Shown here: positions 1-64,000 of the stretch, piece by piece
Layout: each line of letters opens with the position of its first letter
Numbering within the stretch: the stretch's first letter is position 1
From: Bacillus gaemokensis
Lineage (GTDB): Bacteria > Bacillota > Bacilli > Bacillales > Bacillaceae_G
DNA: 64,000 bases
NCBI RefSeq assembly: GCF_001590835.1
Contig: NZ_LTAQ01000023.1
Span: forward strand, 228,970 to 292,969
Direction: 5' to 3'
Program-made: the position numbers and the translations under genes
Notes under the pieces: generated by a model
What the model saw: only the letters and a program-made list of their open reading frames with translations
Told to the model about the DNA's origin: nothing
Database searches by the model: none

Positions 1-2012
1 ATCGGACACCTGTTAACATGCGCGTTGGTCTAAATGCCTCAATCGCCTTTGATTCATCCGTTAAACAATTACAAATGCTTTTGTATGGTTCTAGTTTGTA
101 TATTATTTCAAACGAAGTTCGCAGTGATCCTCAACAGTTTGTATCTTACATTCGGGAGAATAAGTTGGAAATGTTCGATATAACACCTTCACTACTCCAA
201 TTACTCATAGATGAGGGGTTGTTAGAAACAAACGATAGTGTTCATGTTCCAAGCAAGGTACTGGTCGGTGGAGAAGCGATTATGCCATCACTGTGGGAAC
301 AATTAGTAGAGGCCGACAAGGTCCATTTTTATAACGTGTATGGTCCTACAGAATGTACGGTTGATGCGACATGCTATCGCATCAAAAAAGATAGTGAGAG
401 AGTAACCATTGGGCGTCCTTTGCCGAACGTTCAAGCCTATGTATTGGATGAGAATTTGTTACCTGTTCCAGTTGGTGTAACGGGTGAACTTTATATTGGC
501 GGAGCAGGCCTAGCGAGAGGATACTTGAATCGTCCAGAGTTAACGTCCGAGCGTTTTATTCCTCATCCATTTAATGAAGGGGAACGGCTATACCGGACGG
601 GAGATCTAGTCCGCTATTTAGCTGATGGCCATTTGGATTATCTGGGAAGAATCGATAATCAAGTGAAAATTCGAGGCTTCCGGATTGAGCTTGGAGAGAT
701 TGAAGCGAATTTAGAAAGTCATCCATCGGTGAAAGAGGCAGTAGTCTTGATAAGAGAGGAACAACCAGGAGATCAGAGATTGGTTGCCTATGTGGTGGGT
801 GAAGGAAGTATGTATGAATGGCGTGAGCATCTCAAGAGACAAGTACCGAATTATATGGTTCCTGCACACCTTATTAAGGTAGACGCGATTCCGCTTACGA
901 CAAACGGGAAGGTTGATCGAAAGGCGCTGAATAGCTTAACGATTCAAAGAGATAGTACATTTTCTACACCAATCATCCCACGGGATGAAATTGAGTATCA
1001 GCTGATTAAAATTTGGCAGGATTTGCTACAAATAGAAGGTGTCCATGTAAATGATGACTTCTTCGAAAGAGGGGGGCACTCGCTTCTTGTAATCAAATTG
1101 ATTTCAAAAATCAGAGAGAAATTTGGAAAAGAGATTAGGGTGTCCGCACTGATTGAGAACCCGACAGTGGAAGGAATGGCTTGTCTGATCCGTGACAATT
1201 ATGGTGTGGAAAAATCGTTATCGGGCCTGGTTCCATTACAAGAATCAGAGAAAAGGCCTTTCTTCTGTATTCATCCGTTTATGGGGAATGTATTCTGTTA
1301 CATTCAGCTAGCAAGGTTACTCAAGGATCACTGCTCATTTTATGGGCTACAAAATCCTCTCGTAGAGAAAGAAGGAATGGACGGATTAACTTTGTCAGAA
1401 GTAGTTCAACTCTACATTGAGGAAATAAAGCACGTTCAGCCAGAGGGACCGTATCGTCTGGGAGGATGGTCGCTGGGCGGTGCCATCGCCTATGAAATCG
1501 CAACTATGTTACGGAATCAAGGAGAAGAAGTTGAGGTGTTGGTACTAATGGATACCAAGGTGCCTTCAGAACAGGATGACAAGACGGAGGATGAAATGCT
1601 ATCTTATATATTGGAGCATTTTATCCATTTAGAGCTAGTGGAGCAGGAAGAAGAGCTCGTTCATCAACAGGACTTGCTTGTTGAGCGATTAATTGTGGAA
1701 GGAGTGCTCCCGCCTGATGCAAATCTTACGAATTTGAAACAAATTATCAATGCTCATAGGAAGTGTCTGAATTTAATGGCAGAGCATGATTTAATACCAT
1801 ATTCTGGGGAAGTCCTTTACTTTAGTGCTGAGGAAGGTAAAGAATTGTTTGCGAATTGGAAGCCGTTATTACAGGGGAAAGTGAATAAGTATTCGGTGCC
1901 TGGGTCGCATGAGGAAATCGTCTTCTCCCCAGCAGTGGAAAAGATAGCTAAATATCTCGTAAATGAATTAGAAGGGGTAGAGGGAGCGTACCTTTCGTTA
2001 ACCACAAAGTAG
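1..2012 (+). CDS. Nonribosomal peptide synthetase, C-terminal A-PCP-TE part (5' end outside window)
   Basis: This is the last module of a nonribosomal peptide synthetase, which activates an amino acid, loads it on a carrier domain and releases the finished peptide. The frame is open to the left edge, so the first ATG (18) is internal. Numbered from that ATG, an adenylation domain runs from motif A4 (AFDSSV) through A5 (NVYGPTE), A6, A7/A8 (YRTGDLVRY, GRIDNQVKIRGFR) to A10 (NGKVDRKAL). A carrier domain follows with the phosphopantetheine serine in GGHSLL (about 355), then a type I thioesterase with GWSLGG (about 482). Aligning by eye to GrsA PheA gives the specificity residues D-S-K-D-L-G-V-V-D-K, one residue from the surfactin Glu code, so Glu or Gln is predicted. 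Condensation and upstream modules lie outside the window. Kurstakin synthetase is one possibility, since kurstakin ends in Gln, but this is not proven. Confidence 0.93.
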   Translation, partial: RTPVNMRVGLNASIAFDSSVKQLQMLLYGSSLYIISNEVRSDPQQFVSYIRENKLEMFDITPSLLQLLIDEGLLETNDSVHVPSKVLVGGEAIMPSLWEQLVEADKVHFYNVYGPTECTVDATCYRIKKDSERVTIGRPLPNVQAYVLDENLLPVPVGVTGELYIGGAGLARGYLNRPELTSERFIPHPFNEGERLYRTGDLVRYLADGHLDYLGRIDNQVKIRGFRIELGEIEANLESHPSVKEAVVLIREEQPGDQRLVAYVVGEGSMYEWREHLKRQVPNYMVPAHLIKVDAIPLTTNGKVDRKALNSLTIQRDSTFSTPIIPRDEIEYQLIKIWQDLLQIEGVHVNDDFFERGGHSLLVIKLISKIREKFGKEIRVSALIENPTVEGMACLIRDNYGVEKSLSGLVPLQESEKRPFFCIHPFMGNVFCYIQLARLLKDHCSFYGLQNPLVEKEGMDGLTLSEVVQLYIEEIKHVQPEGPYRLGGWSLGGAIAYEIATMLRNQGEEVEVLVLMDTKVPSEQDDKTEDEMLSYILEHFIHLELVEQEEELVHQQDLLVERLIVEGVLPPDANLTNLKQIINAHRKCLNLMAEHDLIPYSGEVLYFSAEEGKELFANWKPLLQGKVNKYSVPGSHEEIVFSPAVEKIAKYLVNELEGVEGAYLSLTTK

Positions 2013-2013
2013 A

Positions 2014-2295
2014 GTGTCCAGAAAGATACAACTTTATGAACAAAAATTTTCACTATCAAAGGTATTATTTGTGAATAGTGATGTGAATGCAAAAAAAAGC
2101 TGCCTAATGACTGTACATCAAATTTGTGAAATTACGAGTATATCAAGAGCAGCACTTTATAGGGTTCTGGTGCAAAAATCATTTGATAGAGACATAGAAA
2201 CCTACATGGACTGTTCAATGACAGATTATGATGCAATTCCAAACAATTTATGTATGAACCTAACTTCATTTTGGGCAGACTTCACCTGTGGGTGA
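2014..2295 (+). pseudogene. Possible Tn3-type resolvase C-terminal remnant
   Basis: A 93-codon GTG-started frame sits directly after the synthetase stop. Its middle reads MTVHQICEITSISRAALYRV, which resembles the C-terminal helix-turn-helix of Tn3-family serine recombinases. The catalytic N-terminal domain is absent and the tail runs into a terminator hairpin. A Tn3 transposase tail lies about 250 bp downstream, which fits the debris of one transposon. It is unlikely to make a working protein. The similarity is recognised by eye and is short. Confidence 0.4.
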
Positions 2296-2511
2296 AGTCT
2301 GCCCTTTTTTCATCATATGCATGGTTTCATCCCCACTCAATATAGAAGTGTCTGTTTCATATGACTTGAATCTTAACATAGAACGCACACGTTTCTTAAT
2401 GAAACGGTGATCCTGTTCCACTATATTATTGAGATATTTAACTTGCCTTATTGGGGTACAGTCGAGATACGTGTAAAAATAGGTCATAGGATTACTTTTA
2501 TTTCCAAACAT
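2266..2511 (-). pseudogene. IS6/IS240-family transposase C-terminal remnant
   Basis: The minus-strand frame contains IRQVKYLNNIVEQDHRFIKK followed by RVRSMLRFKSYE, the highly conserved C-terminal block of IS6-family (IS240/IS26-like) DDE transposases, including the catalytic glutamate of VEQDH. The N-terminal helix-turn-helix and the two catalytic aspartates are missing. The last residues are replaced by hairpin-encoded sequence. It is a truncated, inactive copy and shows that the end of the synthetase locus has been hit by insertion sequences. Confidence 0.85.
2273..2310. terminator. Strong hairpin terminator
   Basis: A perfect 14-bp stem (GGGCAGACTTCACC and its complement) with a TGTG loop is followed by TTTTTT on the plus strand. 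It would stop transcription from the synthetase. It also encodes the altered C-terminus of the IS6 remnant on the minus strand. Confidence 0.85.
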
Positions 2512-2543
2512 GACCTATTGAGCTTATAGAGGGATTGTTTCTT

Positions 2544-2744
2544 CTATTGGGTGAGGTTTTTTTGTAAATCAATTACATAATCCTCAAAACGTTTTATATG
2601 TCTAGTCATATAGGGACTTAGCGTTTCTAAATCTTGGCGTGAAAAGCGATAACCTTCTTTTTTTAGTTGCCATAAAATCATAGTGATATCTACTACATTT
2701 TGAAAAATTACGGAATTTGTATTTAATATGTTTTTCTTGCTCAA
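2544..2744 (-). pseudogene. Tn3-family transposase C-terminal remnant
   Basis: The 66-codon minus-strand frame reads VIFQNVVDITMILWQLKKEG and then LSPYMTRHIKRFEDYVIDL. This matches the extreme C-terminus of Tn3-family TnpA, which normally has about 1000 residues. Only this tail remains, so the element cannot transpose. Its orientation and nearness to the possible resolvase remnant suggest a decayed Tn3-like transposon (Tn4430-like elements are common in this group). No intact terminal repeat was recognised. Confidence 0.75.
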
Positions 2745-2991
2745 TTATCTAAGGCCATTAAAATGCTAAAAACCCCTCCTTTTTGATCGAAAGCAGGGAT
2801 TTTTTTATTTTAATTAATTGAATTTATTATTAAAACACTACACTACATTGAACAAGAACCATGTCATTTTTTAATAGAGCATAAATAAAAAGGTATAATT
2901 TTTTCATCCCCCCGTAACTTTTCACGTAGGAAAATCGTTATATAAAACGAAAGATAATTTTATAGATTATTAAAGTGAATGGGGGAAAACT

Positions 2992-4029
2992 ATGAAAGTC
3001 CTTATATTAGGAGGTACTCGTTTTTTAGGAAGAGCTTTGGTGGAGGAAGCATTGAAAAGAGGACATGAAATCACCTTATTTAATCGTGGTACGAATAAAG
3101 AGGTATTCCCTGAAGTAGAGCAGTTAATCAGTAATCGAGACATTGATGTATCACTTTTAGAAGGTCGAAAATGGGATGTTGTCATGGATACATGTGGATT
3201 TGCTCCTCATCAAATCAAAAAAATCGCAGCTGTACTGGGAGATAACATCGAACATTATACTTATATTTCAAGCATCTCTGTTTATAAAGATTGGATCCCA
3301 TTTCATATTAAGGAAGACTATCCTTTACAGTCTATGCCACCTAATGAAAAATTAAAAGAGATTGAGGCGGGAAAAATTTCTCCTTACGAATATTATGGTG
3401 CGTTAAAAGTGTTATGTGAAACAGAAGCGGAGAAGCATTGGCCAGGGCGTGTTTTGCATATAAGAGCAGGGCTTCTTGTTGGACCATTTGACTATTCAGA
3501 TCGACTCCCGTACTGGGTTCAACGTGTAGCACAAGGCGGAACAGTATTGGTGCCGGGACGTTCGGATCGTCCTGTTCAACTGGTTGACGTGAAAGATATA
3601 GCAACTTGGGCGTTCGATATGGCAGAAAACAGAAAAGTCGGTACGTTTAATGTAACAGGACCGAATGATGAATTGACGATAGAAGAATTATTAAATACCT
3701 GTAAAGCAATCACAAACAGCGATGCCGAATTTGTGTGGGCGGAAGAACAATTTCTACTTGAGCATAAAGTACAGCCATGGACGGAGATGCCTTTATGGAT
3801 TCCTGAAAAATTCCCGCTAGAAGGAGAGAAAGAACCGTGGAAAGGTAGTTTTTTTATTAGTATAGAAAAAGCTGTTAATGCTGGTCTTTTATTCAGGCCT
3901 ATTGAAGATACAATTCATGATGTATACCATTGGGAGAAAGGAAGAGTGGATACGAAAAAGAAGGCAGGGATAACACGAGAAAGAGAACAGGAATTGCTAG
4001 AGGATTGGTTTCAAAAAGAGACATTGTGA
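2992..4029 (+). CDS. NAD-dependent epimerase/dehydratase family protein (extended SDR)
   Basis: This 345-residue protein belongs to the extended short-chain dehydrogenase family, NAD(P)-binding enzymes acting on nucleotide sugars or related substrates. The N-terminus carries the Rossmann dinucleotide motif GGTRFLG (residues 7-13). A YxxxK catalytic pair lies at YYGALK (about 134-139). Length is normal for the family. The start is supported by GGGGGAAAAC before the ATG. It stands alone, with a hairpin downstream near 4185-4207. The substrate cannot be read from the sequence. Confidence 0.88.
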   Translation: MKVLILGGTRFLGRALVEEALKRGHEITLFNRGTNKEVFPEVEQLISNRDIDVSLLEGRKWDVVMDTCGFAPHQIKKIAAVLGDNIEHYTYISSISVYKDWIPFHIKEDYPLQSMPPNEKLKEIEAGKISPYEYYGALKVLCETEAEKHWPGRVLHIRAGLLVGPFDYSDRLPYWVQRVAQGGTVLVPGRSDRPVQLVDVKDIATWAFDMAENRKVGTFNVTGPNDELTIEELLNTCKAITNSDAEFVWAEEQFLLEHKVQPWTEMPLWIPEKFPLEGEKEPWKGSFFISIEKAVNAGLLFRPIEDTIHDVYHWEKGRVDTKKKAGITREREQELLEDWFQKETL

Positions 4030-4485
4030 TGAGGAGATCGTTGAGCTTCTCGAATAGAGGGGAAATCATGATTTTCAACAATCCATTGTGATGCACAATA
4101 ACATTTAGGGTGAAAAGGTTTTGTTAGTATAGATTTAAGTGGAGTTAAGTAGTTTACATTAAAAATTATATAAGTTTAGCATAGCCCCGTTTGAAAAGTG
4201 AACGGGGTTATAGGTGTTTTTGTTCTAAAATCAAATGATTTTATTGTTAATTTTAAAAAATGGTTATTTTCTAAATATACTCTTGAATAAAGTGTTTATT
4301 TTTGTTAATTTTATCCTATTGATAGAACACATATAATGAAAGGTTATTTAGAAGTGTGTGTAATTGTCAATTTTGAAAGGTTGAAGTAGTTATGTTGGTT
4401 ACACTAAGTGGATCTTTTAGGCATCGTTTGCAAATAAAATATTCTAGCAGTTCAATCTCAAATCATATGAAGGTGGTAGACAACA
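4030..4485. other. Intergenic region with one hairpin
   Basis: No convincing gene was found. A 7-bp hairpin (CCCCGTT/AACGGGG, 4185-4207) followed by a loosely T-rich stretch may terminate the epimerase transcript. The rest is AT-rich leader for the Nudix gene. Confidence 0.5.
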
Positions 4486-4953
4486 ATGGATCTTACATTC
4501 AAATCAGAGAAAACTTGCTTCAACTATCGAGTCGGCGCAATATGTAAACATAATAATAAAATGTTAATGATTCAAAATGAAGGGGAAGATTTCTGGTATA
4601 TACCAGGCGGACGCGTGCAGATGTTAGAGAGCAGCGAGTCGGCGGTGAAGAGAGAGCTTAGAGAAGAACTAGGAGTAAATGTTGATGTGAAAAGACTGCT
4701 TTGGACGGCTGAAAATTTCTTTACATATGATACGCATCAATTCCATGAAATTAGTTTTTATTATGAAGTGAACTTGCTTGAGCTGCCTACAAAGGGAGAA
4801 GATTCTTTCATTCTTGAAGAAGAAGGTAGAAGGTATATCTTTCAATGGGTGCCATTAGAGCAAATAAGTGAATACAACTTAAAACCGGATTTTCTAAAGG
4901 ATAAAGTGAATGATTTGCCTGTTCATATTGAACATATTGTTAGGAATGAATAA
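4486..4953 (+). CDS. Nudix hydrolase
   Basis: A 155-residue Nudix-fold pyrophosphohydrolase, which cleaves nucleoside diphosphates linked to another moiety. The Nudix box is complete: G at GRVQML, then E, seven residues, RELREELGV (GX5EX7REUXEEXGU), supplying the metal-binding glutamates. AAGGTGG precedes the ATG. The specific substrate is unknown. No operon partner is evident. Confidence 0.92.
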   Translation: MDLTFKSEKTCFNYRVGAICKHNNKMLMIQNEGEDFWYIPGGRVQMLESSESAVKRELREELGVNVDVKRLLWTAENFFTYDTHQFHEISFYYEVNLLELPTKGEDSFILEEEGRRYIFQWVPLEQISEYNLKPDFLKDKVNDLPVHIEHIVRNE

Positions 4954-5149
4954 AAAGAGATAGGAAGACGGGAATTGGGACTTTACTTATAACTAATTTC
5001 TAATTCATATGAGATTAAGGTAATAGGGAGATTGTGGGAAATATACCGAGGTAAGCATAAGTTTACGAATTCTGTATTTAAAATGGTATTCCTAAATATG
5101 GAATAATAGTATGATAGAAGAGAAGCACAAGAAAAATGGGGGGACCACT

Positions 5150-6133
5150 ATGATTACATTGCAGCAGAAGTTGGAGCAGTACACACGTATATATGCACAG
5201 TTAAAAGGAGAACTAAGATGGAAAACCGGTGATTCTCGGACAGGGATGATGATTGCCGCTATGTATGCAGGTAGCGATAAACCGTTTCATCTTGGACGTT
5301 TTTTAGAAATTAGTAGTTATATTAAAGAGCAGGTAGGGATGCTTTCATACTTAAAGTCCTATCATCGCTTTGTGGTTGCAGCAACATTAGATATTCACTT
5401 TACACATTACAAAGAAGCGTTTCAGAAGTTTCTAGACTTATATGAACGATTGGTCGCTGGTGGCTTTAGCCGGAGTATATTCACTTATCTGGCAGCAGCT
5501 GCGCTTTTACCAGAAAACAATGGACATCATGACACACGCATTCAGCGGTCGCTGCAAGTATATAAACGCATGAAAGAGGATCATTTCTTTCTTACAAGCA
5601 CAAATGATTACCCGCTCGCTGTTTTGCTAGCAGGACAACCAGAGAAAGTAGAGACACTTATGGATCGAGTGGAACGTCTCTATCAGAAGCTGGCGGCAGC
5701 AGGTATGCGTAAAGGGAATGATCTTCAATTTTTAAGTCATATACTTTCTTTAAAGAAGGATATTAGTGAAGATATTTTAGTAGCACGCTATATAAACATA
5801 TGGAACTTACTGAAGCAAGAAAAGGTAAAAGTGAAGCAGATGCATTATCCGGCTATCGGGCTACTAGCCTTGCTTGAGGATGGAGAGAAAGAGATTCATT
5901 CTGTTCTGGCATTCATTGAGAAATTGCAGGGGGATAAGTTATTCCGCTGGCATACGGATGTAAATATTCTGATTGCGATCCAACTATTCGTAAGTCAGAA
6001 AGGTACGGAAAGTCAAACTGCCAACACAGGCTTACAAACAATGATAGAGGTCCTTATACAGGCGCAGCAGGCAGCTATGATAGCAACAATTACCGCTTCC
6101 TCTGCAGCAGCTTCTGCCAGCAGTAGTTCATAA
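5150..6133 (+). CDS. DUF4003 family protein
   Basis: A 327-residue soluble alpha-helical protein matching, by recall, the DUF4003 family of Bacillus, whose function is unknown. The chosen ATG follows a strong GGGGGG site. An upstream in-frame ATG at 5111 lacks one. The C-terminus ends in a low-complexity run of Ala, Ser and Thr. The next reading frame is a truncated hydrolase only 19 bp downstream, so this junction may be a deletion scar. No catalytic motif is apparent. Confidence 0.8.
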   Translation: MITLQQKLEQYTRIYAQLKGELRWKTGDSRTGMMIAAMYAGSDKPFHLGRFLEISSYIKEQVGMLSYLKSYHRFVVAATLDIHFTHYKEAFQKFLDLYERLVAGGFSRSIFTYLAAAALLPENNGHHDTRIQRSLQVYKRMKEDHFFLTSTNDYPLAVLLAGQPEKVETLMDRVERLYQKLAAAGMRKGNDLQFLSHILSLKKDISEDILVARYINIWNLLKQEKVKVKQMHYPAIGLLALLEDGEKEIHSVLAFIEKLQGDKLFRWHTDVNILIAIQLFVSQKGTESQTANTGLQTMIEVLIQAQQAAMIATITASSAAASASSSS

Positions 6134-6152
6134 CGTGCAATTTGCTGTGTGA

Positions 6153-6731
6153 ATGCAAGCTGCCTATAAAGCTCCTGAAAAATATGAAGCATATATTGGT
6201 ATTGGGCAGATGAGTGATACAGTAGAAAGCGAGATTGACAGTTTGAACTACGTTATTAATCAGGCTCAAAATGATGGTAATACAGATGATGTTTTATATT
6301 TACAAGGATTAACTGAAAAAATCAAAAATGGCGATACGTATACCCCACGAAATTATGTTATGAAATATGGTGGGACTTCAAGACTTATTGATAACCCCGA
6401 TGATAATAACATAGGTATGTTATTCAGTAGTGAGTATAACTTATTAGATGTAATCCGTTATAACTATGGGTTATCCTATTCTCAAAAGATTTTGTTAGAG
6501 AAAGATTTAAAAAACCCATTACCTATTATAGTAACAAAACTTAAATTACCGTGCTATTTTATCATGGGTAAATATGACTATAATACTTCATCTAATGCAG
6601 CAAAAAAATATTTTGATATGATTGAAGCCAATAAAAAAGAATTTATTGCTTTTGAGCAATCAGCTCATTATCCACAATTCGAAGAGAAGGAAAAATTCAA
6701 CAAATGGATGTACGATACATTTATAAAATAA
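6153..6731 (+). pseudogene. 5'-truncated alpha/beta hydrolase
   Basis: The frame encodes only the C-terminal half of an alpha/beta hydrolase of the proline iminopeptidase-like type. The catalytic Asp (MGKYDYNT) and His (SAHYPQFEE) are present. The nucleophile elbow GxSxG and the N-terminal half, about 100-150 residues, are missing. There is no good ribosome binding site at the first ATG. The text starts at AAYKAPEKYEAYIGIGQ, the part that normally follows the nucleophile helix. It is most likely non-functional. Confidence 0.75.
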
Positions 6732-6884
6732 AAATAAATAAATAGGATGAAGAAAATTAAACAACTATTTCTTGAACACCGTTCCATTTCCGAACGGTAT
6801 TATGTGTGCTTAGAGTAATAAGATTAAACAATTTTATTGTATGTGAACATCTGCTGACAATCGACTTTTTCAACAACGTAAAAG

Positions 6885-6930
6885 GTGCTGCCCATAAGTC
6901 GGTGAAACCAACTTATGGGCAGCACTCTTT
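6885..6930. terminator. Bidirectional terminator
   Basis: A perfect 15-bp stem, GTGCTGCCCATAAGT with ACTTATGGGCAGCAC, has an 11-base loop and is T-rich on both sides. It lies 40 bp past the end of the minus-strand Tet(M)-like gene and would end it. Confidence 0.8.
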
Positions 6931-6968
6931 TGCATATAAAAAAATCGCCTTGTCCTGTTTATGTTAAG

Positions 6969-8957
6969 TTAATAAGCACGAAGTACATGCAATAAATAAT
7001 CTTTTCGATTTAATGGGTTGTAATCAACTCGTTTTCGGATAGGAAAATTCGAATCAAGTTTGTCATACCCACAAGGTCTAGAGATAAAGACACCTTCGCC
7101 TTCAGTAAAAGAATGTAGTATGCGTTTAAAATTCTCCGTTTTGGCCATCGGTAATGTTCCTGTTAGAGAAAAGAAATCATTATGCAATACAGGTTCTGTA
7201 AAAGTAGCATGCATTGCCGATAATTTATACATTACTGTGCTAACTGAATTTGCTGGAACTGTTAATTCAAATTCATTTACTGGTTCATATACAGTTGTTC
7301 CAGCTTGCTTTAGAGCATCCATTAATACAAGAGGTGTTAGTTTTCTAAAATCACCAGCTGTAGTTACAGGACTTGCATAGCCAGTATGTGTTAGAGTCAC
7401 TACAATATCAGTGACTTCCCATCCATATAAACCTTGTTTTAATGTTTGGGATACAGTATCTTCAATCGCTTTATGAAACGCTAAAGGCAATGAGCCTAGT
7501 TCGACTTCTAAGTTATAAGTGATACCAGATTTTGGTGCACCAGGTTCAATTTGAAAGCCAATTGTTGCATAGAAAGGGTTATTCTTTTCTCCCATTATTT
7601 CTACTGCATTGCCGACTCCAATTGGTTTTTCGATACATACAATTCTTGTATCGGAAAAGGAGACAACTAAATCATATTTTTCTTTTAAAATTGTTTCAAT
7701 TACTTCTTTTTGAACTTCACCAAAAAGTCGAATATAAATTTCATGATGAATATCATCTTTCAGTACTTTTATAAGTGGATCTTCTTCAGATAGCTCCATA
7801 AGAGCCTGATATAAGTCATGATTTTTCTCTTTAGGCAGTGCTTCAATTGCAGCTTCCAGTTGAGGCTCTGCAAAAAAGTGAATATCTTTCATCTTATATG
7901 ACCATTCACCTATAACATCACCAATTTTGATATCGCTAAGTCCCCATACTTTACAAAATTCTCCCGTACTAGCAGTAGGGGATTGAATAGCACTTCCATT
8001 ATGAAATATATGGAGTTTTTTAATCTTTTCTTTGTGTGAAAAGATTTTTAAATTACTTTGTTTTCGATAGATATCAACATATTTTCTGACGTGTAAACAG
8101 CCAGAGAATATTCGTATATAAGCAATTTTTTCCCCAGAAGGTTCTCTTTCGATTTTAAAAACGACTCCGGATAAAGGGGTGTTTACATCATTGTTACAAT
8201 CATTTTGAGGAATCATTACTGAAATGCTTTCAAGTAACTCATTGATTCCTATCCCTGTCATTGCTGAACCGAAAAAGATTGGATATACATTTGAATGCTG
8301 AATTTGATACAATAGTTCTTCTTTTAAAGTTGTTTCGGTTAGTATTTCACCGTTTACATAGGATTCAAGTAAAGATTCATTATAGGGTGCTAGAAGCTCA
8401 ATACATTCATCATATAATGCTTCATTTGCATTAAAACGTAAATCGTTTTGAACAATACATGCATACTTTGTTCCTTCGTCTTTCACCGTACACAAAGGAA
8501 GCACTTGTTTTGAAAGTGTTTCTTTTATATGCTGAATAACCTTAGTTGTTTGAGCACCAGTGCGATCAATTTTATTTACAAATAGTATCGTTGGAATACG
8601 CAGTTTCTGCAGAGTTCTCATCAAAATTTTGGTCTGTGCTTGAATACCTTCAACTGCAGATATAACTAAAACGGCTCCATCTAGAACGCGAAAAGATCGT
8701 TCTACTTCTGCAATAAAATCAGCATGGCCTGGTGTATCAATTACATTTACTTTTAGGTTATTTATAAAAAATGAAACGACAGAAGCTTTAATTGTAATAC
8801 CACGTTTTCTTTCTAATTCCAGTGAGTCTGTCTGCGTACTGCCTTTATCTACTTGGCCAATTTCCTGAATGACATTTGTCTCGTAGAGAATACGTTCAGT
8901 CAAACTCGTCTTTCCAGCGTCTACATGCGCTACAATCCCTATATTTATTGTTTTCAT
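6969..8957 (-). CDS. Tet(M)-like ribosomal-protection / EF-G-type GTPase
   Basis: A 662-residue translational GTPase of the EF-G superfamily, closest in layout to tetracycline ribosomal-protection proteins (Tet(M) has about 639 residues), which dislodge tetracycline from the ribosome. The N-terminus has the P-loop AHVDAGKTS (residues 10-18), switch II DTPGH and NKID. The start of the protein parallels Tet(M) almost residue for residue (VDKGSTQTDSLELERKRGIT). EF-G-like domains II-V follow. GAGG precedes the ATG. It is a single-gene unit ending at the hairpin near 6900. Whether it confers tetracycline resistance or is a housekeeping paralogue cannot be judged, and it should not be equated with mobile tet(M). 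Confidence 0.87.
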   Translation of the reverse strand: MKTINIGIVAHVDAGKTSLTERILYETNVIQEIGQVDKGSTQTDSLELERKRGITIKASVVSFFINNLKVNVIDTPGHADFIAEVERSFRVLDGAVLVISAVEGIQAQTKILMRTLQKLRIPTILFVNKIDRTGAQTTKVIQHIKETLSKQVLPLCTVKDEGTKYACIVQNDLRFNANEALYDECIELLAPYNESLLESYVNGEILTETTLKEELLYQIQHSNVYPIFFGSAMTGIGINELLESISVMIPQNDCNNDVNTPLSGVVFKIEREPSGEKIAYIRIFSGCLHVRKYVDIYRKQSNLKIFSHKEKIKKLHIFHNGSAIQSPTASTGEFCKVWGLSDIKIGDVIGEWSYKMKDIHFFAEPQLEAAIEALPKEKNHDLYQALMELSEEDPLIKVLKDDIHHEIYIRLFGEVQKEVIETILKEKYDLVVSFSDTRIVCIEKPIGVGNAVEIMGEKNNPFYATIGFQIEPGAPKSGITYNLEVELGSLPLAFHKAIEDTVSQTLKQGLYGWEVTDIVVTLTHTGYASPVTTAGDFRKLTPLVLMDALKQAGTTVYEPVNEFELTVPANSVSTVMYKLSAMHATFTEPVLHNDFFSLTGTLPMAKTENFKRILHSFTEGEGVFISRPCGYDKLDSNFPIRKRVDYNPLNRKDYLLHVLRAY

Positions 8958-9158
8958 GTATTAAAATCCTCATTTCGTTTTTCATGTTCATTTCCTCATT
9001 TCTTTTATTAGTAAATTGCCGCATTAAAATCACTCTCCAGTCTTTTATAATATTTTTATTATAGGATAATTCTCATAATTTGTAACGTGATGAAACACCT
9101 AATTTTGGAAAGTTAACAGTAGGGAATACTAGAGATTACATAAGAAAAAACAAAATGA

Positions 9159-9187
9159 TTGCATTTTAAATTATTATCCGGTATATT
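9159..9187 (+). promoter_or_regulatory. Sigma-A-type promoter of the marR operon
   Basis: TTGCAT (9159-9164), a 17-bp spacer and TATATT (9182-9187) give a near-ideal promoter. It is followed immediately by the palindromic operator. Confidence 0.75.
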
Positions 9188-9188
9188 A

Positions 9189-9217
9189 ATTGACATATCA
9201 ATTATTGATGTATCAAT
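9189..9217. promoter_or_regulatory. Palindromic operator, probable MarR autoregulation site
   Basis: A 29-bp near-palindrome has half-sites ATTGACATATCAAT and ATTGATGTATCAAT, with only a few mismatches around the dyad. It covers the expected transcription start just after the -10 box. Its position suits repression by the MarR protein encoded downstream. Confidence 0.7.
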
Positions 9218-9251
9218 TAACATGCGAGGTTCTCAGTAAAGGAGGGGTTAT

Positions 9252-9674
9252 TTGACAAATTCATGCTCAAAGGAAGCAGTTATTTTATATAAGTTACACT
9301 TCCTCAATAAAGAAGTAAGTTCGAAGTTTGAAGGGTGTACGGGTATTAGTCAATCAAGGTTAGAACTGTTACACCAGCTATATCAAGTAGAAGAAATGAG
9401 TCAAAAAGCACTTCAAAAAGAAGTGAATATTGATAATGCGGCGATTACGCGGCACTTAAAGCAACTTGAAGCAAGTGGAATGATTACAAGACGTAAAAAC
9501 CCAGAGGATAACAGGGTAACGCTTGTTAGTCTAACAAAAGAGGGCCGAAATAAAATTCATGCCTTTCAAGAGGAAAAAGAGCGGTTTGCAGCTTCTGCGC
9601 TAAAAGATTTTAGTGAAGAAGAGCGAGATAACCTTTTAAATATGCTAAATCGCATTCAAGAAAATATAAAGTGA
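9252..9674 (+). CDS. MarR-family transcriptional regulator
   Basis: A 140-residue winged-helix regulator. The recognition helix region is QKEVNIDNAAITRHLKQLEA and the wing is SGMITRRKNPEDNRVTLVSLT, typical of MarR. The start is TTG at 9252, five bases after GGAGGGG. The only nearby ATG is out of frame. It heads an operon with a nitroreductase and a quinol-monooxygenase-like protein, an arrangement seen in electrophile- or quinone-responsive MarR systems. The palindrome at its own promoter implies autorepression. The inducer is unknown. Confidence 0.93.
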   Translation: MTNSCSKEAVILYKLHFLNKEVSSKFEGCTGISQSRLELLHQLYQVEEMSQKALQKEVNIDNAAITRHLKQLEASGMITRRKNPEDNRVTLVSLTKEGRNKIHAFQEEKERFAASALKDFSEEERDNLLNMLNRIQENIK

Positions 9675-9693
9675 AAAAAGGGAGATTACATCT

Positions 9694-10332
9694 ATGAATA
9701 ACTTACAAACAACAAATGATTTTACAGAAATTATTACAGGACGTCGTTCCATTCGTAAATATGACCCAACTGTGAAAATTAGTAAAGAAGAAATGACAGA
9801 AATTCTTACAGAGGCAACACTGGCACCGTCTTCCGTTAATATGCAACCATGGCGTTTTCTTATTATTGATAGTGAGGAAGGAAAAGCAACACTTGCGCCT
9901 CTTGCTAAATTCAATCAACTCCAAGTAGAAACATCAGCAGCAATGATCGCTGTATTTGGTGATTTACAAAACTTTGATAATGCCGAAGAGATTTATGGGA
10001 AAGCAGTCGAACTTGGCTATATGCCAGCTGAGGTGAAAGAAGATCAAATGGGGAAACTGTCAGCATATTTCTCGACAGTTCCACCAGAAGTGATGAAGGA
10101 TATCGTTTTAGTTGATGGTGGTCTTGCGTCTATGCAACTGATGCTGACAGCTCGCGCTCATGGATATGATACATGTCCAATTGGTGGTTTTGAGAAAGAC
10201 AAAATTGCAGAAGCTTTCGGTTTAGATAAAGATCGTTATGTACCAGTTATGTTAATTTCAATAGGAAAAGCAGCTGATAGTGGATACAAGTCAGTACGTT
10301 TACCGATTGACAAAATTGCCCAGTGGAAGTAA
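9694..10332 (+). CDS. Nitroreductase family protein (FMN-dependent)
   Basis: A 212-residue flavoprotein of the NAD(P)H nitroreductase family, similar in type to Bacillus YdgI/MhqN proteins. The FMN-binding N-terminal motif is GRRSIRKYD, followed by LAPSSVNMQPWRFL. It starts 19 bp after the marR stop, behind AAAGGGAG, so the two are cotranscribed. It probably reduces quinones or nitro compounds by two electrons and protects against electrophile stress. The substrate is inferred from family and context. Confidence 0.92.
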   Translation: MNNLQTTNDFTEIITGRRSIRKYDPTVKISKEEMTEILTEATLAPSSVNMQPWRFLIIDSEEGKATLAPLAKFNQLQVETSAAMIAVFGDLQNFDNAEEIYGKAVELGYMPAEVKEDQMGKLSAYFSTVPPEVMKDIVLVDGGLASMQLMLTARAHGYDTCPIGGFEKDKIAEAFGLDKDRYVPVMLISIGKAADSGYKSVRLPIDKIAQWK

Positions 10333-10416
10333 TCTTAGAAAGTCATAATGACTCTATGATCCGTTCTGTTGGTTTTTCTTCATAGATATAAGCTGAAAAT
10401 GAGAGGGGAAAGAACC

Positions 10417-10716
10417 ATGATTATTATCCATGCAGTATTTCAAGTAGCTCCAGCAAAACAACAAGCATTTTTAGAGGAGATTCAGCCGCTAATTAATGGT
10501 TCAAGAGAAGAAAAGGGAAATGTATCATATGATTTGTATAAGGATACTGAAAAAGAAAATGTCTATACAATGGTAGAAGTTTGGCAAGGTGCAGAAGCAG
10601 TTGCTAGCCATAATGCGAGTGAACATTTTACTTCTTTCGTTGAGAAAGCAAATCAGTTTTTAACTGCCCCACTAGATATTAAAGTTTTTGATGGGCAACC
10701 GGTAAATAGTAAATAA
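10417..10716 (+). CDS. Antibiotic-biosynthesis-monooxygenase (ABM) domain protein, YgiN-like
   Basis: A 99-residue single-domain ABM protein of the YgiN quinol monooxygenase type. Features are a start beta-strand IIIHAVFQVAPAKQQ, a central GNVSYDLYKD, VEVWQG, and the SEHFTSF helix. ATG 10417 is preceded by GAGGGGAAAG. An upstream in-frame ATG at 10369 is not. It is the third gene of the marR operon, and pairing with a nitroreductase suggests quinone redox chemistry. Confidence 0.87.
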   Translation: MIIIHAVFQVAPAKQQAFLEEIQPLINGSREEKGNVSYDLYKDTEKENVYTMVEVWQGAEAVASHNASEHFTSFVEKANQFLTAPLDIKVFDGQPVNSK

Positions 10717-10737
10717 GGATTTTTTACTATAATAAAT

Positions 10738-10780
10738 AAACCCTCGATTACTCCGGAAGGAAGTTGCCGAGGGTTTGTTT
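10738..10780. terminator. Convergent terminator
   Basis: The stem AAACCCTCG/CGAGGGTTT separates the end of the marR operon from the minus-strand DUF4129 gene. T-rich flanks on both sides suggest bidirectional use. Confidence 0.75.
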
Positions 10781-11901
10781 TATTTCTTCTTTTTTAACGT
10801 CTTTTGATAGGCGTAAAGTTTATTTACTTCTTCTTTAAATTGCCGGAAGAGTGCTGTATCTTCATGATCAGCATATCGTACGGCATTGTACGTTTCTATA
10901 ATTGTATTGAATTGAATAGAGACACCTTCTTCTTTTCGAATCCGCTCCATCCATGCATCAACGGTCTCACCGCGCATTCTGTTTAAAGGTGGTTTTAAAT
11001 TTTTTTCTAGTTTGAAAATCTCTTTTCGAATTGCATTTTTGGGTGGACGTGTTATTCGGTTTTGTTTTTGTAAAATACCTTCCTCTGCAATAATCGGGCT
11101 AGGGTTATAGAAAGTGATATTTCCTAAATGAAAGAATTTCCTTTTTTTGTAAAGTTTCCAAATCACAAATGCAGCAACGATTCCAATTAAAGCAACAGTA
11201 ACGGATTGAGCGACAAAGGGATCATAGTCTTTCCCAGGTGGTGGGGGAGGCTTACTTGGTACACCTATCTTATCTATCACATCTGTAACATTACTTGCAT
11301 TTGTGATAGATAATAAAAATTCAATAGAATAGCCAAAGCCAAGTGATATCCAGTATACAAGGTACGAGAGTACGATACGTATATACGGAATCAACGGGAA
11401 AAACAGGAGGCTAGCTGTTCCGATTGCTGTGATGGATAAAAAACGAACCAATTTTTGACCCTTATTATAACTTGTAATCCAAAGTGAGAGTAGAATAAAT
11501 AAAGCGAATAACCCTAGTACCCATATAGAAGGTAACTTCATAAAATGAAGAAAAAAGGAAACAATGAACCATAAAAAGGCACCTTGCATTTTATGATAGG
11601 GTGTCATATCATCTCTTACATGTACGATAAAAAAGAAAAATGGAAGTAAGATAGAGCTAACGATGGAAAAAATAGAAAATGTGTAGCAAAGTATAACTTG
11701 TAGAATGAATAGCATAATTAAAGCTGTTCGTTTAGTAACTTTTATTTTATTGATGAGAATGATGCAAATAAAACTAATGGTTAGAAAGAGTAGGATGTGA
11801 ACAATTTTCTCCTGCTCTGTTAACATGCAAAGAAGTAGTAGGAGAAGAAAGTCATTAACGTAATGGAGCCATGGTTTCAAGTTGTTCCACCATCCCTTCA
11901 T
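10780..11901 (-). CDS. Membrane protein with C-terminal DUF4129-like domain
   Basis: A 373-residue membrane protein. Several hydrophobic helices fill the first 200 residues, another lies near 230-255 (VTVALIGIVAAFVIW), and a soluble tail follows. The tail (RMRGETVDAWMERIRKEE then YNAVRYADHEDTALF) matches DUF4129. It overlaps the upstream DUF58 gene by 47 bp and is the last gene of a MoxR-DUF58-DUF4129 operon. Unlike TgpA/YebA-type partners, no transglutaminase domain is present, so it is a minimal version. The role is unknown and probably at the cell envelope. Confidence 0.78.
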   Translation of the reverse strand: MKGWWNNLKPWLHYVNDFLLLLLLCMLTEQEKIVHILLFLTISFICIILINKIKVTKRTALIMLFILQVILCYTFSIFSIVSSILLPFFFFIVHVRDDMTPYHKMQGAFLWFIVSFFLHFMKLPSIWVLGLFALFILLSLWITSYNKGQKLVRFLSITAIGTASLLFFPLIPYIRIVLSYLVYWISLGFGYSIEFLLSITNASNVTDVIDKIGVPSKPPPPPGKDYDPFVAQSVTVALIGIVAAFVIWKLYKKRKFFHLGNITFYNPSPIIAEEGILQKQNRITRPPKNAIRKEIFKLEKNLKPPLNRMRGETVDAWMERIRKEEGVSIQFNTIIETYNAVRYADHEDTALFRQFKEEVNKLYAYQKTLKKKK

Positions 11902-13018
11902 CAGTGATGAGATAAGTTTTTTGCCCCATATTTGGTAATTCTGCTTTTTTTACGCCAATAAAAAATAGGATTGAAGAACGTTCTTTTTTTCTATTCAAAT
12001 AGTGCAAGAAATTTTCACGGGGAAGCAATGTACTATCATCTGAAATTCGGGCAAGCTCTTCTAACGCTTTTGCATATTGTACGTGTCCGTCATTTAAGGC
12101 GAGATGTAAAGGACCTTCTTCTGTAAATATACTAACAAATAATTCAAAAGGAATATGTTTCTCCGTTGCAAATCGACATAAATACGTTGTATAAGAAATA
12201 AGATCTTCGATATTTTCTCGCCAGCCAAACCCACGGTCTGCTCCTAAGCAAAGAGATATTGTCCAGCTGTAATTTTTTATTGCTTCATATTGTTTTGCTT
12301 GTAAATTTTGCATTTTAGCGGATGCTTTCCAATGAATGCTTCGAAAGGATTCTCTTTCATATTGTTTTATACCTACAATAGAGGATTCATCATGAAAATA
12401 AGAAAAGTTTGTTTTATAAGTACCTATTGCTAATTGATGAATTTCTTGTAAACTTGCAAGACGTTTCAAAGTAGGGTAGACAATAATCTCAGTCTTTAAT
12501 TTATCTATAGTAGGTAGATGAACTTGAATAATATGAAATGGATCACCTAATATACATTCAAACTGTTCAATTTTAAAAACACCACGTTTTGTAGCAGTAA
12601 ATGATAGTTCCCATTGTTGCCCTGATTTTGCAGGTTGTGAAAAGCGAAAAGAAAATAAAGTTTTAGATATTTGCTCAACACCAGTAGTTGTATGTGGCAC
12701 TAAGGTTGGATTGATATGTAAAAAACAGGTTCCATTTACTAAAGGAAGTTTTGCTTTGTTTTGTAAGTGAATCGATAAAGTCCCCGTTTCATTAGGGAAT
12801 AAGCGTGTTGTTTGTTTTTTATTGATAATCCGAAAGTTTGTATCTATGTATGCGGTATAGCGATAAATAAAATAAGCAAATAAATAGTAAAACAAGAATG
12901 GAATAACTAAAAATGAATTCGTTACATAAAAGGCTAGAAATAGAGCTACTGGGATTGTTAATTTAATAATATGGTGTTGAAAAAATAATGGAACGGTTAC
13001 AATTCGTGTGTAATTCAT
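11855..13018 (-). CDS. DUF58 domain-containing protein
   Basis: A 387-residue protein with two N-terminal hydrophobic segments (about 15-50). It has the DUF58 signature in the second half, REY-type FRSIHWKASAKMQNLQAK, preceded by SSIVGIKQYERE. DUF58 proteins are regularly partnered with MoxR AAA+ ATPases. Its ATG overlaps the MoxR stop by 4 bp (ATGA), showing translational coupling. It is probably membrane-anchored with a vWA-like domain. The biochemical role is not established. Confidence 0.9.
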   Translation of the reverse strand: MNYTRIVTVPLFFQHHIIKLTIPVALFLAFYVTNSFLVIPFLFYYLFAYFIYRYTAYIDTNFRIINKKQTTRLFPNETGTLSIHLQNKAKLPLVNGTCFLHINPTLVPHTTTGVEQISKTLFSFRFSQPAKSGQQWELSFTATKRGVFKIEQFECILGDPFHIIQVHLPTIDKLKTEIIVYPTLKRLASLQEIHQLAIGTYKTNFSYFHDESSIVGIKQYERESFRSIHWKASAKMQNLQAKQYEAIKNYSWTISLCLGADRGFGWRENIEDLISYTTYLCRFATEKHIPFELFVSIFTEEGPLHLALNDGHVQYAKALEELARISDDSTLLPRENFLHYLNRKKERSSILFFIGVKKAELPNMGQKTYLITDEGMVEQLETMAPLR

Positions 13019-13944
13019 GATTGCTCAATCTCCACGGGAACGTCCACTTCAGTTAAAATATTTTCAATTACTTTTTGTTTTGTTGTGCGCAAAGCACCCT
13101 CCATTGATAAAATCAGACGATGTTTCCATACGTAAGGAAGCAAGAATTGTATATCTTCAGGTGTACAGTATTCACGATCATGTAAAAAGGCTAATGCTTG
13201 TATTGCTCTGACTAAAGTAAGTGTTGCACGTGGACTAACACCATTAGCAATATGATCATGGTTTCGTGTAGCATTGGCAAGCTGAATGATATAGTATTCT
13301 AGCGGTTCGGATACATGTACTTCTTTTACCTTTTGTTGTACTTGTAAAATATCTTCTAAGGAGATAACAGAACGAACGTTATCTAAAGGTTTGTTATTCC
13401 GGAAACGGCGCATCATTTTTAGTTCATCCTCTGGAGAAGGATAGCCAATTGAAATAGTCATTAAAAAACGATCCAGCTGTGCATCTGGAAGAGGGAAAGT
13501 CCCTTGGGATTCAATTGGATTTTGCGTCGCAATGACAAAAAAAGGTTTCGGAAGAAGGGTGGACTTTTTTTCGAGCGTTACTTGTCGCTCTTCCATGGCT
13601 TCTAATAAACTAGATTGTGTTCTAGGCATGGCGCGATTTATTTCATCAGCTAATAATATATTCGTCATGACTGGCCCAAATCTTAATTCAAATTCACTTG
13701 TTTTTGGATTGAAATATTCAATTCCTGTTACGTCACTCGGCAGTACATCGGGTGTGAATTGAACACGAGAAAACTCGCCACCAATACTCTTCGCAATTGT
13801 TTTAGCAAGTAATGTTTTCCCTGTTCCAGGTACATCCTCAAGTAGTACATGACCATCTGCAAGCAATGAAACAAGAAGTAAATCAATCACATTTTCCTTG
13901 CCGACAAAAACAGAACCTATATTTTCTTTTAATTTATTTATCAT
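13015..13944 (-). CDS. MoxR-family AAA+ ATPase
   Basis: A 309-residue ATPase with Walker A (EDVPGTGKT, about 36-44), Walker B (ILLADEIN), sensor region (FFVIATQNPIESQGTFPL) and the MoxR lid. MoxR proteins act as chaperone-like ATPases with vWA-type partners, here the DUF58 product. The start is the second ATG (13944): GAAGGG lies 9 bp from it but directly abuts the first ATG at 13953. It is the first gene of a three-gene operon. Confidence 0.93.
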   Translation of the reverse strand: MINKLKENIGSVFVGKENVIDLLLVSLLADGHVLLEDVPGTGKTLLAKTIAKSIGGEFSRVQFTPDVLPSDVTGIEYFNPKTSEFELRFGPVMTNILLADEINRAMPRTQSSLLEAMEERQVTLEKKSTLLPKPFFVIATQNPIESQGTFPLPDAQLDRFLMTISIGYPSPEDELKMMRRFRNNKPLDNVRSVISLEDILQVQQKVKEVHVSEPLEYYIIQLANATRNHDHIANGVSPRATLTLVRAIQALAFLHDREYCTPEDIQFLLPYVWKHRLILSMEGALRTTKQKVIENILTEVDVPVEIEQS

Positions 13945-14239
13945 ATGTATCATCCCTTCAATAGTAGAAACTAATATTTCTATATTTTAACAAATTATTC
14001 AGAAAATTTACATAGAATTTATTCAAAGAAGGCAATATTGGGATGTTTTCATTCAGTGTTCCTGGTACATTTCTTTTTGAGATCTTATCATGTGGTTTAA
14101 CTCAACTATAAAATTAAACTGAAGATTGTTTCATTTCTAGTAAAAGAATCGTTTTACTTTCTGTTTTTTCATTTTGAATAGTTTACTAATAAAAAGTTTA
14201 TTTCCATAGCATAAATGACAGGATAATAGCCTGTCATTT
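13945..14239. other. Intergenic, no gene seen
   Basis: An AT-rich stretch upstream of the moxR operon. It should hold that operon's promoter, but no clear boxes were picked out. Confidence 0.4.
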
Positions 14240-14244
14240 ATGCT
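14208..14244. repeat. Perfect 15-bp inverted repeat without T tail
   Basis: AGCATAAATGACAGG and its exact complement flank ATAATAG. Neither side has a run of T, so it is not a classical terminator. Its right arm contains the ATG of the small frame at 14240. Confidence 0.6.
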
Positions 14245-14416
14245 ACTTCTCTTCGCAATTACTATACCAGGAATGTATTCAATTTTCTTAGGGTCTTCAG
14301 CAGCTAAAATGCCAATTTTGATAAAAAGTACGATGGGGTTTGTTGGCTGTATGTATGTTTATATGGTTGTAAGATTACTTTGGAAAATCAAGAAGTTGAG
14401 AAAAGAGATTTTGTAA
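14240..14416 (+). CDS. Small membrane protein or fragment (58 aa)
   Basis: A 58-codon frame encodes two hydrophobic stretches, MLLLFAITIPGMYSIFLG and MGFVGCMYVYMVVRLLW, ending in a basic tail (KIKKLRKEIL). This is a plausible small membrane protein topology. There is no ribosome binding site before the ATG, which sits inside the right arm of an inverted repeat. It may therefore be the C-terminal remnant of a larger gene. The function is not recognised. Confidence 0.35.
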   Translation: MLLLFAITIPGMYSIFLGSSAAKMPILIKSTMGFVGCMYVYMVVRLLWKIKKLRKEIL

Positions 14417-14440
14417 TCAAGAAAAGCATTGAAGTTAGAA

Positions 14441-14470
14441 AAAAGTTGCTTGAAAAACAAGCAACTTTTT
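14441..14470. terminator. Bidirectional terminator
   Basis: AAAAGTTGCTT pairs with AAGCAACTTTT around a short loop, followed by T residues. It lies just beyond the end of the minus-strand zinc-ribbon gene. Confidence 0.8.
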
Positions 14471-14473
14471 TCA

Positions 14474-14719
14474 TTAGAAAGATTGATTTTGCGCAGGTTT
14501 AATAAATTGTTCTGGATTCTCAACAAGTCCACATACAGCACATTGCACCCTGTATGTAGGGCCTTGATATGCCATATGAAAAGCATTCATTGTTTCGTTT
14601 GTATATTCTTCTTCAATTTGTCCGGTTTGTGGATTTAGTTTTACTGGTTTTACTTGTTGCTCAAGAATATTAAAGCGAGAGCGATTAGTTTTACAACTTG
14701 GGCAAAGCATTGGTTCCAT
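14474..14719 (-). CDS. Small zinc-ribbon protein
   Basis: An 81-residue protein with two CxxC knuckles, MLCPSCKTNRSRF at the N-terminus and QCAVCGLVENPEQF near the end, spaced to bind one zinc ion. The start ATG (14719) follows GGAGGTG on the minus strand. The longer frame to 14770 has no such site. It is monocistronic. The function is unknown: such small ribbons may bind nucleic acid or a protein partner. Confidence 0.75.
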   Translation of the reverse strand: MEPMLCPSCKTNRSRFNILEQQVKPVKLNPQTGQIEEEYTNETMNAFHMAYQGPTYRVQCAVCGLVENPEQFIKPAQNQSF

Positions 14720-14898
14720 ATGTATACACCTCCATTTGTAGCATCTCTTTAACGCAGAAAATTTATGCAAAGATAATAAGTTACGATATAAAATTCATTT
14801 TAATTATACAATTTCTGTGAAAATTTTCTCAACACGAATAGGAAAATATTGCGCTTTAAAGTGTTTAAAATTCAGAAAAAATAAAATATAATCAATGT

Positions 14899-14977
14899 AT
14901 GAACTGGTTATGTCCAAACCAATCTCCTGTTTTATGCCAATATGTTTGAGACCGAGAAATCGGTCTTATTTTTTTTG
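14899..14977 (+). ncRNA. Candidate short transcript ending in a terminator
   Basis: TATAAT (14887-14892) with a weak TTTAAA 17 bp upstream precedes about 60 bases of non-coding text. That ends in the hairpin AGACCGA-GAAA-TCGGTCT followed by a T run (14949-14977). This promoter-to-terminator unit of about 80 nt has no reading frame. It could be a small RNA or only an unused terminator. Confidence 0.3.
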
Positions 14978-15057
14978 TTATTTATAATTGAAATGGAAAC
15001 AAGGTTTTCTTTGCTTCTTGTCGAATTTTTAGAAGGGGGTTTGAAAGGAGAATGAGA

Positions 15058-15441
15058 ATGAATTTTAAAATGAAATACGTCATTTTATATGTAGAGCAGT
15101 TTGAAGAATGTCTTCGATTTTATAAAGATATTTTATGCTTACCAATAAAAGGTGAACATGGTACATACATTGAATTTGATACTGGTGCAACTATTTTAGC
15201 GATGAATAGTAGAGAGGATGTACGAGAGTTAACAGGATTATCAATTCCAAAAGGTGCATCAGAATCCTCTAATTTTGAGCTTGGATTTGTTGTCGAGAAT
15301 GTTAACGAAACAATTTTGAGATTAAGAGAACAAGGTGTAAAGGTGTTAGTCGAACCAATAACGAAACCATGGGGACAAACGATTGCTTATGTGTCTGATC
15401 CAGATGGTAATTACATAGAAATTTGCAGCTCATTAGAGTAG
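15058..15441 (+). CDS. VOC family protein (glyoxalase/bleomycin-resistance fold)
   Basis: A 127-residue vicinal-oxygen-chelate protein: N-terminal strand KYVILYVEQFEECLRFYKDI, and C-terminal signature PWGQTIAYVSDPDGNYIEI with the metal-ligand glutamate. ATG 15058 has AAGGAG 7 bp upstream, while the earlier ATG at 15052 is too close to it. It is followed 14 bp later by an acetyltransferase, probably in the same transcript. The substrate is unknown. Confidence 0.88.
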   Translation: MNFKMKYVILYVEQFEECLRFYKDILCLPIKGEHGTYIEFDTGATILAMNSREDVRELTGLSIPKGASESSNFELGFVVENVNETILRLREQGVKVLVEPITKPWGQTIAYVSDPDGNYIEICSSLE

Positions 15442-15455
15442 AGGGAGAAACGAGG

Positions 15456-15998
15456 ATGGGGTTTCCTAATTTAGAAACAGAGCGTTTAGTACTACGAGAA
15501 CTCACATTATTGGATGCAGAAGCAATGTTTCGTTATTTTGAAAAGGAGTCAGTCATCCGCTATTTTGGTATGGACTCTTTTCAAGATATGGAACAAGTGA
15601 AACATACGATTCAAACTTTTAGAAAAAGGTATGAAGAGGGTAATGTTTTACGCTGGGGGATAGAGTTAAAAGGAACAAATCAATTAATCGGTACATGTGG
15701 ATTTCATTTAATGAATCAAAATCATAAGCGAGCTGAAATTGGTTATGAACTAGATGATACATATTGGGGAAAAGGGTATGCATCAGAGGCGTTACAAAAG
15801 ATCCTTACATATGGATTTGAAACACTAGAACTAATAAGAATCGCAGCAGTTGTTTATACAGAAAATGAAGCTTCGCATAAATTATTAAAAAAGGCTAGGT
15901 TTAAAGAAGAAGGATTACTTCGAAAATATATGATTCAAAATGGTGTTGCTCACGATACTGTAATATATTCATTGCTAGAAGAAGAATGGCAAAAGTAA
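15456..15998 (+). CDS. GNAT acetyltransferase, RimJ/RimL type
   Basis: A 180-residue N-acetyltransferase. It opens NLETERLVLRELTLLDAEAM and carries the acetyl-CoA loop in YWGKGYASEALQ plus NEASHKLLKKARFKEEG, typical of the ribosomal-protein-alanine acetyltransferase group. The ATG at 15456 follows AGGGAG. It is probably cotranscribed with the VOC gene upstream, and its end overlaps the start of a truncated uridine kinase frame. Protein N-termini or small amines are possible substrates. Confidence 0.9.
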   Translation: MGFPNLETERLVLRELTLLDAEAMFRYFEKESVIRYFGMDSFQDMEQVKHTIQTFRKRYEEGNVLRWGIELKGTNQLIGTCGFHLMNQNHKRAEIGYELDDTYWGKGYASEALQKILTYGFETLELIRIAAVVYTENEASHKLLKKARFKEEGLLRKYMIQNGVAHDTVIYSLLEEEWQK

Positions 15999-16120
15999 TG
16001 GGTTTGAATGAATTAATAAAAATTATTGCTGGCAATACAAGTAATCGGTTTATTTTAGGGATAGATGGTTTAAGTCGTTCAGGGAAAACAACGCTGGTAA
16101 AGCAGTTAAAAGGCGCATGA
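15986..16120 (+). pseudogene. 3'-truncated uridine kinase-like gene
   Basis: A 44-residue frame contains the P-loop of a uridine kinase-like protein, RFILGIDGLSRSGKTT. It stops at a TGA that lies inside a terminator stem. Family members have about 190-210 residues, so the rest has been deleted and replaced by a terminator. The frame overlaps the end of the acetyltransferase gene by 13 bp. It is not expected to be active. Confidence 0.75.
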
Positions 16121-16143
16121 ATAATTTTTTCATGCGTCTTTTT
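16112..16143 (+). terminator. Rho-independent terminator
   Basis: GGCGCATGA pairs with TCATGCGTC, followed by TTTTT. It contains the stop codon of the truncated kinase. Confidence 0.75.
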
Positions 16144-16247
16144 GTATTTTAAATAACTTATTGGAAACGATTAAAAATTCTATAAATATAGAAGGGAAAA
16201 TTTGATGTTTGTAGAATTTTAAAAATAACCAAATAAGGGGGGATAAG

Positions 16248-17291
16248 ATGGAAGTATTGAATTTGACCAGTAGAAAAAGGGAGACATATGACGTTCAAAT
16301 CAAGTATTCATTACTTTTTGAATGTGCGCTTGGGATTGCGGCGATTACTCATAAAAGACTTATTGATACGTTAGAGAAATCTCAAAGTGAGTGGGAAGAG
16401 ATTAGACAATCATTATCAGTGGAAATGCTGGAACATTTACATTTTGTAGAGAAGCATAATACGTGGAAAGCGTTGTTACAACTATTATATCAAGAAGATT
16501 TTACGGATTTACCTGAGTTTATTCAGTATGTAAATGCAATATCAGAAGAGGATTTAAAATGTGTATGTCTTCCGTTTGTAGGGTATAAATATCAAGAAAC
16601 AAGAAAGAAGGCAGCGATTGGAGAACAGGAAGCCATGCAGGAATTAAAAGAGATAACGAGTAATAATCGATTTTATCCCGCTTATATTGATTTCATATGT
16701 AAAGCGGACGTGAAGCTACTCAAAGAGCACCTTATTGCTGTTATGACCGGATGGTATGAAGTTGTGATTGAACCCGCAGCAGACAAACTGTTATGTATAT
16801 TACAACAAGACTATGAAACAAAATGTAAAATGAACGAAAAGATGCAGGCCGAAGAATTTGTGGAATGGGCGACAGGTGGCGTTACATATTTACCAGAACC
16901 AAGTGTACATCAGGTTCTTCTTATCCCGCAATATACGTATCGTCCTTGGAATATTGAAGCAGATATTGAGGATACAAAAGTATTTCATTATCCAATTGCG
17001 AATGAAAGCATAAACTCGGAAGACCCATATCAGCCAAACTACTTTTTAGTTCATAAGCATAAGGCATTGGGTGATGAAGCAAGATTACGCATTGTAAAAT
17101 TATTGTTCGAAAAAGATCGTACATTGCAGGAGATAACGGAACAATTAAAAATTGGAAAATCGACAATTCATCATCATTTGAAGATTCTTAGGTCAGCGAA
17201 ATTAGTCGATATTCAGGATTCTAAATATGTTTTGAAAAAGAAAGCAGTAGAGACTATATCGAAAGAGTTGGAACTTTATTTAAATCGTTGA
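16248..17291 (+). CDS. ArsR-family regulator with long N-terminal domain (DUF5937-like)
   Basis: A 347-residue protein whose last 80 residues are an ArsR winged helix: HKALGDEARLRIVKLLFEK, then LQEITEQLKIGKSTIHHHLK. The first 250 residues are a helical sensor-like region of the DUF5937 type. GGGGGG precedes the ATG. It lies 104 bp upstream of an MFS exporter in the same orientation, so it probably controls that transporter. No cysteine metal-sensing cluster is visible, so the ligand is probably not a classical thiophilic metal. Confidence 0.85.
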   Translation: MEVLNLTSRKRETYDVQIKYSLLFECALGIAAITHKRLIDTLEKSQSEWEEIRQSLSVEMLEHLHFVEKHNTWKALLQLLYQEDFTDLPEFIQYVNAISEEDLKCVCLPFVGYKYQETRKKAAIGEQEAMQELKEITSNNRFYPAYIDFICKADVKLLKEHLIAVMTGWYEVVIEPAADKLLCILQQDYETKCKMNEKMQAEEFVEWATGGVTYLPEPSVHQVLLIPQYTYRPWNIEADIEDTKVFHYPIANESINSEDPYQPNYFLVHKHKALGDEARLRIVKLLFEKDRTLQEITEQLKIGKSTIHHHLKILRSAKLVDIQDSKYVLKKKAVETISKELELYLNR

Positions 17292-17395
17292 GTATGAAAT
17301 TGTATTTGTACATCCAAGGGTAAAAGATAAAATGATTTTACCTTTATAGAACATGCACAGTAGGAGGGAAAATAAAAAAGAAAAGTTGGTGCGAA

Positions 17396-18613
17396 ATGGG
17401 GAAAAACATTTTAAAAAATCGATCCTTCTTATTTATGTGGATTGGTAGTGCGATTTCTGAATTAGGCGGTGCATTCGGTACGCTATGCAATTCCATTCTT
17501 ATTTATCAATTAACAGGCTCAAAAATGGCTTTAGGAAGTATGTGGTTACTTTACTTTATTCCATCACTTCTTTTGCAACTTGTTATTGGTCCTTTCATTG
17601 ATAAGTGGAGTCGGAAATGGATTATGATTGTATCTCAGTGGACACGTGGACTCGCTTTTTTACTCCCTCTATTTATGATAATCATTGGAAATGTAGAAAC
17701 ATGGCATATTTTTGTTGTACAAATAATAGTGGGTTGCATCACCCCACTTTATGTACCAGCCAATCAAGCGATTACACCAACAATTGTATTAAAGGAAGAG
17801 CTACAAACAGCGAATGCTTATATTGATGGAATGGTTCGCCTTATGATGTTTTTAGCTCCTGTATTAGGAGGAATTGTTATTGAGTTTATAGGAGTAAAGC
17901 TGACTTTATTTTTCGTTTGTTTATTTCTATTTATAAGTGGTATTTTGCTATTGTTCATTCAGGAACATAGAGTAACTCAAACAGTTCGTAAAAGTTGGTT
18001 AAGGCAATCTATTGAAGGATTCACATATTATTTCAAACACCCTATTATTGTTTGGTTAAGTGTTTTTCTCACATTTGTTCAATTTGGAGTAGGTGTAACT
18101 ATGGTGATCAATCTTCCATATATAATAGATGAGTTTTCAGCAAGTTATGCTAGTTATGGATATTTTATGGCAGGTTTTCCCCTTGGATATGTAATTGGCT
18201 CTATACTTGTTGGGAAAGTGCGGTACCATAGTCGGCGTTTTCTAATGCTTGGGGCGTTATTAATAGGAGGAATAACATATATTGCACTAGGCCTGAATCA
18301 TAGTATCTTTTTAGCAATTATCATTGAAGTTGTAGCTGGTGTATGTATGGCGTTTTTTAATGTTCATAACACGACAATATGCCAACAAACTGTGCCAAAT
18401 GATATGATGGGGAAAATATTTTCTGTACGCTTATTTTTAATAAGAGGTGCGATGCCATTAGGTGTTCTAGTTGGGGGAGTATTGAGTGAAATATGGGGAG
18501 TAAGAGCGCTATATATATTGATTGGATTGGTTATATGTATAACATCAACTGTAGGTATGTTATTGTCATATTTTAAATTTCTCGATGAATCAATTGAGGA
18601 GAAATCGGCGTAA
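17396..18613 (+). CDS. MFS transporter
   Basis: A 405-residue transporter with about 12 hydrophobic helices. The MFS loop motif between helices 2 and 3 reads GPFIDKWSRKW, and a weaker pseudo-repeat, VGKVRYHSRR, lies in the second half. It follows the ArsR-type regulator and is its likely target. A good TAGGAGGG lies 27 bp upstream, too far to be its site. No other in-frame start exists, so the ATG at 17396 relies on a weak site. The probable role is drug or metabolite efflux. Confidence 0.9.
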   Translation: MGKNILKNRSFLFMWIGSAISELGGAFGTLCNSILIYQLTGSKMALGSMWLLYFIPSLLLQLVIGPFIDKWSRKWIMIVSQWTRGLAFLLPLFMIIIGNVETWHIFVVQIIVGCITPLYVPANQAITPTIVLKEELQTANAYIDGMVRLMMFLAPVLGGIVIEFIGVKLTLFFVCLFLFISGILLLFIQEHRVTQTVRKSWLRQSIEGFTYYFKHPIIVWLSVFLTFVQFGVGVTMVINLPYIIDEFSASYASYGYFMAGFPLGYVIGSILVGKVRYHSRRFLMLGALLIGGITYIALGLNHSIFLAIIIEVVAGVCMAFFNVHNTTICQQTVPNDMMGKIFSVRLFLIRGAMPLGVLVGGVLSEIWGVRALYILIGLVICITSTVGMLLSYFKFLDESIEEKSA

Positions 18614-18658
18614 TGTTTGGATTTTATATAATGGATAAAAATTAATAAATCGTTTTAA

Positions 18659-18688
18659 TTGAAAATAATTATCAAAATCAACTATAAT
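18659..18688 (+). promoter_or_regulatory. Fur box overlapping the hmoA promoter
   Basis: TGAAAATAATTATCA (18660-18674) matches the 7-1-7 Fur core TGATAATNATTATCA at all but one position. It overlaps a TTGAAA -35 (18659-18664), followed after 18 bp by TATAAT (18683-18688). This predicts iron repression of the next gene. Confidence 0.75.
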
Positions 18689-18732
18689 GAAAGAATACTA
18701 GAAGTATTTGCATACAAAAGGGAGTGGAATAT

Positions 18733-19059
18733 ATGTTTATCGAAACAAAAACGCTTACAGTAAAAGAAGGGACTTCAGATCTTGTTGTTCAACGTTTTTC
18801 GGGAGAAGGAATCATTGAAAAATTTGAAGGATTTATCGATTTAAGTGTTCTCGTTAAGAAGGCAAGAAGAGGGGACGAAGAAGTTGTTATTATGATTCGC
18901 TGGGAATCTGAAGATGCATGGAAAAACTGGGAGACAAGTGAAGAGCATTTAGCAGGGCATAGAGCAAGTCGCGGGAAGCCAAAACCAGAACATATTTTGA
19001 AATCTGAGCATGCTGTGTATTATGTGAAGGCTTCAAAATCAGCATATCAACAATCATAA
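18733..19059 (+). CDS. hmoA: HmoA-like haem-degrading monooxygenase (ABM fold)
   Basis: A 108-residue ABM-fold protein resembling Bacillus HmoA. It has the N-terminal strand MFIETKTLTVKEG, the helix VVQRFSGEG, and the central IRWESEDAWKNWETSEEHL followed by HRASRGKPKP. HmoA opens haem to release iron. The Fur box over its promoter supports a role in iron supply. The start ATG 18733 follows GGGAGTGG. A GTG 9 bp earlier is less well placed. Which residue ligates haem cannot be assigned here. Confidence 0.78.
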   Translation: MFIETKTLTVKEGTSDLVVQRFSGEGIIEKFEGFIDLSVLVKKARRGDEEVVIMIRWESEDAWKNWETSEEHLAGHRASRGKPKPEHILKSEHAVYYVKASKSAYQQS

Positions 19060-19585
19060 TCAAAAAAAGAAGGAAATAAATTTTGTAAAATAAAAGACAT
19101 AGAGGTGTCATGAAGCCTTTTAATACCAATGTCTTTTCTATAATATATGAAAGAATACATCACACAATATGTAGTGGTGTATTTTTTGTTTTATAAAACC
19201 TTTAAATGTACTCATATACTACAACTGCTAAATAAATTACCTTGAGAGTTTTTGATATATTTGTTCAAAGTTTATTTGGTATGTGTAATTTATTTAACAA
19301 GCACAAATAATATTACACATGTAAACAATATAAGTAAAAATCCATTGGGAATTCAGTCCTGCCTTGCGGGAGATAGGTACCGCCAATATTAAAAAAACTA
19401 TGTTAAGCAAAATAAATATGAAAAGATAATTCTAACCACATATAGGTAAATGTACAGATTTCAAAATGATACAGGCTGTAGAAAATGGGGGATGTTTTTA
19501 TGACTATAGTAGGTTGAAAAGATTGCATATAAGTATCTTGAAATTTATATAACAGAACTTTTAAGTATTATTTTTAATAGTAAAT
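19060..19585. other. Intergenic region with terminator and a GC-richer island
   Basis: It contains a loose hairpin at 19090-19137 and a good terminator at 19154-19188. On the minus strand a 28-codon fragment (about 19313-19400) reads NIGGTYLPQGRTEFPMDFY, locally richer in GC than its surroundings. This may be the remnant of an unrecognised gene. Nothing else was seen. Confidence 0.4.
19154..19188 (+). terminator. Rho-independent terminator
   Basis: AATACATCAC pairs with GTGGTGTATT (one G-T pair), followed by TTTTT. It probably ends the hmoA transcript. Confidence 0.7.
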
Positions 19586-19611
19586 GGAACAAAAAAATCT
19601 GTTATCTTGTC
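19586..19611 (+). promoter_or_regulatory. ECF-type promoter of the sigma gene
   Basis: GGAAC (19586-19590), 17 bp and TGTCTATA (from 19608) form a bipartite ECF sigma promoter. The same motif with the same 17-bp spacing stands before the beta-lactamase gene at 22886-22911. Autoregulation is the usual pattern for ECF genes. Confidence 0.72.
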
Positions 19612-19683
19612 TATATAATGGAGTCAATTATAAAACGCGAAGAAAGGTTTTTATGCTTATTTAAATAAGCTTGAGGTGTTGAG

Positions 19684-20208
19684 ATGGAACATAAGGTTAT
19701 TGAAAATTGTAATCATGATGAAATTGATTATGTTATAAGAACGCACTGGCAAGATGTATGGAATTATTCATTTATTATTACGAAAGATACACATTTATCA
19801 GATGATATAACTCAAGATGTGTTTATAAAAGTATTTAACAAGTGGGATTCATTTCGGAATGAGTCCTCTGTTAAAACATGGTTATTAAAAATTACAAGGA
19901 ATACAGCTTTAAATTATTTGAAGTCATCCTATTTTAAGAGGATTTCTTTAGTAAGTTTCTTTAAAAATGATAAGGATTATCCGTCAGCAGAAAAACAATT
20001 TTTTCAAAAAGAAAATATGGATGAAGTTTGGGACATTGTATTAAATTTGCCAAAAAAACATCGTGAAGTATTAATATTAGATGCAAAATATGAATTATCT
20101 TATGATGAAATTGCTGAAACATTAGGAGTTTCTATTGGAACTGTGAAATCTAGACTACATCGCGCTCGTGCACGGGTTTCAAAAATATTAGCGGAGGATG
20201 AATTATGA
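19684..20208 (+). CDS. sigP: ECF sigma factor, probable SigP
   Basis: A 174-residue ECF sigma factor with region 2 (DDITQDVFIKVFNKWDSF, about 40-60) and region 4 (HREVLILDAKYELSYDEIAE plus GTVKSRLHRARARV). Region 3 is absent, as in all ECF factors. It overlaps the next gene, a single-pass membrane anti-sigma factor, by 4 bp. In the B. cereus group, SigP-RsiP is activated by beta-lactams and controls beta-lactamases. The adjacent penicillin-binding proteins, a beta-lactamase gene and a shared promoter motif make this assignment likely. The symbol is by context, not by alignment. Confidence 0.8.
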   Translation: MEHKVIENCNHDEIDYVIRTHWQDVWNYSFIITKDTHLSDDITQDVFIKVFNKWDSFRNESSVKTWLLKITRNTALNYLKSSYFKRISLVSFFKNDKDYPSAEKQFFQKENMDEVWDIVLNLPKKHREVLILDAKYELSYDEIAETLGVSIGTVKSRLHRARARVSKILAEDEL

Positions 20209-21032
20209 ACAATGATAGAAAGCCGGATTGGTATAAAGAATTAAAAAGCGGGCCAATGAAACAGCCTCAAGACGAAGAGGAATTTATTTATAAAATAAAA
20301 CAATCTATATACCAAAATAGGGAAGAAGATAGTCCTAAATATAGACGGCCATTTCGGATAAAGATATTTACTGTTGCAGTTGTTCTAGTTTTTACAGTTG
20401 TGCTGTTTAACTCTCAACAATTCTGGCTTGGAAAAAATGAACCGCCTGTACAAAGTAGTACCCAAATTGAGGTTAAGGTAAAAGATGAATCTGATCAAGA
20501 TCAATCCCTAAAACAATTTATGGATGAATTAAATCAAAATACGATATTAAAAAATAAGAATGATTTATATAGAGTGCTGGATGAAAATTTTGTTTTTAAA
20601 GGAGAACAGTATAATAAAAATGATTGGAAGTTTGATGAAGATATTTTTCATGATATACAAGTAGCTCTTGCAATGGGCGGGGAATTTGTGAATGATACTA
20701 AAACATTATATAAAATACCTAGTGGATTGGCAGAAAGTAATCAAACAAAGAAGGAACGCTATGTGTATGCAACGGTTGTTGGAAAGGAAACGAAAGTTTT
20801 AGTTGAACCAAAGCGGGATTCACGTGTTATATATAGAGTGTCTAATGAAACAGTAAAAGCTTGGATTCCAGAAAAAACGAAGAATGATGGATATATAAAA
20901 ATAACAACAATCAATGGTTATACAGGCTATGTAGAAAAAGAGTATATTTCAATTGATATTAAGTATTCTTTCACTTTCGAAAAACAAAAGGATGGTATGT
21001 GGAAGATAAAAAATATAGATTCTATATGGTAA
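20205..21032 (+). CDS. rsiP: Membrane anti-sigma factor, probable RsiP
   Basis: A 275-residue protein with a cytoplasmic N-terminus of about 50 residues, one membrane segment (KIFTVAVVLVFTVVLF, about 53-68) and a large extracellular part with an SH3-like stretch near 190-250 (VLVEPKRDSRVIYRV, AWIPEKTKNDGYIKI). This topology suits an anti-sigma factor destroyed by regulated proteolysis. RsiP is known to be cleaved at site 1 and then by RasP when beta-lactams bind a sensor PBP. Its start overlaps the sigma stop (ATGA). It ends at a strong terminator. Confidence 0.78.
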   Translation: MNNDRKPDWYKELKSGPMKQPQDEEEFIYKIKQSIYQNREEDSPKYRRPFRIKIFTVAVVLVFTVVLFNSQQFWLGKNEPPVQSSTQIEVKVKDESDQDQSLKQFMDELNQNTILKNKNDLYRVLDENFVFKGEQYNKNDWKFDEDIFHDIQVALAMGGEFVNDTKTLYKIPSGLAESNQTKKERYVYATVVGKETKVLVEPKRDSRVIYRVSNETVKAWIPEKTKNDGYIKITTINGYTGYVEKEYISIDIKYSFTFEKQKDGMWKIKNIDSIW

Positions 21033-21067
21033 AAGAGACAGGTTCGATAAAGTGAACCTGTCTCTTT
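21032..21067. terminator. Convergent terminator
   Basis: The 14-bp stem AAAGAGACAGGTTC/GAACCTGTCTCTTT lies between rsiP and the minus-strand PBP gene, with its outer edge at the PBP stop. It can serve both. Confidence 0.85.
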
Positions 21068-22823
21068 ATTTTTTATTCTCTTTTTGAAAAGTATCCCAAG
21101 CGCTAAAAATTTTAGCTGCAACAGGAGCTGCCCCTTTTGTTCTGAAATCACCACCAGGAATAATAACAGAAATAGCGATTTGTGGATCTTTAGTAGGGGC
21201 ATATGCGATAAAAAGAGAATGATTTATAACCTTTTCTTGTTTGTTCGGTGACCCAGTTATTCCTGTTTTACCAGCAACGTCAAAAGGCAAGTTTTTAATT
21301 TCTTGTATATTGTTACTCATACCATTTTGTAAGACGTCCCAGAAACTTGCAGGATAATGATTTGAACTTTCTAAAATTGGTTTGAGTTCTTTCCTTTTTT
21401 TATCATTGTTATCAATGATAGCATTAACAATTTTAGGTTTGTATTTGTCCCCTTTGTTTGCCAGTGTTGCTGCGTATTGCACGAGTTGAAGAGGAGTATG
21501 CACTTCGTTTCCTCCCCAAGAGGCATTCAATAAAGCGGAAATGCCATTTTCAAACTTACCAGATGTATGTAATTTGTATTGTCCTGCTTCTTCGAAGGGT
21601 AAATCAACACCAGTTTTGGAACGGAGGCCAAATTGTTTTAAATAACTTGTCCAAATGGTTGCTACTTTGTCCAAATTCCCATTATTTTGATTAAATAATG
21701 GAATCGCTACTTTTGCTGTCATAAATGTATTGGATGAATTAATGATAGCTTGACTTGGTGTAATTTCACCAGTTGGAGTTCCAGCGGCATTGGTGATGTT
21801 ATTTTGATTATTATATTGAAAACTGCCTTTATCTAAATATGTATCAGCAGGTTTAAATAGTTTTTCGTTTAAACCAATTAAAATAGTAAGGGGTTTTATT
21901 GTTGATCCCATATTTACATAGGATTCATCATACTTTAATTTTTGGATCGCTTTATTTTGAGCAAGTAAATTTATGTGTTCCTTTTCAGAAGATGATAAAT
22001 GTGTATTTCGTATATTTGGATCAAAATCTGGTGAGTTTACCATAGTTAATATTTCTCCGGTTTTTACATCCATTACTACAGCATAACCGGCATTAGCATC
22101 GGGTGTTTTCTGAATTTGAGATTTTAGTGCTTCTTCTGTTTTTTGTTGAAGCTTATAATCTAGTGCTAGCTGAATATCTTTCCCTTTTTGGGGACTTTGG
22201 ATATTCCATAAGAACTTTTTATTTTTTAATTTAAAAGTGAGAGTTTTTCCTGGGACTCCTTTTAAATCGTTTTCATATTGAAGTTCAACCCCGTTTTTAC
22301 CAACAGGAACATAATTAGAATTAGAGCTGTTTTTTTCATAATCTACATACCCAATTACTTGTGAAGCAATTTCATGCTGTGGGTAAACACGTATCAATTC
22401 ATCTTTTATTATTACATTTTGAAATTTATTTTCGCTTATAAATGTTAACTCTTTATCATTTATGTTTGCCTGTAATAGTATTTCGCTTTTATTATGATGT
22501 TTACAAAATTTTTGTAATTTTGAATTTATGTCATCTACTGAAATTTTATGATGAAATGTGGATGAAAATTTATTTAAAAAACTTGATAGATCCGTTACCT
22601 CCTGATTGGTGGGACAGCCATTATTATAAACATAATACAGAGATTTTATTTTTTTATTTGTGGCTAGTATGACTCCATTTCGATCAATAATTTTACCTCT
22701 TTCAGTTGAAGAAGTTGTGATAGCAAACGAAATAAAACTTGTTTTGAATAAAATCGTTAAAACAACTCCTAAAATGAAAAAGATAGTTAAAATTATCCAT
22801 ATTTTCAATTTTGTATGTAACAT
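21066..22823 (-). CDS. Class B penicillin-binding protein (transpeptidase), possible PbpP-type sensor
   Basis: A 585-residue class B PBP: membrane anchor (about 8-28), a dimerisation/pedestal region (RGKIIDRNGVILA), and a transpeptidase domain with STIK (307-310), SSN (363-365) and KTG (in AGKTGITG). It cross-links peptidoglycan or, in the PbpP case, senses beta-lactams for SigP. It lies convergent to sigP-rsiP with a shared terminator. GGGAGG precedes the ATG. No ECF motif was found upstream. Of the three PBPs here it is the closest to sigP, but which one is PbpP cannot be decided by eye. Confidence 0.88.
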   Translation of the reverse strand: MLHTKLKIWIILTIFFILGVVLTILFKTSFISFAITTSSTERGKIIDRNGVILATNKKIKSLYYVYNNGCPTNQEVTDLSSFLNKFSSTFHHKISVDDINSKLQKFCKHHNKSEILLQANINDKELTFISENKFQNVIIKDELIRVYPQHEIASQVIGYVDYEKNSSNSNYVPVGKNGVELQYENDLKGVPGKTLTFKLKNKKFLWNIQSPQKGKDIQLALDYKLQQKTEEALKSQIQKTPDANAGYAVVMDVKTGEILTMVNSPDFDPNIRNTHLSSSEKEHINLLAQNKAIQKLKYDESYVNMGSTIKPLTILIGLNEKLFKPADTYLDKGSFQYNNQNNITNAAGTPTGEITPSQAIINSSNTFMTAKVAIPLFNQNNGNLDKVATIWTSYLKQFGLRSKTGVDLPFEEAGQYKLHTSGKFENGISALLNASWGGNEVHTPLQLVQYAATLANKGDKYKPKIVNAIIDNNDKKRKELKPILESSNHYPASFWDVLQNGMSNNIQEIKNLPFDVAGKTGITGSPNKQEKVINHSLFIAYAPTKDPQIAISVIIPGGDFRTKGAAPVAAKIFSAWDTFQKENKK

Positions 22824-22885
22824 AAAATCCTCCCTTATCCAGATTCTATTCTATCTTAAAATTTATTATTTTTTTTGTAAATGTG

Positions 22886-22915
22886 GGAACAACTTTATTA
22901 TTTGGATTGTCTATT
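22886..22915 (+). promoter_or_regulatory. ECF-type promoter before the beta-lactamase gene
   Basis: GGAAC (22886-22890), 17 bp and TGTCTATT (from 22908) match the sigma-gene promoter in both boxes and spacing. This places the beta-lactamase gene in the same predicted regulon. Confidence 0.7.
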
Positions 22916-22965
22916 AAGTGTAATAGCATTTTTAGAAAAAAGTTGCTAAGAAAGGAGCAATGATA

Positions 22966-23740
22966 ATGAAAAAGAAAATGATAGTAAAAATAGGTCTATG
23001 CGCAAGTATATTGGGGTTTAGCCAATTTGCAAGTTCAATATTTCCAGTGCATGCTGCGGAAAAAGTAGAGCAAATAAAAAACAAAGTTCAAGAGAAGGAT
23101 GTATCCATTTCACAGTTGCATCCAAAGGTATGGATGCATACAAGTGTTGGAGTAGTAAACGGAACACGTATTCCTGCAAATGGTTTAATTCTTGAAACGT
23201 CAAAAGGATTAGTGCTGATTGATACACCTTGGAATGATGCTCTTACAGATCAATTGTTTCAGCTATTAAAAAAATAATTTCCTAAAAAAGAGGTCACAGA
23301 GGCAATTATGACGCATGCGCATGACGATCGTATAGGGGACTAAAAAAGGTATCAATGTACACAGTACTGCTTTAACTGCTAAATTAGCAGAGCAACAAGG
23401 CTTTGATAAGCCTCTAGGAGATTTGAAGGAAATCGAAAATATGCGATTTGGAGATACAAAGGTGAAAACATATTACCCAGGAAAGGGACATACAAAAGAT
23501 AATATTACAGTATGGTTGCCACAGTACAAAATATTATTTGGAGGATGTTTAGTAAAATCTTTAGATACGCGAGAAATTGTACAAACTCCAGGTTCATATC
23601 TCTTTAATTGGTCAAAAGCTATAAAAAAAATAGAGGGGACCTACAAAAATAAAAACATTGTTGTACCAGGACATGGAGATCCAGGAGATAATCGTTTATT
23701 TACTCATACATTGGATTTACTAAAAAATTACAAAGGATAA
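22966..23740 (+). pseudogene. Metallo-beta-lactamase (BcII-type, subclass B1), disrupted
   Basis: Homologous along its whole length to B. cereus beta-lactamase II: signal peptide MKKKMIVKIGLCASILGF, then ISQLHPKVWMHTSVG. Zinc ligands are encoded at THAHDDR, GKGHTKDN, GGCLVKS and VPGHGD. Two lesions break it. A TAA stands at 23275-23277 where a lysine codon is expected. A deletion with frameshift near 23340 (after DRIGD) puts the rest, from GINVHSTALTAKL, in another frame. The start is ATG 22966, matching BcII, not 22960. The promoter looks like the SigP-type site. The product would be inactive unless the lesions are sequencing errors. Confidence 0.9.
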
Positions 23741-23968
23741 TATGAAGTTCGCATGATATAGAGTGACAGTCTAACGTATGTTTTGTAGATATGTATGAGA
23801 AATAGGAGGAGCTGCTTATGATAGAATGCGGTTTCTCTTATTTCATTTCGATATAGGAGAACGATTTCAATTTCTTTTACCTGTGAAGCTATCCAAATTA
23901 CAAGTTTATGAAAGAAGACAACATGTTAATAGGCATGAAATCCATAAAGAATAAAAAACGGAGGATTT
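23741..23968. other. Intergenic, only short frames
   Basis: An AGGAGGAG site at 23801-23815 precedes very short frames, a 12-codon one and a 43-codon frame starting MRFLLFHFDIGERFQFL. No family was recognised. It may be the leader of the PBP gene or gene debris. Confidence 0.3.
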
Positions 23969-26104
23969 ATGAAAAAACAAAAAGGAAAGAAACAGAAAAC
24001 ACATATTCCTATCCGATTAAATTTAATGTTTTTCTGTGTGTTTTTACTATTTTCAGCTATTATTATTCAGCTAGGAAAAGTACAAATCGTTGATGGAGAG
24101 ACTTATAAGAATCAAGTGAAAAAAAATGAAAATGCAACAACAAGTATTTCAGTTCCTCGAGGGAAAATTTATGATCGAGAAGGTAAACCAGTTGTTGATA
24201 ATAGACCCATTCGTACTATTACGTATACAAGATTGAAGGGAGTATCCTCTGAAAGTATTTTAAAAACGGCGAAAGATCTTGCAAATGTACTTGAAATACC
24301 AGAAGAAGACATAAGTAAGTTAACCGAGATAGATAAAAAAGATTTTTGGATGCAATTAAATAAGAAACGTGCCGAAGCAAAGATTACGAAGCAAGATGAG
24401 GAAAAGTTGAGAAAAAAGAGCATAGAGGGAAAAGAGTTAGATAAGAAAATTGAAGAGTTAAGACGAAAGCGTATTACAGAAGAAGAATTAGCAGAGTTAA
24501 CGCCACAAGATTTAAAAGTGTTAGCTATTAAAAGTAAAATGAGTTCTGGTTATCAAATGACACCACAAATTATAAAAAAAGATGTGACAGAGCCAGAGTA
24601 TACGAGGATAAGTGAAAATTTAGCAAAATTTCCAGGTGTAGATGCAACAGTTGACTGGGAACGTAATTATGTAAATGGTGATTTATTCCGTTCGGTATTA
24701 GGTAATATAACAAGCGCTGAAGAAGGACTGCCCAAAGAACACTTAGACTCTTATTTGGTACGTGGTTACAATCGTAATGATCGCGTTGGAAAAAGTTATA
24801 TTGAACAACGATATGAAGATGTATTACATGGAACAAAAGAAGAAGTTAAAAATACAACTGATAAAGCAGGAAACATTATTCAGACAGAAACAGTTTCTAA
24901 AGGAAAAAGTGGTAACAATTTGACATTAACAATTGATATGGAATTACAAAAGAAAGTGGAGGAAAGTATAGAAAAAAATTTAAGAGCTTTTAAAAGTTCA
25001 GAACCATTAATGGATCGTGCTTTTGTTGTCATGATGGATCCAAAAACGGGACAACTTTTATCTATGGCTGGTAAGAGGTTTGTAGAAAAAGATGGGAAAA
25101 CAGAAATAGAAGATTTTGCATTAGGCAACATGGTAACTTCTTATGAGTTAGGATCAGCTGTAAAAGGAGCTACTTTATTAACTGGATACCAAACAGGAGC
25201 TATACAATCAGGGACTCAATTTTATGACGTACCTATGAAGTTTAAAGGTACGAGATTTAAAAAATCATGGAATGTATCTGGATTTGGGAATATTAATGAT
25301 TTAAGGGCTTTACAAATATCGTCTAATGTATACATGTTTCATACAGCGTTACAAATAGCCGGAGTGAATTATGTACCAGATAGTTCATTGGATATTAAAC
25401 AAGCAGCATTTGACACAATGCGTTATTATTTTAAACAATTTGGTTTAGGAGTCCCAACAGGAATCAATTTACCGAATGAAATAACTGGGCAAACGAGGCA
25501 GAAAGATAGCCAACCTGGATTTTTATTAGATTTTTCTATTGGACAGTATGATACGTATACACCACTACAATTAGCACAATATATTTCAACGATTGCAAAT
25601 GGCGGATACCGAATGCAGCCTCAAATTGTCCAAGAGATTCGAGAACAAACAACAAAAAAAGAAGAGATTGGAAAAGTTATACAATCTATAGAGCCTGTTG
25701 TGTTAAATCGAGTGGATGCGAAGACAGAGTATATTGATCGAGTAAAAGAAGGTTTTAGATGGGTATTTCAAGAAGGCGATGGAACTGGTGTGAAATATTT
25801 CCAAAAGGCTCCGTATAAACCAGCTGGGAAAACTGGAACAGCTCAGACGGTATATGGAGGAGATAATAAAATTGGGAGGGATGAGAAGGGGAAACGTATT
25901 GATTGCTACAATTTAACATTAGTTGGATATGCTCCATATGATAATCCAGAAATAGCATTTTCTGTAGTAGTCCCTTGGGTTCATAACGATAAAGTTGGTA
26001 TTAATTCATTAATTGGAAAGGATATATTAGATATATACTTTGATTTGAAAAAGCAACGTATGAATGGCGAAGCTACCAATACAGATAGCTCTAATCAAAA
26101 TTAG
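23969..26104 (+). CDS. Class B penicillin-binding protein, PBP2-type transpeptidase
   Basis: A 711-residue PBP of the PbpA/PbpH type: basic N-terminus, membrane anchor (LNLMFFCVFLLFSAIIIQL, about 18-36), a pedestal starting SVPRGKIYDREG with a charged insertion near 120-170, and a transpeptidase domain with SAVK (396-399), SSN (451-453) and KTG (about 621). GGAGG precedes the ATG. It would cross-link side-wall peptidoglycan. It lies in the sigP island between the dead beta-lactamase gene and another PBP, with no ECF motif of its own seen. Confidence 0.9.
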   Translation: MKKQKGKKQKTHIPIRLNLMFFCVFLLFSAIIIQLGKVQIVDGETYKNQVKKNENATTSISVPRGKIYDREGKPVVDNRPIRTITYTRLKGVSSESILKTAKDLANVLEIPEEDISKLTEIDKKDFWMQLNKKRAEAKITKQDEEKLRKKSIEGKELDKKIEELRRKRITEEELAELTPQDLKVLAIKSKMSSGYQMTPQIIKKDVTEPEYTRISENLAKFPGVDATVDWERNYVNGDLFRSVLGNITSAEEGLPKEHLDSYLVRGYNRNDRVGKSYIEQRYEDVLHGTKEEVKNTTDKAGNIIQTETVSKGKSGNNLTLTIDMELQKKVEESIEKNLRAFKSSEPLMDRAFVVMMDPKTGQLLSMAGKRFVEKDGKTEIEDFALGNMVTSYELGSAVKGATLLTGYQTGAIQSGTQFYDVPMKFKGTRFKKSWNVSGFGNINDLRALQISSNVYMFHTALQIAGVNYVPDSSLDIKQAAFDTMRYYFKQFGLGVPTGINLPNEITGQTRQKDSQPGFLLDFSIGQYDTYTPLQLAQYISTIANGGYRMQPQIVQEIREQTTKKEEIGKVIQSIEPVVLNRVDAKTEYIDRVKEGFRWVFQEGDGTGVKYFQKAPYKPAGKTGTAQTVYGGDNKIGRDEKGKRIDCYNLTLVGYAPYDNPEIAFSVVVPWVHNDKVGINSLIGKDILDIYFDLKKQRMNGEATNTDSSNQN

Positions 26105-26187
26105 TAAAAATTTAGCATCTCTCTTTAGGAAAGATAATTATTACTAGGATTCAAGAAATTCTGTGTATATAAGATATAAAAGGATTT

Positions 26188-26307
26188 ATGAACAAGAGAA
26201 TAAAAGAATTAGATTTGATACGTGAAATAGCAGCTATTACAGTTGTTATTTCACATTTTTTTGATAATACCTTTGCTACCAGGCGATATGAAATTATCAA
26301 ATCTTAG
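26188..26307 (+). pseudogene. Truncated acyltransferase-3 family gene
   Basis: A 39-residue frame reads IKELDLIREIAAITVVISHF, the first membrane helix of acyltransferase-3 (OatA-like) proteins, then ends after FDNTFATRRYEIIKS. Full proteins have 350-600 residues. AAAAGG lies before the ATG. Only the 5' tip remains between two PBP genes. In intact form it might have been a peptidoglycan or sugar O-acetyltransferase. Confidence 0.65.
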
Positions 26308-26391
26308 ATTCTTATGGGCCAGTGAAGAACTAGTGGATATATACTACCTATGGCAATTTATTAATCTAATTAAAAGAAGGAGAAGATTGAA

Positions 26392-28377
26392 TTGAAAAAA
26401 ATATGGGGGCTACTTTTCTTTTGTTTCGTACTTGTGTTGGTAGGGTGTAATAAAGAAGAAACGCCAGAACAAGCATTTAATACGTATGTAAAAGCATGGA
26501 ATAAGCAAAAATTTGAAGATATGTATGATAAGTTATCAGAAAATGCCAAAAAAAACATTTCGAAAAAAGATTTTACGGAGAAATATGAAAAGATTTATGC
26601 GGGTATTGAAGTTCAAAATTTGAAAGTAGAAACAGGAAAAGTAAAAAAAGATAAAGAAGATAAAGGACCTTTTCTTTTTAAAGTGAGCATGGATACCGTA
26701 GGAGGAGAAATTTCTTTTTCGCATGAAGCAAAACTTGTTAAAGAAAAAGATGGAGATAAGGAATCTTGGAAAATAGATTGGACTCCAGATTTCATTTTTC
26801 CAGATATGAAAAAAGATTATAAAGTACGTATGCAGACAGAGCAAGGAAAACGCGGCGAAATATATGATCGAAATGGAAATGGACTTGCAACGAATGGAAA
26901 AGCAACTGAAATTGGGATTATTCCAGGAAAATTAGGAGAAGCGGCAGCTCAAACGAAAGAAACAGTAGCACAATTACTTAATATGTCTGTAGAAGAGGTC
27001 GACCAGAAGCTCACAGCAAAATGGATAAAACCAGATTCCTATGTACCAATTGGTATTTTACCAGAAGGGACAACGCAAAATGATTATATTTCGTTGGAAG
27101 GTGTTTCGTCTCGCCCAGTAAAAATTCGTACATATCCATTAGGAGAAGCGGCAGCGCACTTAACAGGGTATATTGGACAAGTAAATGCAGAGGAGTTAAA
27201 AACGCTTCAGAAAAAAGGATATCAAGCAGATGATTTAGTAGGTAAGAGCGGTTTAGAGAAAGTATTAGAAGATAAATTGCGCGGTGAAAAGGGTGGACGC
27301 GTATTTATGGAAGGTGTGAACGGAAAAGAGATTAAAAACTTAGCAAAAAAAGAAGCTCAAGATGGAAAAAATGTCACGTTAACAATTGATGCTGCAATTC
27401 AAGAAAAAATCTTTAATGAAATGAAAAATGAAGCAGGATCTAGTGCGGCGATCAATCCCAAAACAGGTGAAACAATTGCACTAGTAAGTAGTCCTGCTTA
27501 TAATCCGAATATGATAGTCAGAGGAGCATCAAAAGCACAACGTGAAGCATGGAATAATGATTTGAAAAAGCCAATGATAAATCGCTTCACACAGGCATTT
27601 GTACCAGGGTCTGTATTTAAAACAATTACAGGTGCAATTGGCCTGGAAACGAAAACGATAAATCCGAAGGAAGAATTTAAAATTGAAGGATTAAAGTGGA
27701 CAAAAGATTCATCGTGGGGAAATTACTATGTAACACGTGTGAAAGATGCTAGTCCAATTGATTTCGATAAGGCAATGAAGTACTCTGATAATATTTATTT
27801 TGCACAACAAGCTTTGAAAATAGGAAAAGATCAGTATTTAAGTGAACTTAAGAAGTTCGGATTTCATGAAAAGTTACCAATCGAATACGAATTTCCTATT
27901 TCAATAATTGCAAAAGATGGGATAAAAAATGATATTCAACTGGCAGACACAGGATACGGACAAGGACAAGTATTAATGACGCCTCTTCATTTGGCATTAA
28001 CATATGCACCGATTATAAATGAAGGAAATATTCCGTTGCCTTATCTTATAAAAGAAGAAAAAGAAGCGGAAAATTGGAAAGAAAATGTGATTTCTAAAGA
28101 AAGTCAAGGAATATTAAAGAATGCGTTAATAAAGGTAATTAATGATTCCGATGGTGCGGGGAGAATTGCTAAGGTTGATGGTATAACTCTTGCTGGTAAA
28201 ACAGGTACAGCAGAACTTAAAGAATCAAAAGAGGCGGATGGAAAAGAACTTGGATGGTTTGCAGCTTTCGATGCAAATGCACCGAATATGGTTGTTACCA
28301 TGATGATTGAAGATGTAAAGGGAAGAGGAGGAAGCAACGTTCCAGGTGAAAAAATAAAACATGTTTTTCAGAAGTGA
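26392..28377 (+). CDS. PbpC/MecA-like penicillin-binding lipoprotein
   Basis: A 661-residue class B PBP with a lipoprotein signal (lipobox LVGC near residue 19) and an N-terminal NTF2-like MecA_N domain (EETPEQAFNTYVKAW, about 25-140). Then come the pedestal (GKRGEIYDRNGNGLA) and a transpeptidase domain with SVFK (407-410), SDN (465-467) and KTG (603-605). The architecture is that of B. subtilis PbpC and staphylococcal MecA, low-affinity transpeptidases. The start is TTG at 26392 behind AAGGAGAAG. Its place next to sigP suggests a part in beta-lactam tolerance, which is inference. Confidence 0.9.
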   Translation: MKKIWGLLFFCFVLVLVGCNKEETPEQAFNTYVKAWNKQKFEDMYDKLSENAKKNISKKDFTEKYEKIYAGIEVQNLKVETGKVKKDKEDKGPFLFKVSMDTVGGEISFSHEAKLVKEKDGDKESWKIDWTPDFIFPDMKKDYKVRMQTEQGKRGEIYDRNGNGLATNGKATEIGIIPGKLGEAAAQTKETVAQLLNMSVEEVDQKLTAKWIKPDSYVPIGILPEGTTQNDYISLEGVSSRPVKIRTYPLGEAAAHLTGYIGQVNAEELKTLQKKGYQADDLVGKSGLEKVLEDKLRGEKGGRVFMEGVNGKEIKNLAKKEAQDGKNVTLTIDAAIQEKIFNEMKNEAGSSAAINPKTGETIALVSSPAYNPNMIVRGASKAQREAWNNDLKKPMINRFTQAFVPGSVFKTITGAIGLETKTINPKEEFKIEGLKWTKDSSWGNYYVTRVKDASPIDFDKAMKYSDNIYFAQQALKIGKDQYLSELKKFGFHEKLPIEYEFPISIIAKDGIKNDIQLADTGYGQGQVLMTPLHLALTYAPIINEGNIPLPYLIKEEKEAENWKENVISKESQGILKNALIKVINDSDGAGRIAKVDGITLAGKTGTAELKESKEADGKELGWFAAFDANAPNMVVTMMIEDVKGRGGSNVPGEKIKHVFQK

Positions 28378-28380
28378 CAA

Positions 28381-28413
28381 AAAAGAACCCTTTTATAAAA
28401 AGGGTTCTTTTTT
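28381..28413. terminator. Terminator after the PBP gene
   Basis: AAAAGAACCCTTTT pairs with AAAAGGGTTCTTTT and is followed by T residues. It lies 4 bp after the PbpC-like stop and 45 bp before the end of lsrF. Confidence 0.85.
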
Positions 28414-28457
28414 AGTAAAAAACATCATTTAAACATTCCAAAACGATGTTTTTTCTT

Positions 28458-29240
28458 TTAACTCTTCACTTCGTTATACAACTCCAGTCCTTCTTTCACA
28501 TTCAAGCCATTTTTGACAATACCATGTATCGCTTGAATCATTGCAGCTGGATGTTCAGACTGCCAAATGTTTCGTCCCATATCAACGCCAATGGCACCTT
28601 CTTGTAATGCTTGATACGTAATGGTTAAAGCGGCTTCGATTGAATCTAATTTTGGTCCTCCTGCAATGACGACTGGAGCAGGGCATGTGCTTGTGATTTT
28701 TTCAAATCCTTCGCAGTAATACGTTTTAATAATATCAGCACCCATTTCAACGCAGACGCGCGATGCAAGTGCTAAAAATCGTGCTTCTCGTTTTTGTAGT
28801 TCTTTTGCAACAGCTGTAATGCCGAGAACAGGTAAACCGTAATCATGTGCTTCAGAAACAACATTTGCTAGATTGGAAACTGTTTGTGTTTCATAATCGG
28901 AACCAACAAAAACAGATACACCAACTCCGGCCACATTTTGCCGCAATGCTTCCTTGATTGGTGTAACAATGGTTTCATTTGCTAAATCTTTGCCAACTAC
29001 AGTTGGTCCACCTGAAACACGTAAAACCATCGGTGTTTTGCAGTTTTCAGGAATACAAGCGTTTAGTACGCCTCTTGTTAAAAAGAGAGAATCGGTGTAG
29101 GGAAGTAAATTCTTCACTGTTTCTAAAGGTTGTTCTAATCCATGAATTGGACCTAAAAAATAACCGTGATCAATCGCTAACATAACAGCCTTTCCATCAG
29201 GTAATATTGTATTTAAACGATTTTGAAATCCCCAAGTCAT
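28458..29240 (-). CDS. lsrF: LsrF, phospho-AI-2 processing thiolase (aldolase fold)
   Basis: A 260-residue class I aldolase-fold enzyme. LsrF transfers acetyl from the phospho-AI-2 breakdown product to CoA. Landmarks are LAIDHGYFLGP, RVSGGPTVV, the likely Schiff-base lysine in DIIKTYYCEGF (K172), VIAGGPK and DMGRNIWQS. It is the last gene of the minus-strand arm lsrR-lsrK-cupin-lsrF, 6 bp after the cupin gene, and is cotranscribed. Confidence 0.93.
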   Translation of the reverse strand: MTWGFQNRLNTILPDGKAVMLAIDHGYFLGPIHGLEQPLETVKNLLPYTDSLFLTRGVLNACIPENCKTPMVLRVSGGPTVVGKDLANETIVTPIKEALRQNVAGVGVSVFVGSDYETQTVSNLANVVSEAHDYGLPVLGITAVAKELQKREARFLALASRVCVEMGADIIKTYYCEGFEKITSTCPAPVVIAGGPKLDSIEAALTITYQALQEGAIGVDMGRNIWQSEHPAAMIQAIHGIVKNGLNVKEGLELYNEVKS

Positions 29241-29246
29241 TGTAAA

Positions 29247-29609
29247 TCACTCCTTCGTTAAATTTGGATTTTCTGTTTGTACAGTATCTTTTTCTTGTAA
29301 ATGAGGTGACTTAATAAAGACAGCTTTAAAGATTTGATCTGAGTGGTTAATCAGATAGTGAGATTCATGAGGACGAACTTGTAAGACATCGCCTTGTTTT
29401 ACAGGAACTTTTTCATTATCAATATAGAAATCAATTTCACCTTCTAGAGCATAAAAAATTTCTTCACATGTTGTATGATAATGATTTTGAAACTCTTGAC
29501 CGGGCTGAATGACTACAATACCAAGGTCGATATTAGGGCCTTTCACTAAATATTTAGGACCATTGTTACCAAAGCGATAGGCGAAATCATCTTCATTTAC
29601 TTTGAGCAT
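29247..29609 (-). CDS. Cupin-domain protein within the lsr operon
   Basis: A 120-residue single cupin. Motif 1 is PGQEFQNHYHTTCEEIFYALEG, giving metal ligands H, H and E (written here only as a motif). Motif 2 is VRPHESHYLIN. ATG 29609 follows AAAGGAG, and the frame to 29654 has no site. It sits between lsrK and lsrF, among the genes for phospho-AI-2 processing, and no LsrG-like ABM gene is present in the cluster. It may isomerise or otherwise handle phospho-AI-2 in place of LsrG. That role is inference from position. Confidence 0.85.
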   Translation of the reverse strand: MLKVNEDDFAYRFGNNGPKYLVKGPNIDLGIVVIQPGQEFQNHYHTTCEEIFYALEGEIDFYIDNEKVPVKQGDVLQVRPHESHYLINHSDQIFKAVFIKSPHLQEKDTVQTENPNLTKE

Positions 29610-29634
29610 GTTGTTCACTCCTTTATGTAATGTG

Positions 29635-31197
29635 TTACAGCGCACCTGGTGCAATCCACATATGTGATGTTAACCCTTCATCTGCTAGTGAGAGTTGTTT
29701 TTCATAAACTGATTTCCATGTTTGATAGAATCGCTGATATAGTTTGTGATTTTCAGTATTCGGTTCATATGTACTTTCCCACTTTACAAATTTTTGTGAG
29801 GTTGCATCCATAAAGTCATATACACCAGCACCAACTCCGGCAGCAATTGCTGTTCCTAAAGCGGCGGCTTCTTTTACAACTGGTACTTTGACAGGAACTC
29901 CAAGAACGTCTGCGACAATTTGTGGCCATAGTTTTCCTTTTGCAGCGCCACCCGCAAATATCACTTCAGAAGGGAATTTTCCTGTTAAAGCTTCTATTAA
30001 TTTTAGGTTTCCGAGTGTTACAAATGCAGCATTTTCTTCAATTGCACGGAACAATTCTTTTTTCCCACATTTATCAGCTTCTAAGCTTAAATTGATGAAA
30101 GAAGGTGCTGCATGGCGCCAAGAGATATAATTCATTACATCTGAAAAGACCGGCATAATACCATATGATCCGACCGGTACATGTTTTGCTTGTTCTTCTA
30201 ATAATTCATAAGCGTCTACACCTAGTTTAGTAGCAAGTTGTTTCTCTTCTTGGCAAAAAGCATCTCGAAACCATCGCATAACGAGACCAGGGAAAAAAGC
30301 GATTGTCTCATATTGCCAAAGTGTAGGGATAGCGTGGCAATTTACACGAATACGAGCATTTGGATCAGCTTCTGGACTTGTTATATTTACTTCTTGTTGC
30401 CAAAAGCTGCCGCCGCAAATAAAAGTTTGTTCTGGATTCACGACCCCTGAACCGAGCGAAGCCATTTGGGCATCGCCACCACCAGCAACAACTGGTGTTC
30501 CCACTTGTAATCCAGTTAGTTCTGCACTTTGTTTTGTTACATGACCAATAACCGTGCCGGCTTCATTTACTTTTGGAGAAAAGGATAGGTTTAGGCCACA
30601 TTGATCAGCAATCGCATGATCCCAAGTTCTATTTTGTAATTGGAATATACCGGACGTACATCCGTTTGAAGGATCTATTTGCAATACGCCACACAATTTA
30701 TAAAGAATCCAATCGTTTAACATCGTAAAGGAATGAATGTTTTTATATACATCAGGTTGATGTTTTTGAATCCATAGTAGTCTAGGTAAAGCACCTAACG
30801 CGAAAGTTTGCCCCGATTTGGCATATAAATCTTCTTCAAGATGAACGCGTATTTGTTTTAATTCACTTACTTCTTGAGAAGCACGACCATCAACGTTTGC
30901 ACATGCCCATATCTCGAAACCATTTTTATCATATAAAACAAATCCTTCACGCATGCTTGTTGCGCTAATGGCTTTAATAGAAGAAGGGTTTGTGTTGCTC
31001 TTTTGAAGTACATCTTTCGTACACTCTTGTACAAGTTTCCAGTTTTGTACAACATCAAAGTTCATAGAGCCGGGATAACGAGTGTCTGGTTTATGAAACC
31101 ATTCTTTTTGACTAACAGCGAGCTGATTCCCTTGTAAATCAAAAAGGACGGCCCGGATACTACCAGTGCCAGCATCGTATGCTAATAGAGCAGACAT
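29635..31197 (-). CDS. lsrK: LsrK, autoinducer-2 kinase (FGGY family)
   Basis: A 520-residue FGGY carbohydrate kinase that phosphorylates imported AI-2, trapping it and making the LsrR inducer. It has the N-terminal phosphate motif AYDAGTGSIRAVLFDLQG, an ATP-side motif IFAGGAAKGKLWPQIVADVL, and the central GGGDAQMASLGSG. Length agrees with E. coli LsrK (530). Its start overlaps the lsrR stop by one base (TAATG), so the two are coupled. Confidence 0.95.
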   Translation of the reverse strand: MSALLAYDAGTGSIRAVLFDLQGNQLAVSQKEWFHKPDTRYPGSMNFDVVQNWKLVQECTKDVLQKSNTNPSSIKAISATSMREGFVLYDKNGFEIWACANVDGRASQEVSELKQIRVHLEEDLYAKSGQTFALGALPRLLWIQKHQPDVYKNIHSFTMLNDWILYKLCGVLQIDPSNGCTSGIFQLQNRTWDHAIADQCGLNLSFSPKVNEAGTVIGHVTKQSAELTGLQVGTPVVAGGGDAQMASLGSGVVNPEQTFICGGSFWQQEVNITSPEADPNARIRVNCHAIPTLWQYETIAFFPGLVMRWFRDAFCQEEKQLATKLGVDAYELLEEQAKHVPVGSYGIMPVFSDVMNYISWRHAAPSFINLSLEADKCGKKELFRAIEENAAFVTLGNLKLIEALTGKFPSEVIFAGGAAKGKLWPQIVADVLGVPVKVPVVKEAAALGTAIAAGVGAGVYDFMDATSQKFVKWESTYEPNTENHKLYQRFYQTWKSVYEKQLSLADEGLTSHMWIAPGAL

Positions 31198-32129
31198 TAT
31201 GTGTCACCTTCCTTTCTTAATAGAGAGAGTGCAGTTGCTTCATCGGTGATTAATGTATGAATGAATCCACCTTTTAAGGCCCCGTAAATTGCATCCAGCT
31301 TCTCTTCACCTCCAGCTACACCGACTACATGCTTCATATTTCGAAGAGTGGAAAGAGGTGTACCAATTAGGCGAGTGTGATGGGGCAGTTCTAGTACTTC
31401 TCCATGTGCATTATAAAATTGTCCCAAAATATCTCCAGCCCCGTTTTGACTTCGTATATAGGTCATTTCCCGAAGTGTTATTTTTTCTTCTTTTAAAATT
31501 GTTGCCTCATGAGATAAGCCACCAATACCGACCACTGCTGTGTTAGCAAGTGAAGCGACGTGCAACATATCTTTAACGGATGGTTCTGAAAGGATACTTT
31601 GCGCCATTTCATTTGTAGATGCTAAAAATGGTGTAGGAATGATATGGAGCTCTCCTTGCACATGATTTAAATAGCTTTGTTTTCTAGGAAGGTAGTGATT
31701 TACCCCGCCAGTAAGTGTAACGATAGAAAGCTGCATAGATGATTCGAAATGGATATTTTCTAGTATTTTTGATATTGTTTCTCCCCAGCCAATGCCGAGT
31801 AAATCTCCTTGTTGCAGATGTGTTTCTAAATACTGTGCGGCAGCCTTCCCTAAAGAATAGGTAGGGTTTTCCATCGGTGTAGGAATAATAAAAGAGTCTT
31901 TTAAATGAAAGGTTTTAATTAGTTCACGTTCAATGCTTAAACAATGTAAACCAGTACCTTTTACATGAAAGGTAACGATGCCTTCAGCTCGCGCTTTATC
32001 TAGTAAACGAACAACTTTATTTCGTGAAATATGAAGTAATGAGGCGACCTCTTGCTGCGTTAAATGATCTTTATAGTAATACCAGGCGACTTTTGTTAAC
32101 AAATTTTCTTCAAAGTTCGGCTGTGACAT
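31197..32129 (-). CDS. lsrR: LsrR, AI-2-responsive repressor (SorC/DeoR type)
   Basis: A 310-residue regulator: N-terminal HTH (LTQQEVASLLHISRNKVVRL, about 25-45) and a sugar-phosphate-binding effector domain (GIGWGETISKIL, VVGIGGLSHEA, GVAGGEEKLDAIYGALKGG). Phospho-AI-2 relieves its repression of lsr genes. The ATG at 32129 has GGG 9 bp upstream, so earlier in-frame codons are less likely. It is divergent from lsrA, so both operons can be controlled from the 197-bp gap. Confidence 0.93.
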   Translation of the reverse strand: MSQPNFEENLLTKVAWYYYKDHLTQQEVASLLHISRNKVVRLLDKARAEGIVTFHVKGTGLHCLSIERELIKTFHLKDSFIIPTPMENPTYSLGKAAAQYLETHLQQGDLLGIGWGETISKILENIHFESSMQLSIVTLTGGVNHYLPRKQSYLNHVQGELHIIPTPFLASTNEMAQSILSEPSVKDMLHVASLANTAVVGIGGLSHEATILKEEKITLREMTYIRSQNGAGDILGQFYNAHGEVLELPHHTRLIGTPLSTLRNMKHVVGVAGGEEKLDAIYGALKGGFIHTLITDEATALSLLRKEGDT

Positions 32130-32326
32130 TCTCTTCATCCCTTTCAACAATTGACCGTTGCTTAAACATATGTGTTTATTTTTTTATTTATACCGTTAGA
32201 AGTAGCAATTGTTTTGAAGAAAAATGTGTTCTAGATATGAAAAAAGGGATATACAATGCTACAAAACAAGTAGAACAAAAAATCATTTTCTCAAAAATTG
32301 TTGTGTACAAAGGCAGGTGAAAAGGT
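32130..32326. promoter_or_regulatory. Divergent lsrR/lsrA control region
   Basis: This 197-bp AT-rich gap must hold two back-to-back promoters and LsrR sites. No single perfect operator or catabolite (cre) site could be picked out by eye. Confidence 0.5.
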
Positions 32327-33820
32327 ATGGGGTCTGTTCCATTATTAAAAGTGAAACAGATAAGTAAGTCATTTTCCGGTCAACTTGTGTTAAAAGAAGT
32401 TACTTTGGAGTTAAAGCGCGGAGAAGTATATGCGCTAGTAGGCGGAAATGGTGCAGGAAAATCAACACTAATGAAAATATTAACAGGCTTATATTTATAT
32501 GATGCTGGAGAAATGTATGTAAAAGGAGTATTACGAAGTTTTTCTAATCCAGCAGAAGCACATTGTAATGGTATTTATTTGATTCCACAAGAGCCACTAA
32601 TTTTTCCTCATATGACAATTGAAGAAAATATATGTATTGGAATAAAAGCCCGAAAGAAAGAGCTTCGTTCAAAGTTAAAAAAATTGATAAAAAGTTTAGG
32701 GTGGGATATACATCTTAATGAACTTGGAGGTTCTTTATCCATAGCGCAGCAACAGTTAGTAGAAATATTAAGAGGATTAATAAGAGAAGCTGAGATTCTT
32801 ATTTTAGATGAGCCAACATCGACATTAACAACTCATGAAATAAAGAGTCTTTTTGTGCTGATGAAAAGCTTAAAGGAAAAAGGAATCGGTATGATTTATA
32901 TTACACATCGATTTCCAGAAATCTTTGAAATTGCGAATAAAGTAGCTATCTTACGTGATGGAATGATAGTAAGTCAAGGGAACGTATCAAATTATACATA
33001 TGACATGCTAATGGAGGGATTACTGCCCAAAGATTATCAACAGGAGGAAAAGAAAGAAGCATCTCATAAAGCGATGAAATATTCTAAACGAATATTAGAG
33101 ATAGTAAATTTATCGAGCTATGCATTTCGGGATATTTCACTTCAAGTAAATACCGGAGAGATTGTTGGAATTGCTGGTGTTGTTGGATCAGGTAGGACAG
33201 AATTAGCAGAAACAATTTACGGATTAAGAACAGCCAAGACCGGTAATATTTTATTAGAAGAGAAGAAAATTACAGATTGGTCTACGAAAAAAAGATTAGA
33301 TGAAGGAATTGCATATGTTCCTGAGGACCGGGCTGGAAATGGAATTTTTGCAATTGGATCGGTTAAAGAGAATATAACTTCAGCTTCTTTGCAGCGACTT
33401 AGTTCATTTTTTATAAACCACAAAAAAGAAAGCGCTTTATCTGAGTCGTATATTCAAAAGTTTAGGATCGTTGTTCATGATATAGATGACAAAATGACAT
33501 CCTTATCAGGTGGAAACCAACAAAAGATTGTATTAGCTAAGTATCTTGCTTGTGAACCTAAACTAATTATTCTTGATGAACCAACACGTGGAATTGACGC
33601 GAAAGCAAGATTAGAAGTGTATGAGGCAATTCAACATTTAAAACAATCAGGTCTTGCAATTTTATTAATCTCATCAGATGTAGAAGAAATTATTCAATTA
33701 GCCAATCGTGTGTATGTTATGAGGAATGGTGAACTCGTCTCTCATTTAGAAGAAGGTACAGTTTGTATAGATGAAGTTACACGTCTCGCATATGGAGGAA
33801 GGGAGAGTGTAACGGAATGA
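32327..33820 (+). CDS. lsrA: LsrA, AI-2 importer ATPase
   Basis: A 497-residue double ABC ATPase of the ribose-type family. The first half has Walker A GGNGAGKST and signature LSIAQQQLVEI. The second half has a degenerate Walker A (GVVGSGRTE) and signature LSGGNQQKIVLA with Walker B LIILDEPTRGID. One weak site is usual for this family. It energises LsrCD. It overlaps lsrC by 4 bp. AGGTG lies before the ATG. Confidence 0.94.
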   Translation: MGSVPLLKVKQISKSFSGQLVLKEVTLELKRGEVYALVGGNGAGKSTLMKILTGLYLYDAGEMYVKGVLRSFSNPAEAHCNGIYLIPQEPLIFPHMTIEENICIGIKARKKELRSKLKKLIKSLGWDIHLNELGGSLSIAQQQLVEILRGLIREAEILILDEPTSTLTTHEIKSLFVLMKSLKEKGIGMIYITHRFPEIFEIANKVAILRDGMIVSQGNVSNYTYDMLMEGLLPKDYQQEEKKEASHKAMKYSKRILEIVNLSSYAFRDISLQVNTGEIVGIAGVVGSGRTELAETIYGLRTAKTGNILLEEKKITDWSTKKRLDEGIAYVPEDRAGNGIFAIGSVKENITSASLQRLSSFFINHKKESALSESYIQKFRIVVHDIDDKMTSLSGGNQQKIVLAKYLACEPKLIILDEPTRGIDAKARLEVYEAIQHLKQSGLAILLISSDVEEIIQLANRVYVMRNGELVSHLEEGTVCIDEVTRLAYGGRESVTE

Positions 33821-34794
33821 AAGTGGTTTCTAATCTACTGAAAATGCATGAAACTTCTATTGTCATTTTATTATTTATTTATATACTCTTCGTAGGGATT
33901 GTTAATTCTGATTTTGTCCAGTTTGGTTCGCTCTCTTTAATTATGAAATCAAGTCTTATTTTAGTCATACTAGCCATTGGTCAATCGTTCGTATTATTCA
34001 CTAAAAATATTGATGTTTCGGTCGGCTCTATTATGGGATTAAGCGCTGCTATTTGCGGGATGCTTTTGACAAACGGGCATCATATAGTTATTTCGATCGT
34101 TATTACAGTATTGCTTGGAGCTGTTATTGGGACAGTAAATGGGATTGGGGTTACAAAGTTTCGTGTACCTGCAATTATTATGACGCTAGGAATGTTAGGG
34201 ATTATCCGAGGCACGATGTTGATATATACAGGCGGAAAATGGATTGAAGATATTCCTAATGATTATAAAAAAATGTCTTCTGTTACGATGCTAGGGCTTC
34301 CTATTACAGTATGGATTGTTTTTGGTATTTTACTAGTATTATATATTTTCCTCACAAAAGTACCTTTTGGAAGATATTTTTATGCTGCCGGGGATAATGA
34401 AGACGGGGCACGCCTTATTGGAATACCAGTAGACAAAGTGAAAATATATGCATTTATCATTTCAGGAATAAGTGCAGCAATTGCCGGATGCATATTTGTT
34501 ATGAATATCGGTTTTGTACCAAACCAAACGGGTACGGGTATTGAACTACAAGTAATTGCGGCAGCTGTTCTCGGGGGGATTCATCTAAAAGGGGGTACGG
34601 GTTCTATATTCGGAGCAGCACTGGGAGCGATTTTTTTAGAAGTTATAAGTAGTTCACTAGTTTTTTTAAAAATACCTGCTTTTTGGAACAGTGCTATATC
34701 TGGTTTTTTACTTTTGTTAATTATCGTATTAGATAGCATCTTAAAAAAATGGAAGGAAATGCGCCGTTTACGAGAGAGAGGGATGAATCTATGA
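33817..34794 (+). CDS. lsrC: LsrC, AI-2 importer permease
   Basis: A 325-residue permease with about 8-10 membrane helices. It carries the ribose-type permease signatures [18 protein letters not shown] and VLGGIHLKGGTGSIFGA. It is coupled to both neighbours by 4-bp ATGA overlaps. It pairs with LsrD to form the channel. Confidence 0.94.
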   Translation: MKVVSNLLKMHETSIVILLFIYILFVGIVNSDFVQFGSLSLIMKSSLILVILAIGQSFVLFTKNIDVSVGSIMGLSAAICGMLLTNGHHIVISIVITVLLGAVIGTVNGIGVTKFRVPAIIMTLGMLGIIRGTMLIYTGGKWIEDIPNDYKKMSSVTMLGLPITVWIVFGILLVLYIFLTKVPFGRYFYAAGDNEDGARLIGIPVDKVKIYAFIISGISAAIAGCIFVMNIGFVPNQTGTGIELQVIAAAVLGGIHLKGGTGSIFGAALGAIFLEVISSSLVFLKIPAFWNSAISGFLLLLIIVLDSILKKWKEMRRLRERGMNL

Positions 34795-35789
34795 AGTATG
34801 TACGTGGAGTTTTAAGATGGGAAGGCGTTCTGATTTTATTACTTATCATAGAGTTCATCCTCTTTAGTTTGTTAAATAGTGATTTTTTAAATATTAGTAA
34901 TTTACTTTTCAGCATGAATGATTTTATTTTTATTACAATTGCTGCAATTCCAATGACCTTTGTTATTGTGACAGGTGGGATCGATGTATCTGTAGGATCG
35001 ATCATGGGACTTACTTCCATTCTTATTGGTGTACTTTGGATGAATGGTATCTCGATTGTTTTAGCTGTAATAATTGCTATTTTGATAAGTTGTTTAGCAG
35101 GAGGTATCAACGGAATAATTATTAAAATGACAGATGTAGAACCACTTGTTGTTACACTTGGAACGATGTTTTTATACTCAGGAATAGCACTTGTTATTTC
35201 AGGAGGATCAAATGCAGCAGGATATGAAGGAATAAGCGGATTACCAGATTCTTACGTACAACTGGCAAATGGTAGCTTTCTAGGACTCCCAAACTTACTA
35301 TGGTTACTTTTTCTTTTGACTGCGTTGTTTACAATCTTACTTCATCGAACAAAGTATGGCCGTTATGTCATACTGACAGGTGCAAATGAAAAAGCCGCTA
35401 AGTATTCTGGTATTCGGACAAAAAAGGTAGTCATTATTGCATATATTCTTTCTGGGTTAGGAGGTGGATTAGGAGGGGCCTTTTTAACTGCATATTTTGG
35501 CTCAGCACGTGCTGATATTGGAAGCGAGACAATTTTGCCGGTGATTACAGCAGTCGTATTAGGTGGCACGCTCATTACTGGTGGAAAGGGTAGTATTCTC
35601 GGAACCGTACTAGCTAGCATATGCATTGGAATGATGCAGTACGGTTTGCAAATGACAGGCTTAACGAATGAACAGTCAAATGTAGTTGTTGGCATCATAC
35701 TTATTCTTTCTGTTATGATCAGGCATTTCAAATTACAGCAAATCACAATGTGGAAAAGAAGGAAATTGCATAAGGGGGAAATGTCATGA
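34791..35789 (+). CDS. lsrD: LsrD, AI-2 importer permease
   Basis: A 332-residue permease, paralogous to Lsr[20 protein letters not shown], then [17 protein letters not shown]. The start ATG 34791 overlaps the lsrC stop (ATGA) and follows GAGAGGG. The upstream in-frame ATG at 34749 lies inside lsrC and is less likely. Its own stop overlaps lsrB. Confidence 0.94.
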
Positions 35790-36829
35790 AACGACAACTG
35801 GGGATTTTTATTATTATGTGCGTTTGTGTAATCGGCTTAATCGCATGCTCTAGTCAAAAAGCAGATAAGAAAAAAGTAGATGATGTGAAATTTGCTTTCA
35901 TTCCAAAATTAACAGGGGTTGGCTTCTTTACATCCGGAGGTGAAGGGGCAAAAGAAATGGGAGATAAGTTAGGTGTACAAGTGAAATATGATGGATCATC
36001 AGAGGCAAGTGTATCAGGCCAAGTGAAATATATAAATAATTTTATTAATCAAAACTATGATGCATTAATGGTCTCATCTACATCGGTTGATGGACTTTCA
36101 CAATCATTACAACGGGCGAAGAAAAAGGGAATGACAGTTTTAACATGGGACTCTGATGTAAATCCGAAAGACCGCTCATTCTATATAAGTCAAGGAACGC
36201 CGGAACAGCTTGCTAATTTATTAATTCAAATGACTTCATCACAAATTGGAGATAAAGGAAAGGTAGCATTCTTTTATTCAAGCCCGACTGTAACAGATCA
36301 AAATCAATGGGTGACAAAGGCGAAAGAGATCATAAAAGAGAAATATCCGAACTGGGAAATTGTGACGACGCAGTACGGAGAAAATAACGCGCAAAAATCA
36401 CTATCGGTTGGAGAGAGTATTTTAAAAACATATCCAGATATTAATGCGATAATTTGTCCCGATGCGACAGCACTACCAGCAATGGCGCAAGCTGCTGAAA
36501 ATTTAAAGATGGATAAAAAGGTAGTTGTGACAGGATTTTCAACTCCAAATGTAATGCGAGATTATGTGAAACGTGGGACGGTAAAACAATTTGGATTATG
36601 GGATGTAAAACAACAAGCTGCACTAGCAACTTATGTCGCAAATGAAATTGTAGTAAAAGGGAAAAAGTTAAAAGTTGGTGATACTTTTGATGTAGCGGGA
36701 ATCGGAAAAGTGAAAGTAGAACCGAATTCTATCCAAGGCTACGATTATGAAGCTGATGGAAATGGCATTATTGTATTACCAGAACGAGTCGTGTTTACGA
36801 AGGATAATATTGATAAATATAATTTTTAA
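35786..36829 (+). CDS. lsrB: LsrB, AI-2-binding lipoprotein
   Basis: A 347-residue extracellular sugar-binding lipoprotein: signal helix and lipobox GLIACSS near residue 21, then a periplasmic-binding fold ([45 protein letters not shown]). These match the LsrB AI-2 pocket region. It delivers AI-2 to LsrCD. It is the last gene of lsrACDB and ends at a hairpin. Confidence 0.94.
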
Positions 36830-36832
36830 TGT

Positions 36833-36870
36833 AAAAAGTTCATTCCTATGTAAAAGGGGATGAACTTTTT
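36833..36870 (+). terminator. lsrACDB terminator
   Basis: AAAAAGTTCAT-CC and GGGATGAACTTTTT form a long stem with a T-rich end directly after lsrB. Confidence 0.8.
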
Positions 36871-37024
36871 ATTGTTTTTTGATGAGAAGAGAGTAGTAAT
36901 CATGTTACGTCAACCCTATAAAAGTATGAAAAAATCCCTAGTTAATTGGCCCTTTGTGAGGTGGTGACAATAATATCTTAATTATATAATTATGTAGAAT
37001 ATATATAATAAAAGGGGGATTTGA

Positions 37025-37624
37025 ATGTTATTTCATTATCATTTTTGGACACCTTATTTAGAAGAAATGGAGAACTTTTATAAAAGCTGTGGTTTTCGTA
37101 TTTCTAAAAGAATCGGAAGGTGTAATGAAGAATTTTGTAAATTTGACCCACCATTAACTTGGGAGGATTTTCGTGATAAACAGGTACTTTTTCGAATTAT
37201 TGAAGTTAGAAAAGGGAGAGTAAACATTACATTTGGCTATGGGAAAAAAATCAAATTTGATCATATTGGTTTCCTTACGTCAAAAGAAGAATGTGAACGA
37301 ATTTGTGCACAAGCTGAGAAATTAAAGTGGAAAGTAAATAGAGGGGACAAAAGAACCTTCATTTCAACACCATATGATTTTCGAATTGAACTGCAAACAA
37401 ATATGGATGCAATAGATGACATTGAGAGCATAGAAGAGTTGCAGAAAATTGTAATGACAATAAAAAAATCTGGATTAGAACAAGATCTTTCATGTTTATT
37501 TCAAAAAGAAATAAACAGTATTGAAACGATTCTTGATAATAAAACGACATTGAAAAATGTATGTTTTAATCCTTCATACAAAAAGGCCCTAAAAGATCCT
37601 AATGGAGTAGAAATACTTTTATGA
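37025..37624 (+). CDS. Probable VOC-like protein
   Basis: A 199-residue protein beginning LFHYHFWTPYLEEMENFYKS and later KFDHIGFLTSKEECERICA and FISTPYDFRIELQTNM, the layout of a glyoxalase/VOC domain in the first 125 residues. A 70-residue helical extension of unknown role follows. GGGGG lies before the ATG. It stands alone. The substrate is unknown. Confidence 0.65.
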   Translation: MLFHYHFWTPYLEEMENFYKSCGFRISKRIGRCNEEFCKFDPPLTWEDFRDKQVLFRIIEVRKGRVNITFGYGKKIKFDHIGFLTSKEECERICAQAEKLKWKVNRGDKRTFISTPYDFRIELQTNMDAIDDIESIEELQKIVMTIKKSGLEQDLSCLFQKEINSIETILDNKTTLKNVCFNPSYKKALKDPNGVEILL

Positions 37625-37737
37625 AACTTATTTGAAGTGTTATGTAAATCAAAAATAGATTTGTGAAAATATGTCATTTCAGCTCTTTATGTTATAATCG
37701 TTCTGAATATTCAAACTTGAATTCAGGAGGACTATAA

Positions 37738-38784
37738 ATGCTTACACACGAACAAATCTCCAACTTATTTAGAAATTTTTCTGTTAAGGAATGTAAAGGG
37801 TCAAGTGCTTTATACGAACATGTATCATTAAAAATATCAGAAGATGAAGAACTGCTTACACTAGCATCACATGCACAACTTGGTCAGCCAACCCCGAATT
37901 TATTATTTGGTGCCGTTCACTACTTATTATTGAAAGGGAATAACCATATATTAAAACAATACTATGGTAGTCTCGTTTCCACCCCAGAAAAAAATCTAGA
38001 CCAAGCTTTTCATCATTTTAAAGATTTTTGTCAAATTCATAGTGAGGAGATTATCTCTATTTTAAAAACGAAGCTAGTTCAGACAAATGAAGTAAGAAGA
38101 TGTACATATTTATACCCGAGCTTTTGTTATGTATTTAATAAGATTAATAAACCTCTAGCGTTAATTGAAATTGGGACAAGTGCTGGTTTACAGTTGTTTT
38201 GGGATCAATATAGCTATTCATATGGAACAGGAGAGGTATACGGAAATATAAAATCTAACGTTCATTTAGAATCAGAAATAAAAGGGGATAATCAGCCGCT
38301 TCTCTTACAACAAAGTCCTCCTGTCACCGAAAGAATTGGTCTTGATTTGCACATAAATGATTTGAATGATGAGGAAGACTATTTATGGTTACGTGCGCTC
38401 ATTTGGCCAGAGCATAAAGAACGACTTGAAATGTTTGATCATGCAGCCGCTTGTTTAAAAGAACAATCTGTGAAACTCATAGAAGGGGATGGAGTAGCTC
38501 TTCTTTCAGAAATTGCAGAACAAATTCCAGAGGATTCAGTAATTTGTGTATTCCATACACATGTAGCGAATCAAATACCAGAGAGTGTAAAGCATAAATT
38601 AGTAGAGCAGATTAAAGAAATTGGTGCGAAACGCGATGTTTTCCATCTTTACAACAACATGTGGGATAGAGATCTTCATCTTGATTATTTTATGAATGGT
38701 AAAGAATATAATGAAACTGTTGGAGAAATAGATGGCCATGCGCGGTGGTTTAGTTGGGGGTTAGAAGATAAATCGCTTTGTTAG
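37738..38784 (+). CDS. DUF2332 family protein
   Basis: A 348-residue protein with LASHAQLGQPTPNLLFGAVH near the N-terminus, LIEIGTSAGLQLFWDQY centrally and VFHTHVANQIPESV late. This is the DUF2332 pattern. The EIGTSAGL stretch looks like the first glycine loop of a methyltransferase-like Rossmann fold. AGGAGG precedes the ATG. The function is unknown. A terminator follows at 38804-38831. Confidence 0.87.
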   Translation: MLTHEQISNLFRNFSVKECKGSSALYEHVSLKISEDEELLTLASHAQLGQPTPNLLFGAVHYLLLKGNNHILKQYYGSLVSTPEKNLDQAFHHFKDFCQIHSEEIISILKTKLVQTNEVRRCTYLYPSFCYVFNKINKPLALIEIGTSAGLQLFWDQYSYSYGTGEVYGNIKSNVHLESEIKGDNQPLLLQQSPPVTERIGLDLHINDLNDEEDYLWLRALIWPEHKERLEMFDHAAACLKEQSVKLIEGDGVALLSEIAEQIPEDSVICVFHTHVANQIPESVKHKLVEQIKEIGAKRDVFHLYNNMWDRDLHLDYFMNGKEYNETVGEIDGHARWFSWGLEDKSLC

Positions 38785-38803
38785 ACTTTACAGGAAGGTA
38801 AAA

Positions 38804-38831
38804 GGGCAACCGTAATAGGTTGTCTTTTTTT
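38804..38831 (+). terminator. Terminator after DUF2332 gene
   Basis: GGCAACC pairs with GGTTGTC around GTAATA, followed by TTTTTT. Confidence 0.7.
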
Positions 38832-38839
38832 ATACCGAT

Positions 38840-39135
38840 TTAATGGGTAGTAACACTCCGACTCCAAAGTTCGGAAAAATATATAGGGGATCAACTGCTT
38901 GTAAGAGCCTAACTGGTTCCATTAACTGTGGATTTGAAATAAAGTTACACTGTTTATCCCGCATTAACGGGCAGTAAGACCCCTACCTCAAAATTCAGCG
39001 AAAGCATAGAAGTTAGGTAGGGGATCAACTGCCCGTAAAAGCCCGATTCGTTCAACTAATAATCAGTGGGGGATGAAGAAAACCCCCACTGATTAAAGTT
39101 TCACTTTATAAAAAAGTCGTACCGTTATTACATTA
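38840..39135. repeat. Two diverged tandem copies of a dispersed repeat
   Basis: Copy 1 (about 38845-38935) and copy 2 (about 38961-39050) share ATTAAYGGGYAGTAA near the left and GGGGATCAACTGCYYGTAAR on the right. Copy 2 is followed by CTAATAATCAGTGGGGG with a hairpin CAGTGGGGG/CCCCCACTG (39060-39092). Related pieces recur at 42548-42595 and 43930-43975. They resemble the short non-coding repeats of the B. cereus group, but the exact family (bcr type) is not certain. No gene lies in 38785-39223. Confidence 0.65.
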
Positions 39136-39223
39136 TCAAGACCTAAATTATAAAAATCCTTAAAAATAAAGGAGAGCACATATTAATCATGTATAATATG
39201 TGCCCTTCGTTCTTATCTATACC

Positions 39224-39895
39224 TTATTCTTGCCTAACAGTTTCTCTAAAAATATACTTATTCTTAATTACAATAAAACTAACGATTGCAAGCAATAATC
39301 CAGAAAAAACAAATACATTCCGAACTCCAAAATAATCGGGAAGTAATCCCATTATCAGTGATGAAACTCCGAATGCCCCTGTTACAATTGTGCCAATGGA
39401 AGTATAAACGGTTGCTAACTTTTCTTTGGGAACACTCGTTCGAATTGACGTTTGTTGTGGAATGTTTTTTAATTGTCCAAAAAGACCGATTAATGCTGAC
39501 AAAATCAAAGCAGTAACTGGCATACTCGTCATACTAAATAGAATGGTTAAGACGAACGACATACAAGCACCTGTAAGAATAAAAGCATATCGGTTTTTCT
39601 CTACGAACTTGGAAAACTTAACACATGTTATACTGCCTAAAACTAAACCGACAAAAAAGGAACTATTTATAAATCCCCACCATTGTTCTTTCTCATTTAA
39701 AGACTGTTCGACATACACATATAATATAGCTGCAATCCAAACAGTGGATGCAATGGTTTCTAAAAATTCCATTCGGACAAGTATTCTTAAGGGGGAGGTA
39801 ATCTTAATTGTTTTCCATCCTTGTGTTAACTGGTCCCGTTTTTTCCAGTGGCTTACTGACTTGTATTCTACACTTTTTAAGAAGTTTAATACCAA
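39224..39895 (-). pseudogene. MFS transporter, C-terminal half only
   Basis: A 223-residue frame with about six membrane helices, equivalent to the second half of a 12-helix major-facilitator protein (LSALIGLFGQLKNIPQQTSI, VPKEKLATVYTSIGTIVTG). The first six helices and the conserved loop 2-3 are missing. Nothing in frame continues upstream. It is probably a 5'-deleted remnant. Confidence 0.75.
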
Positions 39896-40406
39896 GTTTA
39901 TATAAATGGAAGTACGTTACCTAAAAAAGAACTTGAGAAGATTTTACTTTCGATAGTTGAATAGAGAGTATGTAAAATGATGTGAATTTCAGAGAATAAT
40001 CAAACATTTTTAGTAGGATCAGTCATTTTTCTTTTTGTACTTATTTGCAATGTAGTGGAAATATATATGAATAGAAAGAGGGAGAATAAATTAAGAGCCA
40101 ATTAAATAATGAAACTAAAGAATCTAGGAATATGGTTTTTCCTTTAAAACAACTATCATGTAATCGTTGGTCCTACAAAAAAGATGATAGTCCTCAACTC
40201 AAGATGTTAAGAAAGAGATAAAAACAGGGTGCTAAAATGGGTGAAATGATAAATATGCATTTCTTCTAAAATGCAGGTATCTTTTGAATATATGTCGAAA
40301 ACGATAGAAATCTTAAAAATTCTTTTAAGATAAAAAACGCTTTAAAAAGAACACTAGTTTGTATATACTGAATACAACTAAACATAGAAGAAGGGAAGAA
40401 AAAATA
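39896..40406. other. Intergenic, short frames only
   Basis: A start-less 35-codon stretch near 39990-40100 encodes one hydrophobic helix (FLVGSVIFLFVLICNVVEI) and a basic tail. It has no initiation codon and looks like debris. The rest is AT-rich. A hairpin-like GAAATG...GCATTTC lies near 40244-40265. Confidence 0.35.
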
Positions 40407-40787
40407 ATGATTAATAAAGTCGGTCAAATTATGTTATATGTAAATAATCAAGATGAGGCTTTACAATTTTGGACAGAAAAAGTAGGGTTTAGCTTAGTTG
40501 CTGAAGAAGATAACGGTCAAGGATTCAAATGGATTGAAATTGCTCCAACAAAGGAAGCTGAAACGAGTATCATCCTACATAATAGAGAATTAATCGCTAA
40601 AATGCAGCCTGAATTAAATCTTAATACACCTTCGATGCTGTTTTTTACTGAAAATCTGGATAAGTTATATAAAGAATTTGTCGATAAAAAAATTACAGTC
40701 GGCGAAATTGTAAATATGCCTTCTGGTAGAGCATTTAATTTTGCGGATCATGAGAAAAATTATTTTGCAATTATGGAAAAGAAATAA
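40407..40787 (+). CDS. VOC family protein
   Basis: A 126-residue single VOC module: VGQIMLYVNNQDEALQFWTE, KWIEIAPTKEAETSIIL, and the C-terminal SGRAFNFADHEKNYFAIMEK. Length and motifs suit the glyoxalase/bleomycin-resistance superfamily. The start ATG 40407 follows AAGGGAAG, while the frame from 40359 has no site. A terminator follows at 40841. Confidence 0.88.
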   Translation: MINKVGQIMLYVNNQDEALQFWTEKVGFSLVAEEDNGQGFKWIEIAPTKEAETSIILHNRELIAKMQPELNLNTPSMLFFTENLDKLYKEFVDKKITVGEIVNMPSGRAFNFADHEKNYFAIMEKK

Positions 40788-40840
40788 TTTAAAGTGTATA
40801 TCAATTTGAAATAAAACCACGATGTTTTAAAGTTTGTTTA

Positions 40841-40866
40841 GATCCTGTTTTACAGGGTCTTTTTTA
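40841..40866 (+). terminator. Terminator
   Basis: GATCCTG pairs with CAGGGTC and is followed by TTTTTT. Confidence 0.75.
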
Positions 40867-40896
40867 TATTTAGGCTCTGTTAAAGAATTATATTGA

Positions 40897-40947
40897 TAAT
40901 AATAAAAATAAAAGAACCAAGATTGGGTCCTTTTATTTTTATTATTG
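40897..40947. terminator. Long bidirectional terminator
   Basis: An AT-rich stem of about 20 bp (AATAATAAAAATAAAAG with CTTTTATTTTTATTATT) carries GAACC/GGGTCC at its tip. It serves the minus-strand HAD gene that ends at 40948. Confidence 0.75.
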
Positions 40948-41526
40948 TTAACCGATTACTCCTTTCACTAACGAAATATCAGTATTAAAAAATTCCGAGT
41001 AGTCCTGTAAATGATAATCAGCTAAATCACTTTGACTTTGAAAAATGCACGTTGAAATTCCTAATTCTTTTGCGGGTAATAAATCTAATTCTCTGTCCCC
41101 AATAACTAAATCGATTCTGTGTTTTGTGTGCAAATGAATATATGCTAATGGATTGGGTTTACGAGGAAAACCGTCGTCAATCGTTACCATGTCAACAAAG
41201 TATTTATCCCATCCGTAGTATTTTAAGATAGCTAAAACTCCGTCCCTATGTTTATGGGTCATAATTACATTTTTATTTGCAAATTTTAAGATTTCTTCTA
41301 CATTATCAAATGGTTTAATTTCTTTTGGAGATAATTTCTTCTGTAAATTTTTTATTTCTACTTCTTTATTGCTGGAAATGTTATAGTAATCAATTACGTG
41401 GGAATACGAAATTTTCAACTTTTCATAGATTTCCTGTTTATCCACCGGATCTCCTAAAACCTGAGAGAGTATTTTTGTATACGCAGGATAAGTATCAAGT
41501 AATGTTCCATCAAAATCCCATAAAAT
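40948..41526 (-). CDS. HAD-family hydrolase with no normal start codon
   Basis: A haloacid-dehalogenase-type phosphatase. The nucleophile motif ILWDFDGTLLDTYPAY lies upstream of the first ATG (41445). The same frame continues through NVIMTHKHRDG (motif II region), RKPNPLAYI (motif III lysine) and LVIGDRELDLLPAKELGI (motif IV). Starting at the ATG would lose the catalytic DFDGT. The only plausible initiator before it is ATT (41526), 11 bases after GGGTGG on the minus strand. An in-frame TAA stands three codons further up. It is either an ATT-initiated gene or one that has lost its start codon. Confidence 0.75.
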   Translation of the reverse strand: MLWDFDGTLLDTYPAYTKILSQVLGDPVDKQEIYEKLKISYSHVIDYYNISSNKEVEIKNLQKKLSPKEIKPFDNVEEILKFANKNVIMTHKHRDGVLAILKYYGWDKYFVDMVTIDDGFPRKPNPLAYIHLHTKHRIDLVIGDRELDLLPAKELGISTCIFQSQSDLADYHLQDYSEFFNTDISLVKGVIG

Positions 41527-41686
41527 ATTTAATTAAACCACCCTTTTTATAATTATATCAGTATAAATTCGTCAAGCTAACGTAAACTCCTTCTTTTATA
41601 AACCTACCCGAATGGAGGATTGTGGAATAAGCATAGGGAATTTTCACTAAGTAATAACCGAATTTAGAAGACGGACTAACTATTAA

Positions 41687-42004
41687 ATGGGGAATGGGGA
41701 TTATCATCCATTTAATTTGATCATGAGTAATGATAACGTGAAAATTATTGATTGGGTTGATTCTAGCTCGGGAGATATTCGTGCAGATGTATATCGAACA
41801 TATTTATTATATGCACAGTCTTCAGTAGAATTAGCTGAAATGTATTTACGTATATATTGCAAAAATTTTGGTTTATCAAAAGAAGAAGTTTTGGAGTGGG
41901 CTCCTATTATTGCTGGGGCCAGGTTATCAGAAAATGTATCTTCAGAAAACGGAGAATATCTGATGAGATTAGTAGACCAGTATTGTAATGAAGGAAAACG
42001 ATAG
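41687..42004 (+). pseudogene. Aminoglycoside phosphotransferase (APH) family, C-terminal remnant
   Basis: A 105-residue frame starting in the catalytic loop: NGDYHPFNLIMS (H-x-D variant with N), then the metal motif IIDWVDSSSGDIRADVYRT. The N-lobe with the ATP-binding lysine, about 180 residues, is absent. No good ribosome site lies upstream. It is a 5'-deleted kinase gene. A terminator follows at 42064-42094. Confidence 0.75.
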
Positions 42005-42063
42005 AAGCAGGATTGCTGTAGGGATCAAACTTTTTTCAAGACTTATAGAAAATATAAGGCAGT

Positions 42064-42094
42064 AAAACCGTTCAAAATTTTTGAACGGTTTTTT
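42064..42094. terminator. Bidirectional terminator
   Basis: AAAACCGTTCAAAA with TTTTTGAACGGTTTT forms an almost loop-free stem between the APH remnant and the minus-strand VOC gene. Confidence 0.8.
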
Positions 42095-42107
42095 GTTGTT
42101 GTTTTTT

Positions 42108-42488
42108 CTATATAGTTATTTCGATATGATTCCCTTCTGGATCACTTATTACGCTCTCGTAATAGCCATCTCCAGTGAAACGTGGTCCATTTAATACAGG
42201 ATATCCTGCTTCTTTTAATGTTTTTGTTAGTTGATTTACATTTTCTTCACTACCAACAGAAAAAGCCAAATGAGCATAACCAGTAATATTAGGATTGGGT
42301 TTGTTTTCTATTCCTTTTTGACACATAATTTCTAGGCGTGCCCCAGATTCAAACGTAATAAAATAAGATTCGAAGTGTTTGGTTTGATTATGATATAAAG
42401 AATTTGCGACTCCATTAAAGTACTGTGTATAGAAATTGCGCATTGCCTCTAAATCATTTACCCAAATAGCGATATGTTCGATTTTCAT
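42108..42488 (-). CDS. VOC family protein
   Basis: A 126-residue glyoxalase-like protein: [20 protein letters not shown] with a metal histidine, [25 protein letters not shown], and the end motif [15 protein letters not shown] with the ligand glutamate. All four usual metal-side positions appear kept. It is a single gene. The substrate is unknown. Confidence 0.9.
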
Positions 42489-42547
42489 TTATTTCACCAG
42501 TCCTCTTCTTATGTTGATTTATGTAGATTTAACCAGATATGTATGGC

Positions 42548-42595
42548 TAATAATCAGTGGAGATGAACCACTCTAATTAGAGTTTTACTTTATTA
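42548..42595. repeat. Partial copy of the 38.8-39.1 kb repeat
   Basis: CTAATAATCAGTGG followed by a degenerate hairpin and GAGTTTTACTTTAT parallels 39055-39108, where the text is CTAATAATCAGTGGGGG and AAAGTTTCACTTTAT. The hairpin arms have decayed. Confidence 0.55.
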
Positions 42596-42774
42596 AATTT
42601 GAAATGATATTGCAAGAAATAAGAATGAAACGATTTTAGATAAAGGAATGAAAAATTTATTTAGCAAAGATATGTGCTAATTTTCTGATGCGGGAACACA
42701 TAGAATTTGTAATGAAATGATTCGCTTACATAGTAATGAGATGCTGGTAATTACAAGTAAGGAGGGGAATGGTT

Positions 42775-43266
42775 ATGAGTCCGTATGAACAAATGTTGCT
42801 CGTTGGAATCATCATGTCTTGTGTACTCTCAATTATGATTTTAGGGTCATTGTATTATAATCCTCGTTTATGGCTACACGCTTATCCTAAAGATATTCAA
42901 AAAGTTGTTCTGCCAAAAACACTCTCTGAAAAAAGAAAAATTTTATATTTTGGAATTGTATATAATGTAATTCTTTTCGGAACCCCGTTTATTTCAATTT
43001 TTTTACTAAATCAACATGAGAAATTATTGTTTATCGATGCTTTTTTTCATTCTTTTGGAATTTTGATGATTTTTAATTTGGTTGATTTATTTATTATTGA
43101 TTGGCTTATATTTTGCTGGATTACGCCAAGATTTGTTGTTATTCCTAGTACAGAAGGAATGGATGGCTATAAAAATTATATGATGCATGTAAAGGGGGCA
43201 ATAATTGGTACGCCTTTTCTAATAATAGCTAGTTTATTCATTGCAGCAATTGCTATAAATATCTAA
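42775..43266 (+). CDS. Four-helix membrane protein of unknown function
   Basis: A 163-residue integral membrane protein with hydrophobic segments near 5-25, 58-80, 95-120 and 140-160. ATG 42775 has GGAGGGG seven bases upstream; the ATG at 42769 is too close. It is followed closely by satA and may share its transcript. No family with a known role was recognised. Confidence 0.75.
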   Translation: MSPYEQMLLVGIIMSCVLSIMILGSLYYNPRLWLHAYPKDIQKVVLPKTLSEKRKILYFGIVYNVILFGTPFISIFLLNQHEKLLFIDAFFHSFGILMIFNLVDLFIIDWLIFCWITPRFVVIPSTEGMDGYKNYMMHVKGAIIGTPFLIIASLFIAAIAINI

Positions 43267-43324
43267 TATGAGGAAGAAGGGTATTAACTGTAAATATACT
43301 ACATTTTACTTAGAGGAGATAAAG

Positions 43325-43897
43325 ATGGATATTCTTATCAGAAAAATGGAAGTAGCAGATTTGAATAAGTTGCCTGAAGTTGATGATAGTTTTAGCATTG
43401 ACTCTATGTTAGTTCTTTCATTAGCAAAGGCGGATAAACGAATAGAATACACAGTGAAAGAAATACCAAGCTATGAAAAAAGTTATTCAGAAGATATATA
43501 TAATGAGGATCAAGAGGAGGATCTAGATTATAGTCGATATATTGATAATCCAAATCAAATAATTTTTTTAGCATTTGTAAATGACCGGATGGTTGGACAA
43601 ATTATATTAAAAAGGAACTGGAACAGCTACGCCTATGTGGAAGATATAAAAGTAGATAAGCAGTTTAGGCAGCTTGGGGTCGGGAGAAAATTAATTGAGC
43701 GGGCAAAGAATTGGGCGCAAGCTGGTGAAATGCCAGGAATTATGCTTGAGACACAGAACAATAACGTTAGTGCATGCAGGTTTTACGAAAGTTGTGGATT
43801 TATTATAGGGGGCTTTGATTTTCTTGTATATAAAGGTATAAATGAGCAAAGTGATGAAGTTGCGATATATTGGTATTTAAGATTTGAACGTCGGTAA
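43325..43897 (+). CDS. satA: Streptothricin N-acetyltransferase SatA-like (GNAT)
   Basis: A 190-residue GNAT enzyme close in motif text to Bacillus SatA/YyaR, which acetylates and inactivates streptothricin. Landmarks are IEYTVKEIPSYEKSY, GQIILKRNWNSYAYVEDI, the acetyl-CoA loop RQLGVGRKLIERAKNWA, and MLETQNNNVSACRFYESCGF followed by GGFDFLVYKG. The start ATG 43325 follows GAGGAG. It has a charged insertion near residue 60-75. Activity on streptothricin is inferred from similarity. Confidence 0.87.
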   Translation: MDILIRKMEVADLNKLPEVDDSFSIDSMLVLSLAKADKRIEYTVKEIPSYEKSYSEDIYNEDQEEDLDYSRYIDNPNQIIFLAFVNDRMVGQIILKRNWNSYAYVEDIKVDKQFRQLGVGRKLIERAKNWAQAGEMPGIMLETQNNNVSACRFYESCGFIIGGFDFLVYKGINEQSDEVAIYWYLRFERR

Positions 43898-44006
43898 TTG
43901 TAAGAAGATAGAGTTGTTCTTTTTGCTAGTTTGAAATAAAGTTGAATTGTTTATAAAAAAGTGGCACCGTCCATTTATAAATAATATATCGAGATGTTTT
44001 TTTGAG

Positions 44007-44100
44007 AATCCATTTTGATCAATCTTTTTTCAAAATGGATTCTTTTTACTTGTCGCAAAATACATGTTCAAATGCTATTTTGATTAAACTTTATCTCAAA
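44007..44100. repeat. Dispersed repeat, copy A, with hairpin
   Basis: About 95 bp closely resembling 57142-57236. It begins with a 12-bp stem AATCCATTTTGA/TCAAAATGGATT (44007-44041), then CAAAATACATGTTCAAATG and TTTTGATTAAACTTT. The hairpin with following T run could end satA transcription. Confidence 0.65.
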
Positions 44101-44215
44101 GTAACATCAGTCATATATATTTTTTGACCAACTTTTTTTCAGTGTGAGGTTGAAGTTATATTTGTACTAAAATACAAATGATTTAGTTTGTGTATACTAG
44201 ATGCTGTTTTCAAAG

Positions 44216-44401
44216 TTAAGAATGATTATTTAGTATCTTATAATTTTTGTGGTTAACTACAGTTCTATCAAATTCAAATTTTCCACCATCAGCATCTGTA
44301 ATTTCTACTAACACAGATTCACTATATAGTTTAATGACTAAACCTGTGATTTTCAAATTTCCACGTTTAAATAGTACAGTATCTCCTATATTCGCTATCA
44401 T
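44216..44401 (-). CDS. DUF2187 family small protein
   Basis: A 61-residue protein, ANIGDTVLFKRGNLKITGLV with VLVEITDADGGKFEFDRTVV, the DUF2187 (YkvS-like) pattern of an SH3-like beta barrel. GAGGGGG precedes the ATG on the minus strand. It is monocistronic with unknown function. Confidence 0.85.
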   Translation of the reverse strand: MIANIGDTVLFKRGNLKITGLVIKLYSESVLVEITDADGGKFEFDRTVVNHKNYKILNNHS

Positions 44402-44647
44402 AGTGGGATCCCCCTCAAAAAAAGATTTTTTTTAATAGTAAATATATTAAAACATGTATCTCCCGATTAATGAATATGAAATTTTATTTATCAAATTGTT
44501 ATGGTGTAGAAAAAAGATGAACAAGGTGGTTAAAATTGTTTGAACTACTCATCAAATTTCAATACTCATAAGTAATTTACAAATAAAATTACTTATCGCT
44601 CGTGTAAACAATGTTAGGAATAGTTATCATGCTAAATTGAAATTTTT

Positions 44648-45115
44648 TTAAAAGTACAAGGAATATGTCAACTCATCATATGTGAAAATTTCATCATCAG
44701 TAAACCCAAGACCTGTGTAGAATTTTTTACCTGAATCATTTTCGGGATGTACAGTTAAGCGAATACGGTGGCAAGAAGGGTGAACATCTTTGATATGCTT
44801 AAGTAACACTTGTAACGCAGCGGCCCCAAATCCTTTTCTTTGAACCCCTTTATCAATGAAAAAATGAAAAATCCAAAAGTCATCTTTGCTATCGAGTGTA
44901 TAGTGTAGGTTAAAGAAACCAACCATTCTTTGCTCATTGTATATACCATAAGGTTCGATAATTCTATCGTCTGGTCTGATGTATGCCTTGGCAAGAGCAA
45001 TAGCAACAGGAGGTGTAACTGCAGAGACAAACCTTTGTTGCTCAATGTTTACCGAAAGTCCAAGAGCCTCTCGCCAGTTTTCAGCAGTTATTTTTTTTAG
45101 ACTTACTTGAGACAT
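44648..45115 (-). CDS. GNAT acetyltransferase
   Basis: A 155-residue N-acetyltransferase: N-terminal KKITAENWREALGLSV, the acetyl-CoA motif KGVQRKGFGAAALQVLLKHI, and HPENDSGKKFYTGLGF. It resembles the BltD/spermidine acetyltransferase-like group. GAGG lies before the ATG. Monocistronic; the substrate is not known, possibly polyamines. Confidence 0.88.
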   Translation of the reverse strand: MSQVSLKKITAENWREALGLSVNIEQQRFVSAVTPPVAIALAKAYIRPDDRIIEPYGIYNEQRMVGFFNLHYTLDSKDDFWIFHFFIDKGVQRKGFGAAALQVLLKHIKDVHPSCHRIRLTVHPENDSGKKFYTGLGFTDDEIFTYDELTYSLYF

Positions 45116-45249
45116 GAGTGATAACCTCCATTTTTGAGAGTGTTTTTTTGATCCGGTATCATTTAAATCTCATGAGGATAATGTGAGTGTACATAAAGTA
45201 CCAGTAGAAAAGACAATTTGCTAGCTTTTTAATAATTACGCTTTATTAT

Positions 45250-45759
45250 TTACTTTGATTTTACATATAAATAAAAACCATAATCTGTCATAACAGAGGT
45301 GTGTCCCATTTGTCTTAACATAGCTGTAATGTTTCCACGGTGATATGTTCCATGATTACTAATGTGCAGTAGAATTTCGGATATACTCATTTTCATCTGG
45401 TCACCGGAGGGATTTTTAATTAATATATCTTTCTCTAAATTTTCTTGTTGTTTAATAAATATCTGTAATTTATCAGATAGTTCTTTAAACTTTATCTCCA
45501 TTTCCTTAATTCCATTAGCCTCTGTTTTTTCTTTTAGTTCTTTAGCCAAAGATAATGCATAATTCATACTTTTTCCAGAAAGAATTTCTAGCCAACCAAG
45601 ATCAGAAAGATAAACATGAGCTAATACCTTAGATATAGAGGAGAAAACACTTTGTATTTCTTGGTGGTAGGTTTCTCTTGGAAGTGTATGTAAGTGTTTA
45701 AAAATTTGTTCATTTCCCCATACGTTATAGTGATACATTTGTGTTGCCATGTTGTCCAT
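45250..45759 (-). CDS. DinB family protein
   Basis: A 169-residue four-helix DinB/YfiT-type protein. The three metal-binding histidines are in LAHVYLSDLGW and in ISNHGTYHRGNI. Many DinB proteins are metal-dependent thiol transferases for bacillithiol. The exact role is unknown. GGGG precedes the ATG on the minus strand. Confidence 0.9.
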   Translation of the reverse strand: MDNMATQMYHYNVWGNEQIFKHLHTLPRETYHQEIQSVFSSISKVLAHVYLSDLGWLEILSGKSMNYALSLAKELKEKTEANGIKEMEIKFKELSDKLQIFIKQQENLEKDILIKNPSGDQMKMSISEILLHISNHGTYHRGNITAMLRQMGHTSVMTDYGFYLYVKSK

Positions 45760-45907
45760 TGTAAATAATCCCCTTTATGTTTGATTGATACTTTCTATAT
45801 CTAAGAATCACAGTTCTTAAAACACGAATAGAATGTACGTTCTTATTTTAAAGTGAATATTTTTTTATGTAAATTCTTATGTATAGACAATAGGTAAATT
45901 AAAATAT

Positions 45908-46072
45908 ATGTATACATATGTACATGCTTTTGGAGAAAAATGGGCGAAAGTCTCACAAGTACGAGAAAAACAGTTTTTGACATGCTGGGAGAGTTTTGTG
46001 TCTTTGTTTTATTTGATGGAATATCGCGAAAGAGTAACGAGCACCATTCTTATTGATGGAGGCCATCAATAA
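45908..46072 (+). pseudogene. Short-chain dehydrogenase, C-terminal remnant
   Basis: A 54-codon frame ends VTSTILIDGGHQ, the typical C-terminus of short-chain dehydrogenases, preceded by FVSLFYLMEYRERV, the last-helix region. The Rossmann N-terminus and the YxxxK site are gone. A 13-bp inverted repeat (46047-46075) overlaps its last codons. It precedes another truncated redox gene, so the two may come from one deleted operon. Confidence 0.55.
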
Positions 46073-46075
46073 GAA
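46047..46075. repeat. Perfect 13-bp inverted repeat
   Basis: TTCTTATTGATGG and CCATCAATAAGAA are separated by three bases. There is no T tail. It loosely recalls IS231-type ends (CCATCAA...TTAAGAA), but this is uncertain. Confidence 0.5.
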
Positions 46076-46102
46076 AAGACTTACGGTACAAACTATGGAA
46101 GA

Positions 46103-46522
46103 AGGAGTGGCTTACTATGAAAAGACTTTGAAGTATATGTGTTTGAGGATTGGGAAGGCCCAGTGGCTGAAATTATTCGTAAGACAACAAACATTAATGC
46201 AAGAAGCTTGTTTAAATTTGATTCGTTGCCTACTTGGTCAAAGGGAAGAGTGGCGTTGATTGGTGATGCTGCCCACGGAACCAGTCCATGGACTGGTCAA
46301 GGAACCTCCATAGCGCTCGAAGATGCAATGTATTTAGCAAAAATGTTAAAAGAGCATGATTTTAGTGATGCCTATTATTATTTTGAGGATGACCGAAAAC
46401 AAAGGATAGATAGTATCTTTAAAAAGTTTGAGAACCCAGATCAATTTTTTATGGAGATGGGTAACGAATTATCCTCTTATAAAATTCAGTGGAATGATGA
46501 AGAAGTATATAGTTTGAAATAA
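46103..46522 (+). pseudogene. FAD-dependent monooxygenase, C-terminal remnant
   Basis: The frame from about 46103 reads DFEVYVFEDWEGPVAEIIRK and contains the flavin-binding motif ALIGDAAHGTSPWTGQGTSI with ALEDA. This is the second FAD motif of UbiH/PHBH-type hydroxylases. The first 250 or so residues, including the GxGxxG dinucleotide site, are missing. An in-frame stop lies just before 46103. It is inactive. Confidence 0.75.
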
Positions 46523-47038
46523 GAACATATGATATACTTTTTCGAACACTTTGATTAGGCATTTGTATGAATTATTTAAGGGTGTAACACACTTGTACCA
46601 GAACCAATAATCGTATAAATGTACTCTCTTAAGATAGATAAGTAATGTTTATGAACACATAAAAAAGGAAGAGAATTTTTATAATTCTCTTCCTTTTTAT
46701 TTACTTCACATATACATAGGCTTCATTCGCTTTTACATAGTATGTTTTTGTAGTAGAACCAAATATATAGTGAATATCAATGAAAATGCAAATTTGCATA
46801 AAAAATAAAGTTGACTATCTCACATTACTGTAACTATAATAGTTACATCGATACTGTTAATTAATAGATCTGAGCGTATTAATGTGGTATGAACAAATAA
46901 TATAAAATGAATAGGAGTTGAAAATATAGGGTTTATGTATCTAAGAAGCTAGTTCAAAAAAGTAATTAGAGAATATAAAAAACTTATTATTATTATATTC
47001 TGATAGAAAATATTAAAAAAATATTAGAGGTGTACATT
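46523..47038. other. Intergenic with one terminator
   Basis: A strong terminator, AAAAAGGAAGAGAATT with AATTCTCTTCCTTTTT, is at 46662-46698. Beyond it is AT-rich leader of the protease gene. No gene was seen. Confidence 0.55.
46662..46698. terminator. Bidirectional terminator
   Basis: A 16-bp stem with a five-base loop and T/A-rich flanks. Confidence 0.8.
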
Positions 47039-48679
47039 TTGAAAATTTTTAAAGGAATTCTGATAACTTCAATTGCGCTTACAACATTTACTGGTGTAGG
47101 CAATATGTTTTCTAGTGGAGGCTCCAGTGTTGCCTATGCTGCTAGTTACGATTATTCAAATAAACAAATAAAAGCTGATGGAAATAGACAAGCTGTTAAA
47201 CAATTAATTGTAAAATTTAAAAATGAAGCAAATCTGCCATCTAAGGATGGTATTGAGAAAGTCATAAAAGAAGAAAAGTATAATGTCGAATTAACAGAAA
47301 TTTTTGCTGAATATCCAAATATAACCTTAAATCGACTCTTTAGATCTTTAAATCCCACAGAAATTAAAAATCTAGGTGAAGAAATACAAGAATCAGATCA
47401 TATTTCTTCTAATTTGCTAAACTATTATATTGTAGAAGCTCCTGTTGATGTTGATATACAAACATTACTTGTGAAATTTGAGAAATCTTCCCTTGTTGAG
47501 ACTGCATATCTACAAGAAAAACAAGCACCACCAGAAGTGCAGTTACCAGCCTTATCTGTTAATCCATATGATGAACCTAGACTTGCAAGACAAGGGTATC
47601 TTGAAGCAGCACCATTAGGGATTAATGCTCCCTATGCTTGGAGTATTAAAGGTGGGGATGGAAAAGGGACAACTTTTGTAGATATGGAGTATGGGTGGTT
47701 ATTAAATCATGAAGATTTAGTGAATCAAAATATTGAACTTATATCTGGACAAAATAAGAGCGAACATCATGATCATGGTACCTCTGTCCTAGGGATTGTT
47801 TCTGCAGAAGATAATAACAAAGGAGGTATTGGGATCGCTCCTAAAGCAAAGGTAAAGGTTGTATCTCAAATTAGAGACAATGGTAGTTACAATACAGCCG
47901 ATGCTATTTTAAGTGCGGTTCATAATTTACAAGCGGGCGATATATTATTATTAGAAGCGCAAGCAACTTATGATGGATATGGAGACAAATATCTACCTGT
48001 AGAAGTAAAACCAGACATTTTTGATGCTATTCGCATGGGAGTAAATAAAGGAATCATTATTATTGAAGCCGGTGCAAATGGAGGAAATGACTTGGATCAA
48101 TTTAAAGATCGTAACGGTAAACAAGTTTTGAATCGTAATAGTCCCGACTTTAAAGATTCAGGCGCTATTATAGTTGGTGCAGCTTCTGCGAGAGTTCCTC
48201 ATAAGCGTTCATACTTTTCTAACTATGGTAGTAGAGTTGATGTATATGGATGGGGAAATGCTGTTGATACAACAGATGCTAAACCAAATCAATACATGAC
48301 AAATCTTTATACATCTAGCTTTGGTGGAACATCTGGCGCGTCACCTATTATTGCTGGCGCTGCGGCATCAATTCAAGGGATTGCAAAAGCGAACTTAGGG
48401 AAAACATATACACCAAGTCAGCTAAGAAGTATTTTAAGTAATCCTGGTACAGGAACAAAGTCTAACGATCCAATATCTGATAAAATTGGTGTTTTACCTG
48501 ATTTAAAAGCTATTTTATCTAATCTTGGATTTTCTCCAAACTTAAGTAATAATTCATCTATTATATTTCCAGAAGAGCAAGGAATGAATAGAGAAAATGA
48601 AGAATCTACTATAGTATTCCCAGAAGAGAATTCAAACAATAAGGAAAAAGGAGATTCGACCTTCGTATTTCCAGAATAA
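47039..48679 (+). CDS. Secreted S8 (subtilisin-like) serine protease with C-terminal FPE repeats
   Basis: A 546-residue secreted protease: signal peptide (FKGILITSIALTTFTGVG...AYAA), propeptide to about 180, then a subtilase domain with catalytic Asp (TTFVDMEYGW), His (HHDHGTSVLGI) and Ser (FGGTSGASPIIAGAAAS). After the catalytic domain three imperfect repeats of about 18 residues each carry SxIxFPE-like cores (SSIIFPEEQG, STIVFPEENS, STFVFPE). The start is TTG 47039 behind AGAGGTG. GTG 47030 is an alternative too close to that site. The substrate is unknown, and the repeats may bind a surface or partner. Confidence 0.9.
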   Translation: MKIFKGILITSIALTTFTGVGNMFSSGGSSVAYAASYDYSNKQIKADGNRQAVKQLIVKFKNEANLPSKDGIEKVIKEEKYNVELTEIFAEYPNITLNRLFRSLNPTEIKNLGEEIQESDHISSNLLNYYIVEAPVDVDIQTLLVKFEKSSLVETAYLQEKQAPPEVQLPALSVNPYDEPRLARQGYLEAAPLGINAPYAWSIKGGDGKGTTFVDMEYGWLLNHEDLVNQNIELISGQNKSEHHDHGTSVLGIVSAEDNNKGGIGIAPKAKVKVVSQIRDNGSYNTADAILSAVHNLQAGDILLLEAQATYDGYGDKYLPVEVKPDIFDAIRMGVNKGIIIIEAGANGGNDLDQFKDRNGKQVLNRNSPDFKDSGAIIVGAASARVPHKRSYFSNYGSRVDVYGWGNAVDTTDAKPNQYMTNLYTSSFGGTSGASPIIAGAAASIQGIAKANLGKTYTPSQLRSILSNPGTGTKSNDPISDKIGVLPDLKAILSNLGFSPNLSNNSSIIFPEEQGMNRENEESTIVFPEENSNNKEKGDSTFVFPE

Positions 48680-48743
48680 TAGTAAAAATATCTTTTAATA
48701 TTTAGAAAGTAATTTTATAGAACTAGTTTTGTATGGATTCAGG

Positions 48744-48775
48744 CAGGCTCTTATGTAAGATAACATAAGAGCCTG
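48744..48775. terminator. Terminator after protease gene
   Basis: CAGGCTCTTATGT pairs with ACATAAGAGCCTG, followed by TTTTC. Confidence 0.75.
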
Positions 48776-48843
48776 TTTTCATGTGCCACCTTTTTTTATG
48801 TACAATGAGAATAAGAGATGATATAGACAGGGAGAGAAAACCC

Positions 48844-48942
48844 ATGTCCACTAGATTAGTAAATTTACGCATTGATTTTGCTTTTAAACAGTTATTTGGG
48901 ACGAAAGGAAAGGAGGGAATTATAAAATCTTTTTATTGTTGA
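48844..48942 (+). pseudogene. Rpn/PDDEXK_2-family gene, 5' remnant
   Basis: A 32-residue frame, STRLVNLRIDFAFKQLFGTK, matches the conserved N-terminus of Rpn-type recombination-promoting nucleases (PD-(D/E)XK transposase family). It then stops at codon 33. Intact members have about 280-300 residues. GGGAGAG lies before the ATG. A terminator (48993-49022) follows within 60 bp, so the body has been deleted. Confidence 0.7.
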
Positions 48943-48992
48943 AGGATTCTTAGAAAAAAGTTATCCCATGAATCCAGTAATTACAGCCAAAG

Positions 48993-49026
48993 AACCGCTT
49001 CTGTATCTATTCAGAAGCGGTTTTTT
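48993..49026 (+). terminator. Terminator
   Basis: AACCGCTTCTG pairs with CAGAAGCGGTT, followed by TTTT. It probably was the terminator of the lost Rpn-family gene. Confidence 0.75.
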
Positions 49027-49523
49027 GGTTTGGTTGCCAAAATCCTTTCATATAATTAGATAACTATGGAGTATGAAGGTGCCAAGAAAAAATAATCTGT
49101 GGGAAGTTTTTTTGTTCGTTGGTTATTATTATCAGCGAATGGAGACGAATATCTAATTTAAACGTTGGAGGACATTGATATGAACCAAGAGCCTGTTTTA
49201 CATAAATTGTAATATAGAGTGTATCTTAAATTGATATTTCACCATAAAACCTTTTGTATTTAGTAACTATCAATTAAATATGTATAATTTCATAAATAAA
49301 TCTACTTAATATAAGTTATTATTAAGTTACTCTTCAATATAGAAGAATATCTTAGTAAAACTCTAATAGTTTTTTATGCTCTGTTAAATATTACTGTTGA
49401 TTTCTGATGAATGATTTTGAAAAGGGATTGATGTTATAAAGTTATAATAAAGTAATTTTTATAAGGATCAAATGAAGACAATATGAAATTTTAGAACCGA
49501 CATGAAGTGGAGAGAATAATTAT
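49027..49523. other. Intergenic, nothing recognised
   Basis: AT-rich text without a reading frame or hairpin that could be supported. Confidence 0.4.
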
Positions 49524-49667
49524 ATGTATCCTAAGTTTTTTAACAAAATGGCTTTTTCAAGAGAACATAAAGATTTGTTAATTCAATTGTATAATAAAGA
49601 AATTACGAGAAGTGAATATAATCGTTTATTAAACACTTTATATGAGCCAAAACCCCAAAAAAACTGA
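49524..49667 (+). CDS. Small hypothetical protein (47 aa)
   Basis: A 47-residue frame, MYPKFFNKMAFSREHKDLLI continuing to LYNKEITRSEYNRLLNTLYE, with TGGAGAG upstream of the ATG. It is helical and charged with no membrane segment. Codon use and the ribosome site make it plausible. No family was recognised. It stands alone in a 1.7-kb gene-poor stretch. Confidence 0.45.
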   Translation: MYPKFFNKMAFSREHKDLLIQLYNKEITRSEYNRLLNTLYEPKPQKN

Positions 49668-50428
49668 CCCATATCCATCAAATTAACATTTTGAAGTACT
49701 CCCCAAAACGATAATTTTCTCTCTCTGCAGTTAATTATGAGAATTGAGCTCGTTTTTTTATTTTAGTGTGTTTTTATTAATTACTAAAGTAATCTTTGGT
49801 GTACTATGAGTTTAAAAATCTTATAACATCGCAATAGTCATATAAAGGTAGTGAAAAACATAAAATCAGACGATTGTTGAGAATGTTTTATTATATTCCA
49901 CTATTTTTTCTTTTCTTATCCTCGTATCTAGAATTAATACATCGGAATTATTATCGAGAAATAATATTTAATATTCATGAAATATATAATGTTTTCCTGA
50001 GAGACAAACATATGTAACTAAAAAAATGCCAGATTAATATTCATTCAGATTGAATATTAATCTGGCATTCTTAATGAGTAACAGTTGCAATTCTATTGAA
50101 AATATTCTTTTATCTCTCCCAATCATTCGTATTATACGATTTGCTTGTATTTTTAAACCCTATCATTACCAAAAAACTTCAGATATGTCTTTTTTTCGTT
50201 TTATAACTTTTGTAATTTTAGATATCCTTGAAGGTTCTTGATATTTATATGTTACCTAAAGTTATAATAATATGAAAATATATAAGGTCAGACAAATTTT
50301 GAAAAATATTTAATTTTATTCCAAAAACTTCAAAATAGGTATACTCTTGTTATGCAAATACATTTTAAGAAGTTGATACATCTCTGTTTTTATTCATTCA
50401 CATAATGAAATAGAAAGGGGAAGTTAAA
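49668..50428. other. Intergenic with an orphan terminator and oxdC leader
   Basis: It holds a perfect 19-bp hairpin (50025-50069) whose T run is on the minus strand, implying a minus-strand transcript from the 50.1-50.3 kb side. Minus-strand frames there are short (for example one ending RLIFNLNEY) and unidentified. The oxalate decarboxylase leader, with TATACT near 50340, follows. Confidence 0.4.
50025..50069 (-). terminator. Perfect 19-bp hairpin, minus-strand terminator
   Basis: AATGCCAGATTAATATTCA and its exact complement flank a 7-base loop. The U-run is on the minus strand, TTTTTT beyond 50025. No recognised gene feeds it. Confidence 0.7.
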
Positions 50429-51592
50429 ATGATAAATGTAGAGCAAAAAATTCCAGAACCAATTCGAGGGGATAAAGGGGCTACTGTTAAAATACCACGT
50501 AACATTGAACTGGATCGCCAGAACCCTGATATGCTAGTGTCTCCTGAAACAGATAGTGGTACAGTTGATAATATGAAGTTTTCATTTTCTGATACACATA
50601 ACCGATTAGAACAGGGTGGTTATGCACGTGAGGTAACTGTTCGTGAACTTCCCATTTCACACTCAATTGCTGCTGTTAACATGCGTTTAAAACCTGGAGC
50701 AATTAGGGAGTTACATTGGCATAAAGAAGCAGAGTGGGCATACATGATGTATGGTGAGGCACGCATCACTTCTATTGATGCTGACGGTCGCAACTTTATC
50801 GCTGATGTAAAGGAAGGTGACTTATGGTACTTTCCATCTGGCCTCCCTCATTCTATTCAAGGTTTAAAAGATGGTGCTGAATTTTTGTTAGTATTTGATG
50901 ATGGTAAGTTTTCTGAAAATAGCACATTTCAAGTTACAGATTGGTTAGCACATACTCCTATAGACGTAATTGCGAAGAACTTTGGAGTTTCTAAAGAACT
51001 TCTTAAAGGATTGCCTAAAGAAGAGAAGTACATGTTTCAAGAAGAAGTTCCAGGCTCTATTGATAATGATCGAGTAGAAAGTCCAAATGGTACTGTTCCT
51101 AACCCTTTTAAATATGAATTATTAAAGCAAAAACCAATTAAATCAAGTGGTGGTAGAGTATGGATTGCTGATTCTTCTAATTTCAAGGCATCCAAAACTA
51201 TTGCATCTGCTCTGGTTGAAGTATTACCTGGTGCAATGAGAGAACTCCATTGGCACCCAAATACGGATGAATGGCAATATTATATCTCAGGTAAAGCAAA
51301 AATGACGGTATTCGCTGCTGACGGTCATGCCCGTACATTTAATTTTCAAGCTGGAGATGTTGGCTATGTTCCATTTGCAATGGGACATTATGTAGAAAAT
51401 ATCGGTGATGAACCATTATACTTTTTGGAAATATTTAAAAGTGATCATTACGCTGATATTTCATTAAACCAGTGGCTAGCACTTACACCTCAACAGCTAG
51501 TTCTTGAAACTCTTGATGTGAACAAAAAATTCCTTACATCACTCCATAACGAGAAGCATCCAGTTGTGAAATTTGAAAATAAAAACAAATAA
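50429..51592 (+). CDS. oxdC: Oxalate decarboxylase (bicupin, OxdC type)
   Basis: A 387-residue bicupin that turns oxalate into formate and CO2 with manganese. Each cupin has its ligand set: RELHWHKEAEWAYMMYG and RELHWHPNTDEWQYYISG. The active-site lid SENST (after FDDGKF) carries the glutamate that separates decarboxylase from oxidase. The length is close to B. subtilis OxdC (385). AAAGGGG lies before the ATG. No signal peptide. A terminator follows at 51764-51788. OxdC and OxdD cannot be told apart by eye. Confidence 0.95.
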   Translation: MINVEQKIPEPIRGDKGATVKIPRNIELDRQNPDMLVSPETDSGTVDNMKFSFSDTHNRLEQGGYAREVTVRELPISHSIAAVNMRLKPGAIRELHWHKEAEWAYMMYGEARITSIDADGRNFIADVKEGDLWYFPSGLPHSIQGLKDGAEFLLVFDDGKFSENSTFQVTDWLAHTPIDVIAKNFGVSKELLKGLPKEEKYMFQEEVPGSIDNDRVESPNGTVPNPFKYELLKQKPIKSSGGRVWIADSSNFKASKTIASALVEVLPGAMRELHWHPNTDEWQYYISGKAKMTVFAADGHARTFNFQAGDVGYVPFAMGHYVENIGDEPLYFLEIFKSDHYADISLNQWLALTPQQLVLETLDVNKKFLTSLHNEKHPVVKFENKNK

Positions 51593-51617
51593 CATATTTC
51601 TCATAGAGTGACTTGTA

Positions 51618-51714
51618 CTAAGTTCTCAGTAGTTTGATAATTTTAATGAGATTTCCATCCAAATCTCTTATATAAATCGACAAGATGGTTCTGGTGCGAA
51701 TATATAACGACTAA
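51618..51714 (-). pseudogene. VOC-family C-terminal remnant
   Basis: The minus-strand text ILSIYIRDLDGNLIKIIKLL ends at a stop. It is the last strand and ligand-loop pattern of a glyoxalase-like protein (YIRDPDGNLIE). Here the ligand glutamate position has become lysine. Upstream sequence is interrupted. Confidence 0.5.
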
Positions 51715-51763
51715 CATATAAAGAAAAAATGAAGAAACATATTGAAAATATATATAATTTATA

Positions 51764-51861
51764 AAAAGCATCCATTAAGGGTGCTTTTCTTTGTTATGAA
51801 ATAATTACACAATAGTGTACAATAAAGCGAAAAGCCTACCTGCGAAATAGGTGGGCTTTTT
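51764..51861 (+). terminator. Two successive terminators
   Basis: AAAAGCATCC/GGGTGCTTTT (51764-51788) and AAAAGCCTACCT/AGGTGGGCTTTT (51830-51860), each followed by T residues. The rest of 51862-51992 has no gene apart from the ATCAAGCTAA motif at 51941. Confidence 0.7.
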
Positions 51862-51992
51862 CAAAAAGAACAGACACCCTAACGAGTGCCTTCCTCCGAC
51901 TTGAACCACGTTACTTTTAATGGGGGAGCACCCCACATCCATCAAGCTAAAATATTTAACTATCCCAAAATAAAAAGTCTACACAGTTTCGG

Positions 51993-52895
51993 TTACGTAT
52001 TCGTCCCTGAGGAAAAATGATCGATTATTTGGGACTTAAATAATTTTGCCGGAAAGCTTAACTCCCTATCTTTATGAACAATAAGCCCGTGTGTCGAGAA
52101 AATTGGCGGACACAATGGCAACGTTTTGAATTGTTCTTTTTCAAGTTCTTTTTTTACAGCTATTTCCGGAATTAATGCAAAACCAATTCCACATTTCACA
52201 GCTTGTTTGATCATTTCAATACTTTGAAACTCTAATGCACTGTTTCCCTCAATTCCAGCTTCCTGCAAAGTCTTGTTAGCCTGAGTATGGTATAAACAGC
52301 TTGTTCCGAAACTTATTGCTATTTCATCATTTAGTGCGTTTAACCCTTTAGATTCAACTTTTTGTGCCAATGTTTCAGAGGCAATAAAAACTAACTTTTC
52401 CTCTATTAAAGGATAGAAAATAACATCATTACGATGCACATTTCGAGCAACAATACCAAAATCTATAGCATGTTCTAAGACTTGGTTGAGAATATCTGGC
52501 TGAAATCCTGTTTCCAGTCTTAATTTTATCTTTGGATATTGACCTATAAATTCTTGAATAAGCGAAGACATACGCGTTAAGAAAAAAGATTCTTGCATAC
52601 GAATATGTACAGTTCCTTTTGGTTGATCTAATTCATTCATTGCATCCTCTAAAGACATGCCTAAATGAATAAATTGATACGCGAATTTAGCGAGCTTCAA
52701 ACCAGCTTCTGTAGGTTTTACCCCCCTGGATAATCGATGAAATAATTTTTGCTTACAAGCTTGTTCCAATAGCTGAATATGAGTGGTTACAGTAGATTGG
52801 ACATAACCTAATTTATCCGCAGCTCGACTAAAGCTTTTTTCTTCAATTACTGCAATAAATGTTTTAAAAAACTTTCCTTCCAATAACTCAATCAT
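51993..52895 (-). CDS. LysR-family transcriptional regulator
   Basis: A 300-residue LysR regulator: N-terminal HTH (FIAVIEEKSFSRAADKLGYV then STVTTHIQLLEQ) and a two-lobed effector domain (VHIRMQESFFLTRMSSLIQE, GIGFALIPEIAVKKEL). It is divergent from a DJ-1/PfpI gene 150 bp away and probably controls it. The effector is unknown. Confidence 0.93.
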   Translation of the reverse strand: MIELLEGKFFKTFIAVIEEKSFSRAADKLGYVQSTVTTHIQLLEQACKQKLFHRLSRGVKPTEAGLKLAKFAYQFIHLGMSLEDAMNELDQPKGTVHIRMQESFFLTRMSSLIQEFIGQYPKIKLRLETGFQPDILNQVLEHAIDFGIVARNVHRNDVIFYPLIEEKLVFIASETLAQKVESKGLNALNDEIAISFGTSCLYHTQANKTLQEAGIEGNSALEFQSIEMIKQAVKCGIGFALIPEIAVKKELEKEQFKTLPLCPPIFSTHGLIVHKDRELSFPAKLFKSQIIDHFSSGTNT

Positions 52896-53045
52896 AGTAT
52901 AAACAACCTCCTTGGTATCGAGAAATGAAATGGCTCGTATCGCATATATTCATAAGTAAAATCGTTAATTCAATGTTATATTAATTCTCGTAAAGATGAA
53001 AGAAGTACTCCACAAAATATGATAATGCAAAAGGGGGAACAAACA

Positions 53046-53705
53046 ATGAGTAAAAAACAAGGTTTTAGATTAGGGGTGTACGTTTTCAAAGACGCAGAGA
53101 TTATTGATTACGCAGCTCCCTATGGCGTATTTTCAGTGGCAAGAAGATTTGATCCAGAATTGGATGTTTTTCTCATAGGAGATGCTATGAAAACAATTCA
53201 GACACAAGCAGGTCTTATTGTACATCCTAATTATAGCTTCAATGATTTGCCTGATTTGGATGCATTTTTGATTCCTGGTGGCTTTGGTACACGTCAAGAA
53301 ACAAATAATAAACGACTACATCAATACATCCAATCTCTTCCTGAAACAACTCTACTTACAAGTGTATGTACAGGTTCATGGATTTACGGTAGAATGGGGC
53401 TCTTGGACGGTATTCCTGCAACAAACCGTAAAGAACCAGATCATTTGGAAGCTACGAACATGGGCAAGGTGCCAATTGATCGATTAGCGGAAATCGCACC
53501 AGCTTGCAAAATCAGTCGTGCTCGCATAGTTGATACTGGCAGAATCGTAACTGCAGGTGGTATCGCTTCTGGTATGGAAATGGGTTTTCACTTGTTGAGA
53601 AGAGCAGGTTATGATGAAACTTTTATTTCTGAAGTGGCTCGCGTTATGGAGTATAAAGGGGCATACGACAATTACAAAAATGACATTGAATATTTTAAAG
53701 CCTAA
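53046..53705 (+). CDS. DJ-1/PfpI family protein (isonitrile hydratase-like)
   Basis: A 219-residue glutamine-amidotransferase-fold protein. The nucleophile-elbow cysteine is in LLTSVCTGSWIYGR (C108), after AFLIPGGFGTR. The later text RIVTAGGIASGMEMGFHLL matches the DJ-1 subgroup that includes isonitrile hydratase and the sensor domains of AraC-type regulators. No DNA-binding domain is attached. ATG 53046 follows AAGGGGGAA. It is divergent from a LysR gene. Confidence 0.88.
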   Translation: MSKKQGFRLGVYVFKDAEIIDYAAPYGVFSVARRFDPELDVFLIGDAMKTIQTQAGLIVHPNYSFNDLPDLDAFLIPGGFGTRQETNNKRLHQYIQSLPETTLLTSVCTGSWIYGRMGLLDGIPATNRKEPDHLEATNMGKVPIDRLAEIAPACKISRARIVDTGRIVTAGGIASGMEMGFHLLRRAGYDETFISEVARVMEYKGAYDNYKNDIEYFKA

Positions 53706-54298
53706 TCTATTGGATGGATGTGTGTTCTATCCTCATATCTATCAAGCTAAGGTAACATCATGTCTCAAGAAAAAAAGCGCGATATTTTAGTATATTAGCT
53801 TATATTCAAATTATTGATCTTATTGGATTTAGTCTAATTCATATATTTTCTACAAAAATATACATTCAAAACATGATAAATAAAGAGATTAGAACACCCA
53901 TAATTAAGAAGGACATTTCTTCGATTTGAAGATGTCTGTTTCAGTAGTACCTGTATTTAAATTTTATATACAGAATGTATTCTAATAATATATAATCTAA
54001 AATATGTAATATTAGAATTATCGGAATTAAAAAGAAATGGATGTCGCTTTTATACTATAACCAGACATGAAAGTTAGAGCTGTTAATCTTATTGATTCTG
54101 AATAAACAAACATAGCTAGAGTTTTGGTAGAAAAATGTAACTTCTAAAATCTAAAAATAAGTCCAAAGTACTCTATATTTCTTTGGACTTATTTTTTATT
54201 TTCATGCCTCTAAAAACACAAGAAGTCTTTAATACGTCTCAAAAGGTACAGCTTTTGAGACGGTATAAACTAAGATTAAAAGTGTGTTGTTTGACTAG
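53706..54298. other. Intergenic with hairpins
   Basis: It contains an ATCAAGCTAA motif (53741), a strong 16-bp hairpin AAAAATAAGTCCAAAG/CTTTGGACTTATTTTT (54153-54196) and a second stem CGTCTCAAAAG/CTTTTGAGACG (about 54235-54262). No gene was supported. Confidence 0.5.
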
Positions 54299-54493
54299 CC
54301 AACTGGGCATCCAAATGTCCCACTCACCATATTAAGAAGGCAACTAAGGTGGCTTCTTGATGGATTTGCTTTTCATCAAAAACAAGGGCATCAAGCCGTA
54401 TATGCGAGAACAATCCTATGGAAAATTCGTATGTTTAGAAGGGATTTGATTCATTTTGTCGAATGGATTCATCTAAATGCAGAGTACCAATAA
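54299..54493 (+). pseudogene. Unidentified protein remnant (about 64 codons)
   Basis: A start-less open stretch reads LRRQLRWLLDGFAFHQKQGH and then YARTILWKIRMFRRDLIHFV before its stop. The amino-acid text looks protein-like, yet there is no start codon or ribosome site. I do not recognise the family. It is probably the 3' end of a deleted gene. Confidence 0.4.
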
Positions 54494-54767
54494 AAAATGA
54501 AACAAACAAAAAGTAGGCCCGAAATATACCACTCATGTATTATATTTTAGGGCTACTTGACGTTTACTTATAATTGGATATATGGAAACTGGTAAGTATA
54601 TAAATAGGATTCCTTCGCTAACTATTAACTCATGAGTTAGTAAAACCCTTTTATATGTACTATAAGGTAATACAGTAAGAAATACATATCAATTTGCTTA
54701 GTGATGATGAATAAGGTGTAAATTTGAGATATATAGATGAACAATATATAAAGGAGCTCAATTCTCA

Positions 54768-55592
54768 ATGGCAAGAAAATTATTAACACAAAGGTTTCCT
54801 CTTTTAATTCCTATTAGAATCAGACAACGTAGGCTGTTTAAAAAAATAAGTGACCGTCTTGAAGGTCATAAATTTTCAAAAACATTTGAACAAAATCCAT
54901 TACCTTACAGGATTTATAAACATAAATCTTTGCTTATTAGAAAGTTAGGTGATACGGATATACAGCTGCAATATAACAAAATCACCAATCTAAAGCTAGC
55001 CATCTGCAAAATAAACCAGGTTGTAATTAAACCGGGAGAAACATTTTCATTTTGGCATCTTGTTGGTAATTCCAGTAAAAAGGCTGGATATAAAGAAGGA
55101 ATTATTCTAATGAATGGCGAAGCGATAAAGGGAATAGGCGGTGGTCTCTGTCAGTTAGGGAATCTTCTCTACTGGATGTTTCTTCATTCAGAGTTGGAAA
55201 CAGTGGAAAGATATCGTCATAGTTTCGATCCATTCCCTGACTATGGACGTGTGATTCCATTTGGAACAGGCGCCACTTTGATGAATGGTATTATTGATCT
55301 CAAATTAAGAAACAATTCAAATATTTCCTATCAAGTCAATCTACATCTTGACGAAGAATACATCTACGGAGAAATTAGGGCATCCCAGTATCCTCCATAT
55401 AAGTATTCTATCGTTGAAGAAGATCATCGTTTTGTAAAAAAAGTAGATGGTCAAGTATACAGACAAAATAAAGTTTATAAAAAAATAGTTGATCGTGTCA
55501 CAGGTAACTTAGTTGATAAAGAACTAGTCATGGAAAATGATTGTTTAGTAAAATATGAAGTAGATGATGAGAAAATTGTGGGTTTTTTATAG
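54768..55592 (+). CDS. VanW family protein
   Basis: A 274-residue VanW-type protein. The family core is NLKLAICKINQVVIKPGETF followed by SFWHLVGNSSKKAGYKEG and GIGGGLCQLGNLLYWM. VanW was named from vancomycin-resistance clusters, but its biochemical role is unsettled, and no other van genes are here. AAGGAG precedes the ATG. A terminator follows at 55756-55793. Confidence 0.9.
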   Translation: MARKLLTQRFPLLIPIRIRQRRLFKKISDRLEGHKFSKTFEQNPLPYRIYKHKSLLIRKLGDTDIQLQYNKITNLKLAICKINQVVIKPGETFSFWHLVGNSSKKAGYKEGIILMNGEAIKGIGGGLCQLGNLLYWMFLHSELETVERYRHSFDPFPDYGRVIPFGTGATLMNGIIDLKLRNNSNISYQVNLHLDEEYIYGEIRASQYPPYKYSIVEEDHRFVKKVDGQVYRQNKVYKKIVDRVTGNLVDKELVMENDCLVKYEVDDEKIVGFL

Positions 55593-55755
55593 AAAAGGAT
55601 TTTCACTCATCTAAAGATATTTGAAAAAACTGTGTAGATAATTTTAAAATAAAATCTTCCAAGGCAAAAAAATATGGTTGAAGTGGATTTTTTTTATAAA
55701 AATACTAAGTCGAATGTAAGCAGTAAGTAGTATTTCACACATCGCAATAGAAAGG

Positions 55756-55797
55756 GCCCTAGGATAGAATTGTGAAGTCAGCTATCCTAGGGCTTTG
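55756..55797. terminator. Terminator
   Basis: GCCCTAGGATAG pairs with CTATCCTAGGGC around a 14-base loop, between VanW and the IS66 remnant. Confidence 0.7.
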
Positions 55798-55798
55798 C

Positions 55799-55967
55799 TT
55801 ATTGTGTTTTTGATTTTGGAACGAAACAAGTAGATGGTAAATCAGGAGCCCATGGAAGTAGTTTTGCTATTGTGCTTGGGTCATTTAGGTCACCATTCGG
55901 CATTTGTTCAAGCATGTACTTCAAGTATTCATATGGTATCAGCCCGTTTTCATTAAAAGAAAAAGAG
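55799..55967 (-). pseudogene. IS66-family transposase (TnpC) C-terminal remnant
   Basis: The minus-strand text NGLIPYEYLKYMLEQMPNGD, then DPSTIAKLLPWAPDLPSTC, is the typical end of IS66 transposases. Only about 55 residues remain, with no start. A marker of a former IS66 insertion. Confidence 0.75.
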
Positions 55968-56360
55968 GATGACCTGGGATATGTACCAATTAAAATATAG
56001 ACGCTCAGTTATCAACAAAGAAGAAAAAAGATTGTATATTGGTGTAATTGTAAAGCTGGATTATTCAGATTTGTAAGCTTCTACTTTCTTAATCATCTAG
56101 AGGTATACCCATTTTGACTCCAAATTCCCCGAGAGTTCGTTTTTTGCCAGTGTAGGTATACCCCACTTTTTCTAGCAAAATATGAGATAGAGAGAAAAAT
56201 TATGAACCTCGATTCCAAAGGGAGTCGAGGTTTTTTATGACAATGTTTAAAATACAACGGAACAGTCCTCACTTTAATTTTTTAAAAAAAACGAATAGAA
56301 AGAAAAATGTGATATATTCATAATATCCAATCATTTTTAAGGGAGATGGGGAAAAGAACA
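55968..56360. other. Intergenic, short frame and terminator
   Basis: A 35-codon frame near 55973-56078 (QLKYRRSVINKEEKRLYIGV) has no known relatives in my reading. A terminator AACCTCGATTCC/GGAGTCGAGGTT lies at 56205-56238. GGTATACCC occurs twice (56102 and 56155 areas), possibly element ends. Confidence 0.4.
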
Positions 56361-57005
56361 ATGGAAAATCAAACAGTTGAAAATAAGGAACTAACGATTT
56401 TTAACCACATTGGAAACACAATTGTAACAGAAGATAGAGAAATTCAAATTATTTCAAGATTAGAAGAGCCTCTTATTGTCGTGTTAGCAAATGTATTAAG
56501 TGATGAAGAGTGTGAAACGTTAATTGAAATGTCTAAAAATAAAATGAAACGTTCTAAAATTGGTGCTTCGCGCAAAATAAATAATATTCGAACGAGTAGT
56601 GGTACGTTTTTAGAAGAAAGTGAGGCCGTTACTAGAATCGAAAGACGAATCGCTTCAATCATGAATGTTCCTGCCTCACATGGAGAAGGGTTACATATTT
56701 TAAAGTATACAGTTGGCCAAGAATATAAAGCGCATTATGATTTTTTTGCAGAAAACAGTGCGGCAGCAAATAACAATCGTATTAGTACCCTTGTCATGTA
56801 CCTAAATCATGTAGAAGAAGGCGGAGAGACTTTCTTTCCAAAACTCAACCTTTCTGTATCTCCGAAAAAAGGAATGGCGGTATATTTCGAATATTTTTAT
56901 CAGGATGCATCATTAAACAAGCTTACTTTACATGGCGGTGAACCTGTTATCAAAGGTGAAAAATGGGTTGCGACGCAATGGATAAGAAGAAGACCTTTGT
57001 ATTAA
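56361..57005 (+). CDS. Prolyl 4-hydroxylase-like 2-oxoglutarate/Fe(II) dioxygenase
   Basis: A 214-residue protein very close in text to the structurally studied B. anthracis prolyl 4-hydroxylase (216 residues). The iron ligands are H125 and D127 (KAHYDFF) and H191 (LTLHGG), and K201 is the likely 2-oxoglutarate lysine (GEKWVATQW). The start ATG 56361 has GGGGA 8 bases upstream. It would hydroxylate proline in collagen-like or elongation-factor substrates; the target is not known. It is a single gene. Confidence 0.93.
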   Translation: MENQTVENKELTIFNHIGNTIVTEDREIQIISRLEEPLIVVLANVLSDEECETLIEMSKNKMKRSKIGASRKINNIRTSSGTFLEESEAVTRIERRIASIMNVPASHGEGLHILKYTVGQEYKAHYDFFAENSAAANNNRISTLVMYLNHVEEGGETFFPKLNLSVSPKKGMAVYFEYFYQDASLNKLTLHGGEPVIKGEKWVATQWIRRRPLY

Positions 57006-57472
57006 GATAACACTCAATTACGAGTTTTTTATCGTTTTTCGACTTCTGGTTTATTTAAGAAAAGGGCGCAATTGTGGAGCCACACAGGTAGAGAATGATC
57101 AAACTTTTTTATAAAACTGAAACTTAAATCTGCTGGATAATAATCCATCTTGATTAATTTTTTTCAAAATGGATTATTTTTATTTGGCTCAAAATGCACA
57201 TTCAATTGATATTTTTGATTAAACTTTTTTTCAAAACTATATGTGTTCCTAAAGGTCAAAATCTGAATTTTGGAACATTACTCCAAAAAATAGACACCTT
57301 TAGGCACACATTTGCTCGTTTCTAAAAAAATTTATAAAGGTAATTTGGATGAATTTATAGACGTTTATTTTTAATGAATCCTTTTATAAACAAATAAAAT
57401 TGTTAATAAAGGACTGTAAATACTACACTTATAAGTTTTCGGTATATGAATTTACTTTCACCATAGATTAAA
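57006..57472. other. Intergenic holding dispersed repeat copy B
   Basis: No gene. It holds the repeat at 57142-57236 and AT-rich sequence on both sides. Confidence 0.5.
57142..57236. repeat. Dispersed repeat, copy B
   Basis: It matches 44007-44100 over its length with scattered differences: AATCCATCTTGATTAAT, TTTCAAAATGGATTATTTT, CTCAAAATGCACATTCAA, TTTTGATTAAACTTTTT. The hairpin at its left end is kept with one change. Confidence 0.65.
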
Positions 57473-57913
57473 TTAAACGTCAGTATGAGTGGGGGCTTGA
57501 ATGAGGGTGTTCTGTCCTGCTGCGAGTTGCCACGTTTCTTTTTCTTTAACCATTACATAAATCGCCAGACTGCCTTGCCCATCTTTTATTATTTCTCCTT
57601 CAGAGGTTGTTGGGTATTGTCTAATATGTGCGATAGCTACATCTGAACGTACAAAGTTAATGCTTTCAACTTTATAACAAGCATATGAGTTACGAAGTGG
57701 ACCTGTCAAAATAACTTTGTGCACTTCATTGATTTGCTTCCAACCTGATAGCCGTTCGCCGAGCACATTTACCCATGTGGCATTTAAAGTGAAGTGACGA
57801 TCTAATTCATCTGCATCATGTGTATTAAATGCAGTTTCCATTTCGGTGATTGTTCGCTTAATTGCTTTCATTTCTTCTTGCTGATTTTCTTTTGAATCAT
57901 AGCCTCTAGACAT
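57473..57913 (-). CDS. SgcJ/EcaC-like NTF2-fold protein
   Basis: A 146-residue NTF2-like protein of the SgcJ/EcaC (DUF4440-like) type: ITEMETAFNTHDADELDRHF, ATWVNVLGERLSGWKQINEV, WQLAAGQNTL. Small alpha+beta barrels of this fold are often enzymes or binding proteins of unclear role. The start is the second ATG (57913), which lies 8 bases from GGAGGAGG; the first is too close. Single gene. Confidence 0.82.
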   Translation of the reverse strand: MSRGYDSKENQQEEMKAIKRTITEMETAFNTHDADELDRHFTLNATWVNVLGERLSGWKQINEVHKVILTGPLRNSYACYKVESINFVRSDVAIAHIRQYPTTSEGEIIKDGQGSLAIYVMVKEKETWQLAAGQNTLIQAPTHTDV

Positions 57914-58148
57914 ATTCATTCCTCCTCCTACGTTAGTTTGATATCTATAGTTTACTAAAGGGAAGTTGTCATAACATCCAACAATAGTAGTATTTTTTAA
58001 GAGAAAAATTGTACCAAGGTATGATGGAAAGTCAATTTTATATGCCTTTATTTATATTTTTCTCTAAAATGTATTCGTCGCTGTCTAATAAGAAGAGTTA
58101 ACTTAATGAGTCTAGAATATTATAATATTATGAATAAGGAGGGGAAGT

Positions 58149-58685
58149 ATGTTATTTCAACAGGGAAGGTTATCGATTAGATATGTAATAGAAGATGATG
58201 TGAACATCATATCAAAATGGTTAACAAATCCTGAAGTTTTACAGTATTACGAAGGCAGAGATAATCCACAATCTCCAGAGAAAGTGCGTACTCATTTTAT
58301 TCATAATCCAAAGAGTGATGAAAAAAGGTGTCTAGTAGAATACGCTGGAGAATCAATTGGTTACATACAAATTTACCCTGTAGATTCAGAGTGGAAAAAG
58401 CTATACGGATACATGGGAAATCAAAATGTATGGGGGATGGATCAGTTTATTGGAGAACCAGTATATTGGAATGAAGGAATCGGCACAGAGCTTGTGAAAG
58501 GTACGATTACATATATTATGGATGAGTTAGGGGCAGAAGCAATTGCAATAGATCCAAGAATGAGTAATGAACGTGCGATTCGTTGTTATGAAAAGTGTGG
58601 ATTTAAAAAAATGAAAAGATTAAAAAAGCATGAGCTACACGAAGGGAAATTAGAAGATTGTTGGATGATGGAGTATAGACGATAA
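58149..58685 (+). CDS. GNAT acetyltransferase, AAC(6')-like
   Basis: A 178-residue acetyltransferase resembling aminoglycoside 6'-N-acetyltransferases in order of motifs: LTNPEVLQYYEGRDNPQS, YAGESIGYIQIYPVDSEW, GMDQFIGEPVYWNEGIGTEL (acetyl-CoA loop), IDPRMSNERAIRCYEKCGF. GGAGGGG precedes the ATG. Chromosomal enzymes of this group do not always give resistance. The substrate is unproven. Confidence 0.85.
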   Translation: MLFQQGRLSIRYVIEDDVNIISKWLTNPEVLQYYEGRDNPQSPEKVRTHFIHNPKSDEKRCLVEYAGESIGYIQIYPVDSEWKKLYGYMGNQNVWGMDQFIGEPVYWNEGIGTELVKGTITYIMDELGAEAIAIDPRMSNERAIRCYEKCGFKKMKRLKKHELHEGKLEDCWMMEYRR

Positions 58686-58766
58686 AGGTACTTAGTGATT
58701 TTGCTTTGAATGAGTTCTATATTACGATAAGTATGTAAGCGTTTGTATTAAAAAGGGGAGCGATGT

Positions 58767-59294
58767 ATGATGAAGAAAGCATTAGTAGTAATAGATGTGC
58801 AAGAAGGTATGTATACAGCGGGAGGACCAGTATATAATGGTCAAAAATTGTTAGAAACGTTACAAGAGTTAATTCAAAAATGTCGTTCGAATGACATTCC
58901 TGTTATATATGTACAGCATAATGGACCAAAGGGGCATCCTTTAGAAAAAGGAGAACCGGGATGGCATATTCATTCTGCAATTGCTCCAAAAGAAAATGAT
59001 GTAATTGTTGAAAAAGAAACACCAGATTCATTTTATAAAACGAACCTAGGTGAAGTTTTGCGAAATGAAGGAATTGAACATCTACTTATTTCGGGAATGC
59101 AAACAGAATACTGTGTGGATACAACAACACGTAGCGCCTTTAGTGAAGGTTATAAAGTAACCTTAGTTCGTGATGCGCATAGTACGTTCGACTCGGAGCA
59201 ATTACGTGCAGAAGATATTGTTAAGCACCATAATGCAGTATTAGGTTGGTTTGCTGATATTGTAGATTTAAAAAGTATAGAGATAGAAAGGTAG
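58767..59294 (+). CDS. Isochorismatase-like cysteine hydrolase
   Basis: A 175-residue cysteine hydrolase: catalytic Asp in [10 protein letters not shown], Lys in [11 protein letters not shown] and Cys in [16 protein letters not shown]. Length and triad suit the nicotinamidase/isochorismatase-like superfamily. GGGGAG lies upstream. The next gene, dsdA, starts 16 bp later and is probably cotranscribed. The substrate is unknown, likely an amide. Confidence 0.9.
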
Positions 59295-59310
59295 TTTGGG
59301 AGGGATTACT

Positions 59311-60651
59311 ATGTCAATTAGCGCTGTAAAAGGAAAATCATTAAAAGCATGGAAAAGTGAATATCCAATTTTAGAAGATGTAATTGCAACAAATGAAGTG
59401 TTTTGGGAGAATCCAAACTACGTTTCATATGAAAAAGCGGAGCGGAATTTTGTTTTAACGAAAGAAGATGTAAAAGATGCGGAAGAACGTTTGCTGCGAT
59501 TTGCGCCGTACATAGCAAAAGTCTTCCCAGAAACAAAAGAGATGAGTGGTATCATTGAATCACCACTTGTAGAAACCACACTCATGAAAAAACATTTGGA
59601 GAATACATTTGAACAAGAAATGCCCGGGACATTTTTATTAAAATGTGATAATGAGTTGCCGATTTCAGGATCTATTAAAGCACGTGGTGGTATTTATGAA
59701 GTATTGCAGCATGCAGAAAAGCTAGCGATGGAGCATGATTTGCTTGGTGAAAAAGATGATTATGCAAAGTTAGATAGTGATACATTCCGTGAGTTTTTTT
59801 CTCAATATTCAATCGCAGTAGGTTCGACAGGTAACTTAGGGTTAAGTATTGGTATTATGAGTGCGAAATTAGGATTTCAAGTGACTGTACATATGTCAGC
59901 AGATGCGAAAGAATGGAAAAAAGAGCTGTTACGTAGTAAAGGAGTAACGGTTGTTGAGTATGCATCTGACTACAGTAAGGCAGTAGAAGAGGGGAGAAAG
60001 CAAGCTGAGCAAGATACGAGCTGTTATTTTATTGATGATGAAAATTCAAAGCATTTATTTTGGGGTTATGCAGTTGCTGCCTCACGCGTTAAAAAACAGC
60101 TTGAGGATATGAATATTCAAGTAGATGCGGAGCGCCCATTGTTTGTGTATTTGCCATGTGGTGTTGGCGGAGGTCCTGGTGGCGTAGCATTTGGTTTGAA
60201 ATTATTATTTGGTGATCATGTGCATTGTTTCTTTGCAGAACCGACACATTCACCGTGTATGCTACTTGGTTTAGTTACAGGGCTTCACGATGAAGTATCA
60301 GTTCAGGATTTTGGTATTGATAATGTTACTGAGGCAGATGGACTTGCGGTTGGGAGAGCATCTGGATTTGTTGGCAAAACGATTGAACCACTGTTAAGTG
60401 GTTGTTATACAGTACAGGATGAGAAGCTGTATACATTATTGAAAGCTTTTGTTGACACAGAAAATAAAGCTTTAGAGCCTTCTGCATTAGCCGGTGTATA
60501 TGGACCAGTACAACTATATAAACAGAAACAATATATACAAAGAAATAATTTGTCAGAGAAGATGAAACATGCCGTGCATATGATGTGGGCAACCGGCGGT
60601 GGTATGGTACCGAAACAAGTAATGGAGCAATATTATCAAAAAGGAAAGTAA
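59311..60651 (+). CDS. dsdA: D-serine dehydratase (D-serine ammonia-lyase)
   Basis: A 446-residue PLP enzyme converting D-serine to pyruvate and ammonia. The PLP lysine is in [11 protein letters not shown] (K123 by count). Also seen are [20 protein letters not shown], the glycine loop [13 protein letters not shown] and the C-terminal [11 protein letters not shown]. Length agrees with E. coli DsdA (442). ATG 59311 follows GGGAGGG. It follows a cysteine hydrolase, probably in one transcript, and ends at a terminator. Confidence 0.95.
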
Positions 60652-60656
60652 TGTAA

Positions 60657-60696
60657 AAGAAGGACGTCATTAGCGTTATAATGATGTCCTTCTTTT
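60657..60696. terminator. Convergent terminator
   Basis: AAGAAGGACGTCATTA pairs with TAATGATGTCCTTCTT. It separates dsdA from the minus-strand DUF2512 gene. Confidence 0.85.
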
Positions 60697-60697
60697 C

Positions 60698-61144
60698 TTA
60701 TTTCTTCTTATCTTTATCTAATATGTTTTGTTCTTCAGCAAATTCAGTTCCATATGCGAGGCGACGATTTATACGGATTTTTTCGTTATTACGTCGCTCA
60801 TACGAAGGGGAAAAGCGATGCACAAATACTTCAGATAATGTAAAGACAATAGCAGAAAGAATACTGCCCCAAGCAATTTGCATATAATTGTCCAATAAAA
60901 TATTACCGAAAATCCACACGCTTAAATATGTTAACAAAAAGTCAGCCATAATAGCAGCGGAATTGCCAATGCGGTTCAAAAGGATTTTATCAACAAACAT
61001 ATAAGAAACGATTGTTACAAACAGGCTAAAGGAAATAACATCAACAATTGTTGCATCGAAAAATAAATCAAGCCCGATAGCAAAAGCAATGATACACGAT
61101 ATGAATTTAATAAGCACTACAGTAATGTCGCTCAACGTGTACAC
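60698..61144 (-). CDS. DUF2512 (YndM-like) membrane protein
   Basis: A 148-residue protein with four membrane helices (about 7-28, 32-52, 62-82, 88-110) and a charged tail (HRFSPSYERRNNEKIRINRR). It resembles B. subtilis YndM. GGGAGG lies before the ATG. It lies divergent from the SIR2 gene. The function is unknown. Confidence 0.85.
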   Translation of the reverse strand: MYTLSDITVVLIKFISCIIAFAIGLDLFFDATIVDVISFSLFVTIVSYMFVDKILLNRIGNSAAIMADFLLTYLSVWIFGNILLDNYMQIAWGSILSAIVFTLSEVFVHRFSPSYERRNNEKIRINRRLAYGTEFAEEQNILDKDKKK

Positions 61145-61321
61145 CTCCCGTTTCTACATAGTTTTACTATAAAGTGAGAAGTTCATACATCGCATAGCTC
61201 TTTGATGATGAAAAAATAAATTTTTTCATGTTTAATAATTTGTTGAAAAATTAAAAAAATACTTAAAAAATGTTATAGTAAAATGTGAGTGTATGACATT
61301 TTTAGGTAAGGGGGGATCCAA

Positions 61322-64000
61322 ATGTGGATTACTTCAGAAGTAGAAATTCCAGATGAACTATTTGATAATCTTGAGCAAGGGAAACTTGTATTATTTGTCG
61401 GAGCAGGAGTTTCTATGAAAGGAAAATCAAACTTACCAAATTTCGATGATTTAGTTGATGAAATTGCGGAAACGTTATATGTCGAAAAGCGTGAAATCAC
61501 AGAACCACATGACTATTATCTTGGAAAAATTGCGAAAACAAAAGATGTACATCAAGTTGCACGAGACCTTGTTGATGTGAAAAATTCAAAGCCGAATCCA
61601 TTACACTATGCAATTCCTCGGCTTTTTTCGGTGGATACAGCTGTTCGTATTGTTACAACGAACTTTGATCAACACTTTACGACTGTAATTGGAGAAATGA
61701 ATCGAGATATCAACATCTATTATGCACCTGCCTTGCCAACTGGAAGAGCGTTTAAAGGATTAGCATATATACATGGAAATGTAGAGCAAGAAAAAGAAAA
61801 TTTAATATTAACGGATGGAGATTTTGGAAGGGCTTACTTAACTGAAGGGTGGGCGAGAAGATTTTTAGTTGATTTATTTTCAAATTATACAGTATTGTTC
61901 ATTGGGTATAGCCATAATGACCCTGTAATGAAATATTTAGCGACAGGTTTACCACCGAGTACAAGGCGATATGCTTTTGTAGCGCAAGGTGATAATACAT
62001 ATCATTGGGAACACTTAGGAGTAAGGCCGATTGTGTATCCAAATAAGTCAAACAATCATCAAGCGCTTGTCAAAGCAGTAAAGCGCTGGGCTGAATTGAT
62101 GGGAGATAATTATATTACAAAAAGAATGAGGATTCGTGATATTGTGACAGTCCCTCCATCAGTTGAACAAGAGCAATTATCATATGTAAAGCAATCAATT
62201 AAAAAAATTGAAACACTCCGGTATTTTGTAGAATTTGCTAGAGATTATGAATGGGTAGAGTGGCTTGAGGCAGAAGGAAAACTACAAAATTTATTTATGA
62301 TTACGTCTGTTTATGATGAAGTGGAAGAATTGCTTGCGGAGTGGCTTGTAAAACAATTTCTTTTTAGTCATCAAAAAGAATTATTTCAACTTATTTTCAA
62401 AAATCATTCTAAAATATCTCCATTGTTATGGGGAACCATTTGTGCATATTTAAACGAGATGAAAGAGCCAATGGAGCCTTTATTATTTGCAAAATGGACA
62501 TTGCTTTTATTAGAAACTGCAGAGAAGAATAGCGGTTCTATTGAACAGGTTTCATACTTGTTACATAAGTGTTCGTTTCCAGAACATAAAGAAATCATTG
62601 TGTTATTGTTAACATTTATTTTGGATGGGAAAATTAAATTAAAACGTGTGAGAAGATGGGAAAATGATATGCAGGATTCAATTGAATTAGAGGAATCGAG
62701 TCGTTTACCTGTCCCAGTATTTTCACATGTACAACGAATTTGGGATGAAAAAATGAAACCGCATATCTCGTATTTTGCAAGCCCAATTATGATTATGGGA
62801 TTGGAAAAAATCCAAATGTTATCGTTAAGACAAACTGCTTTAAAGAAGAGAGATGCAGCTATGTATCATTCCGTTGAATTCTCTGAGCATGATTTACAGC
62901 CGAAGGATTTTACATTTTTAATCCGTATTGTGAAAGAGTGCCTTACATATTTATGTAAAAATAGCGAAGCGAAGGCAGGATACTATATTGCTCAAATGGT
63001 AGAAACAGATAGTATCTTGCAAAAACGAATCGCGATTGAAGCGATGAGTAACAATACATTTGTAACTGATGACGAAAAAGTAAATTGGCTATTCAAACAA
63101 AAGCTGCTTTTAGACTTTACGTATAAAGATGAAGTATTTCAATTTTTAAAGAATCATTATTCATTTACTTTAGAAGAAACAAAGCAAGAAGTGATTCGAA
63201 GAGTGGTGAACCATCTTGTAAAAGAAAGAGCTTTTGATGTTTGTCTCTTAATAGATTTGCTTTATGCATGTGATCCAAAGAGTGATTGTACAGTTGCAGC
63301 ATATAATATGATGAAGCAAAAACATCCGCACTTTTCTTCAAATCGGTACAGTGAAGAAAAGAAAGATACAGTGGTGCAAAGCATTACTTGTAACGTAACA
63401 GCAGATGGATTATTACAATTGAAAGACCATGAAATAATAAAGCAAGTGATGCTATTTTCTCATGATGGTATTTTTGAGCAGAGACACTTTTTAGAAATGT
63501 TATCAAAAGCGTGTAAGTTGAATATAGATTGGAGTATTTCACTTGCGTATCAATTAACAGGAGAAAATGAGGTAAGTGATGATGTATGGTTCGTCTGTAT
63601 TAGGGAATGGAGGAACAGTCGAAAACTTACAAATCAACAGATACAAAAAATTATTCCGCTATTGCAACAATTTGTTCGGAATTCAGCTTATCATTGGCTT
63701 ATTAGCAGTTTTTTATATGAAATTAGCAATCGGTTAGAAGAATTTCAAGAGAATAGTATACGTGCTGTGAAACGCTTTGCTTTTTCTTTATTTCCTCAGG
63801 TAATGAAGGGGGATGCGGATTTCAAGAAAGGTGAACACGACTTCTATAATGAATCTATTCAGCATCCCGTAGGGAAAATGACATCGGTATTATTAAAGCT
63901 TTTAGCATATGATCATTTATATGATCGGAACATCCATGAATATTTATTTTTATTTGAAGAGCAAATACGAGCATGCTCTCAGCGTACAAGTTTTATGTTC
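61322..64000 (+). CDS. Large SIR2-domain protein, probable anti-phage NADase effector (3' end outside window)
   Basis: The frame is open for 893 codons to the window edge. Residues about 15-260 form a SIR2-like domain: NAD-binding GKLVLFVGAGVSMKG, IVTTNFDQHF, the catalytic-type histidine in AYIHGNV, and TVLFIGYSHNDPVM. The remaining 630 or more residues are a long helical, repeat-like sensor region without recognisable motifs, possibly DUF4020-type. N-terminal SIR2 fused to a long C-terminal sensor is the layout of DSR-type phage-defence NADases. GGGGGG lies before the ATG. Neighbours upstream are not defence genes. The role is inferred. Confidence 0.85.
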   Translation, partial: MWITSEVEIPDELFDNLEQGKLVLFVGAGVSMKGKSNLPNFDDLVDEIAETLYVEKREITEPHDYYLGKIAKTKDVHQVARDLVDVKNSKPNPLHYAIPRLFSVDTAVRIVTTNFDQHFTTVIGEMNRDINIYYAPALPTGRAFKGLAYIHGNVEQEKENLILTDGDFGRAYLTEGWARRFLVDLFSNYTVLFIGYSHNDPVMKYLATGLPPSTRRYAFVAQGDNTYHWEHLGVRPIVYPNKSNNHQALVKAVKRWAELMGDNYITKRMRIRDIVTVPPSVEQEQLSYVKQSIKKIETLRYFVEFARDYEWVEWLEAEGKLQNLFMITSVYDEVEELLAEWLVKQFLFSHQKELFQLIFKNHSKISPLLWGTICAYLNEMKEPMEPLLFAKWTLLLLETAEKNSGSIEQVSYLLHKCSFPEHKEIIVLLLTFILDGKIKLKRVRRWENDMQDSIELEESSRLPVPVFSHVQRIWDEKMKPHISYFASPIMIMGLEKIQMLSLRQTALKKRDAAMYHSVEFSEHDLQPKDFTFLIRIVKECLTYLCKNSEAKAGYYIAQMVETDSILQKRIAIEAMSNNTFVTDDEKVNWLFKQKLLLDFTYKDEVFQFLKNHYSFTLEETKQEVIRRVVNHLVKERAFDVCLLIDLLYACDPKSDCTVAAYNMMKQKHPHFSSNRYSEEKKDTVVQSITCNVTADGLLQLKDHEIIKQVMLFSHDGIFEQRHFLEMLSKACKLNIDWSISLAYQLTGENEVSDDVWFVCIREWRNSRKLTNQQIQKIIPLLQQFVRNSAYHWLISSFLYEISNRLEEFQENSIRAVKRFAFSLFPQVMKGDADFKKGEHDFYNESIQHPVGKMTSVLLKLLAYDHLYDRNIHEYLFLFEEQIRACSQRTSFMF

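What the first reader, a model, noticed from the sequence alone, without database searches (positions are those of the whole stretch)
19586..22915. Same ECF promoter before the sigma gene and the beta-lactamase gene
GGAAC-N17-TGTCTAT occurs at 19586-19616 before the ECF sigma gene and at 22886-22915 before the BcII-type gene, with identical spacing. In the B. cereus group, SigP-RsiP is known to respond to beta-lactams and drive beta-lactamase genes. The two copies allow a regulon motif to be proposed directly from this window.
Basis: partly seen in the sequence, partly recalled or inferred. Interest (0 to 1): 0.7.

Follow-up and report, generated by a model that had tools for sequence, protein, structure and literature searches.

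The report
Beta-lactam alarm promoter, one dead target
Two matching switch sequences sit before a bacterial stress-response gene and before a beta-lactamase gene; they fit a known penicillin-sensing system, but the beta-lactamase gene itself is broken, so its switch may now mainly serve a cell-wall gene behind it.

Summary
Confirmed: GGAACA-N16-TGTCTAT occurs at 19586-19614 and 22886-22914, the only exact copies in the window, 0 in 100 shuffles; the looser GGAAC-N15..19-TGTC is at chance. The locus is a SigP-RsiP-PbpP system: ECF sigma gene, overlapping anti-sigma gene with VQS at 82-84 as in B. thuringiensis, convergent PbpP-type PBP. The motif fits the published SigP consensus, so most of this is known. 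(2) No terminator-like site separates it from a class B PBP gene 228 bp on, so the promoter may now serve that PBP (inferred). (3) In other Bacilli a related motif precedes the sigma gene of close SigP relatives (15 of 29 held-out loci, 0.62 expected), and one genome has a dacA-pbp-sigP-rsiP-pbpP cluster behind GGAAC-N16-TGTCTAT, a spacer one base shorter. A new variant of a known kind; regulation itself was not tested.

The parts
19586..19614 (+). SigP-type ECF promoter of sigP-rsiP (GGAACA-N16-TGTCTAT); 69 nt between its end and the sigP start codon
19684..20208 (+). sigP: ECF sigma factor, 174 aa, sigma-70 regions 2 and 4
20205..21032 (+). rsiP: anti-sigma factor, 275 aa, overlaps sigP by 4 bases; hydrophobic stretch about residues 54-68 (by eye), VQS at 82-84, weak SH3 match (below Pfam's cut-off) at 198-249
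21032..21067 (.). 15-pair terminator-like hairpin between the convergent rsiP and pbpP
21066..22823 (-). pbpP-type class B PBP, 585 aa (PBP_dimer + transpeptidase; Ser307 of SxxK, SSN 363-365, KTG 519); putative beta-lactam sensor
22886..22914 (+). second SigP-type promoter (GGAACA-N16-TGTCTAT); 45 nt between its end and the start codon of the broken gene
22960..23740 (+). broken BcII-type subclass B1 metallo-beta-lactamase gene: stop after 105 codons, a second stop 66 bases later, and the C-terminal part in another frame
23969..26104 (+). class B PBP (best NCBIfam model streptococcal PBP2B, 711 aa); candidate present target of the 22886 promoter by read-through (inferred)
26222..26254 (+). 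14-pair terminator-like hairpin after that PBP gene
26392..28377 (+). MecA_N-type class B PBP (661 aa), 45% identical to the PBP next to sigP in locus L118; no SigP motif with up to 3 mismatches in the gap before it

Best explanation
This is the SigP-RsiP-PbpP beta-lactam response of a relative of the Bacillus cereus group. RsiP holds SigP inactive. When a beta-lactam acts on the PbpP-type PBP, RsiP is cut at VQS and then at a second site, and free SigP transcribes from GGAACA-N16-TGTCTAT before its own operon and at 22886 (mechanism taken from the B. thuringiensis papers; not shown here). The second promoter stands before a BcII-type metallo-beta-lactamase gene that is now dead. The promoter, still perfect, may make an RNA that runs on into the class B PBP gene at 23969 and ends near 26222 (inference, about 0.45; the confidence below is for SigP control of the two sites). 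Shown here: motif, gene order, VQS site, broken gene, lack of a terminator-like site, and a related motif before the sigma genes of close SigP relatives.
For: Motif: 2 in the window, 0 in 100 shuffles; only these 2 of 50 scored genes reach 13/13. Nine published SigP-dependent promoters share -35 AACA and a conserved TA in the -10. RsiP VQS at 82-84 is the site given for B. thuringiensis. A PbpP-type PBP lies next to rsiP. Held-out SigP relatives: GGAAC-N16/17-NGTCT within about 220 bp upstream in 15 of 29, expected 0.62; first set 12 of 19, expected 0.09 (pattern chosen on those loci); more distant ECF genes 0 of 13 and 0 of 8. L118 has dacA-pbp-sigP-rsiP-pbpP on one strand behind GGAAC-N16-TGTCTAT. 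Read-through: no terminator-like site from 22960 to 23969, one at 26222. SigP-dependent class B PBPs are known in B. thuringiensis.
Against: No transcription data. The motif-free pair test is not significant. The L118 spacer is one base shorter than the window's. In G420 the pattern GGAAC-N15..17-TGTCTA occurs 3 times against 10 for the reversed control, so no wider regulon is visible there. The terminator scan finds no more sites than shuffles do (3 against 3.8), so both presence and absence of sites are weak evidence; the 228-nt gap folds somewhat better than shuffles (z -1.76, 9 of 200). The PBP is of a type found in all 19 outgroup genomes searched and could have its own promoter.
Confidence: 0.8

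Rival explanations
1. Rival to the read-through part only: the promoter before the broken gene is a recent fossil. SigP may still start RNA there, but nothing useful is made, and the PBP at 23969 has its own promoter.
For: The gene is broken. A sigma-70-like site (9 of 12) lies at 23795-23822, the gap folds somewhat better than shuffles, and it holds a 42-codon ORF with no family hit.
Against: The motif is still 13/13. Sigma-70-like sites are at background (48 found, 47.2 expected) and no terminator-like site lies in the gap.
Confidence: 0.35
2. The two sites are read by another ECF sigma factor of the cell, not by the sigma factor encoded here.
For: The AAC core of the -35 is shared by many ECF groups.
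Against: A related motif is found before the sigma genes most like this one and hardly before more distant ECF genes (strict pattern 0 of 13 and 0 of 8; looser pattern 1 of 13 and 0 of 8).
Confidence: 0.07
3. The match is a coincidence of AT-rich upstream DNA.
For: The loose pattern is at chance, and 21 of 1225 pairs share an equally long two-block word.
Against: The full motif has 0 matches in 100 shuffles, agrees with the published consensus, and a related form is enriched in held-out relatives.
Confidence: 0.03
4. The metallo-beta-lactamase gene is intact and the breaks are sequencing errors.
For: One break lies near short homopolymer runs; no reads or second assembly could be seen.
Against: There is more than one interruption, and after the first stop the related reading goes on in the same frame.
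Confidence: 0.12

Closest known systems
SigP-RsiP-PbpP system of Bacillus thuringiensis/B. cereus (PMC8791391, PMC8092216, PMC8844934)
   Same: ECF sigma and anti-sigma operon, PbpP-type PBP next to rsiP, RsiP VQS 82-84, promoters with AACA and TA, beta-lactamase and PBP genes as targets
   Different: A BcII-type gene, now broken, sits in the locus where published isolates have PBPs and bla1 (PMC12959158); the genes scanned from 16248 to 29240 include no class A beta-lactamase
BcII (bla2) of the B. cereus group (PMC12959158)
   Same: BcII is the best NCBIfam model of both end pieces; an HxHxD motif is in the middle piece
   Different: Pieces 36/74 and 54/100 identical to BcII chains against 86-100% among published isolates; beside sigP, where published BcII is not; broken
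L118 cluster in an unnamed Bacilli genome (G420, family of G352)
   Same: SigP (54%), RsiP-like, PbpP-like and MecA_N PBP (45%) genes together, behind GGAAC-N16-TGTCTAT
   Different: One-strand cluster led by a D-Ala-D-Ala carboxypeptidase gene; spacer one base shorter; sensor PBP only 377 aa without a PBP_dimer match; no metallo-beta-lactamase match by tblastn in the 13.4 kb seen (class A not searched there)
BlaR1-BlaI beside a B1 metallo-beta-lactamase gene (Metabacillus plasmid, L080)
   Same: A B1 enzyme gene next to beta-lactam-sensing genes
   Different: BlaR1 and BlaI annotated, no sigma gene annotated in the 12.3 kb seen

Membership tests
SigP-RsiP-PbpP system | ECF sigma factor with regions 2 and 4 only | tested here: met
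   Pfam Sigma70_r2 and r4_2, 174 aa
SigP-RsiP-PbpP system | Anti-sigma factor encoded directly after the sigma gene, one membrane helix | tested here: inconclusive
   Overlapping ORF, aligns along its length with the L118 protein (26%); helix judged by eye, no predictor run
SigP-RsiP-PbpP system | RsiP site-1 motif VQS at residues 82-84 | tested here: met
SigP-RsiP-PbpP system | PbpP-type class B PBP next to rsiP | tested here: met
   Transpeptidase + PBP_dimer, Ser307 of SxxK (Ser301 in B. thuringiensis PbpP), convergent with rsiP; no direct comparison with the B. thuringiensis protein was possible
SigP-RsiP-PbpP system | Promoter of sigP with AACA -35 and TA in -10 | tested here: met
   (sequence only; autoregulation itself not tested)
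SigP-RsiP-PbpP system | Subgroup ECF265c2 | not testable with these tools
   No ECF subgroup models at hand
SigP-RsiP-PbpP system | Induction by beta-lactams through RsiP cleavage | not testable with these tools
   Needs experiment
BcII metallo-beta-lactamase | Best family model is BcII, subclass B1 | tested here: met
   NF033095 is the top hit of both end pieces (102.5 and 128 bits), below the full-length cut-off of 500
BcII metallo-beta-lactamase | Intact open reading frame | tested here: not met
BcII metallo-beta-lactamase | Identity within the published 86-100% range | tested here: not met
   36/74 and 54/100 to the best PDB chains; range

The most novel reading that the evidence does not exclude
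The SigP promoter has outlived its beta-lactamase: the dead gene is now a leader through which SigP induces a class B PBP, a shift from destroying the drug to replacing its target. The sigP-rsiP-pbpP unit is also not confined to the B. cereus group but exists elsewhere in Bacilli as a self-contained cluster with a cut-down sensor PBP and nearly the same promoter.
Probability: 0.4. Interest if true: 0.55.

Novelty: new variant of a known kind. Interest (0 to 1): 0.42.

Why it matters
It gives a natural case in which a regulated promoter stays perfect while its resistance gene has decayed, which makes it testable whether the downstream PBP is the real present target. The relatives suggest that the recognition motif belongs to the SigP clade and not only to the B. 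cereus group, and the L118 cluster points to a compact beta-lactam-sensing unit outside that group. On print: five searches of the held library (listings seen, passages read from five papers) gave no paper on an RsiP-PbpP unit outside the B. cereus group; the search for RsiP, PbpP and Paenibacillus together gave 0 papers. The library lacks most subscription papers. One passage says that the wider ECF265 group is found mainly in Firmicutes, about half with a one-helix anti-sigma factor (PMC8092216), so SigP relatives as such are not new, and the papers that define that group were not read.

Tried and rejected

Close relatives of RsiP in genome contigs: 26 pattern stretches, none a relative. With the PBP at 23969: 21 loci, best 59-60% (Bacillus sp. 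165, Ectobacillus panaciterrae), none titled as a B. cereus-group species. So keeping or loss of the motif in close relatives could not be tested. RsiP gave 0 of 19 genomes in the family of the Ectobacillus genome. In 398 Bacilli genomes it gave 4 matches at E up to 0.001. The best is a stand-alone lipoprotein-like protein with no SigP match in the 20 kb seen; of the others, L087 and L088 have an ECF sigma gene nearby and L086 (7.7 kb) has none, by tblastn.

Plasmid and viral collections: no near DNA match to 19000-26000, no RsiP, no SigP relative in viral contigs.

Neighbourhoods of 19 SigP relatives: no RsiP, PbpP or metallo-beta-lactamase by tblastn at 1e-3. Of 18 more neighbourhoods, 1 has RsiP and PbpP (L118). 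A search of 104 genomes with the RsiP pair found only that one, which is itself in the profile. A PbpP-pair search in 398 genomes gave matches in 96 at 1e-60, mostly general PBPs by score; L118, itself in the profile, led with 588 bits against 319 for the next.

Further SigP sites in the window: 66 matches with up to 3 mismatches against 53.9 expected; none in the gaps before the PBP genes at 23969 and 26392.

Structure prediction was not run.
Full report
What was checked. Each is GGAACA-N16-TGTCTAT, 29 bases, at 19586-19614 and 22886-22914, that is GGAAC and TGTC 17 bases apart. The exact motif occurs twice in the window and never in 100 dinucleotide shuffles. Of 50 genes scored with 200 bp upstream (51 listed by me from the ORFs, overlapping ORFs left out, one gene too near the window's end), only the sigma gene and the beta-lactamase gene score 13 of 13; the next score 9. 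Against this, the loose pattern GGAAC-N15..19-TGTC is at chance (3 found, 1.04 expected, 9 of 100 shuffles reach 3). When no motif is named beforehand, 21 of 1225 pairs of upstream regions share an equally long two-block word. So the two copies by themselves are weak, and outside evidence is needed.

The genes. sigP (19684-20208) is an ECF sigma factor. rsiP (20205-21032) overlaps it by 4 bases. Its residues 82-84 are VQS, the site-1 motif that the B. thuringiensis work places at residues 82-84 of RsiP (PMC8844934, passages read). Next, convergent and behind a 15-pair terminator-like hairpin (21032-21067), lies a class B PBP with PBP_dimer and transpeptidase domains, Ser307 in SxxK and KTG at 519. 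B. thuringiensis PbpP lies immediately downstream of sigP-rsiP and has active-site Ser301 (PMC8092216, passages read). These features make the locus a SigP-RsiP-PbpP system with good confidence, although the ECF subgroup and the response to beta-lactams could not be tested.

The motif against the literature. PMC8791391 (abstract, passages, and sections 7 and 14 read) reports that nine SigP-dependent promoters share a strong AACA in the -35, while the -10 varies more but has a highly conserved TA, and that earlier work found identical -35 and -10 elements before bla1, bla2 and sigP of B. anthracis. That earlier paper is not held, and the figure with the aligned promoters is not held either, so the window motif was compared with the text only. 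It fits. SigP-dependent targets there include four beta-lactamases and the PBPs PbpM, PbpN and DacC, while pbpP is not SigP-dependent.

The beta-lactamase gene is broken. The ORF from 22960 stops after 105 codons; the next piece in the same frame carries an HxHxD motif and stops after 21 codons; the C-terminal part lies in another frame. Both end pieces have the BcII model as best hit (102.5 and 128 bits against a full-length cut-off of 500). They are 36 of 74 and 54 of 100 residues identical to the best PDB chains (counted). PMC12959158 (passages read) reports BcII 86-100% identical at the amino acid level among isolates, sigP and rsiP absent near BcII, and sigP, rsiP, two PBPs and bla1 together across 48 isolates. 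The window therefore differs from that arrangement: a diverged BcII-type gene in the sigP locus, now dead. One prolyl hydroxylase of the window is 160 of 211 identical to the best PDB chain, which I recall to be from B. anthracis. The source is therefore probably a distant relative or outlying member of the B. cereus group (inference); the species was not determined.

What the second promoter may do now. Between the dead gene and the class B PBP gene at 23969 there are 228 bases without a terminator-like site; the next such site is at 26222-26254, after that PBP gene. The scan finds no more terminator-like sites than shuffles (3 against 3.8) and sigma-70-like sites only at background (48 against 47.2), so it is weak evidence both ways. 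The reading that SigP RNA runs through the dead gene into the PBP gene is inference. The gap folds somewhat better than shuffles (z -1.76, 9 of 200) and holds a 42-codon ORF with no family hit in Pfam or NCBIfam, so other control is possible. The PBP is of a type present in all 19 genomes searched of the Ectobacillus family (16 with one match at 1e-60, 3 with two), so its link to SigP rests on position alone.

Relatives. Since no locus titled as a B. cereus-group species came up, I looked at more distant SigP homologues. In 19 of them (36-51% identity; 18 stretches plus L031), GGAAC-N16/17-NGTCT lies within about 220 bp upstream of the sigma gene in 12, against 0.09 expected; GSAAC-N16/17-NGTC in 16, against 0.27; a form with TGTC or CGTC in 3, against 0.20. 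The first two patterns were chosen after a first look at the same loci. More distant ECF genes gave 0 of 13 and 0 of 8 for the strict pattern, and 1 of 13 and 0 of 8 for the looser one (one locus left out as already counted). The background is random windows of the same loci, the loci are related to each other, and no tree correction was made. The motif thus appears to belong to this sigma clade, with the base before GTC free to vary.

A unit elsewhere. Before the first gene lies GGAAC-N16-TGTCTAT, a spacer one base shorter than in the window and with T instead of A after GGAAC, 74 bases from the start of the motif to the likely ATG. Resampled L118 sequence gave 0.0 such sites on average over 300 resamples. 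An RsiP-pair search found no second one in 104 genomes of that family. In the whole of G420 the pattern GGAAC-N15..17-TGTCTA is not enriched (3 against 10 for the reversed control); of the two other sites one lies across the end of one ORF just before the next and the other inside a reverse ORF. So no wider regulon is shown there.

Verdict. It is mostly known biology with an unusual, decayed target and a new outgroup. A working-copy test of the broken gene is referred.

Noticed in passing
L118 (G420:C26), 7226-13165, minus strand: dacA-pbp-sigP-rsiP-pbpP cluster behind GGAAC-N16-TGTCTAT in an unnamed Bacilli genome of 56% G+C, with a sensor PBP lacking a PBP_dimer match
   Followed up: partly
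L085:10085-10969: Lipoprotein-like protein similar to the extracellular region of RsiP (26-29% over about residues 80-269) with a weak SH3 match, and no SigP match in the 20 kb seen
   Followed up: partly
L088, about 9045-10812: ECF sigma gene followed by a protein with an RsiP-like extracellular region (25%)
   Followed up: no
window 23818-23954: By eye a good ribosome-binding site before a 12-codon ORF, and an overlapping 42-codon ORF, in a predicted hairpin between the dead gene and the PBP gene
   Followed up: partly
window 6969-8957: Translation-factor-like GTPase that by eye looks like a tetracycline ribosomal-protection protein (not searched)
   Followed up: no
window 28458-36829: lsr-type operon: LsrF family, with kinase, regulator, ABC transporter and binding protein by eye
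   Followed up: no
L080:2485-6306: Metabacillus plasmid with a B1 metallo-beta-lactamase gene divergent from blaI-blaR1, a different control beside the same enzyme class
   Followed up: no
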